Assembly (NCBI RefSeq): GCF_000430005.1
Contig: NZ_AUCY01000024.1
Coordinates: 1-55,531, forward strand
Direction: 5' to 3'
From: Desulfovibrio cuneatus DSM 11391
GTDB taxonomy: Bacteria; Desulfobacterota; Desulfovibrionia; Desulfovibrionales; Desulfovibrionaceae
Length of the DNA stretch: 55,531 nucleotides
Shown here: piece after piece, positions 1-55,531 of the stretch
How the letters are laid out: each line of letters opens with the position of its first letter
Position numbering within the stretch: position 1 is the first letter of the stretch
Translations under genes and position numbers: made by a program
Notes under the pieces: generated by a model
Told to the model about the DNA's origin: nothing
What the model saw: only the letters and a program-made list of their open reading frames with translations
The model's database searches: none

Positions 1-300
1 GTTTCTTGCGGCGAAGCGGGAATATGCACCCACTCGGCCTTGTTGTCAACATCTTTTTTTTAATTTCTTAAAAAACTTTTTCGACAACCTGCTGGAATCA
101 CTCCCGGCCCGCCACCCGTTTCCGTGCGGCGAAGGGGAGTTATGTCTCTTTTCACTCCCGGTGTCAATCACTTTTTTAAAAAAGTTTTAACACCCCGCCG
201 GACCCCGTCCTGGCCCGCCACCTGCTTCCAAATGGCGAAGGGGGTTTATGCACCCTTTCCTACCCAGAGTCAACTGATTTTAACGAGAAAATCACTGTTT
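1..300. repeat. Degenerate tandem repeat, about 110-bp units
   Basis: Three units begin near 1, 118 and 224. Each opens with a variant of GTTTC..GCGGCGAAG and continues through G-rich sequence and a TGTCAA motif into an A/T-rich palindrome of T and A runs. The first two end in GGCCCGCCACC. The spacing is 117 and 106 bp, so the copies have diverged. The third is incomplete. I see no gene between 1 and 598. A possible -10 box TATAAT lies at 485-490 without a good -35. Confidence 0.6.
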
Positions 301-598
301 TTCAAATTACTTTTTTGCCTGTACACTGGCAGAACAGCTTCCGCACCACAGCCCGGCATTCCTCCTGTACCTTAAGGGATACCCAACAGTGGCTTCATAC
401 CGTATACTCCCATTGAGCGTTGCCCTGGGCTGCTCGCTGGAGAGCCCGTAAAAGAAGAGGCCCACAAAATTTACAGTGAAACAATATAATGATACATCTG
501 TGCCCTTGCCCTGCCTTGCCTGGATATTGTAATACATGCCTGCACGGCACCTGGGCACTTGCGCACTGCCCTTTTACATAGCACACAAAGGAGCTTTC

Positions 599-1123
599 AT
601 GAAAACAACAGCCAGCCTTACCCTTTTTCTTTGCCTTATGTGTTCTGCCGCATTGGCCGCTGAACCCACCACAAAGCTTGATGACGGTTCCATGAAAGCA
701 GTCATGGGTGACCTTTTGAACACCGGAAAGGGCATCCTTTCTGAATTAGACAAGAACCTTGGCAATACCAAGCAAGACCCCCCAGCCCCAGACAACATGA
801 CAGTGGTGGCCACCAATGAAGAGTTTGCCAAGGTCGCCAAAGTTTCTGTGCTCAAAGTGGAAGAACCCACACGCGGGCAAGTAACGGCAACCCTTGCCAT
901 TGCCAATGAAACAGACGCACCCATTCGCATCACCAACCTTTCCCAACTGGGCGCAGTCATTCTGCTTGATAGCGACAGCTTTGCTTACCCTCTGAGCGAA
1001 CCTTCACTGGCAGAAGACGTGGTGGTTCTGCCACAGTCAAAAACACGGGCTCGCTTCACCTTTACGGGAATTGAAGGCAAGCCCGCAAGGGTTCGCTTTA
1101 TGGGGGCAGAAGCCAAAATTTAA
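599..1123 (+). CDS. Exported protein of unknown function
   Basis: This 174-residue protein starts at the ATG following an AAGGAG ribosome site; an upstream in-frame start would lack one. Residues 1-20 form a signal peptide with a hydrophobic core and an AxA-type end (AALAAEP), so the product is probably periplasmic. The C-terminal 100 residues look beta-rich (VTATLAIANETDAPIRI, then a Leu-Asp-Ser pattern), which resembles Ig-like DUF4352-type domains, but this is only a pattern resemblance. A terminator follows, so it appears monocistronic. No specific function can be given. Confidence 0.75.
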   Translation: MKTTASLTLFLCLMCSAALAAEPTTKLDDGSMKAVMGDLLNTGKGILSELDKNLGNTKQDPPAPDNMTVVATNEEFAKVAKVSVLKVEEPTRGQVTATLAIANETDAPIRITNLSQLGAVILLDSDSFAYPLSEPSLAEDVVVLPQSKTRARFTFTGIEGKPARVRFMGAEAKI

Positions 1124-1196
1124 GAATCGTTCGCCTCCTTTACTTCCATAAGCAAACGAACACAGCTTCAGTTTTCTCCTCTTCTTCCTTCCACAG

Positions 1197-1236
1197 AAAA
1201 ACCCCTTGCAAGGATATCTCCCTGCAAGGGGTTTTG
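1197..1236 (+). terminator. Rho-independent terminator
   Basis: The arms AACCCCTTGCA and TGCAAGGGGTT form a strong stem followed by a short T-rich stretch. It lies about 75 bases after the stop of the exported protein and faces the convergent gene at 1314-1598. Confidence 0.75.
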
Positions 1237-1313
1237 TTGCTTTGCATACAGGCACAGCGTGCGGGTACGCCCCGCGAAGAGTATGAACACATTGCCTGGT
1301 AGCCTAGCTCACC

Positions 1314-1598
1314 CTACTGCTTGCTGTTTTTCCGGGCTTCATCTTTAAGGAGAGCGCGGGCAACGTTTGCATCGTACAAATCAAGGGGGGTGCTATGCCC
1401 TTTTTCTTCCTTATACAATCCTGCGGCTGCTTCAATAATGGCAAAAGAAAGCCAGCCGTGCTTTTCCCACACTTCCGGATGGGTGCTGCGCCACAGGCGG
1501 AACTCTATGCCATTTGTGCCTTCCCGCACATAAACACGGGTTTGCAGGTCTGTGGGGTCTGGGTGATAATACAGTCCATTTGCGTCTTTCATGGCCAT
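1314..1598 (-). CDS. Small conserved hypothetical protein
   Basis: This is a 94-residue soluble protein without a signal peptide or membrane segment. It is rich in Trp, Tyr and charged residues (EFRLWRSTHPEVWEKHGW). The start could be the first Met (1598) or the second, two codons later. It stands alone between the terminator at 1197-1236 and the dsr promoter region on the opposite strand. I do not recognise a domain. Conservation in other Desulfovibrionaceae is expected from its composition but was not tested. Confidence 0.6.
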   Translation of the reverse strand: MAMKDANGLYYHPDPTDLQTRVYVREGTNGIEFRLWRSTHPEVWEKHGWLSFAIIEAAAGLYKEEKGHSTPLDLYDANVARALLKDEARKNSKQ

Positions 1599-1725
1599 AC
1601 CTTGCTTGAGTTATTGCGTAAATAATTTTTTGTTCCCGCAACATAGGCTTGAAAGGGGCAACAGGTCAACGCCTGCGCAGCCCATAGTTTAGTTGCGTAG
1701 CTTCCCCACCAAAGCAACTCATACC

Positions 1726-1754
1726 TTGACAAAATCATCATTTGCTTCTAGCCT
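1726..1754 (+). promoter_or_regulatory. Probable sigma70 promoter of dsrABD
   Basis: A perfect -35 box TTGACA (1726-1731) is separated by 17 bases from TAGCCT (1749-1754), about 125 bases before the dsrA start. A small hairpin with arms GCGGA and TCCGC follows at about 1762-1778, near the expected start of transcription, so the mRNA would have a structured leader. The assignment rests only on sequence match and position. Confidence 0.55.
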
Positions 1755-1879
1755 ATTGACTGCGGACTTTACTCCGCGAATATTCTGCGATTTTTCATTT
1801 TTCATTATCGGCTGAAGCACCCTTGGGCATGCATGCGCCGCCCAGGGTTGGAACGTAAAACCATAGTGGAGGTAACCCA

Positions 1880-3193
1880 ATGGCGAAACACGCAACTCCC
1901 AAGCTCGACCAGCTTGAGTCTGGGCCGTGGCCCAGCTTTGTGTCTGACATCAAGTGGGAGGCTGAAAACCGGGCTAAGAATGCAGACAAGGTAAATTACC
2001 AGATTCCTGTAGACTGCCCAGCAGACTTGCTTGGTGTACTTGAACTTTCCTACAACGACGGGGAAACCCACTGGAAACACGGCGGTATCGTTGGTGTGTT
2101 CGGTTACGGCGGCGGTGTTATTGGCCGTTACTGTGACCAGCCCCAAGCTTTCCCCGGTGTTGCTCACTTCCACACGGTTCGCGTGAACCAACCTGCTGCG
2201 AAGTACTATTCCTCCGAATTTCTGCGCCAGATTTGTGACCTTTGGGACATGCGCGGCTCCGGCCTGACCAACATGCACGGCTCCACCGGCGACATCGTGC
2301 TGCTTGGTACCCAAACCGCCCAGCTTGAAGAAATCTTCTTTGAACTGACCCACAAGTATAACACTGACCTTGGTGGCTCCGGCTCCAACTTGCGTACACC
2401 GGAAAGCTGCCTTGGCACTTCCCGTTGCGAATACGCATGCTACGACACCCAGGACGTGTGCTACCAACTTACCCTGGACTACCAGGATGAACTGCACCGC
2501 CCTGCGTTCCCCTACAAGTTCAAGTTCAAGTTTGACGGTTGCCCCAACGGTTGCGTAGCTGCCATTGCACGCTCCGACTTTTCCGTTATTGGCACCTGGA
2601 AAGACGACATCAAAATTGACCAGGCAGCTGTAAAAGGCTACGTGGGCGGCGAGTTTGCTCCTAACGCAGGTGCACACTCCGGCCGCGACTGGGGCAAGTT
2701 TGACATTCAGGCAGAAGTTGTTGACCTGTGCCCAACAAAGTGCATGAAGTGGGACGGCTCCAAGCTTTCCATTAACAACAGAGAATGCACACGTTGCATG
2801 CACTGTATTAACACCATGCCCCGCGCCCTGCACATTGGTGACGAACGCGGTGCTTCCATTCTGGTAGGCGCAAAAGCCCCCGTACTTGACGGCGCACAAA
2901 TGGGTTCCCTGCTTGTGCCTTTCATTGAAGTAAACCAGCCCTATGATGAAATCAAAGAAGTCATCGAAAAGATTTGGGACTGGTGGATGGAAGACGGCAA
3001 AAACCGTGAGCGCCTGGGTGAAACCATTCGCCGCCTCTCCTTCCAGCGTTTGCTTGAAGTGACAGAAATAGCGCCACAGGCTGTACACGTGAAAGAACCC
3101 CGCCACAACCCCTACATCTTCTGGAAAGAAGAAGAGGTTCCTGGCGGCTTTGACCGTGACATCGAAGCTTACCGCACAAGACACCAGAGATAA
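1880..3193 (+). CDS. dsrA: Dissimilatory sulfite reductase, alpha subunit
   Basis: This 437-residue protein is the alpha subunit of the cytoplasmic sulfite reductase that takes six electrons to reduce sulfite in the last stage of sulfate respiration. Four cysteines for the siroheme-linked [4Fe-4S] cluster are at 177, 183, 221 and 225, and ferredoxin-domain cysteines are at 284, 303, 306 and 309. These are the positions known for Desulfovibrio DsrA. The start ATG follows a GGAGGT ribosome site and gives the typical N-terminus MAKHATPKLDQLESGPWPS. dsrB follows after 15 bases, so the two are co-transcribed and probably stoichiometric. The length is normal and nothing is missing. Confidence 0.98.
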   Translation: MAKHATPKLDQLESGPWPSFVSDIKWEAENRAKNADKVNYQIPVDCPADLLGVLELSYNDGETHWKHGGIVGVFGYGGGVIGRYCDQPQAFPGVAHFHTVRVNQPAAKYYSSEFLRQICDLWDMRGSGLTNMHGSTGDIVLLGTQTAQLEEIFFELTHKYNTDLGGSGSNLRTPESCLGTSRCEYACYDTQDVCYQLTLDYQDELHRPAFPYKFKFKFDGCPNGCVAAIARSDFSVIGTWKDDIKIDQAAVKGYVGGEFAPNAGAHSGRDWGKFDIQAEVVDLCPTKCMKWDGSKLSINNRECTRCMHCINTMPRALHIGDERGASILVGAKAPVLDGAQMGSLLVPFIEVNQPYDEIKEVIEKIWDWWMEDGKNRERLGETIRRLSFQRLLEVTEIAPQAVHVKEPRHNPYIFWKEEEVPGGFDRDIEAYRTRHQR

Positions 3194-3208
3194 GGGGGGA
3201 GGAGAACT

Positions 3209-4354
3209 ATGGCATTCGTATCTTCCGGGTACAATCCCGACAAGCCCATGGAGAACCGCATTACTGACATCGGTCCTCGCAAATATGATCAGTTCTACCC
3301 GCCCTTTATTGCCAAAAACAAGGGCAAGTGGCTGTACCACGAAATCCTTGAGCCCGGCGTGCTTATGCACGTGGCAGAAAGCGGCGACAAAGTATACACC
3401 GTGCGTTGCGGTACTGCACGCCTCATGAGCGTTTCCCTGATTCGCGAAATGTGCGACATTGCAGACAAGTATTGCCAGGGCTTCCTGCGCTTTACTACCC
3501 GCAGCAACGTTGAATTCATGACTGACAATGCAGACACCTTGAAGGCCCTGAAGGCCGACCTAGCTGGACGCAAATTCAGCGCGGGTTCCAACAAGTTCCC
3601 CGTGGGTGGTACCGGCGCCGGTATTACCAACATCATTCACACCCAGGGCTGGGTACACTGCCACACCCCCGCAACCGACGCTTCCGGCCCGGTTAAGGCT
3701 GTGATGGACGAAGTGTTCGCAGACTTCCAGGCACACCGCATGCCTGCCCCCCTGCGCATTTCCCTGGCTTGCTGCATTAACATGTGTGGTGCTGTGCACT
3801 GCTCTGACATCGGCCTGGTGGGCATTCACAGAAAGCCCCCCATGATCGACCACGAGTGGGCTGACCGCCTGTGTGAAATTCCGCTGGCTGTTTCTGCTTG
3901 CCCCACCGCAGCAGTACGCCCCACAAAAGTGGATTACAAAGGCGAAAAGCACAACTCCATTGCTATTAAAAACGAACGCTGCATGTACTGCGGTAACTGC
4001 TACACCATGTGCCCAGCCCTGCCCATTTCCGATGGCGAAGGCGACGGCGTTGCTATCATGGTAGGCGGCAAGGTTTCCAACCGCATCAGCATGCCCAAGT
4101 TCTCCAAGGTTGTTGTGGCATACATTCCCAACGAAACTCCACGCTGGCCTACACTGACCAAGACCGTGAAGCACATTGTTGAAGTGTACGCTGCCAACGC
4201 CAACAAGTATGAACGCCTGGGCGAATGGGCAGAACGCATTGGTTGGGAGCGTTTCTTCTCCCTTACCGGCCTTACGTTTACCCACCACCTCATCGACGAC
4301 TTCCGCGAACCCGCGTACTACACCTGGCGTCAAAGCACCCAGTTCAAGTTCTAG
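3209..4354 (+). CDS. dsrB: Dissimilatory sulfite reductase, beta subunit
   Basis: This 381-residue protein is the catalytic partner of DsrA in the alpha2beta2 sulfite reductase. Cysteines at 151, 188, 189 and 193 ligate the siroheme-coupled cluster ([12 protein letters not shown]). Those at 231, 258, 261 and 264 belong to the ferredoxin insert ([15 protein letters not shown]). This pattern equals that of Desulfovibrio DsrB, so an active enzyme is expected. A GGGGAGGAG ribosome site precedes the ATG. A very stable hairpin follows the stop and separates it from dsrD. Confidence 0.98.
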
Positions 4355-4369
4355 GCGCATACAGTAATT

Positions 4370-4394
4370 CCCCCGGGTGCCATGCGCCCGGGGG
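4370..4394 (+). other. Strong hairpin between dsrB and dsrD
   Basis: The arms CCCCCGGGTGC (4370-4380) and GCGCCCGGGGG (4384-4394) pair over 11 positions with one G-U pair around a 3-base CAT loop. There is no T-run after it, so it is not a normal terminator. It sits 15 bases after the dsrB stop and 22 bases before the dsrD start. A role in mRNA protection or processing is likely. Confidence 0.6.
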
Positions 4395-4416
4395 GCCTGC
4401 GCAAAGGGGATTTATC

Positions 4417-4641
4417 ATGAATGAAGAACAACAAATTGTTGTCGATTTTCTCACAGGGAAAACCGGCAAAAGCAAATTCTACTTTAACGACTTTCTGCCC
4501 CTTTTCCCCGGAAAAGGCCCCCGCGATGTGAAGAAAATTCTCACATCTCTGGTGAATGCAGAAAAACTTGAATTCTGGTCTTCTGGCAGCACCACCATGT
4601 ATGGTTTGAAAGGTGCTGGCAAGCCGGATACGGACGCTTAA
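4417..4641 (+). CDS. dsrD: DsrD, small winged-helix dissimilatory sulfite reductase accessory protein
   Basis: This 74-residue protein begins MNEEQQIVVDFLTGK at an ATG preceded by AAAGGGG. DsrD family members are small winged-helix proteins encoded directly after dsrAB in sulfate reducers, and work on the family links them to stimulation of sulfite reductase activity. The sequence contains the typical helix KGPRDVKKILTSLVNAEKLEFW. It is the third gene of the operon and is closed by a terminator just after its stop. Confidence 0.95.
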   Translation: MNEEQQIVVDFLTGKTGKSKFYFNDFLPLFPGKGPRDVKKILTSLVNAEKLEFWSSGSTTMYGLKGAGKPDTDA

Positions 4642-4664
4642 GCCAGGCTTTGCCTTTGGCTTGC

Positions 4665-4700
4665 AGCGCACAGTGGTTACCATCTGTGCGCTTTTTTTTT
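4665..4700 (+). terminator. Terminator of the dsrABD operon
   Basis: The arms AGCGCACAG (4665-4673) and CTGTGCGCT (4684-4692) form a perfect 9-bp stem that runs directly into a run of T. It separates dsrABD from the cobyrinate synthase gene. Confidence 0.9.
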
Positions 4701-4730
4701 CGCTTTATCACATCACACACTACAGCAGCT

Positions 4731-4889
4731 TCACTTTAAAAATCTACATTGAATTTCCATGCAGCACATGAGTTTTTCAAAGTACCAAACTGTTCTACTA
4801 TCATTAAACGACACGCTCCGCGGGTGTCCGCGTTGCGTCCACCGAGCAATTTCAAAGTGAAATTGCTCTAGCACACACTGAAGGTTTCC
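4731..4889 (+). repeat. Leader of cbiA with hairpin and partial family A repeat
   Basis: Bases around 4805-4823 (ACGACACGCTCCGCGG) match a conserved part of family A repeats at 23858-24010 and 40214-40364. A perfect 11-bp inverted repeat follows, with arms GAGCAATTTCA (4844-4854) and TGAAATTGCTC (4858-4868) and a 3-base loop. It lies 21 bases before the cbiA start. No cobalamin riboswitch consensus was seen. The hairpin may act on initiation or stability of the cbiA mRNA. Confidence 0.5.
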
Positions 4890-6338
4890 ATGTCTTTTCC
4901 GCGCCTTGTTATAGCTGGCCTTTCGGGCGGTTCTGGCAAAACCCTTGTCAGCCTTGGGGTAACCCGTGCCCTTTGCCAAACCGGGCACCGTGTTAAAACG
5001 TTTAAGAAAGGCCCGGATTATATTGATTCCGCATGGCTTGCCAGCGCCGCAGGCACAGCCCAGGGCAACCTGGACCCCTACTTTTGCCCGCCAGAGCAGC
5101 TTGTGGCCCTGTTCATGGCCGGGGCACAGGGGCACGACATAAGCCTGATTGAAGGCAACCGTGGCCTGTTCGACGGTGTGGATACAGCAGGCACCGCTTC
5201 CACCTCTGCCCTGGCCCGCTCCCTGGGGGCCCCGGTGGTGCTGGTAATGGACTGCACAAAAATGACCCGCACGGCAGCCGCCATTGTTCTTGGCTGTACA
5301 ATGCTGGAGCCAGAACTGCATTTGGCAGGGGTAATTCTGAACCGCACAGGCACGGAAAGGCAGCGCACCCTCATCACCCAGGCCGTGGAAACCCTTACAG
5401 GTGTGCCCGTACTGGGGGCCTTGCCCCGGCATACCCTGTTTCACATTGAAGAGCGCCACATGGGCCTGGCCTATATGGAAGAAGAAGCCGCTGCCGTGCG
5501 CCTGGACGCCTTGGCAGAGTTGCTGGCAACCCATGTGAACATGCCGCAACTGCTGGAAATTGCCCGTAACGCCCCTGCCCTTTGCCCTGCTTGGGAACCA
5601 AAAGAAGCTGCCCAGAGTGGGGCCGAACCACAGCAGACAATTACCGTTGCTTCAAAAGCATTCTCCGTCATGCAGCCACGCATTGGCTATGTGCATGATT
5701 CTGCCCTGTGGTTCTACTACCAGGAAAATTTTGATGCCCTCAAGGCAGCAGGGGCACAGCTCGTTCCCTTGAGCATTCTGGACGAAACCCCGTGGCCCAG
5801 CCTTGACGGGCTGTACCTTGGTGGTGGCGTGCCGGAACAATATGCGGCCCAACTGGCCCAGGCCAAGAGCATTCGTGCCCATGTATATACCCTGGCCAGC
5901 CAGGGAATGCCCATATACGCAGAATGCGGTGGGTTCATGTACCTGTGCAGCACCTTGCACACCCAAGAAGGGGCCTTCCCCATGGCTGGAGTTTTCCCCG
6001 GCTCCGTAACAATGAGTCCGCGCCCCAACGGCCTTGGCTATGTGGAAGCAACCGTTTCTGGCTACACCCCCTTCTTTCCGGCAGGACTTTCTTTCAAGGG
6101 CCATGAATTCCACTTTTCCAGTTACACCCCCGCAGCACAAGAAGCACCTGCCCATATCGTTACCCTGCACAAAGGCAAAGGCATGACGGGTGGGCACCCC
6201 GCCGGGGCTGATGGCCTGTGCCGCTGGCAAACGCATGCAGGCTATACCCATATTTATGCCCCGGCAGTGCCCTGCTGGGCGCCCAATTTTGTGCACATGG
6301 CCCATACTTGGGGCACACAGCAGCGCAAGGGGCGCTAA
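4890..6338 (+). CDS. cbiA: Cobyrinate a,c-diamide synthase
   Basis: This 482-residue cytoplasmic enzyme amidates cobyrinic acid at the a and c side chains with glutamine and ATP, in cobalamin synthesis; in sulfate reducers the related siroheme amidation has also been assigned to such a gene next to dsr. The N-terminal P-loop domain starts GLSGGSGKT at about residue 10. The C-terminal class I glutamine amidotransferase domain carries its nucleophile Cys in AECGGFMYL at about residue 350. The gene is often called cobB in Desulfovibrio. It overlaps the next gene by one base (TAATG), so the two are translationally coupled. Confidence 0.93.
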   Translation: MSFPRLVIAGLSGGSGKTLVSLGVTRALCQTGHRVKTFKKGPDYIDSAWLASAAGTAQGNLDPYFCPPEQLVALFMAGAQGHDISLIEGNRGLFDGVDTAGTASTSALARSLGAPVVLVMDCTKMTRTAAAIVLGCTMLEPELHLAGVILNRTGTERQRTLITQAVETLTGVPVLGALPRHTLFHIEERHMGLAYMEEEAAAVRLDALAELLATHVNMPQLLEIARNAPALCPAWEPKEAAQSGAEPQQTITVASKAFSVMQPRIGYVHDSALWFYYQENFDALKAAGAQLVPLSILDETPWPSLDGLYLGGGVPEQYAAQLAQAKSIRAHVYTLASQGMPIYAECGGFMYLCSTLHTQEGAFPMAGVFPGSVTMSPRPNGLGYVEATVSGYTPFFPAGLSFKGHEFHFSSYTPAAQEAPAHIVTLHKGKGMTGGHPAGADGLCRWQTHAGYTHIYAPAVPCWAPNFVHMAHTWGTQQRKGR

Positions 6339-6940
6339 TGCAACAACTCACTCTTTCCCCCCTGGCACAACAAAAGCGCGCCACGTATTGCTTACCAGCC
6401 CACTCCCCAGCCTGGCTGCACCCACTCTTTGATGCGTATGCCACGCTGGAGGCTGCCCAGGAACAGCAACTGGCCCAAACACCACGCACCCCCGCCTGCC
6501 ATAAAGGCTGCACCGCCTGTTGCACCCACCTTATTCCTGCCCTCCCTGCAGAAATTCTGGGCATTCGCTTTTACCTGAACCATGGTATACCTGCGGAACT
6601 ACGCCATACATTGCGCAACAATTTGAACCACGTTCCCGAAGGCACTTGCCCCTTCCTGCACCTGGGGGGGTGTAGCATTTATACGATAAGGCCTATGGTG
6701 TGCCGCCGCTACCTTGTTTTTTCCCAGCCCTGTGCCCCCGGAGAACACCCAGAACACACACGCCCAGATGATATTTTCCAGGCATCTCCTGCCCATTACC
6801 TTTCCGCCCTTGCCCACACCTTTCCCATTTACCAGTCCTTGGGTTTGGCCGCTCCAGGCGACACCCCGACCCTGCCGTTTTTTTTACAACAAACCGTTTT
6901 GCTTGCCTCGCTTGACTGGCATGAATCCATAAGCGCATAG
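6338..6940 (+). CDS. YkgJ-family cysteine-cluster protein
   Basis: This 200-residue protein starts at the ATG that overlaps the cbiA stop. It has the YkgJ pattern, CHKGCTACC at about residues 52-60, followed by CPFLHLGGCSIY and RPMVCRRY. This cysteine set is thought to bind zinc or an iron-sulfur cluster, but the biochemical role of the family is not known. It has no signal peptide. The coupling to cbiA suggests a link with tetrapyrrole or sulfur metabolism, which is inference from position only. Confidence 0.8.
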   Translation: MQQLTLSPLAQQKRATYCLPAHSPAWLHPLFDAYATLEAAQEQQLAQTPRTPACHKGCTACCTHLIPALPAEILGIRFYLNHGIPAELRHTLRNNLNHVPEGTCPFLHLGGCSIYTIRPMVCRRYLVFSQPCAPGEHPEHTRPDDIFQASPAHYLSALAHTFPIYQSLGLAAPGDTPTLPFFLQQTVLLASLDWHESISA

Positions 6941-7176
6941 GCTAGCTCTTTTGCACAGCGCCAGACCTGGGCCTGTTATGACATTTAACAAGACTGTTTT
7001 ACTCAATTTTCGCACTGTACAACACCTCAATTCTTGTAAAGCATGGTACAGCAACCATGCGGCCATGTAGTTATCCACTAAATTTCACAAAGTATTTTAC
7101 GAGCCATCGCACCTATTCATCTCAAAGCATTAAATATGACCATCAATCATAGATTATATTGCCGACTCAACTTTAT

Positions 7177-7192
7177 TGTGATTTTTTTAACA
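7177..7192 (+). promoter_or_regulatory. CRP/FNR-family-like operator
   Basis: The sequence TGTGA-N6-TAACA differs in one position from the symmetrical TGTGA-N6-TCACA core used by CRP/FNR-family regulators. Its centre lies roughly 48 bases upstream of the expected transcription start, a plausible activator position. Sulfate reducers have several such regulators, including HcpR, and which one could bind is unknown. Confidence 0.35.
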
Positions 7193-7197
7193 TAAGC

Positions 7198-7226
7198 TTG
7201 TCATATTGAATGCCATCATGTATTAT
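7198..7226 (+). promoter_or_regulatory. Sigma70-type promoter of the DUF169 gene
   Basis: TTGTCA (7198-7203) and TATTAT (7221-7226) are separated by exactly 17 bases. The pair lies 28 bases upstream of the ATG at 7255. Confidence 0.6.
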
Positions 7227-7254
7227 ACGGCACCTAACATCTAAGGAGGAAGAT

Positions 7255-8070
7255 ATGCAGTTAACTTACTCTTCTATGCAAGAAACCCTTATGCGTGAAT
7301 TACGGTTATACCATCACCCCATTGCCGTGTACTTCCTGACTTCTGACGAAATGGTCGAGCAATTTAAAAAGAACACAGACTACTCCATTCCCGTAAAACC
7401 CCTCACATACTGCCAGTGGGAAATTGCTGCCCGTATGCAGGCAAAAACCATTCTTGGCACCAAGGAACACCTGGGCTGCACAAACGGTCAAGTGAGTTTT
7501 GGCTGGCGTGAAATTGATGATAAGGAAGTAAAATCTCAAAGCAAATACTGTGTTGACCAGGCACAGGCCGAGCGTTTTTTGCGTTCCAAGCCCAAAATGC
7601 CTTTGAATAGCGTGAAGGCAGTGGCCATTGGCCCCCTGGGTACAGCCCCCATGCAGCCTGATGTGGTACATTTTTATTGCGACAACTTACAGTCGTACCA
7701 CCTGGCTGTAGACTACATGGCCGGAACAGACACCCACCCCCTGCGCCCCATGGTAACCATGAGCTCTTCGGCGTGCGGCGGTTCTGTATTTAGCCACCTG
7801 GAACAAACGTTCAACATGTGCCCGGCTTGCTCTGGCAGCTACAATGCAGGCAAAACAGAGCGCGGTGAAGTGAACGTATTCATTCCTGGCCCACATATTG
7901 AAGCCACGGTTAAGCGCTTGCTACAGCGCATTCACAACAGCGGCTCCAGCTCCATTACACGACCTGGCGACCCATTCCCCGGCGCAGACATTTGCAAAAA
8001 CTGCCCCATTATCATCTTCAAGAAAGAAGGCGATACCCCTGAGGAATGCGCTGGCTGTACCAAACAATGA
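7255..8070 (+). CDS. DUF169 family protein
   Basis: This 271-residue soluble protein starts at the ATG behind a perfect AAGGAGG ribosome site. The sequence fits the DUF169 family: an N-terminal segment HHPIAVYFL, a central TYCQWEIAARM with a conserved Cys, the motif SSSACGG, and a C-terminal cysteine set (MCPACSG, ICKNCPI, ECAGC) that could bind metal or an iron-sulfur cluster. The family is common in anaerobes and archaea and has no established function. It has its own promoter and possible CRP/FNR-type site, and it lies between dsr/cbiA genes and a sulfite-exporter-like gene, so a role in anaerobic sulfur metabolism is possible. Confidence 0.8.
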   Translation: MQLTYSSMQETLMRELRLYHHPIAVYFLTSDEMVEQFKKNTDYSIPVKPLTYCQWEIAARMQAKTILGTKEHLGCTNGQVSFGWREIDDKEVKSQSKYCVDQAQAERFLRSKPKMPLNSVKAVAIGPLGTAPMQPDVVHFYCDNLQSYHLAVDYMAGTDTHPLRPMVTMSSSACGGSVFSHLEQTFNMCPACSGSYNAGKTERGEVNVFIPGPHIEATVKRLLQRIHNSGSSSITRPGDPFPGADICKNCPIIIFKKEGDTPEECAGCTKQ

Positions 8071-8122
8071 TTTACAAATTCCGATTTTTCTTGCATCATC
8101 CCGCTAGTGAAATATTTGGTTT

Positions 8123-8153
8123 AACCCCGGTTTGGAGTACCAAGCCGGGGTTT
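8123..8153 (+). terminator. Hairpin between DUF169 and TauE/SafE genes
   Basis: The arms AACCCCGG-TTTGG and CCAAG-CCGGGGTT form a strong stem with a 4-base loop. The T-run after it is weak (TTTGGTTC), so it may be a partial terminator that lets some readthrough into the exporter gene 40 bases on. Confidence 0.5.
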
Positions 8154-8194
8154 GGTTCATTACCATACTCCCCGCTTGAACAGGAGAACGACAC

Positions 8195-9433
8195 ATGACC
8201 TTTTTTTTAGGCAAGCACCGGAAACTCGCGGCCATAGCCCTTACCCTTGTGCTTTCACTTACAAGTGTGGCTGCGCTTGCGCAAAATGGCACACAACCTG
8301 AGGCGACTGCACCCATGACTGAAGCCGCAGCACCCCAGGCTACGGCACAACCTGCTACGGCCCAACCCGTTGCAGCCAAAGAACAGCCCGCCGACAGGCT
8401 GGGTGCAGCTATTGCTGCCGCTGCCAAAGAGGGCAAACTGGACATGACAGCCGAACCCGGCTTTCTTGGTATTCCCGGTGCCCCCCATGTGAACCCTGTT
8501 CTGGCATTTGCCTGGGCCTTGTGGGTAGGCTGGATATTCTCCACTGTAGGTGCATTTGGCGGCGTTATGGCAGGCGTGGGCCACATGTCTGTGTTCGGCC
8601 TTGGGCATTATGCCAGCTCTTTTGGCAAAGGGGCCCCCCTGAACAAAGTTGTTACCGACTCCCTGCGCGTTTCCAACCAGTGGCTGGTGGGTTGCTCAGG
8701 CGCGGTTTCTTCCTTCAAGTATGCAAAGCTCGGCCGCATTGTATTCCCCCTGGCCATTGCCCTTGGCATTGGTTCCATTGTGGGTTCATGGCTCGTGCCC
8801 ACCCTGACACAGGGCAAAATTTCCTTTAAAGAATACCAGGGCTTTTTCGGCTTGTTCGTGTTGGCCCTTGGTTGCTACCTGTTTTATGAAACAACCCCCG
8901 CAGGCCAGTCCAAAAAGAAGAAAGCAGGCGAGGCTGTTAAAGCCTTTGAAGCAGCCGTGAAATCTGGCGGCAGCCAAGCACAGACCGGCGTGAAGGTTAT
9001 CAGCATCAGCGCAAGCCGCGTTGTGTTTACCTTCTGCGGTGTGGAATTTGCATTTTCCACCCTGCTACCCATTATCGGCGGTTTTATCATCGCCTCTGTT
9101 GCGGCCTTCCTCGGTGTGGGCGGCGGCTTCCTGTTGGTGCCCTTCCTTACCAGCATTTCCCAGCTTCCCATGTACCTGGCTGCGGGCACCTCTGCCCTGG
9201 CTGTGCTCATTGGCATGATTACGTCCATCTCTACCTTCATGATGGGCGGCACTCCTGTTGACTGGTCTTTGGTAGGCCTTGAACTGGTGGGTATTGTTAT
9301 TGGCTCCTGGGTTGGCCCCATGACAGCCAAATACCTTTCAGACAAGTGGCTGAAGCGTATTTTCATTATTCTTGCCCTGTATGTGGGCATTGATTACGTA
9401 CTGCAAGGGTTCTTCCACATTAAAATGTTGTAG
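8195..9433 (+). CDS. TauE/SafE-family sulfite/anion exporter
   Basis: This 412-residue inner membrane protein belongs to the TauE/SafE family, whose members export sulfite, sulfoacetate or related anions. An N-terminal hydrophobic segment (residues 12-30) is followed by an Ala/Pro/Gln-rich stretch to about residue 70. Then come two groups of membrane segments, each with the family's Gly-rich pattern (STVGAFGGVMAGVGHM and SVAAFLGVGGGFLLVPF), split by a charged Lys-rich loop near 235-255. The start follows AACAGGAG. The place in a sulfur block suggests a role in sulfite or sulfate movement, but the substrate is unproven. Confidence 0.88.
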   Translation: MTFFLGKHRKLAAIALTLVLSLTSVAALAQNGTQPEATAPMTEAAAPQATAQPATAQPVAAKEQPADRLGAAIAAAAKEGKLDMTAEPGFLGIPGAPHVNPVLAFAWALWVGWIFSTVGAFGGVMAGVGHMSVFGLGHYASSFGKGAPLNKVVTDSLRVSNQWLVGCSGAVSSFKYAKLGRIVFPLAIALGIGSIVGSWLVPTLTQGKISFKEYQGFFGLFVLALGCYLFYETTPAGQSKKKKAGEAVKAFEAAVKSGGSQAQTGVKVISISASRVVFTFCGVEFAFSTLLPIIGGFIIASVAAFLGVGGGFLLVPFLTSISQLPMYLAAGTSALAVLIGMITSISTFMMGGTPVDWSLVGLELVGIVIGSWVGPMTAKYLSDKWLKRIFIILALYVGIDYVLQGFFHIKML

Positions 9434-9491
9434 AAACCCCGGGTTATTCGGTCAGGACAAGGACACCTTGCTCCTGATGCTTGCACAAGCA

Positions 9492-9527
9492 AAGGGGCAT
9501 AGGCAGGACTACCTGCATATGCCCCTT
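9492..9527 (+). terminator. Inverted repeat after the exporter gene
   Basis: The arms AAGGGGCATA-GGCAGG and CCTGC-ATATGCCCCTT make a long stem around a short loop. Only a weak T stretch follows. It ends about 100 bases before the next gene and probably reduces readthrough. Confidence 0.55.
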
Positions 9528-9625
9528 CATTGCACCAGAGCTTGACCAACGCATACTCTTCCTCCTGTGCCCCAAACGGCGTGTATTACCACCCGCATAG
9601 CGTAACCTACCACCCCTCACTACCC

Positions 9626-10213
9626 ATGGCACACTACCTTCCCGTATGGCTTGATGCATTCCTTCTTGCCCCGTTTACCTGGCTGGCATCTCCCCTGGCT
9701 TCCTTCTGGCTTGGCTCTGCCCTGCTGGCTGCCTATGCAACCCTTATGGGCGAAATTGTGGCGGGCTTGCTGTTCATGACCCATAAAAGCTATTATTTGG
9801 AATTACAGGATAAAATGATTCACATGCACAATGTTTCTGTGGACGCCCTGCACCAAAGTGACAAAGAAAGTTACCTGGCAGCCAACAACCTGGCACAGGA
9901 AGCCTTTGGCAAAACATTTTTTTCCGAAGCCACGGTGGGCATGGCCTCTATCTTGCCCGTGCCCTTTGCCCTGGCCTGGCTTTCACTGCGCTTCACTGGC
10001 ATTCCCCTGCTTACTGTACCCGTGCTTGGCACAGAACTTGGCTACCCATTTGTTTTTTTACTACTCTACATTACCCTGCGCATTCTTTTTGCCAAGTGGA
10101 AAACGCACCTGCCTTTCTTCCGCACTATTCATTCCATTAAGCAAAAAGCCAAGGCAGCACGCGGCCCCATGCGCCGGTTTATTCCTGAAGCCCACGGAAA
10201 CGACAAACCATAG
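9626..10213 (+). CDS. Small integral membrane protein, possibly YidC/EMC3-like
   Basis: This 195-residue protein is read from the ATG giving MAHYLPVWLDAFLLAP; a longer start at 9530 lies in the upstream hairpin tail. No clear ribosome site precedes either. It has one membrane segment near residues 20-50, a charged helical stretch (HKSYYLELQDKMIHMHN...DALHQSDKESYLAANNLAQEAFGK), then two or three membrane segments and a basic C-terminus. This topology is reminiscent of the DUF106/EMC3 branch of the YidC superfamily, but I cannot show homology. A bidirectional terminator follows. Confidence 0.6.
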   Translation: MAHYLPVWLDAFLLAPFTWLASPLASFWLGSALLAAYATLMGEIVAGLLFMTHKSYYLELQDKMIHMHNVSVDALHQSDKESYLAANNLAQEAFGKTFFSEATVGMASILPVPFALAWLSLRFTGIPLLTVPVLGTELGYPFVFLLLYITLRILFAKWKTHLPFFRTIHSIKQKAKAARGPMRRFIPEAHGNDKP

Positions 10214-10250
10214 CGCTTCATCTACCAAAATGTTGTGAATGCTAAAACCA

Positions 10251-10280
10251 AAAAAGCACTGCTCACCCAGTGCTTTTTTC
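10251..10280. terminator. Bidirectional terminator
   Basis: The arms AAAAAGCACTG and CAGTGCTTTTTT flank a 6-base loop, with A and T runs on both sides. It serves the plus-strand membrane protein gene and the minus-strand regulator gene, which converge here. Confidence 0.9.
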
Positions 10281-10300
10281 TAACCCAAAAAACGGTATGC

Positions 10301-10993
10301 CTAGTACCGTTGTAAAACCCAGGCCACGCGCCCGATAATGTGCTCTTCATGTTGTTCCAAAGGCACAGTAAACTCCGGGTGAGCGGGGTTAGCAGATTTA
10401 AGGATAAGGGAACCGGACTGAGCATCCACAAAGGTACGCTTCAGCACAATACCTTCATAGGGCAGTTGCACGCCATACAGTTCGCCAGAAGCGACACGGC
10501 GCTGGGTGGTGTCAATGCCAACAAAGGCCCCTTTCAGAATGTAGGGTTCCATATTGGCAGTATCAATGCGAACCACATGAATACCAGGGGTAGCAAAAGA
10601 CTGTGGCAGGCTTAAACGCCCCACCATGGCCCCTTGCTGGCCGGCTTGTTCCTGGCCTGCATAGGTGCTGTGCACATTCACAACAGCGCTTTTGGAGTCT
10701 GCGCCATTATATTTGCCGGGTTCTTCCATCACTGCGCCCATAGCAGGGGCATCCACAGGGGCATAGCCTTGCTCGGTACGCAGGTACATAGGTCCAGAGC
10801 CTTTTTTCAGCCAGTCAGGGTTCAACCCAAACTGTTCAAAAAGCTTCATATACCAGTCGGAAGGAACAGAATTTCTTCTTTTGGCATCTGAAATACTGGA
10901 TTGCCTGATATCAAGAACCTCAGCAAGTTCTACCTGAGTTCTTGTACCCGTTGCGGCCTTAATTCTCTCAAAAACTTCGTCAAAATTGATCAC
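10301..10993 (-). CDS. CI-like transcriptional regulator with S24 domain lacking the catalytic serine
   Basis: This regulator of about 230 residues has an N-terminal phage-CI-type helix-turn-helix (TQVELAEVLDIRQSSISDAKRR, about residues 20-42) and a C-terminal LexA/S24-like domain. In S24 autoproteases the nucleophile lies in a Gly-Asp-Ser-Met motif. Here the matching stretch is DTANMEP, with Asn where Ser is expected, while the base Lys in IVLKRTF is kept. Self-cleavage should therefore not occur. Two GTG codons at 10999 and 10993 compete; the second has the better spacing to GAGGAG. No phage genes are nearby, so it is probably a resident regulator with an unknown signal. Confidence 0.8.
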   Translation of the reverse strand: MINFDEVFERIKAATGTRTQVELAEVLDIRQSSISDAKRRNSVPSDWYMKLFEQFGLNPDWLKKGSGPMYLRTEQGYAPVDAPAMGAVMEEPGKYNGADSKSAVVNVHSTYAGQEQAGQQGAMVGRLSLPQSFATPGIHVVRIDTANMEPYILKGAFVGIDTTQRRVASGELYGVQLPYEGIVLKRTFVDAQSGSLILKSANPAHPEFTVPLEQHEEHIIGRVAWVLQRY

Positions 10994-11140
10994 TCTCACT
11001 ACTCCTCATTAATGTGTTCTGCAAGTCGACTACTATGAAGTAATTCGTACTCGTTTTATCTGAATAACATTTAAGCTCTATCCAGAAAAATGCAAGATGA
11101 ATCGTCTGTTTTTGCGTAATCTATAATACCAAGCGGATAT

Positions 11141-11983
11141 TTATTGGAAATAACGCAGCAAAGGATCATCCGTAGATAAAATAATCTTGCTGTTTGCGCC
11201 AAAAGCCTTTCGATATATTTCAAGACTTTTTGAAAACATAAAAAACTCAGGGGCCTGTGAAATTGCCCGAGAAAATGTTTGCAGCGCCTGGGCATCTGCC
11301 TGGCCCCGAATAGTCAGGGCTTCGCGTTCTGCCTCAGCAAGAATTGTATCACGATCAAGCTCTGCCTTGGACCGAATATCACGGGCAACAGACTCTCCAC
11401 CAAATCGATATTCATTGGCCATACGCTTGCGTTCTGCATTCATGCGGTCAAAAATGGCCTGCCTGTTGGGCAGGTCTGCCCGCTTAATTCGTATGTCCAC
11501 AAAGGTCACACCATAGCCGGAAGCCTGCTTGTTAGATTCACGCAGTACATCTTCCATGATTACGTTACGAGAACTGCCAACTATTTCTCCTAACGTTTTG
11601 CCGCCAATAGCCGCCCTGAGCTGTGAAAAGACAATAACGCGCAAGCGTTCAGTCGCTTCGCTTTCAGTTCTCAGGGTACGAATAAATGCAAGGGGGTTCG
11701 ATATACGCCAACACACATAATTGTCAATATCAAAACTTTTGATATCCGAAGTAAATGATGCGTGCTTGTCGATGGTAAACATCATCAGTCTGTTATCAAG
11801 CAAGACCACACTTTGAATAAAGGGAATACGAAAATGCATGCCTGGGCTGCGCACCATGTTCTGGGGTTCACCCAGTTGCAGCACCACGGCCCGGCTAGAT
11901 TCTGGAACAAAAAACACACTCTGGCTCAGGGCAAACAACCCAAGAACAGCCACAATGAGCAATGTAACCATTTTGTTATTCAT
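11141..11983 (-). CDS. hflC: HflC, membrane protease modulator
   Basis: This 280-residue SPFH/prohibitin-family protein has one N-terminal membrane anchor (residues 5-23) and a large periplasmic domain. With HflK it forms the cage around the FtsH protease and limits its access to membrane substrates. The family pattern is seen in VPESSRAVVLQLGEP near the start and in the coiled-coil stretch MNAERKRMANEYR...AEAEREALTIRGQADAQAL. It lies 7 bases downstream of hflK in the same operon. Confidence 0.95.
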   Translation of the reverse strand: MNNKMVTLLIVAVLGLFALSQSVFFVPESSRAVVLQLGEPQNMVRSPGMHFRIPFIQSVVLLDNRLMMFTIDKHASFTSDIKSFDIDNYVCWRISNPLAFIRTLRTESEATERLRVIVFSQLRAAIGGKTLGEIVGSSRNVIMEDVLRESNKQASGYGVTFVDIRIKRADLPNRQAIFDRMNAERKRMANEYRFGGESVARDIRSKAELDRDTILAEAEREALTIRGQADAQALQTFSRAISQAPEFFMFSKSLEIYRKAFGANSKIILSTDDPLLRYFQ

Positions 11984-11990
11984 GGCAGGC

Positions 11991-13094
11991 TCACTTCCCG
12001 GAAGGCGTTTTGGGTGAAGCAGAAATAGCTGGTTCTTGCACTGCCTTCACCCCACCAGGGTTTACCTGGAACAGGGGCAACACACTGCCTTGCACTTTTT
12101 TAGAGAAAATAACTTTTTCCAGCCCTTGCGATGCAAAAATTTCTTCCATGGCTTGCAGGTAAAGCTGCTTGCGTGTTGCGTCTTCTTCCTTATGGAAGGT
12201 TTCCGCCAACACGGTAAAGCGCGCGGCTTCCCCTTCAGCCCGTTTGGTCACCGTTTGCTGGTAGGCTTTTGCCCCGTTTACAATGCTGGTAGCAGTACCT
12301 GTGGCCACGGGCACAATTTCCGCCCGGTACGCTTCGGCCTGGTTTTCAATGGTTACCTTGGCTTCACGGGCGCTTGCTACGTCAATAAAGGCTTGGCGCA
12401 CTTCTGCCGGGGGGTACACGTCGCCCAGTTGCACAGCGTGCAGGCGCACGCCCATGTCATAGGAAACAAGAAGTGCTTCAAGAATGGCCAACGCCCTCAC
12501 TTGCACTTCTTCCCGGCCTTGGGTAAGAATGGACTCCACCTTCTTGTTGCCCACCACTTCACGCATGGCGGCTTCGGCAGCATTTTCAATCACAGCAGCA
12601 GGGTTCTTGACCTTAAACAAAAATTTGGAAAGATTGCTAATGCTGTACTGTACAGAAAAGTGCATGTGCACTATGTTTTCGTCGCCAGTAAACATGCTGG
12701 ACTGCGCCACCTTAATAGGCTGCGCAGCACGCAGGTTTGCCTCAGCAACGCCCACATCCACAAGGCGCAACATTTGGGTATTTTCCACAATGTGCGTTTC
12801 AAAGGGGAAAGGCATGCGGTAGTGCGGGCCGCCACCCACAGTGCGGGTGTATTGCCCGAAACGTAAAACAACCGCTTCTTCACCGGGGTTGACAATGAAA
12901 ATGCCAGAGGCTAGCCATAGCAAAGCGCCAATGGCAAACACAGGCCACACAGGAAACCCTGTGCGCATTCCTTTTGCAAAAAAGGAACCCGGATCAAAGT
13001 TAAATGGTTTTCCACTTTCAGGACCCTCTTTGGGGGGAGGTGTGCCCTCTTGCCTCTGCCGTTTTTCTTGTAATTTTTCCCAGTCCCAGTTCAT
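11991..13094 (-). CDS. hflK: HflK, membrane protease modulator
   Basis: This 367-residue partner of HflC starts MNWDWEKLQEKRQRQ, the usual HflK opening; a longer reading frame adds residues without family likeness. A Pro/Gly-rich cytoplasmic tail of about 45 residues precedes the membrane segment (VWPVFAIGALLWLASGIFIV). The SPFH domain follows (NPGEEAVVLRFGQYTRTVGGGPHYRMPFPFE begins it), and a coiled coil closes the protein. It is the first gene of hflKC and is divergent from the gene at 13161. Confidence 0.95.
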   Translation of the reverse strand: MNWDWEKLQEKRQRQEGTPPPKEGPESGKPFNFDPGSFFAKGMRTGFPVWPVFAIGALLWLASGIFIVNPGEEAVVLRFGQYTRTVGGGPHYRMPFPFETHIVENTQMLRLVDVGVAEANLRAAQPIKVAQSSMFTGDENIVHMHFSVQYSISNLSKFLFKVKNPAAVIENAAEAAMREVVGNKKVESILTQGREEVQVRALAILEALLVSYDMGVRLHAVQLGDVYPPAEVRQAFIDVASAREAKVTIENQAEAYRAEIVPVATGTATSIVNGAKAYQQTVTKRAEGEAARFTVLAETFHKEEDATRKQLYLQAMEEIFASQGLEKVIFSKKVQGSVLPLFQVNPGGVKAVQEPAISASPKTPSGK

Positions 13095-13160
13095 AGAAAC
13101 AATTCTACGGCATAGCCTGCAACAGGTCAAGCGTTATTGCGGAACGGTGCAACTAATTAT

Positions 13161-13712
13161 ATGATATTAAAGAATTTTTTAAAACTTCCCCCTGCCCCGC
13201 CTTCAAACGAAAGCCCCCGGCAAAAGGCCTTGCGCCGCACCCTTGGGTTTACCCTTATGGCGTTTGTATTTTGGTGGTATTGGCAAAGCGGTGAACAACC
13301 CACCCAAAACAGTGCTTCACAAACGCAGGCCATTTTGGACCAAACGGGCTTGCTTGAAAAATATCACGCCGAGAAACTTGAACAATTTGCCAAGGAATTT
13401 CACACAACCTATGGCATTCCTCTCATGGTTCATATTTACAAGCACGGCACCCCTGCCCCCTGCATACCTGATTCCGTATGCATTCGTCTTTTCCCGTACA
13501 AGGGGCAAAGCGATTTTCACGCCCCGCCCCTTGTACTTTCCCTGCTGGGCAAAGATGCAGTGAATGACTTGCAATATACCCACTTTCCCCCTTATCTTGC
13601 CGGTGGCACCTGGCCGGAAGGTTTGGCTGCGGCACTGCGCACAATAACAACGCGCTTGGACGCTGCCCTTGCGCCCCAGCCCAAAAAATCAGGTCTTGCA
13701 CCCTCTAACTAA
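13161..13712 (+). CDS. Membrane-anchored protein of unknown function
   Basis: This 183-residue protein is read from the ATG giving MILKNFLKLPPAPP; a TTG eight codons earlier is possible. A basic segment is followed by one membrane helix (FTLMAFVFWWYWQ, residues 28-41). The rest is outside the membrane, with a helix LLEKYHAEKLEQFAKEFHTTYGIPLMVHIY that recalls TPM-type periplasmic domains, and two cysteines at CIPDSVC. The likeness is too weak to name a family. rnhA begins 17 bases after its stop, so the two are probably co-transcribed. Confidence 0.6.
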   Translation: MILKNFLKLPPAPPSNESPRQKALRRTLGFTLMAFVFWWYWQSGEQPTQNSASQTQAILDQTGLLEKYHAEKLEQFAKEFHTTYGIPLMVHIYKHGTPAPCIPDSVCIRLFPYKGQSDFHAPPLVLSLLGKDAVNDLQYTHFPPYLAGGTWPEGLAAALRTITTRLDAALAPQPKKSGLAPSN

Positions 13713-13729
13713 TACCCAACGAGCACCCC

Positions 13730-14203
13730 GTGTCTGTACATTCCGTTGTCATCCATACAGATGGCTCTTGCCTTGGCAACCCCGGCCCTGGCGGCTGGGC
13801 TGCCCGCCTTGCCTGCAATGGCACCGTCAAAACCCTTTCCGGGGGCTTTGCCCTGACCACCAATAACCGCATGGAAATTTACGCCGCTGTCATGGCCCTT
13901 GAGGCACTTACCAGCCCCTGCACCGTGAGCCTGCATACTGATTCACGCTATGTGTGCGACGCGGTGGAAAAACGCTGGCTTGCCAACTGGCAGCGCAAAA
14001 ACTGGAGAAAGGCCGACGGCAAGCCCGTGCTGAACCAGGACATGTGGGAACTGCTCCTGAAAGAGCTTGCCCGCCACAAGGTGCGTTTTCATTGGGTTGA
14101 AGGCCACGCCGGCCACCAGGAAAATGAAGAGGTTGACACCCTTGCCCGCCTCGCGGCAACACGCCCAGGGTTGCCGCAAGACACCGGCTTTTCCCGTTCA
14201 TGA
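13730..14203 (+). CDS. rnhA: Ribonuclease HI
   Basis: This 157-residue cytoplasmic nuclease removes the RNA strand of RNA-DNA hybrids. The catalytic residues are Asp11 (HTDGSCLGNPGPGG), Glu49 (NNRME), Asp71 (HTDSRY) and Asp136 (EEVD), and the loop His126 is in VEGHAGH. The basic handle region (RWLANWQRKNWRKADGKP) is present, so this is the full bacterial type. The start codon is GTG. The stop overlaps the following ATG. Confidence 0.97.
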   Translation: MSVHSVVIHTDGSCLGNPGPGGWAARLACNGTVKTLSGGFALTTNNRMEIYAAVMALEALTSPCTVSLHTDSRYVCDAVEKRWLANWQRKNWRKADGKPVLNQDMWELLLKELARHKVRFHWVEGHAGHQENEEVDTLARLAATRPGLPQDTGFSRS

Positions 14204-15186
14204 TGGAATTTTTCACCACCACTTTTTTTTCAGCCGAATTTTGGCACGCCGTGCCCCAGGTGCTGTGGCCCCTGTGCCGCCTTATTCTTTCCATGATGGT
14301 GGCGCTGTTTGCTGCCAACATGCTGGAAGCGTTGAACTGGACACACACCATGGCCCGCCTTGCCGCCCCATTTGTGCGCTGGGGCCACCTGCGGGGGGAA
14401 GCCGGGGCCTCTTTTTCCATGGCCTTTGTTTCCCCTGCGGCTGCCAACGCCCTGCTGGCAGATGCCTACGAGTCCCAAAAAATCAGCCGCCGTGAACTGG
14501 TGCTGGCCAATCTGTTCAACAGTACCCCCACGTACCTTGTGCACCTGCCCACCCTGTTTTCCCTGGTGTTCGCCTTTTTGGGGGCAACGGCCTTTGTGTA
14601 TGTGGGGTTAACCCTGCTTGCGGCCCTGCTGCGCAGCACAGGCACCATGCTGTGCGCCCGCCTGCTGCTGCCCCTGCCCGCACAGGAAGTGGATGCTGCC
14701 TTGCTGGAAAAAACGCCCTTTTCCTGGAAAAAAGCTTTTGAAACCAGCATCAAGCGCTTCCGCAGACGCATTATGAAGCTCATCTTTTTCACCGTACCCT
14801 GTTATCTGGCAGTGTATGCCATGCAAAAAGCCGGGTGGTTTACCCTTGCCGAGCAATTCATGGCCAGCCACACCTCCTTTTTACCTGTTATCCGGCCGGA
14901 AGCATTTGGCATTGTGGCCTTGTACCTTGCTGCGGAATCTGGCGCAGCCATGTCTGCGGCGGCTTCCCTTGCCCACACCGGGGCCCTCAGCTCCCCGGAA
15001 ATTATTCTGGCACTTATGGTGGGTAATATCATTTCATCCCCCATGCGGGCCTTTCGCCACCAGTTTCCTTCCTACGCCGGGTTCTTTGCCCCTGGCCTGG
15101 CCCTGCAACTGGTTATTGCCAACCAAGCCTTGCGTGCCGTGAGTTTGGCTGTGGTGACGGCTGGTTATGCCTGGTACGTTTTCTAG
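14200..15186 (+). CDS. Multi-spanning membrane protein with nucleoside-recognition (GATE)-like fold
   Basis: This 328-residue inner membrane protein begins ATGATG, overlapping the rnhA stop. It has about eight hydrophobic segments in two halves. Each half carries a small-residue motif typical of the nucleoside recognition/GATE group: EAGASFSMAFVSPAAANALLADAY and AESGAAMSAAASLAHTGALSSPEI, the second followed by MVGNIISSPMRAFRHQFP. Such proteins may gate small solutes, and the substrate is unknown. The overlap suggests co-expression with rnhA but not a shared task. Confidence 0.75.
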   Translation: MMEFFTTTFFSAEFWHAVPQVLWPLCRLILSMMVALFAANMLEALNWTHTMARLAAPFVRWGHLRGEAGASFSMAFVSPAAANALLADAYESQKISRRELVLANLFNSTPTYLVHLPTLFSLVFAFLGATAFVYVGLTLLAALLRSTGTMLCARLLLPLPAQEVDAALLEKTPFSWKKAFETSIKRFRRRIMKLIFFTVPCYLAVYAMQKAGWFTLAEQFMASHTSFLPVIRPEAFGIVALYLAAESGAAMSAAASLAHTGALSSPEIILALMVGNIISSPMRAFRHQFPSYAGFFAPGLALQLVIANQALRAVSLAVVTAGYAWYVF

Positions 15187-15212
15187 CTAAACGCTCATTA
15201 AATCGCATTTAG

Positions 15213-15336
15213 GAAACGCTCAGTTATTTCGTTTGGCAAGGCACGAACTTTTTTTGAAACAGGAGTGGACTCTTCCGTCCTCGACTGTTTCAAAAAAAGT
15301 GAAATAACGCCGCCAAACGGAATAAATCAGCGTTTC
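15213..15336. repeat. Family B MITE-like repeat, copy B1
   Basis: This 124-bp element is bounded by inverted ends of about 25 bp (GAAACGCTCAGTTATTTCG.. and ..AATAAATCAGCGTTTC, three mismatches). A second perfect 15-bp inverted repeat lies inside it, with arms CTTTTTTTGAAACAG and CTGTTTCAAAAAAAG. It contains no reading frame. A second copy with the same ends and a different interior is at 31272-31481. Confidence 0.7.
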
Positions 15337-15430
15337 TACTCTCTTGCCAGAACAAGCCGGAAGCGTTAGGCTGACCACCTCGGAAAAACCCCGAATGGCC
15401 AACCGCCCAACCGCCGTAAAAGAGAAGCCC

Positions 15431-15820
15431 ATGCCGGAAACACTATCCTTTGAGCCAAACTTTGCCAAAGCAGGGGGACTGCTGCCTGTAGTTGCCCAAT
15501 GCGCGCACACAGGCGAAGTGCTCATGCTTGCCTACATGAATGAAGAAGCGTTTGCCGCAACCCTGCGCACAGGAGAAGCCCATTACTATAGCCGCAGCCG
15601 CAACAGCTTGTGGCACAAGGGGGGCACTTCCGGCCACGTGCAAAAAGTGCACGCCATGCGCCTGGACTGCGACAACGACGCCCTGGTTCTGCTCATCGAC
15701 CAGGTGGGCGGCGCAGCCTGCCACACAGGCTACCGCACGTGTTTTTATAAAGAACTGAAGAATGGCACAGTGAGCGTGTGCGCCCCATTCGTTTTTGACC
15801 CTCAGGAGGTATATAAGTAA
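15431..15820 (+). CDS. hisI: Phosphoribosyl-AMP cyclohydrolase
   Basis: This 129-residue cytoplasmic zinc enzyme opens the adenine ring of phosphoribosyl-AMP in the third step of histidine synthesis. The family signature is clear: YYSRSRNSLWHKGG, the metal site DCDNDALVL, and CHTGYRTCFY. There is no fused HisE pyrophosphatase domain. The chosen ATG gives MPETLSFEPNFAK; the upstream frame runs into repeat B1. hisG starts on the last base of its stop codon. Confidence 0.94.
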   Translation: MPETLSFEPNFAKAGGLLPVVAQCAHTGEVLMLAYMNEEAFAATLRTGEAHYYSRSRNSLWHKGGTSGHVQKVHAMRLDCDNDALVLLIDQVGGAACHTGYRTCFYKELKNGTVSVCAPFVFDPQEVYK

Positions 15821-16698
15821 TGGCTGATATATTGAAGGTTGGCATACCCAAGGGTTCGCTTGAAGAACCCACCCTGGCACTGTTCGCCAAGTCTGGCTGG
15901 AAAATTAGTATGCGCCACAGAAACTATTTTCCTGAAGTAAACGATGACGAACTCACCGTGCGCCTGTGCCGCCCCCAGGAAGTGCCCCACTACGTGGGCG
16001 ATGGCGTGCTGGACGTGGGCCTTACAGGCAAAGACTGGATTCTGGAAAGCCAGAAAGATGTTCATGTAGTTTCCGACCTTGTGTACTCCAAAAGCAGCAA
16101 CCGCCCTGCCCGGTGGGTGCTTGCCGTCGCAGGCGACTCCCCCTTCCATAAGCCGCAAGACCTTGCAGGCAAGCGGGTTGCCACGGAAATTATGGGCCTT
16201 ACCCAGCGCTATTTTGAAAAGCTGGGCATTCCTGTTAAAGTGGAGTACTCTTGGGGTGCCACGGAAGCAAAAGTGGTGGAAGGCCTGGCAGACGCCATTG
16301 TGGAAGTGACCGAAACGGGCACCACCATAAAGGCCCACGGCCTGCGCATTATTGATGAAGTACTGCTTACCAACACCCAGCTTATTGCCAGCAAGGCTGC
16401 CTGGGCAGACCCCTGGAAGCGGGCCAAAATCGAACAGATTAACCTGCTCCTGCAAGGAGCTTTGAAGGCAGAATCACTTGTAGGCCTGAAAATGAACGTG
16501 CCCTCCAGCAACCTGGACGCCGTGCTGGCCCTTGTGCCTGCCCTGAATTCCCCCACCATTGCCCATTTGCAAGACAGCCGCTGGATTTCCCTTGAAATTG
16601 TAGTAAGCACTAGCATTGTACGCGACCTGCTGCCTAAACTGGTGCAAGCCGGGGCAGAAGGCATTATTGAATACCCCCTCAACAAGGTTCTGGCATAG
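15820..16698 (+). CDS. hisG: ATP phosphoribosyltransferase, long form
   Basis: This 292-residue enzyme joins ATP and PRPP in the first, feedback-controlled step of histidine synthesis. The catalytic part includes VGIPKGSLEEPTLALF at the start and the PRPP-binding signature ADAIVEVTETGTTIKAHG near residue 165. The C-terminal 75 residues form the regulatory domain of the long type, so no HisZ partner is required. AGGAGG lies 11 bases before the ATG. hisI and hisG are adjacent here without the other his genes. Confidence 0.96.
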   Translation: MADILKVGIPKGSLEEPTLALFAKSGWKISMRHRNYFPEVNDDELTVRLCRPQEVPHYVGDGVLDVGLTGKDWILESQKDVHVVSDLVYSKSSNRPARWVLAVAGDSPFHKPQDLAGKRVATEIMGLTQRYFEKLGIPVKVEYSWGATEAKVVEGLADAIVEVTETGTTIKAHGLRIIDEVLLTNTQLIASKAAWADPWKRAKIEQINLLLQGALKAESLVGLKMNVPSSNLDAVLALVPALNSPTIAHLQDSRWISLEIVVSTSIVRDLLPKLVQAGAEGIIEYPLNKVLA

Positions 16699-16753
16699 CC
16701 CAGGGGCAACGCCTTGCCCCTGCAAGGCGTTGCCCACCACCAAATGGCATTCC

Positions 16754-17980
16754 ATGGCACTGAAAAGAACAAAAGAACAGCCTCGCAGCTCCCGCAGCAA
16801 AAAAATTCGCCGCCCCAAATTGCACTTACGCTGGGGCAGAATACTTATGGCTTTTTCCCTTATTTCCCTTTGCAGCGCAGGTGTATGGCTTATTGCCCTG
16901 CGTGAACCAGCCGCCCCGGAGGCAAGCCCTCCTGCCGCTTCTGCCGTGCAAACAGCCAACCCACAGCCCGGGGGCAACAAAACCCTGCCTGGCGATATTT
17001 TTGTAGACAAAGCCCCCCCTTCAGCCCCGGCAGACCCTCTTTTAGCCAAAGCCGTGCAAGAGCGTGACGCCGCCCTGAACGCTGCCCGCGCTGGCAACGC
17101 CACCCAGGGAAACCAGCCCACGAACCAAGGCGCAAGCCAGCCCCCTGCGGCAAAGCAGGCCCAGCCCACAGCCAGCAACCTGTATGCGGGTAAAGACTTG
17201 CGCATAGTAACGGCTGAACTTGCCACCCACAAATTCATTGGCAATTCCCCTGAAACATGGGGTGAACACATTGCCGGCACCACAAACATGCTCAGCCATG
17301 TGTGGGAAAGCCGCCAGCACCCGGCCGCAGGCAACTATACCCTTACCCCGCAAAAAACAGCCGGACCAGTGCCCCAAAGCAAAGGCACCGTGGCCCTTAC
17401 CCTGGACGCATGCGGTGGGCCAAAAGGGTCTGGCTACGATGAAGAACTTATTGATTTTCTCCGTGAGCAGCACATTCCTGCCACCCTGTTCCTGACCTCT
17501 TCCTGGATTCATAAAAACCCGCTGGTGGCCCGGCAACTGGCAGCAGACCCCCTGTTTGAAGTGGCTGCCCACGGAACAGCCCACAAGCCTGCTTCCATCA
17601 ATGGTCGATCTGTTTACGGAATCAAAGGCACTGCAAACCTTGCGGCCCTGGTAAAAGAAGTGGAAGGCAATGCCCGCGACATTGAGGCAGTTACCGGTAA
17701 GCGCCCCCGCTGGTACCGTTCCGGCACGGCGTATTATGACGACATTGCCGCTGCTGTTATCCGGCAATTGGGCATTGGCATTGCAGGCTACAGCATTGCA
17801 GGCGATGAAGGGGCCACCCTCAATGCCAGCCAGGTGGAAGCCAAGGTACTTGGCGCACAAGATGGCGACATTCTACTGCTGCATATGAACAGACCGCAAA
17901 GCGGCACCCGTGAAGGGCTTATGCAAGCCCTGCCCAAACTGCGGGAAAAAGGCATGGGCTTTACCCGGCTATCCCAATAA
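16754..17980 (+). CDS. Membrane-anchored polysaccharide deacetylase
   Basis: This 408-residue protein has a very basic N-terminus, one membrane helix (residues 30-50) and a Pro/Ala-rich linker to about residue 145. A periplasmic NodB-type deacetylase domain follows. Its metal-site motifs are TLDACGG (motif 1, with the catalytic Asp) and AAHGTAHKP (motif 2, two His). The last motif is LLLHMNRP. These enzymes remove N-acetyl groups from peptidoglycan or other envelope sugars with a divalent metal. The substrate here is unknown. A strong terminator follows. Confidence 0.85.
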   Translation: MALKRTKEQPRSSRSKKIRRPKLHLRWGRILMAFSLISLCSAGVWLIALREPAAPEASPPAASAVQTANPQPGGNKTLPGDIFVDKAPPSAPADPLLAKAVQERDAALNAARAGNATQGNQPTNQGASQPPAAKQAQPTASNLYAGKDLRIVTAELATHKFIGNSPETWGEHIAGTTNMLSHVWESRQHPAAGNYTLTPQKTAGPVPQSKGTVALTLDACGGPKGSGYDEELIDFLREQHIPATLFLTSSWIHKNPLVARQLAADPLFEVAAHGTAHKPASINGRSVYGIKGTANLAALVKEVEGNARDIEAVTGKRPRWYRSGTAYYDDIAAAVIRQLGIGIAGYSIAGDEGATLNASQVEAKVLGAQDGDILLLHMNRPQSGTREGLMQALPKLREKGMGFTRLSQ

Positions 17981-18027
17981 ATTCTTGTGGCTAGACCCTG
18001 TAAATCTCAATCCATTATTCACAATAC

Positions 18028-18060
18028 CAAAGGGGGCCACACACAGTGCGGCCCCCTTTG
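18028..18060. terminator. Terminator between deacetylase and mnmE genes
   Basis: The perfect arms CAAAGGGGGCC (18028-18038) and GGCCCCCTTTG (18050-18060) lie between two convergent genes and can serve both strands. Confidence 0.85.
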
Positions 18061-18061
18061 C

Positions 18062-19459
18062 TTATTTTCCTATGCAAAACGAAGAAAATATCCTGTCCAG
18101 TAACTCATCTTGCGAAGCATTGCCCGTTACATCGTCCAGGGCATGAATTACGCCGTCCAGATGCACGCTCAATATGTCCGGCGGCAACCCCGTGGGCAGG
18201 TCGCGCTGGAACGCCAGCAAACCTTCCCTGGCTTCACGTAGCAGGGCAGATTGGCGCAAGTTAGGGGCAATGTCCCCTTCTGCCAGTTCCCCCGGCCCAG
18301 CGCCCCCCCTGCAACGGGCTGCCAGGGCAATGCCCTGGGCCAAAGCGTCCAGGCCTTGGCCTGTTTTGGCGGAAACACCAAACACCGGGCACCCCTGCCA
18401 CAGAATGGGGTCTGGCAAGGTGTGGGCCAATTCCTGTTTATTCAGCACCACCAATAGGCTCCCTGCTTTCGCTTGCTGGGCATATTGCTGCACAAACCCC
18501 TTTTCTTCCGTAAAGTCATGCTTGCTGGCATCTGCCACCAGCACAATAACATCTGCCTGTTCCGCCAAAGAGCGGGAAAGGGCAATGCCCTCCATTTCTA
18601 CTACATCTTCCCCGGCGCGCAAGCCTGCGGTGTCCAGCAAACGCACAGGCAGACCACCCAAATTAATGGACTCCTCAATATAGTCGCGGGTAGTACCGGG
18701 CATGGCGGAAACAATGGCCCTGTGCCTGCCAAGCAGGCTGTTAAACAGGCTCGATTTCCCTGCGTTCACGCACCCGGCCAGCACCACGCTGGCCCCTTCC
18801 CGCCACAGCCTTGCCCGCTCATAAGCCAGCAGCAAGCCCTGCATGGCCTCCAAAGCGTCAGCCACCGTGCGCTGGAACATGGCCGGGTCCAGGAGTTCTG
18901 CTTCATCATCCGGAAAGTCCACAGCAAGCGTCAACTGAATGCGCAAAGCATCCAGCCCGGCCCGAATGGCAGCAATCTTATCCCCAAACACGCCGGAAAG
19001 CTTCGCTGCGGCAAGGCGGGCTCCTTCTGCCGTGGGGGCGCCAATCATTTCAGCCACCGCTTCAGCCTGGGTCAGGTTCATGCGGCCATTCAAAAATGCC
19101 CGTCTCGTAAATTCACCCGCTGTGGCAAGGCGCACGCCCTGGCCGCAAGCCGCTTCCAGCACTGCCATGGCAACCCCCGGCCCACCGTGGCAATGCAGTT
19201 CCGCCACATCTTCCCCAGTGGCAGAATGCGGCCCAGGCATATACACGGCAAGACCTTCATCCAGCACATGCCCGCTGGCATCCAGCAAATGCCCATAATG
19301 CATATACCGCGGCTTGGGCTCAAAACCCGCCACAGGCGAGCGGAACAACGCAAGCAACACCTGCCGCGCCCGTGGCCCGCTTACCCGAATTATGGCTATG
19401 CCCCCATGCCCGGCCGGGGTGGCTATGGCCGCTATGGTTTCATCACTCTGTGCCAGCAT
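18062..19459 (-). CDS. mnmE: tRNA modification GTPase MnmE
   Basis: This 465-residue protein works with MnmG to make carboxymethylaminomethyl-type uridine at the tRNA wobble position. The N-terminal tetrahydrofolate-binding domain contains ATPAGHGGIAIIRVSGP. The G domain has GCVNAGKSSL (P-loop), MPGTTRD and DTAGL. The G4 motif reads NKQE rather than NKxD, a conservative change. The C-terminal helical domain ends in CIGK, the universal MnmE tail with the catalytic Cys. AGGAG lies 8 bases before the ATG. It is the last gene of the minus-strand cluster starting at rpmH. Confidence 0.96.
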   Translation of the reverse strand: MLAQSDETIAAIATPAGHGGIAIIRVSGPRARQVLLALFRSPVAGFEPKPRYMHYGHLLDASGHVLDEGLAVYMPGPHSATGEDVAELHCHGGPGVAMAVLEAACGQGVRLATAGEFTRRAFLNGRMNLTQAEAVAEMIGAPTAEGARLAAAKLSGVFGDKIAAIRAGLDALRIQLTLAVDFPDDEAELLDPAMFQRTVADALEAMQGLLLAYERARLWREGASVVLAGCVNAGKSSLFNSLLGRHRAIVSAMPGTTRDYIEESINLGGLPVRLLDTAGLRAGEDVVEMEGIALSRSLAEQADVIVLVADASKHDFTEEKGFVQQYAQQAKAGSLLVVLNKQELAHTLPDPILWQGCPVFGVSAKTGQGLDALAQGIALAARCRGGAGPGELAEGDIAPNLRQSALLREAREGLLAFQRDLPTGLPPDILSVHLDGVIHALDDVTGNASQDELLDRIFSSFCIGK

Positions 19460-19505
19460 GGCATGCTCCTGGAGTAGAATAGTAGTAATAGTAATAGAGT
19501 TTTTG

Positions 19506-19672
19506 CTTGGGGGACGCTGTCCCCCAGCCCCCTGCAAGGGACGTGACGCCCCTTGACCCCCATATTCGCGCTTGCCTTCTCGCAAAGCGGGAAAGCAAGC
19601 GCTGATAGGGGTTCCAAGGGCATCATGCCCTTGGCGGAGGGGTTTGGGGAGGCAGAGCCTCACCAATAAATA
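19506..19672. repeat. Family C repeat, copy C1
   Basis: This repeat of about 167 bp starts CTTGGGGGACGCTGTCCCCC and ends GGGTTTGGGGAGGCAGAGCC. It contains several short hairpins (for example GGGGGAC/GTCCCCC and CAAGGGC/GCCCTTG). The second copy, 27308-27547, has the same ends and an extra segment. It fills most of the 299-base gap between khpB and mnmE; no gene is seen there. Confidence 0.75.
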
Positions 19673-19758
19673 TATAGTAATAGAAAAAACAACGCGGCAA
19701 GCCCTCTTGTGCAAAGGCTTGCCGCAACGTAATTCTCTGGCTGGTAAGCAACCAGGGG

Positions 19759-20919
19759 CTATTCTTCGCCTTCCACGTCAAACTGTTCGTCGGCTTCGTC
19801 GAAGCCTTCATCTGCCTGGGCGGTGGCATCGGGCTTGGCACCGCGCCGGGCTTGAATCACCACTCGGCGGTGCGGGCCTTCGCCTTTGCTGTGGGTTTGC
19901 AGGTCGGTGTCGCCTTCCAGGGCAAGGTGAATAATGCGTCGCTGGTAGGCGCTCAAGGGGCGTGTTACCTGCACTCGGCGTGTTTTTTTGGCTTTATCCC
20001 CAAGGAAAAGTGCCATTTCACGCAGGCGTTCGTCCTGGCGCTCCCGGTAGTTCCCCACATCAATTTGCAGGCGCACGGCACCGCCAAGCTGCTTGGCCAC
20101 CAGGCGGGAGGCAAGGTACTGGATGGAAGCCAGGGTCTGGCCTTCACGGCCCACAAGAATACCTACCGATTCGCCACAATCCAGCATAAGGCGCAAGCGT
20201 TCGTCCTGCACTTCTGCCTCGCAGGGCACCTCACCTACTATGGGCTGCACCAGTTGCAGCACAACATTGCAGGCAACCGTGCATGCTTTTTGGGCCATTT
20301 CCCCTTCAAGAACCACAAAATTGCTTTCGCGCTCTCCTTCCTCGAACCCTTCAGGCCGTGCAGAACCTTGCACGCGCGGGGTAAAATCGGCCGGTTCTTG
20401 CCTGCGGGGGCGGGGGGCATGGCGTTGCTCTGGCTGCCCATTTTGCCCACGTGGCCCACGCCCTGGGCGTTCCTTACTTTGGGCATATGGCCTACCCTGA
20501 CCCTGTGCCTGGGGCTGGGCAGCGGGCTGATCAGGGGCAGCGGCAACAGGGGGCGTGTACCGCTCTGGCTCCGCCGGGGCAGGGGCAGGCTCATGGGGCT
20601 GCTGGCGGGGGTGTTCCCCGCGGGAAGATGGGGCAGGGCCTTTTATGGGGCGCTGCGGGGCAGCGGGTTTGCGGCCCCCGGCATCTCTTGCGGGGGTGGC
20701 AGGAGCGGCTGTTTCTTCCAGCGATTCCATCAGGGCAGGGGTATTTACCCGGCAGGCACGTACAGTGGCCTTTTTGGCACCCACCAGCCCGAAAATTCCA
20801 GTTTTTGCATCATTAACAATGTCAATTTCCAGTTTGTCACGGCCAACACCATAATAGGAGCAGGCTTCCGAAATGGCCTCATCAAGGTTTTTCCCTTGAA
20901 ATTCTTTAAAGTTTGTCAT
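19759..20919 (-). CDS. khpB: KhpB/Jag RNA-binding protein
   Basis: This 386-residue protein is the Jag/KhpB partner encoded next to yidC in many bacteria. The Jag N-terminal domain covers residues 1-50 (MTNFKEFQGKNLDEAISEAC). A Pro/Gln/Arg-rich linker runs from about 60 to 225 and is much longer than in typical members. The KH domain contains GILVGREGQTLASIQYL. The R3H domain follows, with YRERQDERLREMA. An acidic tail ends the protein. It probably binds RNA and affects envelope growth, as in other bacteria. The start follows GAGGAAC. Confidence 0.92.
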   Translation of the reverse strand: MTNFKEFQGKNLDEAISEACSYYGVGRDKLEIDIVNDAKTGIFGLVGAKKATVRACRVNTPALMESLEETAAPATPARDAGGRKPAAPQRPIKGPAPSSRGEHPRQQPHEPAPAPAEPERYTPPVAAAPDQPAAQPQAQGQGRPYAQSKERPGRGPRGQNGQPEQRHAPRPRRQEPADFTPRVQGSARPEGFEEGERESNFVVLEGEMAQKACTVACNVVLQLVQPIVGEVPCEAEVQDERLRLMLDCGESVGILVGREGQTLASIQYLASRLVAKQLGGAVRLQIDVGNYRERQDERLREMALFLGDKAKKTRRVQVTRPLSAYQRRIIHLALEGDTDLQTHSKGEGPHRRVVIQARRGAKPDATAQADEGFDEADEQFDVEGEE

Positions 20920-21027
20920 GCGTTCCTCATATACGAAAGCGGCGCAGGTGCGCCGCTTGTAGGGACAAGAAGGCACATGGGGTACGGAACACGTTCCGCA
21001 CCCCTGCATGCTTGCCCCTGTGGCAGA

Positions 21028-22716
21028 CTATTTGGGTTGGGCCGTAGTTTTACGGCGCTGGGTCCACTGCTGGAAGATAGAGATAACGTTGTTCACCAGC
21101 CAGTACACCACCAGGCCGGAAGGGAACCCAAGGAACAGCACTGTGAAAATAAGCGGCATAAACAGCATTATTTTCTGCTGGGTGGGGTCGCCTGCCGGGG
21201 GGGCCATTTTTTGCTGCAAGAACATGGTGGCACCCATAATAAGCGGAGTTATCATGTACGGATCGGGTGCGGAAAGGTCGTTCAACCAGGGCAGGTTGGT
21301 GAACGGCAGATATTCAATGAACACGGCGTGGCGCAGTTCTATGGAGTTGAGCAGCGCCTGATACAAGCCGAAGAACACAGGAATTTGGATCACAATGGGC
21401 AAACACCCGCCAGCAGGGTTTACCTTATGGCTGCGGTAAAGCTGCATGATCTCTTTGTTCATGGCTTCTTTGTCGTCTGCGTAGCGTTCCCGAATTTTTA
21501 CAATTTCAGGCTGTAAACGCTTCATTTCTTCCATAGACTTGTAGCTTTTCTGGGAAAGCGGCCAAAAGAGAAGCTTGATGAGCACAGTCATGAGGATAAT
21601 GGCAACACCATAGTTGCCCACATACCCATACAGGAATTGCAACAAGGCCACCAGGGGCTTGGCAATAATGGTGAACATGCCGTAGTGCAGTGTTTTGCCA
21701 AGGTCGTTGGGGGCAGCAGCCAAAGCACTGGTAGATTTGGGACCAAGGTAATAGTCGGCTTCCAGAATTTGGGTCTGGCCAGGGGCCACTGTCAATTCGG
21801 GGTTGCCAAGGCTTACCTGGAACACGCCATTGCCGTGGCGGCTGAACAGGGAAGTTTCCTTGGAAGGCTTCATGCTTACGGCAGCTACAAAGTAGTTGTT
21901 CATAACGGCGCCCCAGGCAACCAGGCCCTGCACCTTTTTGCCTTCATCCAGGGTGGAAAGGGAACCTTCTTCGTGGAAAGAACCGTCTTGGAACCAGGCT
22001 ACGCGGGTAGTGTTATACTGGCTTTCACCGGGTTTGGGCTTTTCCCCGCCAAACACGGCATGCTTTGCCGTGGCAATAAAGGAAGGTGGAGAATCTTCCG
22101 TAAGGGCGGCAGCAGCCATGGTGAAAGCGGGGCGCAGTTCACGGCTGGCGTCAGACTGCACTTCTGTTTTTTCCGCAATCACATAGGTGTCGCCGGAAAA
22201 GGTAAATTCGCGGGTTACGCGCATGCCGTCCACAAGCCCCACAAAGCGCAGGGTGCCTGTTTTACCCGGCTCAAGCTGCACGTCGCCACCGTCAAAAGAC
22301 CACTGGCCCTGGGTGGCGGTGTTATACCCTGCCAGCATAAGCGCCATGGGGGTTTTATCTGCTGCGCCGCCGTTCACAAGGGTCACTGTTTCCGGGGCAT
22401 ACAGATTGCGCTGGTAACCCTTAATGGAGAATTTGCGCAGCACGCCGCCCTGGCTGTGGAACACCGCAGTGTACAAGGGCGTATCCACCCGCACTTCCTG
22501 CCCTTGGGTGGGCACAAATTCCGGGGCTACTTTCTGGGGTGCAGCAAAGCTGCCTTCAGGCTGGGCACCGGCTGTGGCGTTGGCCGCAGGGACGGTTTGG
22601 GTAACAGCAACAGGCGGGGCAGGAGTTATCCAGCCCATTTTCAGGGCAAGCCAGTTCCAGCCGAGAAAGATGGCTACCGAAAGGGCAATGGCCAGGAAAA
22701 GTCGTTTGTTTTCCAT
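21028..22716 (-). CDS. yidC: Membrane protein insertase YidC
   Basis: This 562-residue inner membrane insertase starts MENKRLFLAIALSVAIFLGWN, the normal N-terminal anchor of Gram-negative YidC. A large periplasmic beta domain (residues about 60-340) follows. The conserved five-helix core has NYGVAIILMTVLIKLLFWPLS, the cytoplasmic hairpin with EEMKRLQPEI, and NPAGGCLPIVIQIPVFFGLY. A basic C-terminus (QRRKTTAQPK) ends it. It lies in the conserved order rpmH-rnpA-yidD-yidC-khpB. Confidence 0.98.
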   Translation of the reverse strand: MENKRLFLAIALSVAIFLGWNWLALKMGWITPAPPVAVTQTVPAANATAGAQPEGSFAAPQKVAPEFVPTQGQEVRVDTPLYTAVFHSQGGVLRKFSIKGYQRNLYAPETVTLVNGGAADKTPMALMLAGYNTATQGQWSFDGGDVQLEPGKTGTLRFVGLVDGMRVTREFTFSGDTYVIAEKTEVQSDASRELRPAFTMAAAALTEDSPPSFIATAKHAVFGGEKPKPGESQYNTTRVAWFQDGSFHEEGSLSTLDEGKKVQGLVAWGAVMNNYFVAAVSMKPSKETSLFSRHGNGVFQVSLGNPELTVAPGQTQILEADYYLGPKSTSALAAAPNDLGKTLHYGMFTIIAKPLVALLQFLYGYVGNYGVAIILMTVLIKLLFWPLSQKSYKSMEEMKRLQPEIVKIRERYADDKEAMNKEIMQLYRSHKVNPAGGCLPIVIQIPVFFGLYQALLNSIELRHAVFIEYLPFTNLPWLNDLSAPDPYMITPLIMGATMFLQQKMAPPAGDPTQQKIMLFMPLIFTVLFLGFPSGLVVYWLVNNVISIFQQWTQRRKTTAQPK

Positions 22717-22724
22717 AGAAAGTC

Positions 22725-22976
22725 TCAGTCATCCTTCGCGTGAAGGGGCTTGGCATGAGGGGGAACAGGATCATAGCCACCAGGGGTAAACGGGTGACAA
22801 CGCAATATACGCCATAAAGCAAGAGCCCCGCCTTTAAGAATACCGTGGCGCTGAATGGCCAGAATGGCATAAGCGGAGCAAGAAGGATAAAACCGGCACC
22901 GCGCCGGCATAAGCGGTGAGATGCAGAGCTGATAAAATCGGATGGGCGCAACGGCTATTGTGCGCAACACAGGCAT
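22725..22976 (-). CDS. yidD: YidD, membrane protein insertion efficiency factor
   Basis: This 83-residue protein starts [21 protein letters not shown] and carries the full family signature with [11 protein letters not shown] and HGILKGG. It has an amphipathic N-terminus thought to bind the inner face of the membrane and to assist YidC-dependent insertion. It lies one base after rnpA and 8 bases before yidC, so all three are translated from one message. Confidence 0.95.
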
Positions 22977-22977
22977 G

Positions 22978-23319
22978 TTACACCTCGCCGTGTTTTTCTG
23001 ATTGCCTGCCAAGTGCCTGAAACAAAGGCAGCATTTGCTGCTCTAGATGGACAAGCTTCAGGGTTTCCGGGGCAATGCCCCGCTTGGGCACCACAACAAA
23101 GTCGTGCCCAGGGGTAATAACCCGCTGGTGCAGGCGAAAGCATTCCCGAACAAGCCGCTTGACGCGGTTACGGCGCACTGCCGTACCAATTTTTTTGGTA
23201 ACCGCCACCCCAAGCCGCCAGGGCGCGCCGGCTTCTTCGCGCCTTTTGACGAATACAATAAATTGATTAGTGAATCGTTTTTTGCCGTGGTCATAGCACT
23301 GCACAAAATCCGACCGCAC
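22978..23319 (-). CDS. rnpA: Ribonuclease P protein component
   Basis: This protein helps the RNase P RNA trim the 5' leader of tRNA precursors. The RNA-binding signature is [16 protein letters not shown] and the N-terminal part has [10 protein letters not shown]. The coordinates use the first ordinary start codon, GTG at 23319 (113 residues). The family's conserved opening ([10 protein letters not shown]) is encoded in frame just upstream, but the frame has no ATG, GTG or TTG there for about 50 codons. An ATT at 23358, inside the end of rpmH, would be the only near-cognate start. The true start is unsettled. Confidence 0.9.
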
Positions 23320-23345
23320 AAGAAGCCGGTGAGAAGGGGGGAATG

Positions 23346-23483
23346 TTAGGCCGCTAATCTCTTCCGTCCTTTGGCACGTCTGCGGGCCAAAATAAGGCGA
23401 CCTGAGGGGGTTGCCATGCGGGCACGGAAACCGTGTACACGCTTGCGGCGGGTATTGCTGGGCTGGTAAGTACGTTTACTCAT
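23346..23483 (-). CDS. rpmH: 50S ribosomal protein L34
   Basis: This 45-residue ribosomal protein reads [20 protein letters not shown] and then [20 protein letters not shown], an unmistakable L34. It is the first gene of the minus-strand cluster. An AAGGAG ribosome site precedes the ATG. Confidence 0.97.
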
Positions 23484-24155
23484 CTTTGTTCTCCTTATCA
23501 AGAATCTGAACGGCATTGTTTAGCGTGTCTGCCCCCCCGCGTCAAGGCTTTTCCGCACCAGCCCATGTGTTTGCCACACAAACCCGCACGCCTGCCCCCC
23601 CCACCTGCAACCAAATGCCGGGTTTGTGCAATCATTCTTGACCGTACCCCACTGAACGGATACACTTCCCAAGCATTTCCAGGGACCACAGATGAATTGG
23701 CAATAACCAGCTCCATGCCCTGACACGCGCACAATTGCCTACTTGAAAAATCACTTAACCCACTCTTTTCACAGAAATAGTGAACTTTCTGTATGGGTGG
23801 ATGATGTTTTTTTACTGCGTAAAAAGTCAAGGGCAGCATGTAATCGGTTTTTTACCCAGTGTCCGGTTCTCTCTTGAGTTTCTGGCAAATATTTCGTCAA
23901 CAATGAGAGTCAAACAGAGGTAATTGTACAAGCAAACAACACGCTCCCCGCAGCCATTTTGCTCGCACAATTGCCCCAATGCTTCCCCATTTTTTAAGCC
24001 GCACAGCATTGCCACCCAAACTAACACGCTGTTGCCCGTGTTTATGTTTTTTCCATCTGTGCGCAAAGCGGCACCACACGTTGAAACGTTTGTTAATGCC
24101 CCCATGCGGTCAGGCAACGCACGTTTCCCACAAACCTGCTGTTCGGAAAACCACC
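23484..24155. other. Intergenic region between rpmH and uppS
   Basis: These 672 bases hold no convincing gene. Reading frames on both strands here are short, Cys/His-rich and lack ribosome sites. The region contains family A repeat copy A2 (23858-24010) and, just before it, TTTTACTGCGTAA at 23810-23822, which also occurs upstream of livK. No cluster of DnaA boxes was seen, so an origin is not supported. Confidence 0.5.
23858..24010 (+). repeat. Family A repeat, copy A2
   Basis: This 153-bp copy starts AGTGTCCGGTTCTCT and ends near CCGCACAGCATTG. It shares with copy A3 (40214-40364) the blocks AGAGGTA.TTGTA, GCAAAC.ACACGCT, CAATTTTGC-like hairpin sequence and CTTCCC. It has the same length and orientation relative to the next gene as A3. 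There is no reading frame inside. Confidence 0.65.
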
Positions 24156-24896
24156 ATGCCACACATCACGACCCTGCCTCTTATTGCCCCGGAACTGCTG
24201 CCCCAACACCTTGCGGTTATTATGGACGGCAATGGCCGCTGGGCCACCCAAAAAGGGCTGCCCCGCACGGAAGGGCACAAGGCCGGGGTGGCAAGTGCCC
24301 GTTTGGTGGTGGAAGAATGCCAGCGCCTTGGCATTGGCTTCCTCACATTATATACCTTTTCCCAAGAAAACTGGAAGCGCCCGAAATCGGAAGTGGCTTT
24401 TCTGTTTGATCTTTTGGTGGACTTTATTACGCGTGAGCTGCCAGTTCTGGAAAAACGCGGGGTTCGCCTTGCCGTGCTGGGCCATTTTGCCGAGCTGCCC
24501 TTTACCACCCGCAAGGTGCTGCAACACGCCATGGAACGTACCGCCCATGGTACTGCCATGACCCTGAACCTGGCCCTGAACTATTCGGGCCGGCAGGAAA
24601 TTGTAGATGCCTGCACCGCCTACCATGCGGCCCACGGCAGCATGAAAGGCCTTACTCCGGAAACACTGGCCAATTACCTGTATACCGCAGGCCAGCCAGA
24701 CCCGGACATGGTGCTGCGTACCAGCGGCGAACTGCGCCTGAGCAATTTTTTACCGTATCAAAGTGCCTACAGTGAACTGTATTTTACGGAAACCCTGTGG
24801 CCGGACTTTACCCCGGCGCACCTGCACGAAGCCTTGGGTGCCTTTGCCCACCGCCAGCGCCGTTTTGGGGGGCTGGCGGAGCAAGGGAAACACTAA
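24156..24896 (+). CDS. uppS: Undecaprenyl diphosphate synthase (isoprenyl transferase)
   Basis: This 246-residue cytoplasmic cis-prenyltransferase builds the C55 carrier lipid for peptidoglycan and LPS. The signature HLAVIMDGNGRWA holds the catalytic Asp. SQENWKRP and the C-terminal DMVLRTSGELRLSNFLPYQSAYSELYF are also conserved. The start gives MPHITTLPLIAPELLP; upstream codons belong to the A2-containing leader. cdsA follows 66 bases later in the same direction. Confidence 0.96.
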   Translation: MPHITTLPLIAPELLPQHLAVIMDGNGRWATQKGLPRTEGHKAGVASARLVVEECQRLGIGFLTLYTFSQENWKRPKSEVAFLFDLLVDFITRELPVLEKRGVRLAVLGHFAELPFTTRKVLQHAMERTAHGTAMTLNLALNYSGRQEIVDACTAYHAAHGSMKGLTPETLANYLYTAGQPDPDMVLRTSGELRLSNFLPYQSAYSELYFTETLWPDFTPAHLHEALGAFAHRQRRFGGLAEQGKH

Positions 24897-24962
24897 TTAC
24901 GTGTTTCCCGACGGCTTTTTACCCAGTAATAAGCCCATAACCCACCAATAAGGATGTATTTT

Positions 24963-25826
24963 ATGATAACTCTTCCCCCTTCACGCCAGCGCCTTATCAC
25001 CGGTTTTGCCCTGGCGGGCATTCTGCTTGTGGCTGTACTCCTTGGTGGATGGTTTTTGCATGTGCTGGTGCTTGGTGCGGTGCTTTTAGGCCTGTGGGAA
25101 TTTTACTGTCTTTTCTGGCCGGGCAATAGCCAACTGGTGCAAAAATGCTTGGGGTTTATTCTGGCCGGGGGGTTTGTGCTCAGCACGTCCCTTACCCCTG
25201 AATGGCCCATTTTGTTCGTGTCCCTTGCCCTGTGCGCCAGTGCCCTTATGTTTCTTGCCCGGTTCGGTTCCCACCACCCGGAAACGCGCATAACCGACTA
25301 CACCGTACTGCCTTTTGGTCTTTTGTACATTGCGTTGCCCCTTTCCCTTGCCCTGCACATGCACCCGGCAGAACAGATTTTTGTGGTGCTGGTGAGCACC
25401 GCCACAGACTGTGGTGGCTATTACGCAGGCATGCTGTTTGGCCGCCATAAAATGTGGCCCAGCGTGAGCCCCAAAAAAACGTGGCAAGGCGCTGCCGGGG
25501 GCATGGTCGCCAGCATTGCCGTGTGCCTGGTGGCCGGGCACCTTGCTTCGCGCAATGCATCCCTGGGCCTGCCTGTTATGTCGTTCTGGCTGTGGCTGAC
25601 CATGGGTATTTTACTTAACGCCGCAGCCCAACTGGGCGATTTTTTTGAATCTGCCCTCAAGCGTTCCTTGAATGTAAAAGACAGCGGCACCATTTTGCCG
25701 GGGCACGGCGGGGTGCTGGACCGCATAGACAGCCTGCTGTTTTTGCTGCCCCTGTATTTTGTCTTCCGGGCCCTGTATACTGCGGTGGCCCTGCTTAGTG
25801 CCCCGCTTCCCACACCGGGTGCTTAG
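24963..25826 (+). CDS. cdsA: Phosphatidate cytidylyltransferase
   Basis: This 287-residue inner membrane enzyme makes CDP-diacylglycerol from phosphatidate and CTP, the branch point of phospholipid synthesis. About eight hydrophobic segments are seen. The signature KRSLNVKDSGTILPGHGGVLDRIDS covers the catalytic Asp residues near the C-terminus. AAGGA lies 8 bases before the chosen ATG; another ATG three codons earlier overlaps that ribosome site and is less likely. Confidence 0.95.
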   Translation: MITLPPSRQRLITGFALAGILLVAVLLGGWFLHVLVLGAVLLGLWEFYCLFWPGNSQLVQKCLGFILAGGFVLSTSLTPEWPILFVSLALCASALMFLARFGSHHPETRITDYTVLPFGLLYIALPLSLALHMHPAEQIFVVLVSTATDCGGYYAGMLFGRHKMWPSVSPKKTWQGAAGGMVASIAVCLVAGHLASRNASLGLPVMSFWLWLTMGILLNAAAQLGDFFESALKRSLNVKDSGTILPGHGGVLDRIDSLLFLLPLYFVFRALYTAVALLSAPLPTPGA

Positions 25827-25972
25827 GCACCACCTACACGAGTGTCTTTTTGCCCCTGCTTACGTCAATTATCGCCTGCTTTTTCAGTCGAATACCGTAA
25901 GAGTATGCTCCTTCAAAGCAGGCGCAACTTCCTTGGCAAAGAACAAAAATCCATCTCGTGTAGGTACTGCCT
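25825..25972. repeat. Element E, 148-bp palindromic element
   Basis: The outer arms AGGCACCACCTACACGAG (25825-25842) and CTCGTGTAGGTACTGCCT (25955-25972) match at 16 of 18 positions. Perfect inner arms CGCCTGCTTT (25873-25882) and AAAGCAGGCG (25915-25924) lie inside. It starts within the cdsA stop codon. It has no coding capacity and looks like a miniature inverted-repeat element or a very long terminator-like structure. Confidence 0.65.
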
Positions 25973-26030
25973 AGGGAAACGCTAATTACCCCCGCGTCCC
26001 CATAATATCCTTTACTCACTGTTTCCCTAG
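25971..26030. repeat. 60-bp palindrome before dxr
   Basis: The perfect 10-bp arms CTAGGGAAAC and GTTTCCCTAG enclose 40 bases. The left arm continues as GCTAAT and so resembles the end of family B. It directly abuts element E and ends 18 bases before the dxr start. Confidence 0.6.
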
Positions 26031-26048
26031 CCACTACTGCAAGGCCTT

Positions 26049-27269
26049 ATGAGCAACTACATTACGTCCCTTCCAACTGCTGCATGGCAAAATACGTGGC
26101 CCCGTCAGGTGGCAGTGCTGGGCAGCACAGGTTCCATTGGCTGCTCTGCCCTGACTTTTTTGCGCCTGCACCCCCAGCGTTTTCAGGTGGCAGCCCTGGC
26201 CGGGGCACGCAACATAGCTTTACTGGCTGCCCAGGCCGCAGAATTTCGGCCCCCGGTGCTGGCAGTGCTGGAAGAAGCGGCAGCACCCGCCTTGCGGGCC
26301 TTGCTGCCCGCAGGGTATAGCCCGGAGATTTTAGTGGGCCAGAAAGGGTATGAAACGGTTGCCGCCCTGGAAAACGCCCAGGTGGTTCTTTCCGCCCAGG
26401 TGGGTGCCGCTGGCCTGCGGGGCACATGGGCTGCCGTACAGGCAGGAAAGGTGGTGGCCCTTGCCAATAAAGAATCTCTTGTGCTGGCGGGCGGGCTTAT
26501 GCGGGCCGCCGCAGCCCGCACCAAGGCCGTTATGCTGCCTGTGGATTCCGAACACAACGCCCTGTTCCAGTGTCTGTGCGGGCAAGCCCCGGAAAGTGTG
26601 CGCGGCCTTATTCTTACCGCTTCCGGCGGGCCATTCCGGGAATTTACCCCGGCGGCTCTGGCAAAAGTCACCCCTGCCCAGGCCTTGAAACACCCAAACT
26701 GGAGCATGGGGGCCAAAATCAGCATTGATTCCGCCACACTCATGAACAAGGGGCTGGAGCTGATTGAGGCGCATCATCTTTTTGGCGTTGCCCTGGAACA
26801 TATCGACGTAGTTGTACATGCTGAATCCATTGTGCATTCCCTGGTGGAATTTCACGACGGCTCCCAACTTGCCCAACTCGGCACGCCTGATATGCGCACA
26901 GCCATAGCCTATGCCCTGGCCTATCCCTTACGCCTTGACACCGGGGTACCAAGGCTTACTTTACCCCAGTGCGGCAGCCTGCACTTTACCCCCCCAAGGG
27001 AAGAAGCCTTCCCCTGCCTTAGCCTTGCCCGCCAGGCTCTTTTAGACGGAGCAGAAGCCTGCGTGGCCCTGAATGCCGCCAATGAAGTGGCGGTGGAAGC
27101 GTTTTTACAAGAGCGTCTTTCCTTCCCCGGCATTGCTGCCGTAGTGGCCAAAACCCTGGACGCCCTGCCCCGGCTTGCCCCGCAAGGCGGCGTGCACAGC
27201 ATAGACGATGTGCTCGCCCTTGACGCCCTGTGCCGCACCGCGGCCACCAAAGCAGTGGCCACGGCATAG
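26049..27269 (+). CDS. dxr: 1-deoxy-D-xylulose 5-phosphate reductoisomerase
   Basis: This 406-residue enzyme converts DXP to methylerythritol phosphate with NADPH and a divalent metal, the committed step of the non-mevalonate isoprenoid pathway. The NADPH motif is AVLGSTGSIG near the start. The metal and substrate region includes PVDSEHNALFQ and LTASGGPFRE, and ISIDSATLMNKGLELIEAHHLF is the family signature. The length is normal. With uppS it belongs to the carrier-lipid pathway encoded in this block. Confidence 0.97.
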   Translation: MSNYITSLPTAAWQNTWPRQVAVLGSTGSIGCSALTFLRLHPQRFQVAALAGARNIALLAAQAAEFRPPVLAVLEEAAAPALRALLPAGYSPEILVGQKGYETVAALENAQVVLSAQVGAAGLRGTWAAVQAGKVVALANKESLVLAGGLMRAAAARTKAVMLPVDSEHNALFQCLCGQAPESVRGLILTASGGPFREFTPAALAKVTPAQALKHPNWSMGAKISIDSATLMNKGLELIEAHHLFGVALEHIDVVVHAESIVHSLVEFHDGSQLAQLGTPDMRTAIAYALAYPLRLDTGVPRLTLPQCGSLHFTPPREEAFPCLSLARQALLDGAEACVALNAANEVAVEAFLQERLSFPGIAAVVAKTLDALPRLAPQGGVHSIDDVLALDALCRTAATKAVATA

Positions 27270-27307
27270 CGCCAGAGCTGCCCTGGATATGGTTTTTCTT
27301 TACTTTT

Positions 27308-27547
27308 CTTGGGGGACGCTGTCCCCTAGCCCCCTGCAAGGGGAATGATTCCCCTTGACCCCCATTAGCGTTGAGCATTTCGCAAAGTGGAAGGCTGAAC
27401 GCTAATGAGGGGTTCCAAGAGGACAATTGTGCAGGAAGCACAATTGGGAACCGCCCGCAGGGCGGGAGCCGAAGGTCGAGGCCCAGGACGGGCCGAGTCA
27501 ATCATGCCCTTGGCGGAAGGGTTTGGGGAGGCAGAACCTCCCCAAAT
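27308..27547. repeat. Family C repeat, copy C2 with insert
   Basis: The ends match C1 (CTTGGGGGACGCTGTCCCC and CATGCCCTTGGCGGAAGGG). Between GGTTCCAAG and the CATGCCCTTGG block it carries about 80 extra bases with hairpins CAATTGTGC/GCACAATTG and CCGCCCGC/GCGGG. It occupies most of the 336-base gap between dxr and rseP, in which no gene is seen. Confidence 0.7.
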
Positions 27548-27605
27548 AAAAAACAACAATATTCATTTATAACTTCGTGGTATTCTCCACACAAACGAGC
27601 AACGC

Positions 27606-28682
27606 ATGTTTGATTCTTTTTTCCAATCGATTCTCGTTGTTGCCGTGTTTGGCGGCCTGATTTTTTTTCATGAGCTGGGTCACTTTCTGGGGGCCCGGCT
27701 GTTTTCCATTGGGGTAAAAACCTTTTCCCTTGGCTTTGGGCCTGTGCTTGTGGCCCGCACCTTTGGCAAAACCCGCTGCCAAATTGCAGCCATCCCTTTG
27801 GGCGGCTATGTTGCCCTGGTGGGTGAAACCCCGGATGCCGACATTCCCGAGCCCTTTACCCAAGAAGAAAGCTTTGCCTTGCGCCCTGCCTGGCAGCGTT
27901 TTGTGGTTATTGTGGCAGGCCCTGTGTTCAACCTGGCCCTGGCCTGGTTTTTATGCTGGGGGCTGCTGTTTGCCACAGGCAAAGTTGAACTGCCCCCGGT
28001 GGTGGGTTCTGTACGGGCGGAAGCCCCGGCGGCCTTGGCAGGCCTTGCCCCTGGCGACCGCATTGTGAAAATAAACGAAACCACCATTACCCGGTGGGAG
28101 CAAATTCCCCAGTTCATGCAACTGAACCAGAGCGCCCCCATTGCCGTAACCTTTGAACGCGCGGACCTTGGCACCAGCACTGTGCAGGTTGCCCCGGCCC
28201 AAATGGAACAAACCCTTCCTTCCGGCGAGAAAATTACCTCCTGGGTGCTGGGCATTACCTCCGGCAAACCCATACACACCCCCCTTGGGTTTATGGAAGC
28301 GGGCGCTGCCGGCATTGAAAAGGCCGGGCACATGCTGCGCCTTACCTGGGACGGCCTGAAAGGGCTTATTACCCGCTCCATTCCGGCAAGTTCCATGGGT
28401 GGCCCCATTGGCATTGCCCAAATCATTTACAAACAGGCGGAACACGGCGCAACAGATGTTATTTTGCTGGCAGCCCTCATCAGCGTCAACCTTGGCATGC
28501 TTAACCTGCTGCCCATTCCTGTGCTGGACGGCGGGCACCTGATGTTTCTTTCCTTTGAAATGATTACGGGCAAAGCCGTGCCCCTGCTGGTACAACACAA
28601 GGCCACCATGGTCGGCCTTGCCCTGCTGCTGGGCCTTATGCTGTTTGCCACCTTCAACGATCTCTTGCGCATATTCAGCTAG
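27606..28682 (+). CDS. rseP: Site-2 metalloprotease RseP
   Basis: This 358-residue intramembrane zinc protease cuts anti-sigma factors and remnant signal peptides. The zinc site HELGH is in the first membrane helix (residues 22-26) and the third ligand is in NLLPIPVLDGGH near the C-terminus. One PDZ domain is seen around residues 130-200, the shorter form usual outside enterobacteria. It follows dxr and precedes tsaB by 3 bases. Confidence 0.95.
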   Translation: MFDSFFQSILVVAVFGGLIFFHELGHFLGARLFSIGVKTFSLGFGPVLVARTFGKTRCQIAAIPLGGYVALVGETPDADIPEPFTQEESFALRPAWQRFVVIVAGPVFNLALAWFLCWGLLFATGKVELPPVVGSVRAEAPAALAGLAPGDRIVKINETTITRWEQIPQFMQLNQSAPIAVTFERADLGTSTVQVAPAQMEQTLPSGEKITSWVLGITSGKPIHTPLGFMEAGAAGIEKAGHMLRLTWDGLKGLITRSIPASSMGGPIGIAQIIYKQAEHGATDVILLAALISVNLGMLNLLPIPVLDGGHLMFLSFEMITGKAVPLLVQHKATMVGLALLLGLMLFATFNDLLRIFS

Positions 28683-28685
28683 CCC

Positions 28686-29591
28686 ATGCATACTGCACAA
28701 GAACCCACCCACACCCTGGTGCTTAACGCGGCCGAAGGCATTATCCAGTTTTTGCTGGCCCGGCAGGAAGCGCCAGAACAAGGCAGCGCCCAGCACCTTA
28801 CCCCCCGGTGTTTTCAGGGGTGGCACGCCCAGGGCCAGGGGGCCGAACTGCTGTGCCCTGCCCTGGAAAACGCACTGGCCCTGCTGCGTGTTCCTGTGCC
28901 TTCAGTACAGCGCATTGCCTGCGTGCAGGGGCCCGGCAGTTTCACGGGCATTCGCCTTGCCCTTGGCACAGCGGCTGGCCTTGCCCGGGCAACCGGGGCA
29001 ACCCTGGCTGGCCTTGATTACACCGTTCTTCTGGCGCAGGCAGCCCTGCGCCGCCTGAGTGTGGGCAGCACCGTGCCCACTTCCCTGCTGGTGGCCACCC
29101 ATGCCCGGCGGGGCCTTGTGCATGCCCGGTTATTTCAGGTGGCAGGCAACACAACCACGCCCTGCGGCCCGGTGCAGGCCCTTTCTTTAGAAGCTGCCGC
29201 CAACGCAGCAAAAGCAGCCACTGCAAGTGCAATGGCCGCCACAACGACGCAAGCCTCAACCACTAGCCCCACCGGGCACACCCTTCCACAGTATATGGCG
29301 GTGCTTGGCAGTGGCCTGACGCGCAACAAATTATTTTGGGAAGAAGTATGCGCCGCCACCCCCGGGGTGTGCCTGCTGCCCCCCTGGTTTGACCACCCGG
29401 AAGAAGCCGACTTGCTACACGCGGCCCAAGAGGCCAGCTATGGCCGACAAGATATTGACCCTGTGTATGTGCGCCCGAGCGACGCAGAAGAAAACCTGGA
29501 AGGCATTGCCCAAAAACTGGGACTGAACCCGGCGGAGGCACGCACCAGCCTGGAATTGCTCACGACGGAATCTACCAGAATACCCAAGTAG
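28686..29591 (+). CDS. tsaB: TsaB, tRNA t6A-modification protein
   Basis: This 301-residue protein is the ASKHA-fold partner that activates TsaD in making N6-threonylcarbamoyl adenosine of tRNA. The key motif is GPGSFTGIRLALGTAAGLA at about residue 80. An Ala/Thr-rich insert (about residues 165-200) makes it longer than the usual 230 residues or so. It starts 3 bases after the rseP stop, so it is in the same operon. No TsaD or TsaE gene is present in the window. Confidence 0.9.
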   Translation: MHTAQEPTHTLVLNAAEGIIQFLLARQEAPEQGSAQHLTPRCFQGWHAQGQGAELLCPALENALALLRVPVPSVQRIACVQGPGSFTGIRLALGTAAGLARATGATLAGLDYTVLLAQAALRRLSVGSTVPTSLLVATHARRGLVHARLFQVAGNTTTPCGPVQALSLEAAANAAKAATASAMAATTTQASTTSPTGHTLPQYMAVLGSGLTRNKLFWEEVCAATPGVCLLPPWFDHPEEADLLHAAQEASYGRQDIDPVYVRPSDAEENLEGIAQKLGLNPAEARTSLELLTTESTRIPK

Positions 29592-29617
29592 AAAATAGCA
29601 CATAATACATAAGAAAC

Positions 29618-29641
29618 TTTTGGGGAAGGCCCTGCCCAAAA
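29618..29641. terminator. Weak convergent terminator
   Basis: The arms TTTTGGG and CCCAAAA enclose 10 bases between the convergent tsaB and M20-like genes. Confidence 0.4.
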
Positions 29642-29665
29642 ATAATAAATTCATCACTGTCTACC

Positions 29666-31078
29666 TCAGGGCTTTGGCCCCGGCACCCTGGGGGGCAACT
29701 GCGGCCCAAACAGCATACGGGCAAGCACCTTGGCCTGTTCCAGGTGTGCGCTCACAGTCATATATTCATCACTCTGGTTACGCAGGTTGTGCAACATGCC
29801 CCACACGGCTACGGGGTAGCCCTTGGCCCGAATGGCGGTGGCCAGGCTAGCGCCATCAATACCTGTTACGGTAGGCCACAAGCCACATTGCTGCATCACC
29901 GCCCGTTGCAGGGCAACCACTACCGGGGTCTTTTCCGAGGTGGGCGGGGCAGGAGCTGTGGCAACCATCTGTTCCACCGCAACATGCACACCGTGCTTTG
30001 CTTCTATGGTAGTGGCAAGGGCCAGCACCGCATTTTTGGGGGCATCCTTGGGGTAGGCCGGGTCAATGCGCACATCCACATAAAAGCTGAATATGCCTGG
30101 AATATGGTTGCCATCTACCGTATTGTCTTCCACTCTTGTGGGGGCAAATAACGCCGTGCCATGAAACATGGGGCTGGTATCGGGAAAACGTTCCTGCAAG
30201 CCGGGCAGCCCCTGGGCCAGTTCCATGCCAGCGGCAAGGGCATTGGTTGCCATTTCCGGGTAACCTGCATACCCCTGCTTGCCTATTACGGTAATTTTCA
30301 GCCACTGGTTTACTTTTTCTGCCACCTCAATAACGCTGCCATCTGGCTTACCGTAGTGCAACAATAAAAACATATCTTTTTCATGAAATAAATCAGCCCT
30401 ATCTTCTAAAATTCGTTCAATTCCTACGGAAAAATCAACCAATGCACCAGGAACCAGCACCAAGCCAAAGCCCATGGGCGGCTCTATGGTATGGCGGTGC
30501 ATGGCATCCAACAGCAACAGGCCCGTAACAATTGCCTGGTTGTTATCTTCCACCCCCCGGCCATACAGCGTGTCGTTGCACACGCGCAGGGTAAATGGTG
30601 GGCTTGCCCAAAATAAATCTGGCCCGGCCGGGGGCACATCCAGTCGGGCAAAAAGCCACAGCATAGGCTTTTTTTCATGGGTTCGCTTGTGGGGGTATTG
30701 CACTACAAGAGTAGGGCGTACATTGCTTTCCACCCGTTTATCCAGATAATCCATCTCTTCCAGAGATAAGATACCCCGTTCACGCAACCAGTTTGCTATC
30801 CAACGGGATTTTTTAGCTTCCCCCTGGCCCCCGTGCTCGGGGTTAAGGGCAGCAAAGGCCACCAGTTCCCGCTGCAAGCCAATAACCTGGCCTTGCTGCC
30901 GGGAAAGGTCCTCCAGCAGAACGCCCAACATTTCCGGCACGCTGGTGGATTGGTCTGCAAGCTGCAAGGGCGCCGCTAGCCCTTTGTGCCCCAAGGGCAA
31001 CAACAGACAACACAGAAGCACCGCCGCACAAAAAATATGCCAACACCCTGATACTTTTTTCTTTGATGTGCGCATCAT
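29666..31078 (-). CDS. Exported M20-family peptidase homologue lacking metal ligands
   Basis: This 470-residue protein has a signal peptide or anchor (residues 10-36) and an M20/ArgE-DapE fold. The family landmarks are recognisable: FARLDVPP for the first metal site, YGRGVEDNNQ for the second, and IDGASLATAIRAKGYP near the end. The first ligand His is Arg145, the Glu-Glu pair is replaced by VPGALVDFS at about 209-217, and the final His is Asn in NQSDEY. Only the Asp residues remain. It is probably not a peptidase and may bind a ligand in the periplasm. The reading frame is intact, so this is not a simple pseudogene. Confidence 0.75.
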   Translation of the reverse strand: MMRTSKKKVSGCWHIFCAAVLLCCLLLPLGHKGLAAPLQLADQSTSVPEMLGVLLEDLSRQQGQVIGLQRELVAFAALNPEHGGQGEAKKSRWIANWLRERGILSLEEMDYLDKRVESNVRPTLVVQYPHKRTHEKKPMLWLFARLDVPPAGPDLFWASPPFTLRVCNDTLYGRGVEDNNQAIVTGLLLLDAMHRHTIEPPMGFGLVLVPGALVDFSVGIERILEDRADLFHEKDMFLLLHYGKPDGSVIEVAEKVNQWLKITVIGKQGYAGYPEMATNALAAGMELAQGLPGLQERFPDTSPMFHGTALFAPTRVEDNTVDGNHIPGIFSFYVDVRIDPAYPKDAPKNAVLALATTIEAKHGVHVAVEQMVATAPAPPTSEKTPVVVALQRAVMQQCGLWPTVTGIDGASLATAIRAKGYPVAVWGMLHNLRNQSDEYMTVSAHLEQAKVLARMLFGPQLPPRVPGPKP

Positions 31079-31489
31079 AATGGTACTGGTCTCCGGGTTC
31101 TGGTGGGTAACTCGCTTTTGGCCCGTTGTATAAGCGGTAACTCTTGCTTGAGTTCTTAACGTGGAGATGCGGCATGCTTTGTGTTTTGTTTTGGGCGCGG
31201 CACGTTGGTAAAACTAGCCTTTTTCGCGCATGCTATGTTGGCGGCAGTCGCGAGCGTAGCGAGCCGTTGGGGGAATGCTGAGAATTTCGTTTGGCTAGGC
31301 GCGAAGTTTTTTTAAAGGGGGGTCTTTACCCCTACCCAAAAACCTTCCCTAAAGCCGACGGCAGTCGCGAGCGTAGCGAGCCGTGGAGCGAGGGCGGAGG
31401 GTGCGGGCAGCTTTGCTGACCCGCACATAGTAACGACGCCCGAGCGGAGAAAGGACGCCAAACGGAATAAATCAGCATTCCACCCAGCA
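31079..31489. other. Intergenic region between M20-like gene and rlmN
   Basis: This 411-base gap contains family B copy B2 (31272-31481) and two identical 24-bp sequences (31243-31266 and 31360-31383), one outside and one inside B2. No gene is seen. Confidence 0.5.
31272..31481. repeat. Family B MITE-like repeat, copy B2
   Basis: This 210-bp element has inverted ends GGAATGCTGAGAATTTCG.. and ..GGAATAAATCAGCATTCC, which match the ends of B1 at 15213-15336. The changed base in the left end (A to T in GAATGCT) is matched in the right end. The interior differs fully from B1. Confidence 0.7.
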
Positions 31490-32539
31490 TTACCCCCGAG
31501 ACTTGGCCGCCAACTGCCCACACGCCGCATCAATATCCTGCCCCTTACTTTTGCGAATAATCACCGTGATGTGCCGCTCCACCAGAAAATCCACAAAGGC
31601 CTGCACAGTGTGCGGGGCCGGGGCCTGGTATTCTGCCCCGTCAGCCGGGTTATACACAATAATATTGAGCTTGCTTTTCACATTGGAAAGCAGACGGGCC
31701 AGTTCTTTGGCATGTTGCAACGTATCGTTCACCCCGCCAAGGAGCAGGTATTCAAACGTCACCCGTTCCCGCGTTTTCAGGGGGTAGGTTTTCAGCACCC
31801 GCATCATGTCTTCCAGGGGCCAGCGGGCGGCTTTGGGCATTATGCGGGCACGCAGTTCCTGGTTGGGCGCATGCAGGGAAACCGCCAAAAAGGCCAGCCC
31901 GGAATCCCCCAGGGTTTGCAGCCCTTCGGCAATGCCGCAGGTGGAAACGGTAATGCGCCGGGGGGAAAACCCGAGCCCCTGGTCATTGTTCAATGTTTCC
32001 AGGCTGCGCAGCATGTGCTTCAAATTGAGCAACGGTTCCCCCATGCCCATAAACACAAGGTTGCGCAGCAGCGGGTCGTGCAGGTCGTCCTTCACTTCTT
32101 CCCTGGCAATAAGCACCTGCCCCAGAATTTCCGACATGGTCATGTTACGCTGAAAGCCCAAAGCCCCTGTGCTGCAAAAAGTACAGCCCATGGCACACCC
32201 CACCTGGCATGAAAGGCACTGGGTCAGGCGCAGCCTGCCCTCACGCGAGTGGGAAGGAATAAGCACGGTTTCCACAAGGGCACCATCGTGCAATTGCAAT
32301 AATAGCTTGCGGGTGCCGTCTTTGCTTTCCTGGCGTTCCACCACTTCAGGCCACACAATGTGGGCCGCTTCCGCAAGGCGGGTACGGGTGGTTTTGGAAA
32401 TATTGGTCATTTCTTCAATGCTGCGGGCGCGCTTGCGCCACAGCCACTGCCATATCTGGCTGGTACGGTAGGCATTTTCGCCAAGGCCGCTAACAAATTC
32501 GGCAAGCTCGGCATAAGTCAGGTCAAGCAAATTTATCAT
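31490..32539 (-). CDS. rlmN: 23S rRNA/tRNA adenine C2-methyltransferase RlmN
   Basis: This 349-residue radical-SAM enzyme methylates A2503 of 23S rRNA and A37 of some tRNAs. The cluster motif is CAMGCTFC. VFMGMGEPLLN and ITVSTCGI are also typical. The methyl-carrying Cys near the end is in DIDAACGQL. Its start overlaps the stop of the upstream ligase gene by 4 bases (ATGA), so the two are coupled. Confidence 0.95.
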   Translation of the reverse strand: MINLLDLTYAELAEFVSGLGENAYRTSQIWQWLWRKRARSIEEMTNISKTTRTRLAEAAHIVWPEVVERQESKDGTRKLLLQLHDGALVETVLIPSHSREGRLRLTQCLSCQVGCAMGCTFCSTGALGFQRNMTMSEILGQVLIAREEVKDDLHDPLLRNLVFMGMGEPLLNLKHMLRSLETLNNDQGLGFSPRRITVSTCGIAEGLQTLGDSGLAFLAVSLHAPNQELRARIMPKAARWPLEDMMRVLKTYPLKTRERVTFEYLLLGGVNDTLQHAKELARLLSNVKSKLNIIVYNPADGAEYQAPAPHTVQAFVDFLVERHITVIIRKSKGQDIDAACGQLAAKSRG

Positions 32540-33834
32540 GAGTTTTGGCGCCTGTCTTCCACGCGCTTGGCCTTGCCTTCGGTCACAGGAAGGGAGTTCA
32601 TTTGTACCAGGTCTATTTTGGGGGTTACCAGAATTTCATCACGCAGGCGGTGGGCAATGGCTTTTTGCAGACCCACCAGCGCGCGCATGTCTTCCACAAA
32701 ATAATCGGGCCTAATTTCCACTTGCACCCGAAGCTGCTCCATGTTGTCTACATGCTCAAGAATAATCAGGTAGTTATCCCCCACTTCCGGGAAGGCCATA
32801 AGGGCCTGCTCAATTTGCATGGGGTAAATGTTGCACCCCTTCACAATGAACAGGTCGTCGGAACGCCCACTAATGCGGTCAATGCGGCGGTGCTTTCTGC
32901 CGCACAGGCATTCCCCCGGCAAGAAGCGTGTAATGTCCCGCGTGCGGTAGCGAATAATGGGCATACCCCGGCGGGTAAGAGTGGTCATTACCAGTTCGCC
33001 AAACTCCCCTTCCGGCACGGGTGCCCCTGTTTCCGGGTCCACAATTTCAGCAATAAAGGCATCTTCCCACACGTGCAGGCCATTTTGAGCAAGGCATTCA
33101 AAAGCCACGCCCGGCCCGTTCATTTCGGAAAGGCCGTACGAGTTATAGGCCTTCACACCCAAAAGATATTCAATGCGTTGGCGTATTTCTTCGGAATGCG
33201 GTTCTGCCCCAATAAGGGCAATGCGCGGGGGCAAGGAACGCGGGTCAACCCCTTCATCAATAAGCATATTGCCAAGGTACAGGGCATAGGAAGGCAGAAT
33301 GTGCACGGCAGTCACACTCAGGTCGCGTATAAGCTTGAGCTGGCGGCGGGTATTGCCTGCCCCGGCAGGAATGGTGAGGCAGCCAAGGCGTTCTGCCCCG
33401 TAGTGAATGCCAAGCCCCCCAGTGAACAGGCCGTACCCGGACATATTTTGAAACACATCGCTTTTGCGTATGCCCACCATGTGCATGCACCGGGCCATAA
33501 GGTCTGCCCAGGCGTTAATGTCGTCCTGGGTGTGGCACACAATAACAGGGGAACCTGTGGTACCACTGGAAGCGTGCAGGCGCACCAGTTCTGACTGGGG
33601 CACGGCCACAAACCCTGTGGGGTACGCCCCGCGCAGGTCGTCTTTAGTGGTAAACGGAAGTTTCTGTACATCTTCCGGCCCGGCAATAGTCCCTGGGGTA
33701 ATGCCCAGGCGGCCCAGGCGTTCCTTATAAAATGGGGAACGCAAGGCCTGCTCAATGGTCATGCGCAAGCGCGTTGTTTGGGCTGCGGCAATGGCATCCT
33801 GGCTCCAGGCTTCTTCCGGCGCAAAGCAATCCAT
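32536..33834 (-). CDS. paaK: Phenylacetate-CoA ligase-like adenylate-forming enzyme
   Basis: This 432-residue protein belongs to the PaaK branch of AMP-forming acyl-CoA ligases. The ATP motif is HASSGTTGSPVIV, the aromatic region is YGLSEMNGPGVAFEC, and the C-terminal domain has IDRISGRSDDLFIVKGCNIYP. Such enzymes activate aromatic acids such as phenylacetate, and indole-acetate or other acids are possible substrates. The start gives MDCFAPEEAWSQDA. No other aromatic catabolic genes are nearby, so the substrate is unknown. Confidence 0.88.
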   Translation of the reverse strand: MDCFAPEEAWSQDAIAAAQTTRLRMTIEQALRSPFYKERLGRLGITPGTIAGPEDVQKLPFTTKDDLRGAYPTGFVAVPQSELVRLHASSGTTGSPVIVCHTQDDINAWADLMARCMHMVGIRKSDVFQNMSGYGLFTGGLGIHYGAERLGCLTIPAGAGNTRRQLKLIRDLSVTAVHILPSYALYLGNMLIDEGVDPRSLPPRIALIGAEPHSEEIRQRIEYLLGVKAYNSYGLSEMNGPGVAFECLAQNGLHVWEDAFIAEIVDPETGAPVPEGEFGELVMTTLTRRGMPIIRYRTRDITRFLPGECLCGRKHRRIDRISGRSDDLFIVKGCNIYPMQIEQALMAFPEVGDNYLIILEHVDNMEQLRVQVEIRPDYFVEDMRALVGLQKAIAHRLRDEILVTPKIDLVQMNSLPVTEGKAKRVEDRRQNS

Positions 33835-34182
33835 GGCGTTCTCGGTTGGGCTAAAAGGTGAAGAAAAATTATGGAGAACAGGAGTGCCAAAAATGAAGAC
33901 CACTGCAAAACTGCGTATGGGAACGTTATCCTTGTGGGGTGCTACTGTAAGACTATTGCACAATAGTCTCAATTTGCTCCCTGTGCAAATCGCTTGGCAT
34001 GCCATTTTCTTAGCAACTCAGGCCCAAGGTGGCAAGGGGCAATTTTGCAAGCAATATCGCCCAACTGCTACCCGGCATTTTTGCCGCACAACAGAGATAA
34101 AAAAGGTTGCTATGCGTTAATAATACGGTATATAATGAAGGATACACACTTTACTTTTGATGTTTCCACGAAGGAGCTTTGC
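33835..34182. other. Intergenic region with possible family A copy and sel1 promoter
   Basis: These 348 bases contain no clear gene. From about 34040 to 34096 the sequence (GCAATTTTGCAAGC... CCCGGCATTTTTGCCGCACAACA) follows the right half of family A copy A3, so it may be a diverged copy. An inverted repeat with arms GACTATTG and CAATAGTC lies at about 33951-33970. Confidence 0.4.
34107..34136 (+). promoter_or_regulatory. Sigma70-type promoter of the Sel1 gene
   Basis: TTGCTA (34107-34112) and a perfect TATAAT (34131-34136) are separated by 18 bases, 47 bases upstream of the ATG. Confidence 0.6.
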
Positions 34183-34914
34183 ATGAAATTCGGCATGTTC
34201 GTTTATTCCCTGGTTCTGTGCGGTGCCTTAGCCGTTGCCCCCCTTGCTACAGCGCATGCAGCAGCAGCAAAAAGCACACCCGCCCAGGCCCCACAACAAA
34301 TTGACCCGGCCACCCAGGAAACGCTGAAAAAAGCAGCAGATGCTTTTGAAGCAAAAGATTTTGAAGGGGCCAAGAAGTTGCTGAAACCCCTTGCAGAAAA
34401 AGGCGACATCATGGCTACCTATGCCATGGGCCTTATGGCTGCCCGCGGTGAAGGCGGCGAAAAAAACATGAAGGAAGCGGAAAGCTGGTGGATTAAGTCT
34501 GCCAATGCAGGCAACCCCCAGGCCCAGTTCTACCTTGGCGTGCTGTATGCCGGCGACGACCTTGGCCCCCGCGACCTGACCAAAACCCGCCAGTGGTGGA
34601 CAAAAGCTGCGGGCATGAAGCATGCAGATGCCATTTACAACCTTGGCATTCTGATGTTTGAAGGCGAAGGCGGCCCCAAAGATGAAGCAGGAGCCGTTAA
34701 ACGCTTCCGCGAAGCCGCCAACATGAAGCACCCTGGTGCCCAGTTTACCATGGGCCGCCTGTATGCTGAAGGCAAAGGCGTGGGCAAAGACCTGAAACAG
34801 GCTAAAGAATGGTTCACCAAAGCTGCCGCAGCCGGCGTACCTGCCGCCAAGGAAGCTCTGGATGCACTGAGCAAGTCTGCCCCGGAAGCAGCCCCCAAAG
34901 CCAAGAAAAAGTAA
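34183..34914 (+). CDS. Exported Sel1-repeat protein
   Basis: This 243-residue protein has a signal peptide (residues 1-27, ending ATAHAAAA). Four or so Sel1-like helical repeats run from about residue 70 to 225 (for example ATYAMGLMAARGEGGEKNMKEAESWWIKSANAG, about 36 residues each). A Lys-rich tail ends it. Sel1 proteins are periplasmic scaffolds for protein contacts; the partner is unknown. AAGGAG lies 8 bases before the ATG. It has its own promoter and terminator and is monocistronic. Confidence 0.88.
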   Translation: MKFGMFVYSLVLCGALAVAPLATAHAAAAKSTPAQAPQQIDPATQETLKKAADAFEAKDFEGAKKLLKPLAEKGDIMATYAMGLMAARGEGGEKNMKEAESWWIKSANAGNPQAQFYLGVLYAGDDLGPRDLTKTRQWWTKAAGMKHADAIYNLGILMFEGEGGPKDEAGAVKRFREAANMKHPGAQFTMGRLYAEGKGVGKDLKQAKEWFTKAAAAGVPAAKEALDALSKSAPEAAPKAKKK

Positions 34915-34930
34915 CCTTCGTTTTCCATAT

Positions 34931-34970
34931 CCGCCGCATGCTTTTATTGTAAGGTATGCGGCGGTTTATT
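34931..34970 (+). terminator. Terminator of the Sel1 gene
   Basis: The arms CCGCCGCAT and ATGCGGCGG enclose about 14 bases and are followed by a T-rich stretch. Confidence 0.8.
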
Positions 34971-35033
34971 GTTTCTTTTCCTTGCGGCCTGACATCTCTT
35001 TTGTTTGCCACGGCCTTGCCTGCTTTTTTTGCT

Positions 35034-35057
35034 ACGCCTCACAAGAGGCGTTTTTTC
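35034..35057 (+). terminator. Terminator-like hairpin in front of fetA
   Basis: The perfect 7-bp arms ACGCCTC and GAGGCGT flank a 4-base loop and are followed by TTTTTC. It lies 28 bases before the fetA start and downstream of the complete sel1 terminator. It could act as an attenuator of fetAB. Confidence 0.55.
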
Positions 35058-35084
35058 ATTCACTTTTTGCGACTTTTTAGCACT

Positions 35085-35759
35085 ATGACCACACCAATTC
35101 TGTTTTGTAATGCTGTCACATTTGGCTATGAGCCCGAAAAGCCCGTGGTGCGCTCCCTTAGCCTTGGGCTGGAAGAAGGGAGCTATTCACTGCTTGTGGG
35201 GCCTTCCGGCGAAGGGAAATCCAGCCTGTTCCGGCTGCTGGTGCGCCTTGAAGAACCTACCAGTGGCGACATTTTGTTTCAGGGGCAACCCATTGCCGCC
35301 CTTGCCCCGGCGGAACTGCGCCGCCAAGTGGGGCTTTTGGGGCAAACCCCGGCCCTTGTGCCCGGCACAGTGAAAGAGAACCTGCTCTTGCCATTTTCCT
35401 TTGCGGCGCACCGCGCGCGCCCACTTCCTTCCGAGCAGGAACTGCACACATGGCTATTGCGCCTTGGCCTTGGCACCGTGCCCCTTACCCAGGAAGCAAG
35501 CGCCCTTAGCGTGGGCCAACGCCAACGCCTGTGCCTTATTCGCCTTTTGCTTCTGCGCCCCAAGGTGCTGCTGCTTGATGAACCCACAAGCGCCCTGGAC
35601 GCTGAAAGCCGGGGCACCCTGCTTGCCCTGGTGGAAGAGTTGTGGCGCAGTGAAGGGCTGACGGTGGTGCAAATTGACCACTCCGGGTATAGCCCCACCT
35701 TCCCTCACGCCGTGCTGGCCTTACGTGGCGGGCACATGGAGCAAACCCATGTGGCATAA
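35085..35759 (+). CDS. fetA: FetA-like ABC transporter ATPase
   Basis: This 224-residue ATPase has Walker A (GPSGEGKSS), signature ALSVGQRQRL, Walker B (VLLLDEPTS) and the switch His (QIDHSG). With FetB it forms the YbbL/YbbM type of exporter, which in E. coli protects against iron overload. The signature motif reads LSVGQ instead of LSGGQ, which is common in this family. The start gives MTTPILFCNAVTFGYEP. It overlaps fetB. Confidence 0.85.
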   Translation: MTTPILFCNAVTFGYEPEKPVVRSLSLGLEEGSYSLLVGPSGEGKSSLFRLLVRLEEPTSGDILFQGQPIAALAPAELRRQVGLLGQTPALVPGTVKENLLLPFSFAAHRARPLPSEQELHTWLLRLGLGTVPLTQEASALSVGQRQRLCLIRLLLLRPKVLLLDEPTSALDAESRGTLLALVEELWRSEGLTVVQIDHSGYSPTFPHAVLALRGGHMEQTHVA

Positions 35760-36612
35760 TGTACAGGCATTTTTCCAGCAACTAATGGCAGAAGTGCAAA
35801 CCACCGCTACGCCGCAAGGGGCAGACTACATTGCCATAGACCTGTGGCAACTGGCCCTGGCCCTGGGTTTTGTGCTACTGGCTGGCGCATTTTCCCGCAT
35901 GTACCACCTGCGCCTTGAGCGCGACCTGTTTTTCGGCACTATCCGCCTTTTTACCCAGCTCCTTGCCGTGGGCTACGTCTTGCACATTGTGTTTGCCATG
36001 CAGTCCTTGTGGCTGGTGCTTGGCATGTACACCATAACAGCCTGGGTAGCGGCTTCCCTTGCGGCACGCCGGGTGCGCGGGCGCGGCATTCCCGTGCTGT
36101 TGCCCACCTTTGCCGCGTTGTTCTGTACCTGTTTTGGCGTTACCCTTGTGGTGGCCATTGTCATTTTGCAGGCCACCCCCTGGTGGAAGCCCCAATACTT
36201 TATTCCCATTGGCGGCATGGTGGCAGGCAATGCCATGAACGCCGTAGCCATTGCCCTGGAACGGTTTTTTAATGAGCTGCACCTGCGTAAAGGCGAAACA
36301 GAAGCCCTGCTGTGCCTGGGGGCCTCCCCTGCGGAAGCAACGGCAGACATGTTCCGCGTTGCCATGCGCGCAGGCATGATTAACCCCATTAATGCCATGA
36401 TGGGCGTGGGCATTGTTTCCCTGCCCGGCATGATGACAGGCCAGATTCTGGCGGGGGTCTCTCCTATTCAGGCCGTGCGCTACCAGGTGGTGGTACTGCT
36501 TATGGTCACCGCCGCCGCAGCCCTCAGTTCCTTCATTTCCCTGCGCCTGGTGCGCGGCAGGTGCTTCACCCCCGGTGGGGCGTTGCGTGCCATGGGGAAA
36601 GGAATGCCGTAG
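35749..36612 (+). CDS. fetB: FetB-like iron export permease (UPF0014)
   Basis: This inner membrane protein of about 287 residues has seven hydrophobic segments. The family features are LRLERDLFFGTIRLFTQLLAVGYVL near the start and the central MVAGNAMNAVAIALERF and LCLGASPAEA. NPINAMMGVGIVSLPGMMTGQILAG is the best conserved motif. The chosen ATG at 35749 overlaps the end of fetA; an ATG at 35785 is an alternative. Confidence 0.9.
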   Translation: MWHNVQAFFQQLMAEVQTTATPQGADYIAIDLWQLALALGFVLLAGAFSRMYHLRLERDLFFGTIRLFTQLLAVGYVLHIVFAMQSLWLVLGMYTITAWVAASLAARRVRGRGIPVLLPTFAALFCTCFGVTLVVAIVILQATPWWKPQYFIPIGGMVAGNAMNAVAIALERFFNELHLRKGETEALLCLGASPAEATADMFRVAMRAGMINPINAMMGVGIVSLPGMMTGQILAGVSPIQAVRYQVVVLLMVTAAAALSSFISLRLVRGRCFTPGGALRAMGKGMP

Positions 36613-36684
36613 TAGGAAACCGCTGAGTTTTGAGGAAATGAGAAGAGCTGTGCGGCGTGCCGCCGCCCCAGCTTGTGGGTTCTT

Positions 36685-36900
36685 TTTATTCATCCGCTCC
36701 GCTTGGGTTAGGGGGCCCTTGTGCGGCCCCCTAACAACCCCACACCCACGGGGTTGCACCCCGTGACCCCGCTAAGCCTGTGGTCCGCGCTCAGTAGATT
36801 TGTTCCGCTAACTCGCTGCGCTCGTGGCGCTACACAAATATATTCGCGCGGGAGATACACCGTGCAAAACATGAGCAAGGGGCACTTACCGGTTGCTTGC
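36685..36900 (+). repeat. Family D repeat core, copy D1
   Basis: The core starts at TTATTCATCCGCTCCGCT. It contains hairpin 1 (GTTAGGGGGCC 36707-36717 with GGCCCCCTAAC 36725-36735), hairpin 2 (CACGGGGT 36747-36754 with ACCCCGTG 36758-36765) and a longer-range stem ATTTGT 36798-36803 with ACAAAT 36834-36839. It then runs through TTCGCGCGGG. Copies D2 and D3 keep the same order. Confidence 0.75.
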
Positions 36901-36909
36901 TGCATTAAT

Positions 36910-37197
36910 AAGCTGTGCCTCATAAAGTAATTCACTTACAGTAGGGAAGCGGCAACCAAAAAACGCACTTCGATTGAGTAAGCGGGCGCAACAAAGCGCA
37001 CACACGCTGGTGAGACTGTGGGTAATTTCGTCTGAGGCGGGGAGCAGTAAATGGAAGCTGTGCCTCATAAAGTAAGTGACTTACTGTAGGGAAGCGGCGG
37101 CGAAACCACCGCACTTTGGTTGAGTAAGCGGGCGCAGCAAAGCGCATGTATGCTGGTGGGGCTATGGGTAAACTCGTATGATTCGGGGAGTCTGTAA
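36910..37197 (+). repeat. Tandem tail units of family D
   Basis: Two units of about 145 bp begin at 36910 and 37055 with AAGCTGTGCCTCATAAAGTAA. They share GTAGGGAAGCGG, GAGTAAGCGGGCGCA and AAAGCGCA, and end near GGTAAAyTCGT. A related unit follows D3 at about 55105-55232, and a short part lies inverted at 37345-37395. Confidence 0.7.
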
Positions 37198-37344
37198 TTA
37201 TCAATATGTGCCACAGAAGATGAATGCTTCACTGGCGAGAAGTGGAAGTGAAAGAGAAAACCCCATATCCGGGAACGTGTGTGAAAAGAACTCTTCGGCG
37301 TCTTCGCCGCACCGTACAGGTAATTCTCAGCGTTTCCCCCAGCC

Positions 37345-37662
37345 AACGCGCGCTTTGCTGCGCCCGGCCACTCATGCGGAGTGCGGTAATTATGTTGACG
37401 CTTGTTTGAGGGGAGGCAATTCACTTCTGTGGAACAGCATATTATTCCGATAAGCCAACGATAAGCCCCTTCACCCGCACTTGCCACGGTGATTTCCCCG
37501 CGCGATTCTATTTGTTTGCGCCCCGAGCGCAGCGAGGTAGGAAACAAATAGCCCAAGCGCGGGCCGTAACCTAAACGGGGTCTTGGGGCGGAGCCCCAAG
37601 CGCCTGGGGTTGTTAGGGGGCCGGGCGAAGGCCCCCTGACCCAAGCGGAGCGGATGAAATAA
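37345..37662 (-). repeat. Family D repeat, copy D2 (inverted)
   Basis: Read on the minus strand this copy has CATCCGCTCCGCTTGGGT, then hairpin 1 (arms at 37630-37640 and 37612-37622), hairpin 2 with a different but fully paired sequence CTTGGGGC/GCCCCAAG (37593-37600 and 37582-37589), and a 10-bp stem CTATTTGTTT/AAACAAATAG (37542-37551 with 37508-37517). A tail fragment follows to about 37345. A family-B-like motif is at 37321-37340. Confidence 0.7.
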
Positions 37663-37759
37663 AAAAAAACCACAAACTGGTGTGGCGCAGAGCGCCGCAA
37701 AAGACAATGCTACACCACTCTTACAAAGCTGGCGCGGCGGCACGCCGCAAACCTTTCCT

Positions 37760-38470
37760 CTATTTCTTCGCTGACTTTGCCACCCCCACCCCAACCCGCG
37801 GGCACCAGGGGGAAAATTCGCAGGCCGTGCACAGGGGCTTGCGGGCTTCGCACACATGGCGGCCAAACCACACCAGCCTATGGTTCACATTACCCCACTC
37901 TTCCTGGGGGAACAGGGCCATCAGTTCCTTTTCCACTTTTTCCGGCTCTGGCCCCACGCAAAGCCCAAGGCGCTGGGTTATGCGCGAAACATGGGTGTCC
38001 ACCGCAATGCCCTCATTCTTGCCATAGGCTGTCCACAGCACCACATTGGCTGTTTTGCGGGCCACACCGGGCAATGAAAGCAAGTCTTGCATGGTGGCGG
38101 GCACCTCCCCACCGAACACGCCGCTTACCCGCTGGGCCGATGCCACAATGTTCTTGGCCTTGTTGCGGAAAAAGCCCGTGGAACGAATGCACGCTTCCAC
38201 TTCTTCCAGGGGGGCCCCAGCCAAATGGGCCGGGGTGGGCCAGCGCCGGAACAATTCTGGCGTAACCTTGTTCACACGTTCATCCGTACATTGGGCGGAA
38301 AGAATAACCGCAACCAGTAGTTCCCAGGGGGAGTTGGCATACAAGTGCGTTTCCGGGGTAGGATAACGCCGGGCGAGCAAAGCCACCACCTGGCGGGCCA
38401 ATTCCTGCACAGCGGCTTTATGAGTGGCTGGGCATGAGGGGATGTTTTTCACTTTCGTATTGGTTGGCAT
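37760..38470 (-). CDS. nth: Endonuclease III
   Basis: This 236-residue DNA glycosylase/AP lyase removes oxidised pyrimidines. The helix-hairpin-helix is LPGVARKTANVVL with the catalytic Lys, and the catalytic Asp is in GIAVDTHVSRI. The [4Fe-4S] cluster cysteines follow the pattern C-x6-C-x2-C-x5-C (CEARKPLCTACEFSPWC). The first 25 residues extend the usual start. It is transcribed alone on the minus strand. Confidence 0.96.
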   Translation of the reverse strand: MPTNTKVKNIPSCPATHKAAVQELARQVVALLARRYPTPETHLYANSPWELLVAVILSAQCTDERVNKVTPELFRRWPTPAHLAGAPLEEVEACIRSTGFFRNKAKNIVASAQRVSGVFGGEVPATMQDLLSLPGVARKTANVVLWTAYGKNEGIAVDTHVSRITQRLGLCVGPEPEKVEKELMALFPQEEWGNVNHRLVWFGRHVCEARKPLCTACEFSPWCPRVGVGVAKSAKK

Positions 38471-38876
38471 GGGGTACCTTTCAAGCACGCTGAGTCATTC
38501 TCAAAAGTGCCCTATATTCAACGGATTTTATATTTGTGCGGCTTTCTTCCCAAGGGCAAGGAGAACACGTTGTGTTGCGGGAACAGAGGGCGTTTTACCT
38601 GGGAAAAGTCGGCATGGGTCTATTACACAAGCCCCTTACACAAGAATAAGCCTGCCCGACTTTTTTTATTTGTCAGAGCAGGCTATTATGCCTTATAGTG
38701 GGTAATAGCAACTGTCACCACACTGCGCCACCAAAGGCGCCCCCCCACGGGGCCAAGAATTCTGTATTCGCAAAAAATTAAAAAGTACGCAAACCAAGGC
38801 AAGAAGGCAGGCCTTGCCATTGCCTTTAGCCGTTTTCTTTGCCAATATACCGCGCTACTGCGCGTGGGAGGCTACC
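38471..38876. other. Intergenic region between nth and cutA
   Basis: No gene is seen in these 406 bases. An inverted repeat with arms AGCCTGC (38649-38655) and GCAGGCT (38678-38684) overlaps a possible promoter, TTGTCA (38670-38675) and TATAGT (38694-38699) with 18-base spacing, reading toward cutA. Confidence 0.45.
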
Positions 38877-39212
38877 GTGCACCCCCAGCAAACGCTTTTT
38901 GTGTATGTTACCATCGGCTCAGCCCCGGAAGCAGGAACCCTGGCCCGCACGTTAGTGCAGGAACGTCTCCTTGCTTGTGCCAACATAATTCCCGCCATCC
39001 ATTCCATTTACTGGTGGCAGGGAAAAATGGAAGAAAGCAATGAAGCTGTACTTGTGGGCAAAACAACACAGCACCGCTACCCGGCACTTGAAGCACGGGT
39101 ACGCCAGCTTCATCCTTATGAAACACCCTGCATTACTGCCCTGCCCATAACTGCCGGGTTTGCCCCGTTTTTGCAGTGGGTGGCCCACGAAACACAACCA
39201 CATCAGGAATAA
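38877..39212 (+). CDS. cutA: CutA1 divalent-cation tolerance protein
   Basis: This 111-residue trimeric cytoplasmic protein carries the family features TLARTLVQERLLACANIIPAIHSIYWWQGK and LHPYETPCITALPI. It has been linked to copper tolerance, but its exact task is unclear. The GTG start lies 5-6 bases after GGGAGG; an upstream ATG at 38814 has no ribosome site. The next gene begins 10 bases after the stop. Confidence 0.93.
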   Translation: MHPQQTLFVYVTIGSAPEAGTLARTLVQERLLACANIIPAIHSIYWWQGKMEESNEAVLVGKTTQHRYPALEARVRQLHPYETPCITALPITAGFAPFLQWVAHETQPHQE

Positions 39213-39222
39213 GGAGTGCCTC

Positions 39223-40158
39223 TTGTCCATTTACCTTACAGGCTCACTGGCATACGACAGGCTCATGCGTTTTTCCGGTAAATTTGCGGATTCCATTTTG
39301 CCTGAACAAATAGAGTCACTCAGCGTCTCCTTCTTTATCGACCACTTTGAAGAAAAGCTTGGGGGTAATGCAGGAAATATCGCATATTCTTTGTACCTGC
39401 TGGGGGAAAAACCCATTATTGTGGCTTCCGCAGGGAAAGATTTTGGCCCCTACAAAAGTATGCTGGAAGAATGGGGCCTGCCCACACACGGCATTACCGT
39501 GCATGAAAACCAGCTCACAGCGGGCTGTTACATTACTACCGACCTTGTGAACAACCAAATAGCCGCCTTCCATGCGGCAGCCCTGATGGAACCAAGCACG
39601 TTTGTGTTCCCGGCCATGAACGCGGCCACAGACATTGGCATTATTTGCCCTTCCAACCCCAACGACATGACCACCCACCCAAGGGAATACAAAGAGCAGG
39701 GGGTTGCCTATATTTACGACCCCGCCCAGCAATTGCCTATTCTGAGCAGGGAAGATGTGCTTGCCAGTGTAGAGGGTGCCCTGCTGCTTATGGGCAACGA
39801 CTATGAAATTAAGCTGGTTATGGAAAAAACTGGGCGCACCCTGGCAGAACTGCTGCAACTGACAACCCAGGGCATTATTGCCACCATGGGGGAAAAGGGT
39901 TCTGTGCTGTACCACAAAGACGGCAGCCAAACCCATGTGGAGGCTGTGCCTGTGGCTGAAGTGCGCGACCCAACAGGCGCAGGCGACGCCTACCGCGCAG
40001 GCCTGCTCAAGGGCCTTACCCAGGGCAGCACCTTGCTTGAAGCCGCCCGCCTTGGTGCGGTATGTGCCGCGTTTTGTATTGAAGTTTCCGGCCCCCAGGC
40101 CCACGTATTCACCCAGGGCACATTTAAAAAACGCTACAACAGCGCTTTCCCGGCCTAA
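39223..40158 (+). CDS. PfkB-family nucleoside/carbohydrate kinase
   Basis: This 311-residue kinase belongs to the ribokinase group. The substrate side has KLGGNAGNIAYSLYLLGEK, and the ATP/catalytic motif DPTGAGDAYRAGLLKG near residue 250 holds the base Asp. The overall pattern is closest to bacterial adenosine-kinase-like proteins, but the substrate cannot be settled. The start codon is TTG, 6 bases after AAGGAG. It is probably co-transcribed with cutA. Confidence 0.85.
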   Translation: MSIYLTGSLAYDRLMRFSGKFADSILPEQIESLSVSFFIDHFEEKLGGNAGNIAYSLYLLGEKPIIVASAGKDFGPYKSMLEEWGLPTHGITVHENQLTAGCYITTDLVNNQIAAFHAAALMEPSTFVFPAMNAATDIGIICPSNPNDMTTHPREYKEQGVAYIYDPAQQLPILSREDVLASVEGALLLMGNDYEIKLVMEKTGRTLAELLQLTTQGIIATMGEKGSVLYHKDGSQTHVEAVPVAEVRDPTGAGDAYRAGLLKGLTQGSTLLEAARLGAVCAAFCIEVSGPQAHVFTQGTFKKRYNSAFPA

Positions 40159-40213
40159 GGGAACCACGGCGAATACCTTCCCCAGCGTCTGGGCCCAAAC
40201 TAACGTGGACAAT

Positions 40214-40364
40214 AGTGTCCGGCTCTCTTTTTGTCCTCTGCCACGCATTGCAATGAAGCAAAGAGAGAAGAAGAGGTATTGTAAAGGCAAACGACACGCT
40301 ACGCGGTGCAATTTTGCCAGCAAAATTACACCAATACTTCCCGGCTTATGAGCCGGACAGCACT
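40214..40364 (+). repeat. Family A repeat, copy A3
   Basis: This 151-bp element has inverted ends AGTGTCCGGCTC (40214-40225) and GAGCCGGACAGCACT (40350-40364). It contains an inner hairpin (GCAATTTTG/CAAAATT). It fills the gap between the kinase and TPR genes and ends 14 bases before the TPR start. Confidence 0.7.
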
Positions 40365-40378
40365 GAAACGAGGACAAC

Positions 40379-41020
40379 ATGTCATACACAACAAAAGATT
40401 ATGAATTTTTGGGAAAACAAGTGGCAGAGGGCAAGTTTGTTGCCCGCACCACATTTTTTCTGAGCATTGCCCTGGCCGTGGCCCTGGGAGTTATGGTGGG
40501 CTACTTTGCAGGGGGGTCAGGTTCTTCCGGCGGCTTTGCCAGCGGGGAACAGCAGCAGCCCCTGGGGCAAAACGCCCCAAGCATTTCCGCCAACACAATG
40601 AATGCAGACCGGATAGCCGCCATTCTGGAACATGAACAGCAAGCCCAAAAAGACCCCATGGATGCTTCCAACTGGGAACACCTTGGCAACCTGTATTATG
40701 ACAATAATGAACCGGCCAAAGCCATTAAAGCCTACGAAAAACACCTGGCGCTGAACCCCAATAACCTCAGTGTGCTGGTGGATTGCGGCGTTATGTACCG
40801 TGAAGTGAAGAATTACGACAAGGCCCTGGAACTGTTCACCAAAGCTTTGAGCATTGACCCAAAGCACGAAGTGGCCATGTTCAATACAGGCGTGGTGCTT
40901 TACAATGACTTGGACAAAAAAGAAGAAGGCAAAGCCGTTTGGCAAAAACTTCTTTCCATAAATCCAGGGGCAAAAGCACCCAGTGGTGCGCTTGTTTCCG
41001 ACATTTTGAAGACGCTGTAA
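40379..41020 (+). CDS. Membrane-anchored TPR protein
   Basis: This 213-residue protein has one membrane helix (residues 24-44, FFLSIALAVALGVMVGYFAGG), a Gly/Ser/Gln-rich stretch and three tetratricopeptide repeats from about residue 100 (NWEHLGNLYYDNNEPAKAIKAYEKHLALNPNN and two more). The repeats probably lie in the periplasm. It starts the operon with the giant protein, 13 bases downstream, so it may act as its partner. Confidence 0.85.
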   Translation: MSYTTKDYEFLGKQVAEGKFVARTTFFLSIALAVALGVMVGYFAGGSGSSGGFASGEQQQPLGQNAPSISANTMNADRIAAILEHEQQAQKDPMDASNWEHLGNLYYDNNEPAKAIKAYEKHLALNPNNLSVLVDCGVMYREVKNYDKALELFTKALSIDPKHEVAMFNTGVVLYNDLDKKEEGKAVWQKLLSINPGAKAPSGALVSDILKTL

Positions 41021-41033
41021 ACGAGGTAGCCTT

Positions 41034-44000
41034 ATGTTAAAGCGTGCCCTGGTATTATGCTTTTTCTGGGTGTGTGCAAGCACCAGTGCTTTTGCCATTC
41101 CGCTGGTAGTAGATAATGTAACCAGCATGCAGCCCCTGCTGCCTGAACTGCTGTGGCAGGCAGACCCGGATGGGCAGCAAACCATTGAAAGCATAAGCAC
41201 CCCGGAAGCGCAAGCAGGCTTTGCCTCTTTGCGTAACGGCTTTCCATTGCGCGCCACAGGCCCGGTGTGGCTCAAGCTTTCCTTGCTTAAGGCCCAGCGT
41301 TCCGCCTTAACCCCCGCCCCCCAGGGGGGCACCCCGCTTGTTAGCATTAACCTTGGCAGGTTTAACGGGGGCAATGCCCAGGTTTTCCTGCGTGAAACAG
41401 GTGAAGGCGTGGTGGCCCACACCCGCTGGACACGTACAGACGTTGGCCCCAGTGAAAACCTTGTTATTCCTGCCTTTGGCGCAACGCCCCAAACCATTTT
41501 TATGCGCCTGCCCGAAGTGCCCGGCCTGTGGTTTCAACCCACGGTACAACCGCAAGAAAACGTAACCGCCCCCCTGTTGCCGCCAGACCAGCTTTTGCCA
41601 GGGCTGGTGGTGCTGGCCTGCCTTGTGTGCCTGCTGCGTGCCTTGAAGGAGCGCTCCGCATGGCGCTTCTGGGCAGCGGTTTTTCTTGGGTTTGTCCTGG
41701 CAGACATCATGCTGCCCCTGCCCCTGCTGCATGAAACATTATCATACGCCCAACTGCCCGCCATGCTGGCCCCCGGCCTTTCCCTGCTACTGCTCCCACA
41801 CCTGGGGCGTGCCATGCTGGGCACCAATAAATCAGCCCCGGTGCAAGACATACTCCTTTCAGGATTTTCCCTAGTGGGCATTGCAGCAGCCCTTATGCCC
41901 CTGGTGCCTGGCTACCAGTGGCTTACCCGGCTGTTTCCCCTGTGGCCCCTGCTGCTTTTCCCCTTGTTGCCCGTGTGTTTTTGGGCACTGCAAGACAAAC
42001 GCCGTGGTGCCCTTGCCTTTACCGGTATTTGCATAATGCCCTTTATTGGCGCAGTCCTTTCTTTTTGGGCAATGGAAGCAACCCTGCCAAGCCCCATGGC
42101 AGTGCAAGGCAGCATGTGGGGGCTTGCCATTGGTGGCCTGAGCCTAGCCCTTGTGCGCGGTCCGCATACAGCACGTTCCGCGGCCCAGCACACCCTTGGC
42201 TCGTCCTTCCCCCTGTTGCAGGAAGTGGAAGAAGGCGCAAGTGGTGCCCCTTCCCTGTTGCCGCAAAACAACCCATTCCCCTTGCTGCCCACGGCAAACA
42301 ACCAAAATGCCCCTGCCCAGCCAGGCCAAAGCCCTGCTGACAACACTAGCCAGGAAGACCAGGAAGATGCCGACCACATGCCCGGTGCCTCCCTTGAAGC
42401 GGCATTTTCCGCAACCCTTGCGGAACAGCAGGCTGCCCTTGCCCGCGCAAACACACCACAAGAACAAACCACCCCTGGCCACAACACAGGCAATGCCCCT
42501 GCACCCAGTGCAGAGGCTTCTGCCAGCGCAGGCGCTACCCAGGAAACCATTCTTTTTCCCCTGCCGGAAGACGTGCCCGCAGCACCCGAAGAAACGGGTA
42601 CTTTTGCCCCCAAGGTTGCCTCAACACCTACCGCTGCCATGGCTTCTGCTGCGCCCAGCGCAACAACACAGGCAAGCGCCCTGCCTGCTTCCACACCCCT
42701 GGGGGACACCAGCGCCGTGCAGCCCCGGCCTGTTGCGGCAACCCCCAAACAGCCCGCCCAGGCCAACAGGCATGAAGACAACACCCTTACCCTGGCCCAG
42801 GCGGCAAGCCATGCCAGCCTTGGCAGCCTTTTGGGGGACGAACCCTTAAGCATGGGCGCGGCCACACATGAAGCATCGCCTGAAGCTTCCCCAGCCTTGG
42901 GGTTACTGGGCTCGTCCCTTTCCATGCCAGCCTCCACCAATACCCGCACAGCCAAAAAATCGCCTGCCCAACCCGCTGCGGGGCAGCAAGGGCTGCACCT
43001 TGCCCCCAGTAACCAGCCGCTGCGCAAAACCCCACCCGCAGTTGTGGCCACCAGCACACCACTTTCCCAAAATGCCGACCACGCCAGGAAAGAGGCACTG
43101 CCAACACACGCATTGCCCCCCTTGGAAATGGCTGCCCCGCATAAGCCTGCTACAAATACCCCAGATGCAGAAAAATCTGGACAGAAAAAGCCTCCCCTGG
43201 AACTTCCAGCCCTGGACCTGCCACCCGCAGGAGCTTCCCGCAGTGCGGCAGGTTCCACCACAACGGAACGTTTGATGCAGGCCAAAGGCTTGACCCCCAA
43301 GGAGTACACTCCCAGCGGCCTGCAGGAAGACACCCTTTCCCCTGGCTTTGGCAGCGTTGGTGCCCTGCTAACCCCCAAGGCACCCCCACCCGCGCAGGCC
43401 CACAAGCCTGCCGCCACTGGTGCTGCAAAGGCGCAAGGGGCAGCACCAGTGCCAGCCCCTGCCAACGCCCCTGTGGCCCAGCAGCCAAGCAAAGAAGCTG
43501 CCCCCCAGCATACCCCTGCCTTGAGTATTTTTAACCTTACCAACATTATCAGGCGGGTAGACCATTCCCTTGAGCCACGCATCAAGCAAAAAGGCGTCAT
43601 CTTTTCCTGGGTGCTGGACCCGCGCCTGCCAACATTGCTCAAAGGTGACGCCTTTGGGCTCTACTCCACCCTTTCCGGCCTGCTTTCCGACTCCATTGAC
43701 GCCACAGACGCAGGCTTTGTGCAGCTTGCGGTGCGCCACATACATACCGAAAGCAACGGCCCGCTCATTCTTTCCTTCAGCATTACCGACACAGGCACGG
43801 AAAAGCGGCAGCTTGCCCACCAAGGCCAGGGGCAACACTTTGCCACAGCCAATGGCGGCAGCTTTACCGTGGAATACAGCCCCACCCACGGCCCCCTTAT
43901 TACCATGACAGCCCAGTTTGAACTGCCCACAGCCCTGGTGGAAACGCCGGGGAATAACGCGGTATCAATGAAAGCAGACACCAAAGAAACACCAGTACCT

Positions 44001-45824
44001 GCCGCAGCGCAAGCTCGGGAAAAAACCGCAGCACAAGGGCCTGCACCAAGTGTGGGCAAAGTGCCTCTTTCAAAGCGGCTGGCCAATGCTGCCCAGGCCA
44101 GGCAGGCTGCCTCGGAAACCACACCTTCCGCAACAGCACAGGCGGAAGCAAACACCCCTGCGCCAGAAAATACCAAGGCAGAGCCACAGGCAGAGGCCAA
44201 GGCAGCCCCGGAAGCCACGCCACACAAGGCACCCCCTGTTGCACAGCCTGAAGCAATAACAAAGGCAACAGTTGAGCCGGAAACTGAACCCAAACCCAAG
44301 AAAGGGGCAGCGCCCAAGCCCGAACAAAAGGCCATGCCACAAAAAGCGGTAACGCCCCGGACAACGGCACAGCAGAAGCCAACAAGCGAGACAGAGACGG
44401 TAGACGACGCACAGCCTGCACCACAGGCCTCTGCGCAGGTTGTAGTGCAGCCAGCTTCCCCTGTTGCACTGGCGCAGGAGCCACTACAACATCCCGCAAC
44501 GGCACGGGTGGTGCAACTTGCCAGCGTTAAGGCCGGGCAAGAAGCACAAGCGGCTGCCAGCAATGGGGCACAGCACAGCGCACCCCCAGACGGAACAGCG
44601 ACTGGTAATGTGGAGGCAACAGCTACCGTACAGGTACAGATTCTTGTTTCGGATATGACCACAAGTAACCTGCGCCTTATTTCCCATTACCTGAACCAGC
44701 ACAGTTTGCCGCACACGGAATGCAAAGGCGTGCAGGCCCTTGTGAACGCCTGCACCAATGAACCGGCAAACCTCATAATTGTCGATGCAGACATGCCGGA
44801 AGACGACCTGCAAAAAATGCTGCACAAGGTGCACAGCGTGGAAGCCGACAACAACTGGCCCCCCGCCGCCGTGCTTGCCCTTATCAGCCACCAGGGGCAA
44901 GAAGAACGCATGCGCGCCATAGGCTGCAACCACATTTTGCAAAAGCCGTTTGGCAAGGATGAATTTGTAAACATGGTACACAAGGCTGTTCCAACCTTGC
45001 ATAATGGTACCGTGAACAAAAATACATCCACAGCGCCACAATCCACGGCCACCCCTGGGCCAGACATGCCCACCCACTCTACTGAACCGTACATACAGCG
45101 CCTGCTTGCTGGCGGCATGGCCGAAGCCCACCCCAACAGCACCCATGAACCAGCCAAGGAAACAGCAAAAGGCTTAAGCACCCGTGCTGCCATTGCCGGT
45201 GTGCTGGAACGGACAGGTGCTATTTCACCCGGTTCTGGCCATGCGGAAACAGCGGCAGCGGCAGCGGCAATGACAGCCAGTAAAATAGCCCAGCAAAGGG
45301 AAAAAAAGCTGGAAGCGTTGCACAAGGGCCGCACCAAAAGCAACAGCCCGGCAGTGCGTAAAATTACGGTAGTACAAAAAACCAATTCCCCGGAACACAG
45401 CACACCGCGCCCAGGGGCTGTGCGCGTGCAACGCAACACCACACCAGTCCAGCCGAAAAGCGCGGCAATTCCCCTGCCGGGCATTGAAGGGGCCACCATG
45501 AACGCCCAGATGCTGCCCCTGGTGCCAGGGCTTATCCTTTCCCTGCGCGACGCCCTGAGCATGTGCGAAAAAGCTGCCCAGGACAATGCCATGCCCGCCA
45601 TGCAGGAAGCCATGGAAACCATCCGCCAGAAGGCAGCGGTGTTCCAACTGGAGAAACTGGAGAAAATGGCTTCTTGCGTACAGCGTGCCGCAGCAGCCAA
45701 TGATAGTGAAGCTGTGACCACACTCATGGACGACATGCGCTCTTTTGCGTTACGCCACATTACGGCTGTGGAAGAATGCTTTAAAAACTATCTGGCAGAA
45801 ACAGCGGAAGGCGCCAATGGGTAA
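41034..45824 (+). CDS. Giant membrane hybrid-kinase-like protein with decayed kinase and HPt domains
   Basis: This 1596-residue protein has a signal peptide (1-22), a periplasmic domain like 7TMR-DISMED2 (23-185) and about seven membrane helices (186-376). A disordered Ala/Pro/Gln/Thr-rich linker runs to about 828. A histidine-kinase-type ATPase domain (829-968) follows, then a second linker, a receiver domain (1198-1323), a third linker and a helical HPt-like end (1490-1596). The ATPase domain lacks the usual N-box Asn ([13 protein letters not shown]), and no phospho-acceptor His domain precedes it. The receiver keeps its Asp1251 (VDADMP) and the Lys in LQKPF. The HPt-like end has Glu1528 where His is expected. 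Phosphate transfer within the protein looks impossible; the receiver could still be a target. kdsB overlaps its end. Confidence 0.75.
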
Positions 45825-46608
45825 CCCCGGCACAACAGAACGTAGCGGCCCCCCCCACACACAGCCACGGGTTGCCCATGGCATCATTCCTGCCCGGTTT
45901 GCGTCTTCACGCCTGCCGGGCAAGCCCCTGCTTTCCCTGCACGGCAAACCCATGTTCTGGCATGTGTGGCAACGGGCAAGCCGCTGCCCACAGCTTACGT
46001 CCGTTACCCTTGCCACAGACGACACCCGCATTGCAGAAGCGGCCAAAGCACTGGGCGTGCCCTGCGTGATGACCCACGACCGCCACCCAAGTGGCACAGA
46101 CCGTGTGTTTGAAGCGGCCACCACCCTTGGCCTGCCCCCCCAGGCCATTGTGGTTAATATTCAGGGCGATGAACCCGCCCTTGACCCCAGTATGCTCACC
46201 ACTTTATTGCATACCTTTGCAGACCCCACGGTGTGCGCCGCCACCCTTGCCCACCCCATGCCCCAGGGCCAGGCCACCGGGCCAGACAAAGTAAAGGTGG
46301 TGGTGGCGGCAAACGGTAACGCCCTGTACTTTTCCCGCGCGGGCATCCCTTTTGCCCGTGACCCGCAGGAAAGCCCTGCCCCCTGCCTTGGGCACATCGG
46401 GCTTTACGCCTTCACCATGGCAACGTTGCAACAGTTTGTCAGCCTGCCCCCTTCCCCCCTGGAACGCACGGAAAAGCTGGAACAGCTTCGGCTGCTGGAA
46501 AATGGCATTGCCCTGCGCGTTGCCATAACCCCCCAGCCAAGCCGCGGGGTAGACACAGAGGAAGACATTGCCCCGGTGCTGCACCTAATGCAGCAAGGCC
46601 ACCCTTGA
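45817..46608 (+). CDS. kdsB: 3-deoxy-manno-octulosonate cytidylyltransferase
   Basis: This 263-residue cytoplasmic enzyme makes CMP-Kdo for LPS inner core synthesis. The nucleotide-binding start [16 protein letters not shown], the central [17 protein letters not shown] and HIGLYAF are conserved. The ATG overlaps the end of the giant gene by 8 bases and follows GGAAGG, so expression is coupled to it. Confidence 0.95.
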
Positions 46609-46951
46609 GAAATGTTCTCAGGCAGGCTTACCCTTACGCACTTCTCAGCCCAGCCCAAGCAGCCAGAATAGAGGTACATACCACCCTCTTGCGCGTAGGC
46701 CCGTTTCAGTTTACTAATAAACAAGATAGAGATTGAAGCATTTGCTCCACGGCAACAAGCAGGCTTACACGTGTTTCTTAGCAAGGTTTTTCATGTAATA
46801 CCTTTGCAAAGCAACAACACTACAGCCTTAGCTTGCTCCCCCCAGCATTACTATGAAGCATTACCCATTTTTGTTTTCATGTTCTGCGCCAGTAAAATGT
46901 TTTACTGCGTAACGCACAGGTCAATCCACTATTACTGAGGAGGCGAATCTG
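46609..46951. other. Leader region of the liv operon
   Basis: No gene is seen in these 343 bases. A near-perfect palindrome, arms CAGTAAAA (46890-46897) and TTTTACTG (46900-46907), lies 45 bases before livK and is a candidate operator. The sequence TTTTACTGCGTAA there is repeated at 23810-23822. Confidence 0.45.
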
Positions 46952-48085
46952 ATGTCTTTCAAGAAACTGTTGGCAGCCACTGGCATGCTGCTGTGCATGG
47001 GCATTGCTGCCCAAGCTGCAGAGCCCATTAAAATTGGTGTGTACCTTCCCCTGACCGGCCAGAACGCATTTGGCGGCCAGCTTGAACTGGAAGGCGTACA
47101 GCTTGCCCACAAGGAAATGTCCCAAGTGCTGGGCCGCCCTGTGGAGCTGGTCATTGTAGACAACAAGTCTGACAAGGTGGAAGCAGCCAACGCCGTTACC
47201 CGCCTTACCGCAAAAGACAAGGTAACAGGCATTATTGGTACATACGGCTCTTCCCTTGCCATGTCTGGTGGTGAAGTGGCTGAAAAAGCCAAAACCCCTG
47301 TTATTGCGACTTCCGCCACCAACCCCCTGGTAACCAAAGACAAAAAATACTACTTCCGTGCCTGCTTCATTGACCCCTACCAGGGCGCTGGCGCTGCTAC
47401 TTATGTAATGCAGAACCTTGGCTTCAAGCGCGCTGCCGTGCTGAAAGACGTTGCCAACGACTACGCCGTAGGCCTTGCCAACTTCTTTGCCTCTTCCTTC
47501 AAAAAGCAGGGCGGCGAAATTGTAGTGAACCTGAACTACAACTCCGGCGACCAGGACTTTACCCCCCAGCTTACCCAGATTATTTCCCAAAAACCCGACG
47601 TCCTGTTCATTCCCGCCTACTTTGCTGAAGGCGCTATTATCATGAAGCAGGCACGTGAACTGGGCGCAACCTTCCGTATTATTGGTGGCGACGCCATGGA
47701 TAACCCGGAAACCGTAAAGATTGGTGGACAGGCTGTTGAAGGCTTCCTGCACACCACCTTCCCTTACGACATGTCCATGCCCAACATGAACCCAGCTGCC
47801 AAGAAGTTTACTGAGAACTGGAAAGTTGCCTTCCCTGGCAAAGACCCCAACGTAAACGCCGCCCTTGGCTACACCAGCTACATGATGTTCATGGAAGCCA
47901 TTAAAAAAGCCAACAGCACCGACCGTGAAGCCGTAACCAAGGCCCTTGCGGAACTGAAAGACTTCCCCGCCGTTACTGGCACACTCACCATTAACGCCAC
48001 CCACGACGCTGAAATGCCCATCGGCATTATCGAAATTAAAGACGGTAAGCGCGTGTACAAAGGCGAAATTACGCCCAAGATGTAA
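46952..48085 (+). CDS. livK: Branched-chain amino acid ABC transporter, binding protein
   Basis: This 377-residue periplasmic protein has a signal peptide (residues 1-22, AAQAAEP). The mature part begins IKIGVYLPLTGQNAFGGQ, the normal opening of Leu/Ile/Val-type binding proteins. GIIGTYGSSLAMSGGEVAEK and TSATNPLVT form part of the ligand site. GAGGAGG precedes the ATG. A hairpin after the stop may keep its level above that of the permease genes. Confidence 0.93.
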   Translation: MSFKKLLAATGMLLCMGIAAQAAEPIKIGVYLPLTGQNAFGGQLELEGVQLAHKEMSQVLGRPVELVIVDNKSDKVEAANAVTRLTAKDKVTGIIGTYGSSLAMSGGEVAEKAKTPVIATSATNPLVTKDKKYYFRACFIDPYQGAGAATYVMQNLGFKRAAVLKDVANDYAVGLANFFASSFKKQGGEIVVNLNYNSGDQDFTPQLTQIISQKPDVLFIPAYFAEGAIIMKQARELGATFRIIGGDAMDNPETVKIGGQAVEGFLHTTFPYDMSMPNMNPAAKKFTENWKVAFPGKDPNVNAALGYTSYMMFMEAIKKANSTDREAVTKALAELKDFPAVTGTLTINATHDAEMPIGIIEIKDGKRVYKGEITPKM

Positions 48086-48094
48086 CAGCCTTCC

Positions 48095-48127
48095 AGCCCG
48101 CCAGGTTTTCCCAAACTTGGCGGGCTT
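48095..48127 (+). terminator. Intra-operon terminator-like hairpin after livK
   Basis: The perfect 9-bp arms AGCCCGCCA (48095-48103) and TGGCGGGCT (48118-48126) are followed by TTCT. The T-run is short, so partial readthrough to livH is likely. Confidence 0.65.
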
Positions 48128-48280
48128 TCTGGCTTGATTTAAACCAATTCTTCTTGGGGCATGGCTGCCGCCGCTTGCTGGTGCAACGCATGCCACCCCA
48201 TTGCAAGCCCAAAGCCACCCCACGGGGTAACCGCATGGGCTTTTGTAAGGCACAACCCCGTTTATGAAGGCTACACAATT

Positions 48281-49372
48281 ATGATGTTAACCCCAGAGCT
48301 GTTCATACAGCATTTTTTTAATGCCCTGGCGCTTGGCTCGCTGTATGGCCTTATCGCCATTGGCTACACGATGGTGTATGGCATTTTACGCCTCATCAAC
48401 TTCGCCCATGGCGATATTTTCATGCTGGGTGCGTATTTTGTGTTTTTCTCCACCATTGCCTTCATGCCTGCCTGGCTGGCAGCCCTGTTGGTGGCCATTG
48501 CCCTGCTGATTATGTTCACTACATTCAGGGATAAAAGCAAGGCTACCCCCGCATGGTACTGGGGGGCGCAAGCACTGCTGCTTGGCCTTGCTGGCTATTA
48601 CGGGTTTATTTCCCCGGTGGAATTCCAGCCCCCCTGGGTGCTGGCTGTATTTTTTGCCATTGCGGTAACCAGCGCCTGTGGCATTGTGGTAGACAGGGTT
48701 GCCTACCAGCCCCTGCGCGACGCCCCGCGCATTTCCGCCCTTATCAGCGCCATTGGTATTTCCTTTCTTATTGAAAACCTGGGCGTGGTAGTGTTCAGCG
48801 GGCTGCCACGGGCCGTGCGCCAGCCAGACATGCTGGTTAAGCCCATCATTGCCAATATTTCAGCCATAACAGGCAACGCAGACAGTGTGGTACGCATTTC
48901 CCCCATGGCCCTTATTGTGCCCAGCGTTTCCCTGCTGCTGGTTTCCGGCCTGCTCTGGATTATCTACCGCACCAAGCCCGGCCTTGCCATGCGCTCCATT
49001 TCCAAAGACATTGAAACAACCCGCCTCATGGGTGTTTCTGTGAACAAGGTAATTGCCCTTACCTTTGCCCTGGGTTCGGCCCTGGCGGCCGCTTCCGGCA
49101 TTATGTGGGCCTTGCGTTACCCGCAAATTCACCCTTACATGGGCGTGCTCCCCGGTTTCAAGGCGTTCATTGCGGCTGTGTTCGGCGGCATTGGCTCCAT
49201 TCACGGGGCCATGCTGGGGGGCCTTATTCTGGGCTTCATTGAAGTATTCATTACCGCCACATTCCCTGCCCTTTCCGGCTACCGCGACGCCTTCGCCTTC
49301 GTACTGCTTATTGTGATTCTGCTATGGAAGCCCACAGGCATTATGGGTGCCAGAACGGAGGAAAAAATATGA
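48281..49372 (+). CDS. livH: Branched-chain amino acid ABC transporter, permease LivH
   Basis: This 363-residue permease has about eight membrane helices. LGSLYGLIAIGYTMVYGILRLINFAHGDIFMLGA at the start is the family hallmark and VFGGIGSIHGAMLGGLILGFIE lies near the end. An extra segment at about residues 75-110 (FRDKSKATPAWYWGAQ...) makes it longer than the usual 290-310 residues. Its stop overlaps the livM start. Confidence 0.94.
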   Translation: MMLTPELFIQHFFNALALGSLYGLIAIGYTMVYGILRLINFAHGDIFMLGAYFVFFSTIAFMPAWLAALLVAIALLIMFTTFRDKSKATPAWYWGAQALLLGLAGYYGFISPVEFQPPWVLAVFFAIAVTSACGIVVDRVAYQPLRDAPRISALISAIGISFLIENLGVVVFSGLPRAVRQPDMLVKPIIANISAITGNADSVVRISPMALIVPSVSLLLVSGLLWIIYRTKPGLAMRSISKDIETTRLMGVSVNKVIALTFALGSALAAASGIMWALRYPQIHPYMGVLPGFKAFIAAVFGGIGSIHGAMLGGLILGFIEVFITATFPALSGYRDAFAFVLLIVILLWKPTGIMGARTEEKI

Positions 49373-50454
49373 ACAACTCCGCCATGCACCGCGCCTACAC
49401 CCTGTGTGCTGTTGTCCTGCTATTTGCCATATTATTTTATGCGGAAAATAACCTGGACACCTACAGCATCCAAATTTTGAACCTTGTGGCCATTAACGCC
49501 ATTCTTGCCGTTTCTTTGAACCTTATTTACGGGTTCACGGGCATGTTTTCTTTGGGACATGCCGGGTTTATGGCCATTGGTGCCTATGTATGCACCGTGC
49601 TCATTCTTACCCCGGAACAAAAGGAAAGCATGTGGATTCTGGAAGCCATCCACCCCTGGCTTGCCAACCTTTCCCTGCCCTTCCTGCTGGCTGTTGTGGT
49701 AGGGGGCATTGCTGCTTCCCTGGTGGGGCTGATTATTGCCATACCTGTGCTGCGCCTTGGCGGCGACTACCTGGGCATTGCCACCCTTGGCTTTGCCGAA
49801 ATTATTCGCGTGGTCATTACCAACGCAGCCCCCTTTACCAACGGCTCCCTTGGCATCAAGGGCATTCCGCAGTATGCCAACCTGTGGTGCAACTATGGCT
49901 GGCTGGTGGTTACCGTGTATGTCATTGTTCGCTTGCTGCGCAGCAACGTGGGCAACGTGTTCAAGGCCATACGCGACGACGAAATAGCCGCACGCACCAT
50001 GGGTGTAAACACGTTTTATTACCGGGTGCTTTCCTTTTGCGTCGGGGCATTTTTTGCTGGCGTGGGCGGGGCCCTTACAGCAGCGCTCATTTCCACCATT
50101 GACCCGAAAATGTTCACCTTCATGCTCACCTTCAACATTCTCATGATTGTTGTGGCAGGGGGCCTTGGCAGCATTACCGGCAGCATTGTGGGCAGCATTA
50201 TCATTACTTTTATGCTGGAATGGCTGCGCATTGTGGAAAACCCCATTTCCCTTGGGGACTTTGAAATTCCCGGTATTCCCGGCATGCGCATGGTTATTTT
50301 CTCCGTCATGCTCATGTGCATTATTCTGTTCCGGCGTGAAGGCCTTTTGGGCATGCGCGAATTTTCGTGGGACGCACTGGCCCGTTTTGTAAAAAACCCG
50401 GTGCGCTTTTTCAGCCGCGCTTCGCGCTCAACTTCCGGCGCATCAGGAAAATAG
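49369..50454 (+). CDS. livM: Branched-chain amino acid ABC transporter, permease LivM
   Basis: This 361-residue second permease subunit carries INAILAVSLNLIYGFTGMFSLGHAGFMAIGAY and GGDYLGIATLGFAEIIRV, both typical of LivM. The EAA-like loop is in AIRDDEIAARTMGVN. The start ATG overlaps the livH stop (ATGA) and has GGAGG upstream. The C-terminus is basic and cytoplasmic. Confidence 0.95.
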   Translation: MNNSAMHRAYTLCAVVLLFAILFYAENNLDTYSIQILNLVAINAILAVSLNLIYGFTGMFSLGHAGFMAIGAYVCTVLILTPEQKESMWILEAIHPWLANLSLPFLLAVVVGGIAASLVGLIIAIPVLRLGGDYLGIATLGFAEIIRVVITNAAPFTNGSLGIKGIPQYANLWCNYGWLVVTVYVIVRLLRSNVGNVFKAIRDDEIAARTMGVNTFYYRVLSFCVGAFFAGVGGALTAALISTIDPKMFTFMLTFNILMIVVAGGLGSITGSIVGSIIITFMLEWLRIVENPISLGDFEIPGIPGMRMVIFSVMLMCIILFRREGLLGMREFSWDALARFVKNPVRFFSRASRSTSGASGK

Positions 50455-50456
50455 CC

Positions 50457-51242
50457 ATGAACCAGCCAACCACTTCCCTTGAGCTTGTCAACGCCACCCG
50501 GCGTTTTGGCGGCATTGTTGCGGTAAACGACCTTTCCTTCAAGGTGCCCCAGGGCACTATATGCGGCCTTATTGGCCCCAACGGTGCCGGAAAGACCACA
50601 GTGTTCAACCTGATTAGCGGGTTCTACACCCCCACTTCCGGGAAAATTCTGTTTGAAGGGGAAGACATTACCGGCAACCCGCCCCACATTGTGTGCCGCA
50701 AGGGCATTGCCCGCACGTTCCAGAACATTCGTCTGTTCAGTTCGGCTTCTTCCCTGCAAAACGTCATGGTGGGGGCGCATTTACGCCAAAAAAACCCCTG
50801 GTGGTTTCCCATTGTACCTTTTTTGGCAGATAAAGAAGAAAAAATGGTGCACGACCGTGCCCACACCCTGCTGGAACGCCTTGGCCTTGCCGATGTAGCA
50901 AACGCCCCGGCAGGTTCCCTGCCATACGGGGCACAGCGCCGCCTTGAAATTGCCCGCGCCCTGGCCACCAACCCCCGCTTTTTGCTGCTGGACGAACCCG
51001 CTGCGGGCATGAACCCCCACGAAAGTTCAGACCTCATGGAGTTTATCAAAAACATCCGGGCAGACTTTGACCTGACCATTCTGCTGATTGAGCATGACAT
51101 GAAGGTGGTTATGGGCATTTGTTCCCATATTTGGGTGGTGGAATATGGGCAGTGTATAGCGGAAGGCGACGCCGATGCCATACGCAATAACCCCAAGGTT
51201 ATTGAAGCCTACCTTGGCGAGGAGTATTTGCAATATGCTTAG
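50457..51242 (+). CDS. livG: Branched-chain amino acid ABC transporter, ATPase LivG
   Basis: This 261-residue ATPase has Walker A GPNGAGKTT, the LivG motif GIARTFQNIRLF, the signature SLPYGAQRRLEIARAL, Walker B FLLLDEPAAGMNP and switch LLIEHDM. The typical C-terminal YLGEEY is present. It starts two bases after the livM stop and overlaps livF by 8 bases. Confidence 0.96.
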   Translation: MNQPTTSLELVNATRRFGGIVAVNDLSFKVPQGTICGLIGPNGAGKTTVFNLISGFYTPTSGKILFEGEDITGNPPHIVCRKGIARTFQNIRLFSSASSLQNVMVGAHLRQKNPWWFPIVPFLADKEEKMVHDRAHTLLERLGLADVANAPAGSLPYGAQRRLEIARALATNPRFLLLDEPAAGMNPHESSDLMEFIKNIRADFDLTILLIEHDMKVVMGICSHIWVVEYGQCIAEGDADAIRNNPKVIEAYLGEEYLQYA

Positions 51243-51942
51243 CATTGCCGACCTGCACGTGTATTACGGCGGCATTCATGCCGTAAAAGGCATTAGCCTG
51301 GACATTGCCAAGGGCCAAATTGTCACCCTGGTGGGTGCCAACGGGGCTGGCAAAAGCAGCACGGTGCGGGCCGTTTCCGGCCTGGTCAAGTCGTGCACGG
51401 GCAGCATAACCTATGAAGGGCACGGCAACATTCTGGGCAAAGCCCCGGAAGAAATTGTACGTACTGGCATTGCCCTTAGCCCGGAAGGCAGGCGCATTCT
51501 GCCCCACCTGACTGTGGAAGAAAACCTGCAACTGGGTGCCTATATTCGTAACGACACCCAAGGCATAGCCAAAGACAAAGAATGGGTTTACAGCCTGTTC
51601 CCCCGCCTGAAAGAGCGGGCCTGGCAAGCTGGTGGCACCCTTTCCGGCGGCGAACAGCAAATGCTGGCCGTAGGCCGTGCCCTTATGAGCAACCCGGATA
51701 TTGTAATGCTGGATGAACCTTCCCTGGGGCTTGCCCCCAAGCTGGTGAACGAGATTTTTGCCATCATCAAGCACATCAACTCCCTGGGTAAAACCATTTT
51801 GCTGATTGAGCAAAACGCCTTTGCGGCTCTTTCCATTGCCCACAAGGCCTATATTCTGGAAACTGGCACCGTGGTGCTGGAAGGCACCGGGCAGGAATTG
51901 CTGCATAACCCAGAAGTGAAAAAGGCCTACCTTGGCGGCTGA
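51235..51942 (+). CDS. livF: Branched-chain amino acid ABC transporter, ATPase LivF
   Basis: This 235-residue second ATPase has Walker A GANGAGKSS, the signature TLSGGEQQMLAVGRALM, Walker B IVMLDEPSLGLAP and LLIEQNAF. It starts within livG behind GAGGAG and completes a full five-gene transporter set. The permease gene that follows belongs to another transporter type. Confidence 0.96.
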   Translation: MLSIADLHVYYGGIHAVKGISLDIAKGQIVTLVGANGAGKSSTVRAVSGLVKSCTGSITYEGHGNILGKAPEEIVRTGIALSPEGRRILPHLTVEENLQLGAYIRNDTQGIAKDKEWVYSLFPRLKERAWQAGGTLSGGEQQMLAVGRALMSNPDIVMLDEPSLGLAPKLVNEIFAIIKHINSLGKTILLIEQNAFAALSIAHKAYILETGTVVLEGTGQELLHNPEVKKAYLGG

Positions 51943-52004
51943 TAATGCCCTGCGTTACCTGCACAGCAAGGGCAACTGCCCCCTGTGCCCCAAGGAAGCG
52001 CGCA

Positions 52005-52820
52005 ATGCGTAGCTGGCTGAAAGATGCATTTTTCTGCTGCCTGTTTTTTGCAGCGGTAGCCCTGCTTGTGGTACGTGGTGCCATGGGCAGCGGCTACCAC
52101 TGGCAATGGGAACGGGCCCTGCCCTTCTTTTTTACCCCTGCCCCCCAATCCGTATTCGGCTTCCACCTTGGCCCCTTGCTGGCCAACGGCCTTGTTACCA
52201 CCTTGCGCATAAGTGCCTGCTCCCTTGCCCTTGCCCTGCTCACCGGGCTGGTACTGGCCGTGCTGCGTTTGGCAGGAGGGCCTGTTTCGCGCAACTTCGC
52301 CCTGGGCACGGTACAAACGGTGCGCAACATGCCCCTTATGGTGCTTTTGCTGGGGGTGTACATGTTTGTACCTGCCAGTTGGAACCTTTCAGCCGAGGCC
52401 ATTGCCATTCTCGTCCTTGGCCTGTTTGAAGGGGCCTACATGGCGGAAATTTTCCGGGCCGGTATTTTGGGTGTGCCCACAGGCCAGTGGGAAGCTGCCA
52501 TGTGCCTTGGCCTTTCTCCTTGGCAGGCATGGCGGCTGGTGGCCCTGCCCCAGGCTGCGCGCCAGTCTTTGCCCCCCATTGTCAGCCAAAGTGTGAGCCT
52601 GGTGAAGGACAGCTCCCTTGCCAGTATTATTGCCGTGAGCGAGCTAAGCCAGCAAAGCGGCATCATTGCTTCCGACACCTTCCTCCCCTTTGAAATATGG
52701 CTGCCTGTGGCAGGTATTTACCTGTTACTGGCCCTGTGCCTGGCTGGCCTTGCCAAGCGCCTGGAAGTGTCCCTTTCCAAAGGGCATATGGCACGCACTG
52801 CCAAGGCACGGGCTATTTAG
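52005..52820 (+). CDS. Polar amino acid ABC transporter permease
   Basis: This 271-residue permease of the HisM/GlnP type has about five membrane helices. The typical segments are LLANGLVTTLRISACSLALAL, QTVRNMPLMVLLL and the EAA loop GQWEAAMCLGLSPWQAWRLVALPQA. The ATG at 52005 follows AAGGAAG; an ATG at 51945 overlapping livF is possible. It is the partner of the permease at 53872. Confidence 0.88.
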   Translation: MRSWLKDAFFCCLFFAAVALLVVRGAMGSGYHWQWERALPFFFTPAPQSVFGFHLGPLLANGLVTTLRISACSLALALLTGLVLAVLRLAGGPVSRNFALGTVQTVRNMPLMVLLLGVYMFVPASWNLSAEAIAILVLGLFEGAYMAEIFRAGILGVPTGQWEAAMCLGLSPWQAWRLVALPQAARQSLPPIVSQSVSLVKDSSLASIIAVSELSQQSGIIASDTFLPFEIWLPVAGIYLLLALCLAGLAKRLEVSLSKGHMARTAKARAI

Positions 52821-53022
52821 GGAAACGCTGAGTTTTCCGTTGGTCTTTTCAAGCCCCCCATCTGGCAAATCCCTCCTCCACTTGCTTTATTCCCTATTCC
52901 GTGGAACAATTGTGTTTCATGTCACAATGTGGGAATTACTTCCCTTTCTCATTCTTCTCTGTCTCGTTCTTTTTCCCCTATCACATACCGCCCCATTAGG
53001 GGGCGTTCACCAAGGAGGCACC
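52821..53022. other. Intergenic region with a half family B end
   Basis: GGGAAACGCTGAGTTTTCCGTTGG at the left edge matches the left end of family B, but no right end is seen. The rest contains a CRP/FNR-like site (52911-52926) and the ribosome site of the binding-protein gene. Confidence 0.4.
52911..52926 (+). promoter_or_regulatory. CRP/FNR-family-like operator
   Basis: TGTGT-N6-TCACA differs in one base from the TGTGA-N6-TCACA core, and the flanks extend the symmetry to ATTGTG...CACAAT. It lies about 100 bases before the binding-protein start. Confidence 0.4.
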
Positions 53023-53826
53023 ATGCGCCTGCTTTTTGCTACACTCACCCTATTTGCCCTGTTTGCCACCCCCAACTACGCCCGTGCTGCCGCCCAGCCG
53101 GAAATGCTGGATGCCGCCATACAGCGCGGTACATTACGGGTGGGCTTTTCCACCTTTGTGCCCTGGGCCATGCAAGATAAAAACGGCGGTTTCATTGGCT
53201 TTGAAATTGACGTAGCCCGAAAACTGGCCACGGACATGGGCCTGAAAGTAGAATTCATTCCCACAAAATGGTCTGGCATCATTCCCGCCCTGCTCACCGG
53301 GCAATTCGACATTATTATTGCCGGCATGACCATTACCCCGGAACGTCAGGAAAAAGCCGACTTCACCATTCCCTACGACTTTTCCGGCATGGACCTGGTG
53401 GCCAGCAAAACAAAAGCTGCCGGGCTAACCACCCTTGCCCAGTTTAACAGCCAGGATGTTATTCTTACCGCCCGCACAGGCGGTTCTGCCAAGGCTGCCA
53501 TTGAAGCCCACCTGCCCAAAGCCACGGTGCGGTATTTCGACGAAGAAGGGCAAGCCCTGCGCGAAGTACTTGTGGGCAAGGCCCATGCCTTTGTTTCCAG
53601 CGCGCCCCTGCCTGCCCTGCAGGCTGCCCGCAACCCGGAAAAGCTGTTCCGCCCCCTGGCTGAACCCTTTACCAAAGAACCCATTGGCTTTGCGGTAAAA
53701 AAGGGCAACCCCGAAACAGTAAAACGCCTCAACGCCTGGATTGAAGAAAACACCAAAAATGGCTGGCTAAAGCAACGCAACACCTACTGGTTTCAAGGTG
53801 TTGAGTGGGAAAAGAATATAAAGTAA
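53023..53826 (+). CDS. Polar amino acid ABC transporter, binding protein
   Basis: This 267-residue periplasmic protein of solute-binding family 3 has a signal peptide (residues 1-23). The mature part carries LRVGFSTFVPWAM, GGFIGFEIDVARKLA, WSGIIPALLTGQFDIIIAGMTITPERQ and FAVKKGN, all typical of family 3. The ligand is probably a polar or general amino acid; it cannot be narrowed. AAGGAGG precedes the ATG. Confidence 0.93.
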   Translation: MRLLFATLTLFALFATPNYARAAAQPEMLDAAIQRGTLRVGFSTFVPWAMQDKNGGFIGFEIDVARKLATDMGLKVEFIPTKWSGIIPALLTGQFDIIIAGMTITPERQEKADFTIPYDFSGMDLVASKTKAAGLTTLAQFNSQDVILTARTGGSAKAAIEAHLPKATVRYFDEEGQALREVLVGKAHAFVSSAPLPALQAARNPEKLFRPLAEPFTKEPIGFAVKKGNPETVKRLNAWIEENTKNGWLKQRNTYWFQGVEWEKNIK

Positions 53827-53871
53827 GGCTGTAACAATGCCTTAAAGGAGTACCACAGGCTGCCGTGCGCA

Positions 53872-54795
53872 GTGGGCTACCGCCCCATTGCGCCATTCCT
53901 ACGGCAGCCTGTGAACGCCCTCATGATGGTATTTTCACGGCGCACCTCGCTGTTTTTTGACGCACTTATCCTGCTTGTTCTGGGCGGCCTGGTTTTACAC
54001 CTTGTGGCCCATAGTGCAGAGAATGTCACCTCCCCCTGGGAATGGCAGGCCTTATGGCGTGCTTTTTTCCACACCAGCCCGGAGCACGGCGGCCTGGTGC
54101 CTGGGCCGTTGGGGCTTGGGCTTATAAACACCCTGCGCCTGGCTTGCGTGACCATTATTACTGCGGGCATTGTGGGGCATATTCTGGGGCTGCTGCGTTC
54201 TTCCCGCGTGCGGCTGGCCCGCATGGTGGGCATGGTGTGGGTAAACCTAACCCGCAACATGCCCCCCCTGGTACTGGTGTTTATTGTGCACTTCTTTTTG
54301 GGCGACACGCTTTCAGCCCACATTCCCTGGGAGGCCATTACTCGCCTGCCCTTGGCAGAATACCTGCTGCCCCCGGCCAGCCGTATGCCTGTGTTCTTCT
54401 CCGCTGTGATCACCTTAAGCTTGTATGAAGGGGCCTATGTGGGGGAAATAATTCGCGCAGGCATTAACAGCGTGCCCGCAGGGCAGTGGGAAGCGGCCGC
54501 AAGCTTGGGTTTTTCACGCTTCCAGCGCATGCGGTTGATTATTTTTCCCCAGGCATTGCGGTTTATTATGCCCCCACTGACAGCCCAAGGGGCGTCTCTT
54601 ATTAAAGATTCCGCCATTGTGAGCGTTATTTCCGTGCAGGAGTTGACCTTCCAGGGCACGGAATACATGACGTCCAGTGGACTGATGGGGGAAGTGTGGC
54701 TGGCGGTGGCTGGGTGCTATTTGGTGATGTGCTTAGTATTGAGTGGGGTGGGGCAAGTAATGGAGAGGAGAGTGACGAGGTTCGTGAGGGGATGA
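53872..54795 (+). CDS. Polar amino acid ABC transporter permease
   Basis: This permease (307 residues from GTG) has LGLGLINTLRLACVTIITAGIVG, TRNMPPLVLVFIVHFFLG and the EAA loop GQWEAAASLGFSRFQRMRLIIFPQAL. The start is uncertain. AAAGGAG at 53844-53850 is too far from the GTG, while a CTG at 53860 has ideal spacing and ATGATG at 53923 has no ribosome site. A terminator follows directly and no ATPase gene is present after it. Confidence 0.88.
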   Translation: MGYRPIAPFLRQPVNALMMVFSRRTSLFFDALILLVLGGLVLHLVAHSAENVTSPWEWQALWRAFFHTSPEHGGLVPGPLGLGLINTLRLACVTIITAGIVGHILGLLRSSRVRLARMVGMVWVNLTRNMPPLVLVFIVHFFLGDTLSAHIPWEAITRLPLAEYLLPPASRMPVFFSAVITLSLYEGAYVGEIIRAGINSVPAGQWEAAASLGFSRFQRMRLIIFPQALRFIMPPLTAQGASLIKDSAIVSVISVQELTFQGTEYMTSSGLMGEVWLAVAGCYLVMCLVLSGVGQVMERRVTRFVRG

Positions 54796-54822
54796 ATGGC
54801 GGCAGGTGTCGCCATTTTTTTT
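54796..54822 (+). terminator. Terminator of the amino acid transporter genes
   Basis: The arms ATGGCG (54796-54801) and CGCCAT (54810-54815) are followed by a run of eight T. It begins one base after the permease stop. Confidence 0.8.
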
Positions 54823-54883
54823 GTTTGTGAAAAAAGAGAGAGAACATTGCGGCGCAAGCGCCACACCATTCCTCTTTTCTCTT

Positions 54884-55232
54884 CATTCATCCGCTCCGCT
54901 AGGGTTAGGGGGCCCTCGCCCGGCCCCCTAACAACCCCAGGCTCACGGGGTTGCACCCCGTGTCCCCGCTAGGCTGCGGCACGCGCTCAGTAGATTTGTT
55001 CCGCTCACTCGAAGACTCGTACGCTGCACAAATATATTCGCGCGGGAGGACGCCGTGTAGGGTGTGAGAGAGGTAACTTGCCGTTAGCCTTGCGCACTAA
55101 TCACTTGTGCCACAAAGAGAAATTTCCTCACAGACAGAAAGTGGCAACCAAACAACCGCACTCCGCATGAGTGAGCGGGCGCAACAAAGCGCACGTTGGA
55201 TGGTGGGGCTATGGGTAGGCTCGTCTGATGAG
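54884..55232 (+). repeat. Family D repeat, copy D3 with one tail unit
   Basis: The core (CATTCATCCGCTCCGCT at the start) has the same hairpins 1 and 2 as D1 and the stem ATTTGT/ACAAAT, with a different loop (CTCGAAGACTCG). One tail unit follows from about 55105. Its last 32 bases (55201-55232) are repeated exactly at 55500-55531, at the window end. No gene is seen between 54823 and 55531. Confidence 0.75.
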
Positions 55233-55365
55233 AGAAGAGGAAACTCAAAGGCTTTGCCGCTTAAGGGAATCGGCTTGTAGTGAGGGAGGGGAGAGAATGT
55301 ACATTAAGTATAAAAAGGCACGATGCCACTTACATATTGCAGCACAATAGAAAATAGTTGGCACC

Positions 55366-55488
55366 GTCGCCCCTGCGCAGGCAGAGGGCCAGTATTGTGT
55401 TTTTTGCTTTTACCCATTTCCACTTGCTACACGCATAAGACAGCCTAACATGCTAAGAATACTGGATTCCTGCCTGCGCAGGAATGAC
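55366..55488. repeat. Pair of inverted REP-like sequences
   Basis: CCCTGCGCAGGCAGAGGGCC-type sequence at 55366-55396 is met by an inverted copy at 55458-55488 (AATACTGGATTCCTGCCTG..). The second resembles the GGATTCCxGC...GCxGGAATGAC hairpin found dispersed in many proteobacteria. About 60 A/T-rich bases lie between. Confidence 0.55.
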
Positions 55489-55531
55489 AGTGCTTAGGGT
55501 GGTGGGGCTATGGGTAGGCTCGTCTGATGAG

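Follow-up and report, generated by a model that had tools for sequence, protein, structure and literature searches.

A probably catalytically dead hybrid sensor kinase beside a TPR protein in Desulfovibrio cuneatus and its relatives

The analysed window comprises 55,531 nucleotides of Desulfovibrio cuneatus DSM 11391 (contig NZ_AUCY01000024.1), a relative of gut Desulfovibrio bacteria. It contains a gene for a giant protein, uninterrupted along its whole frame, and directly upstream a gene for a TPR protein (Table 1), whose hydrophobic stretch near the N terminus looks, by eye, like a membrane anchor. The giant protein is present in one full-length copy in its own genome; two further matches in the same genome are weak and concern the ATPase segments of other kinases. 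tRNA and Rfam scans of the whole window returned nothing. From the N to the C terminus, a DISM-type periplasmic domain is followed by a 7TM region, then by a remnant of a histidine-kinase-type ATPase, a receiver and finally an HPt-like four-helix bundle. The first-pass annotation had described long Ala/Pro/Gln linkers between these parts, and composition agrees: the three Ala/Pro-rich linkers contain 41-57% A+P+Q+T vs 24-33% in the folded parts. Long antisense ORFs run over the linkers and are taken for a putative by-product of this composition.

Table 1. Features of the giant gene and its upstream neighbour (positions in the window)
Feature	Position	Strand	Remarks
TPR protein gene	40379..41020	+	213 aa; 13-nt gap to giant gene; Pfam TPR_1 E 2.3e-18
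Giant protein gene	41034..45824	+	ATG start, 1596 aa
7TMR-DISMED2-like periplasmic domain	41112..41558	+	~aa 27-175; family Pfam matches, beta-rich model, Foldseek
7TM region	41583..42152	+	~aa 184-373, seven long helices; model, Pfam, hydropathy
Linker 1	42189..43511	+	aa 386-826, 50% A+P+Q+T
Degenerate HATPase_c segment	43512..43934	+	~aa 827-967
Asp886 at N-box Asn site	43689-43691	+	HATPase_c segment
G1 Asp919, kept	43788-43790	+	HATPase_c segment
Linker 2	43935..44627	+	aa 968-1198, 57% A+P+Q+T
Pseudo-receiver	44628..44999	+	~aa 1199-1322
Met1208 at DD2	44655-44657	+	receiver
Asp1251, kept	44784-44786	+	receiver
Lys1304, kept	44943-44945	+	receiver
Linker 3	45000..45452	+	aa 1323-1473, 41% A+P+Q+T
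HPt-like four-helix bundle without acceptor His	45453..45821	+	~aa 1474-1596
Glu1528 at His site	45615-45617	+	HPt-like bundle

A Pfam scan of the giant protein alone yielded a receiver at residues 1203-1315 (E 2.5e-5, under the curated cut-off) and 7TMR-DISM_7TM at E 0.08 only, with no HATPase_c, HisKA or HPt match; each module is supported once relatives are included, by family Pfam matches, profiles and predicted fold. Of 297 Desulfovibrionales genomes, 122 carry clear relatives, spread over 16 genera; 86 relatives were read, the window's protein included. Searching genome contigs with an alignment found 11 relatives; the same search with a single protein brought up 25 pattern matches, none of them a relative. 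All four modules are found in 71 of the 86 relatives, in open ORFs of 983-2040 codons, so that the architecture is beyond chance, the multi-module product proposed earlier is real and a frameshifted or chimeric ORF can be dismissed. No cytoplasmic module is universal in the family: the ATPase segment is missing from four of the 86, ATPase and receiver together from one, and no HPt-like domain is detectable in the four members of genus g25. A homologue of the TPR gene stands directly upstream in 67 of the 86; seven of the other 19 lie at contig ends, so that the 67 are to be set against 79 whose contig leaves space for an upstream gene. Three genomes of the window's own genus without the giant gene gave no close TPR homologue (0 of 1, and two weak matches at E 3e-5 and 1e-4); either gene loss or gaps in the assemblies, which are 65-86% complete, may account for this.

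In the sensor half, both marks of a 7TMR-DISM receptor are present, a DISMED2-type extracellular domain and a 7TM region (PF07695), as had been suggested before. At a threshold of E <= 1, 23 of 30 family members match 7TMR-DISMED2, the strongest at 7.5e-10, and the window's protein alone does not; 7TMR-DISM_7TM is matched by 19 of 30 at the same threshold (best 1.9e-8), the window's protein scoring 0.084, under the cut-off, and the model contains seven helices. Foldseek placed the sensor domain of RetS at the top for the N-terminal model (E 1.5e-3, no match below 1e-3). The N-terminal profile gave no credible match among solved structures.

The central segment is recognizable as a histidine-kinase ATPase from the family profile, whose match to solved histidine kinases reaches E 3e-11. 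It retains the Asp-x-Gly of the G1 box and has lost the second G1 Gly, the ATP lid and the G2 motif. A DHp/HisKA domain with acceptor His is absent from the giant protein, including the end of linker 1, its expected place; the protein thus has neither of the two hallmarks of a histidine kinase, a DHp with acceptor His and an HATPase domain with N, G1 and G2 boxes and ATP lid. An acceptor His hidden in the linker was ruled out, the acceptor motif being found in 0 of 76 proteins of the 15 genera other than g14 (in one of these, G250, the contig ends before the acceptor region); a looser motif gave three unconvincing matches among 50 proteins (G175, G179 and G117). Of 71 segments outside g14, 67 retain the G1 Asp, eight the N-box Asn and none the G2 motif. 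The absence of a phospho-acceptor domain and of the N-box Asn, both noted in the first-pass annotation, holds for the window's protein, and comparison with relatives uncovered neither intact N/G boxes nor a His acceptor in the linker. Loss of the Asn is not the defining lesion: six of 11 members of the genus retain it, yet all 11 lack the acceptor and G2 motifs.

The receiver is identified by its profile, which matches solved receivers at E 7e-13. From the canonical set DD, D, T and K, Asp1207 (DD1), Asp1251 and Lys1304 are present, whereas DD2 is Met1208 and the T site Ile1284. With two of five canonical residues missing, the domain is a pseudo-receiver, a term that PMC12632262 applies to receivers recognized by profile that lack one or more of these residues. 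All 11 genus members have Asp1251 and Lys1304, although the receivers of the genus share just 30-40% identity with that of the window; the two residues are among the 17 of 131 receiver positions that are invariant there, and DD1 is acidic (Asp or Glu) in each of the 11. The second acidic site, DD2, which binds the metal directly, is Met in all 11. The receiver described earlier as intact has its Lys and its Asp, the latter conserved in the genus in line with the earlier proposal, and is not intact at DD2 and the T site. Across the family, retention of the Asp is lineage-specific (36 of 84, with 0 of 31 in g11), and DD, D and K are all preserved in g18 (3 of 3) and g46 (1 of 1).

For the C-terminal module, the evidence for an HPt fold is moderate. 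With a threshold of E <= 10, Pfam Hpt finds 19 of 25 members, the strongest at 1e-5 and the window's segment at 0.041, and this segment is modelled with pLDDT 94 as the four-helix HPt fold. HPt chains rank first in both fold lists (Foldseek, E 1e-2 at best; Z 14.2, rmsd 1.9, 105 aligned), where unrelated helical proteins reach up to Z 12.4; the profile retrieved no HPt among solved structures. None of 77 family members has the acceptor His at its site, where the window's protein has the Glu1528 reported before. A shifted His was ruled out: in four of the 77 a His lies up to five residues away, and in none at the site itself. In the genome as a whole, eight HPt matches exceed the Pfam cut-off, spread over seven open frames. 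The proposed conservation of Glu1528 failed: the other nine genus members reaching the site have S, A or N.

The origin of this configuration is indicated by g14. In nine of its ten members the acceptor-His motif, the N-box Asn and G1 are kept, from which it follows that the giant protein is a decayed hybrid kinase; three g14 proteins that were scanned score 73-78 bits for HATPase_c (cut-off 26.4) and 28-50 bits for HisKA (cut-off 26.9). In the tree rooted on the outgroup, g14 (branch support 99/93) and the 75 rows lacking the acceptor motif (100/97) are separated by the first split. Judged by these sequences, the ancestor was evidently a true hybrid kinase, comprising DISM sensor, 7TM region, DHp, ATPase, receiver and HPt-like domain; in the genus, selection evidently preserved the folded modules while the DHp, the ATP lid and the acceptor His of the HPt disappeared.

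The open-access literature on Desulfovibrio and Lawsonia intracellularis kinases has no title on this protein among the matches listed; related systems offer partial parallels. RetS of Pseudomonas aeruginosa is described in PMC5992135 as a 7TMR-DISM hybrid sensor without kinase activity that acts on another kinase and down-regulates GacS. The giant protein shares with it the DISM sensor and 7TM region, the top Foldseek match and an ATPase profile (E 3e-9 against RetS chains). Whereas the kinase core of RetS includes a DHp and the protein ends in receivers, the giant protein lacks DHp and ATP lid and ends in a pseudo-HPt. DivL of Caulobacter, according to PMC9491836 and PMC12189002, is a pseudo-histidine kinase regulating CckA. 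It resembles the giant protein as a non-catalytic kinase-like protein steering another kinase. DivL is not known to have a DISM/7TM sensor, receiver or HPt, all represented in the giant protein, but keeps the DHp-like region that the latter lacks. RetS and DivL both work through a kinase core whose DHp mediates dimerisation. The plant pseudo-HPts AHP6/PHP1 likewise have an HPt fold without acceptor His and, according to PMC12115143, are unphosphorylatable negative regulators of phosphorelays; they are soluble and free-standing, whereas the HPt-like domain here ends a membrane receptor. Within the family itself, the canonical DISM hybrid kinases are (i) those of g14, with the same modules and the gene beside a TPR gene (10 of 10), set apart by their kept motifs, and (ii) the g17 kinases, which share DISM, 7TM, ATPase, receiver and HPt and also have HisKA, but differ in a complete relay including the HPt His (in the two proteins readable to the end), PAS-like inserts (by eye) and a TPR neighbour in 0 of 3. 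To our knowledge, the histidine pseudokinases RetS and DivL are isolated examples. In the present family, a single syntenic gene spans the whole path from an intact-looking kinase core (g14) over a dead majority in 15 genera to a few members with the sensor and one or two modules, and the family lets one ask which parts of a phosphorelay stay selected after its chemistry is lost, and what they bind.

On balance, the giant protein is probably a catalytically dead hybrid sensor kinase, working most likely as a phosphate-independent scaffold or decoy on another phosphorelay. As many related genera keep it, signalling by protein binding rather than phosphate transfer is probable. This could proceed in the following manner: the periplasmic DISM domain, perhaps together with the TPR protein, would sense an envelope or extracellular cue, and the 7TM region may relay the change to the cytoplasmic side. 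There, pseudo-ATPase, pseudo-receiver and pseudo-HPt on their long flexible linkers may bind components of another phosphorelay, which would be inhibited, recruited or retuned, the giant protein itself carrying no phosphate. Against this reading speak the absence here of the DHp, part of the kinase core on which RetS and DivL rely, and the lack of any cytoplasmic module common to the whole family. The wider proposal, that a multistep phosphorelay protein was converted as a whole, in the ancestor of 15 Desulfovibrionaceae genera, to a phosphate-free receptor whose flexibly tethered pseudo-modules serve purely for binding, are coupled to the TPR protein and form a stable receptor class that steers other phosphorelays, is tentative, with somewhat less than an even chance of being right.

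The notion of the first-pass annotation, a scaffold or allosteric switch with no working phosphorelay of its own, stands. Of the two options that it had left, phosphate from another kinase or none, the former is the less likely because of the Met at DD2 and the resulting pseudo-receiver. That another kinase phosphorylates Asp1251 as an allosteric switch, with the remaining modules as scaffold, is thus unlikely, even though the invariant Asp and Lys, the acidic DD1 and the complete DD, D and K of g18 and g46 would fit; apart from Met and Ile at two sites, the patchy retention of the Asp means that it cannot be the family's common mechanism. A cytoplasmic switch in which the degenerate ATPase segment still binds a nucleotide or some other small molecule, but does not turn it over, appears improbable. 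In the HATPase fold, the G1 Asp contacts adenine, and its persistence despite loss of the N-box Asn speaks for such binding, as does the dN/dS of the segment, the lowest in five of seven genus pairs. Several of its glycines, aromatic and hydrophobic residues are, however, conserved as well as the G1 Asp or better, which may therefore be structural, ATP lid and G2 motif are gone, and a few members live without the segment.

The chance that the protein is a dying kinase, with a cytoplasmic part without function of its own, is very small. Stepwise loss of catalytic residues, fast-evolving linkers, modules missing altogether from a few members and the long branch of the window's gene would all suit decay. 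All modules are nevertheless under purifying selection in seven of seven genus pairs, which share genomes and leave out the window's own gene: dN/dS is 0.09-0.17 for the dead ATPase segment, 0.18-0.26 for the N-terminal part, 0.15-0.35 for the receiver, 0.05-0.37 for the HPt-like domain and 0.29-0.55 for the linkers. The frames of the four-module members are open, and the protein has been kept across 16 genera together with its TPR neighbour.

The 1596-residue giant membrane protein of the window descends from a hybrid kinase that has lost its chemistry and kept its folds and its conserved TPR neighbour. Its gene is an uninterrupted frame, present as a single full-length copy in the genome. 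Searched alone against Pfam, the protein yields a receiver match below cut-off (E 2.5e-5), a faint 7TMR-DISM_7TM match (E 0.08) and nothing else; NCBIfam returns fragments of BarA, TorS and RcsC-type hybrid kinases across the ATPase and receiver segments, far under their cut-offs. The first-pass annotation, which had discerned by eye a DISM-type sensor, a kinase-type ATPase segment, a receiver and an HPt-like end, was a good reading, the proof of each part depending on relatives. The two antisense open frames across the linkers are probably a by-product of Ala/Pro-rich coding sequence.

Coordinates of the giant gene, its neighbour and other frames discussed in the text
Feature	Location	Coordinates	Strand	Remarks
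Giant gene	window	41034-45824	+	1596 codons
TPR protein gene	window	40379-41020	+	213 aa
Antisense frame over linkers	window	41912-43642	-	576 aa
Antisense frame over linkers	window	43661-44662	-	333 aa
Sensor/7TM with HPt-like domain	L133 (G124)	2255-4480		receiver lost; of the ATPase segment, a 24-residue scrap scores
Extended relative	L085 (G115)	3877-12762		2962 codons; very long stretch ahead of sensor part
Tandem DISM hybrid kinases	L109 (G073, f4 genome)	3676-6690 and 6462-9329	-	two receivers each

Full or truncated orthologues occur in nine of 12 other genus genomes searched, the three genomes lacking one being 67, 86 and 65% complete; together with the window's own protein and one found in the order search (G220), they form a set of 11. 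In the scan of named genomes, 10 of 11 relative loci lay in Desulfovibrio sp. and one in Desulfovibrionaceae bacterium. The other genus members are 41-45% identical to the window's protein in the N-terminal part (59% over the short G011 stretch), 37-41% in the ATPase segment, 30-40% in the receiver and 33-42% in the HPt-like end. The gene order PfkB kinase, TPR protein, giant, cytidylyltransferase (kdsB-like) recurs in 9/11 members; the other two lie at contig ends, G007 showing the downstream side only and G011 neither.

At the level of the order, the genus N-terminal profile matched 126 of 297 genomes and a 30-row profile 140 of 297. The latter search shows a gap: on one side lie 122 genomes of 16 genera, as labelled by the search tool, the weakest match being a truncated copy at 5e-36; on the other lie 18 genomes, none stronger than 1.6e-23, which were taken for carriers of other DISM proteins. 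The phylum search matched 30/297 genomes, eight of them from the same family and the other 22 at 1.3e-22 or weaker. The core set comprises 86 proteins, 84 from the 122 genomes (window included) plus those of G002 and G010, and the outgroup five distant proteins, three from genus g17 and two from one f4 genome.

All four modules score at least 20 bits in 71 of the 86 core proteins, and four of the remaining 15 end at contig ends (G011, G276, G280, G250). The ATPase segment is absent from G251, G157, G110 and G191, and G124 consists of sensor and HPt-like domain only; the HPt-like domain was not detected in genus g25 (4/4) or in G143, and is weak in G115 (13 bits). A TPR gene lies directly upstream in 67/86 core proteins, seven of the other 19 having less than 400 bases upstream, and beside none of the five outgroup proteins.

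In genus g14, nine of ten proteins carry the acceptor motif (SHDLRTPL or SHDLQSPL), the N-box Asn and G1, with a strict G2 pattern in eight of these and a near form in G088; Pfam HATPase_c and HisKA exceed their cut-offs in all three g14 proteins scanned. The tenth, from G157, is without the ATPase segment. Outside g14, across 15 genera, none of 76 proteins shows the acceptor motif and none of the 71 with an ATPase segment the G2 pattern; the N-box Asn persists in eight of these 71, of which six belong to the window's genus. No HPt-like domain has the His (0/77, g14 included with 0/9); in g17, the two proteins that could be read to their ends carry the full relay, HPt His included. Among 84 family receivers, Asp is kept in 36 and Lys in 30, and the acidic pair, Asp and Lys occur together in eight (four g14, three g18, one g46). 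In six of the ten g14 loci (L092, L093, L094, L101, L103, L104), Ala replaces the receiver Asp, and five of these six retain acceptor motif, N-box and G1; such a kinase would thus need another receiver or none.

Rooted on the outgroup, the N-terminal tree (90 rows, five of them outgroup; G011 omitted as too short) places ten g14 rows (99/93) opposite 75 rows without acceptor motif (100/97), so that one loss of the kinase core and a separate loss in G157 suffice. The midpoint root as drawn lies elsewhere, weakly supported (89/60); outgroup and part of g14 are on long branches and may attract each other.

In the window's genus, Asp1251 and Lys1304 of the receiver are invariant (11/11), the second acidic site is Met (11/11) and the Thr site is Ile in the window's protein, the register being evident from the HMMER alignment to a canonical receiver. 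The second acidic residue binds the metal directly, and a receiver short of any of five residues is a pseudo-receiver, according to Bourret et al. (PMC12632262); the window's receiver is therefore better termed a pseudo-receiver with preserved Asp. The HPt-like end is modelled as a four-helix bundle (pLDDT 94). Foldseek ranks HPt domains first, at E 1e-2 for the best and without any match below 1e-3; VIA-align does so too, superposing 105 residues at rmsd 1.9 with Z 14.2, a modest margin over unrelated helical proteins (up to Z 12.4). Pfam Hpt matches in 19/25 family members support the HPt assignment. For the N-terminal model (pLDDT 89), the top Foldseek match is the RetS sensor domain (E 1.5e-3, TM-score 0.53 by target length). 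Judged by its residues, the giant is not a histidine kinase, a canonical receiver or a functional HPt, since those defining each class were looked for and found wanting.

The folded modules are constrained. Across seven pairs among seven genus members other than the window's own, the pairs sharing genomes, dN/dS is 0.09-0.17 in the dead ATPase segment (lowest of the modules in 5/7 pairs), 0.18-0.26 in the N-terminal part, 0.15-0.35 in the receiver and 0.05-0.37 in the HPt-like domain, and 0.29-0.55 in the linkers, the 0.29 pair being saturated (dS 2.65). The low values argue that the modules are kept for something independent of their chemistry. Outside g14, the G1 Asp is kept in 67/71 ATPase segments, a level also reached by several glycines and aromatics; the Asp may have a structural role, or be a sign of a retained ligand site.

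The giant would sense in the periplasm and deliver its output by binding another phosphorelay. Relays to bind exist: seven open frames of the genome, the giant's gene not among them, contain a total of eight HPt matches that pass the Pfam cut-off, and are candidate partners. RetS (PMC5992135), DivL (PMC9491836, PMC12189002) and plant pseudo-HPts (PMC12115143) serve as working models. Precedents exist for histidine pseudokinases, for pseudo-receivers and for pseudo-HPts taken singly; in the open literature, no membrane receptor was found that unites all three and is retained across 15 genera, next to a genus whose kinase core looks intact.
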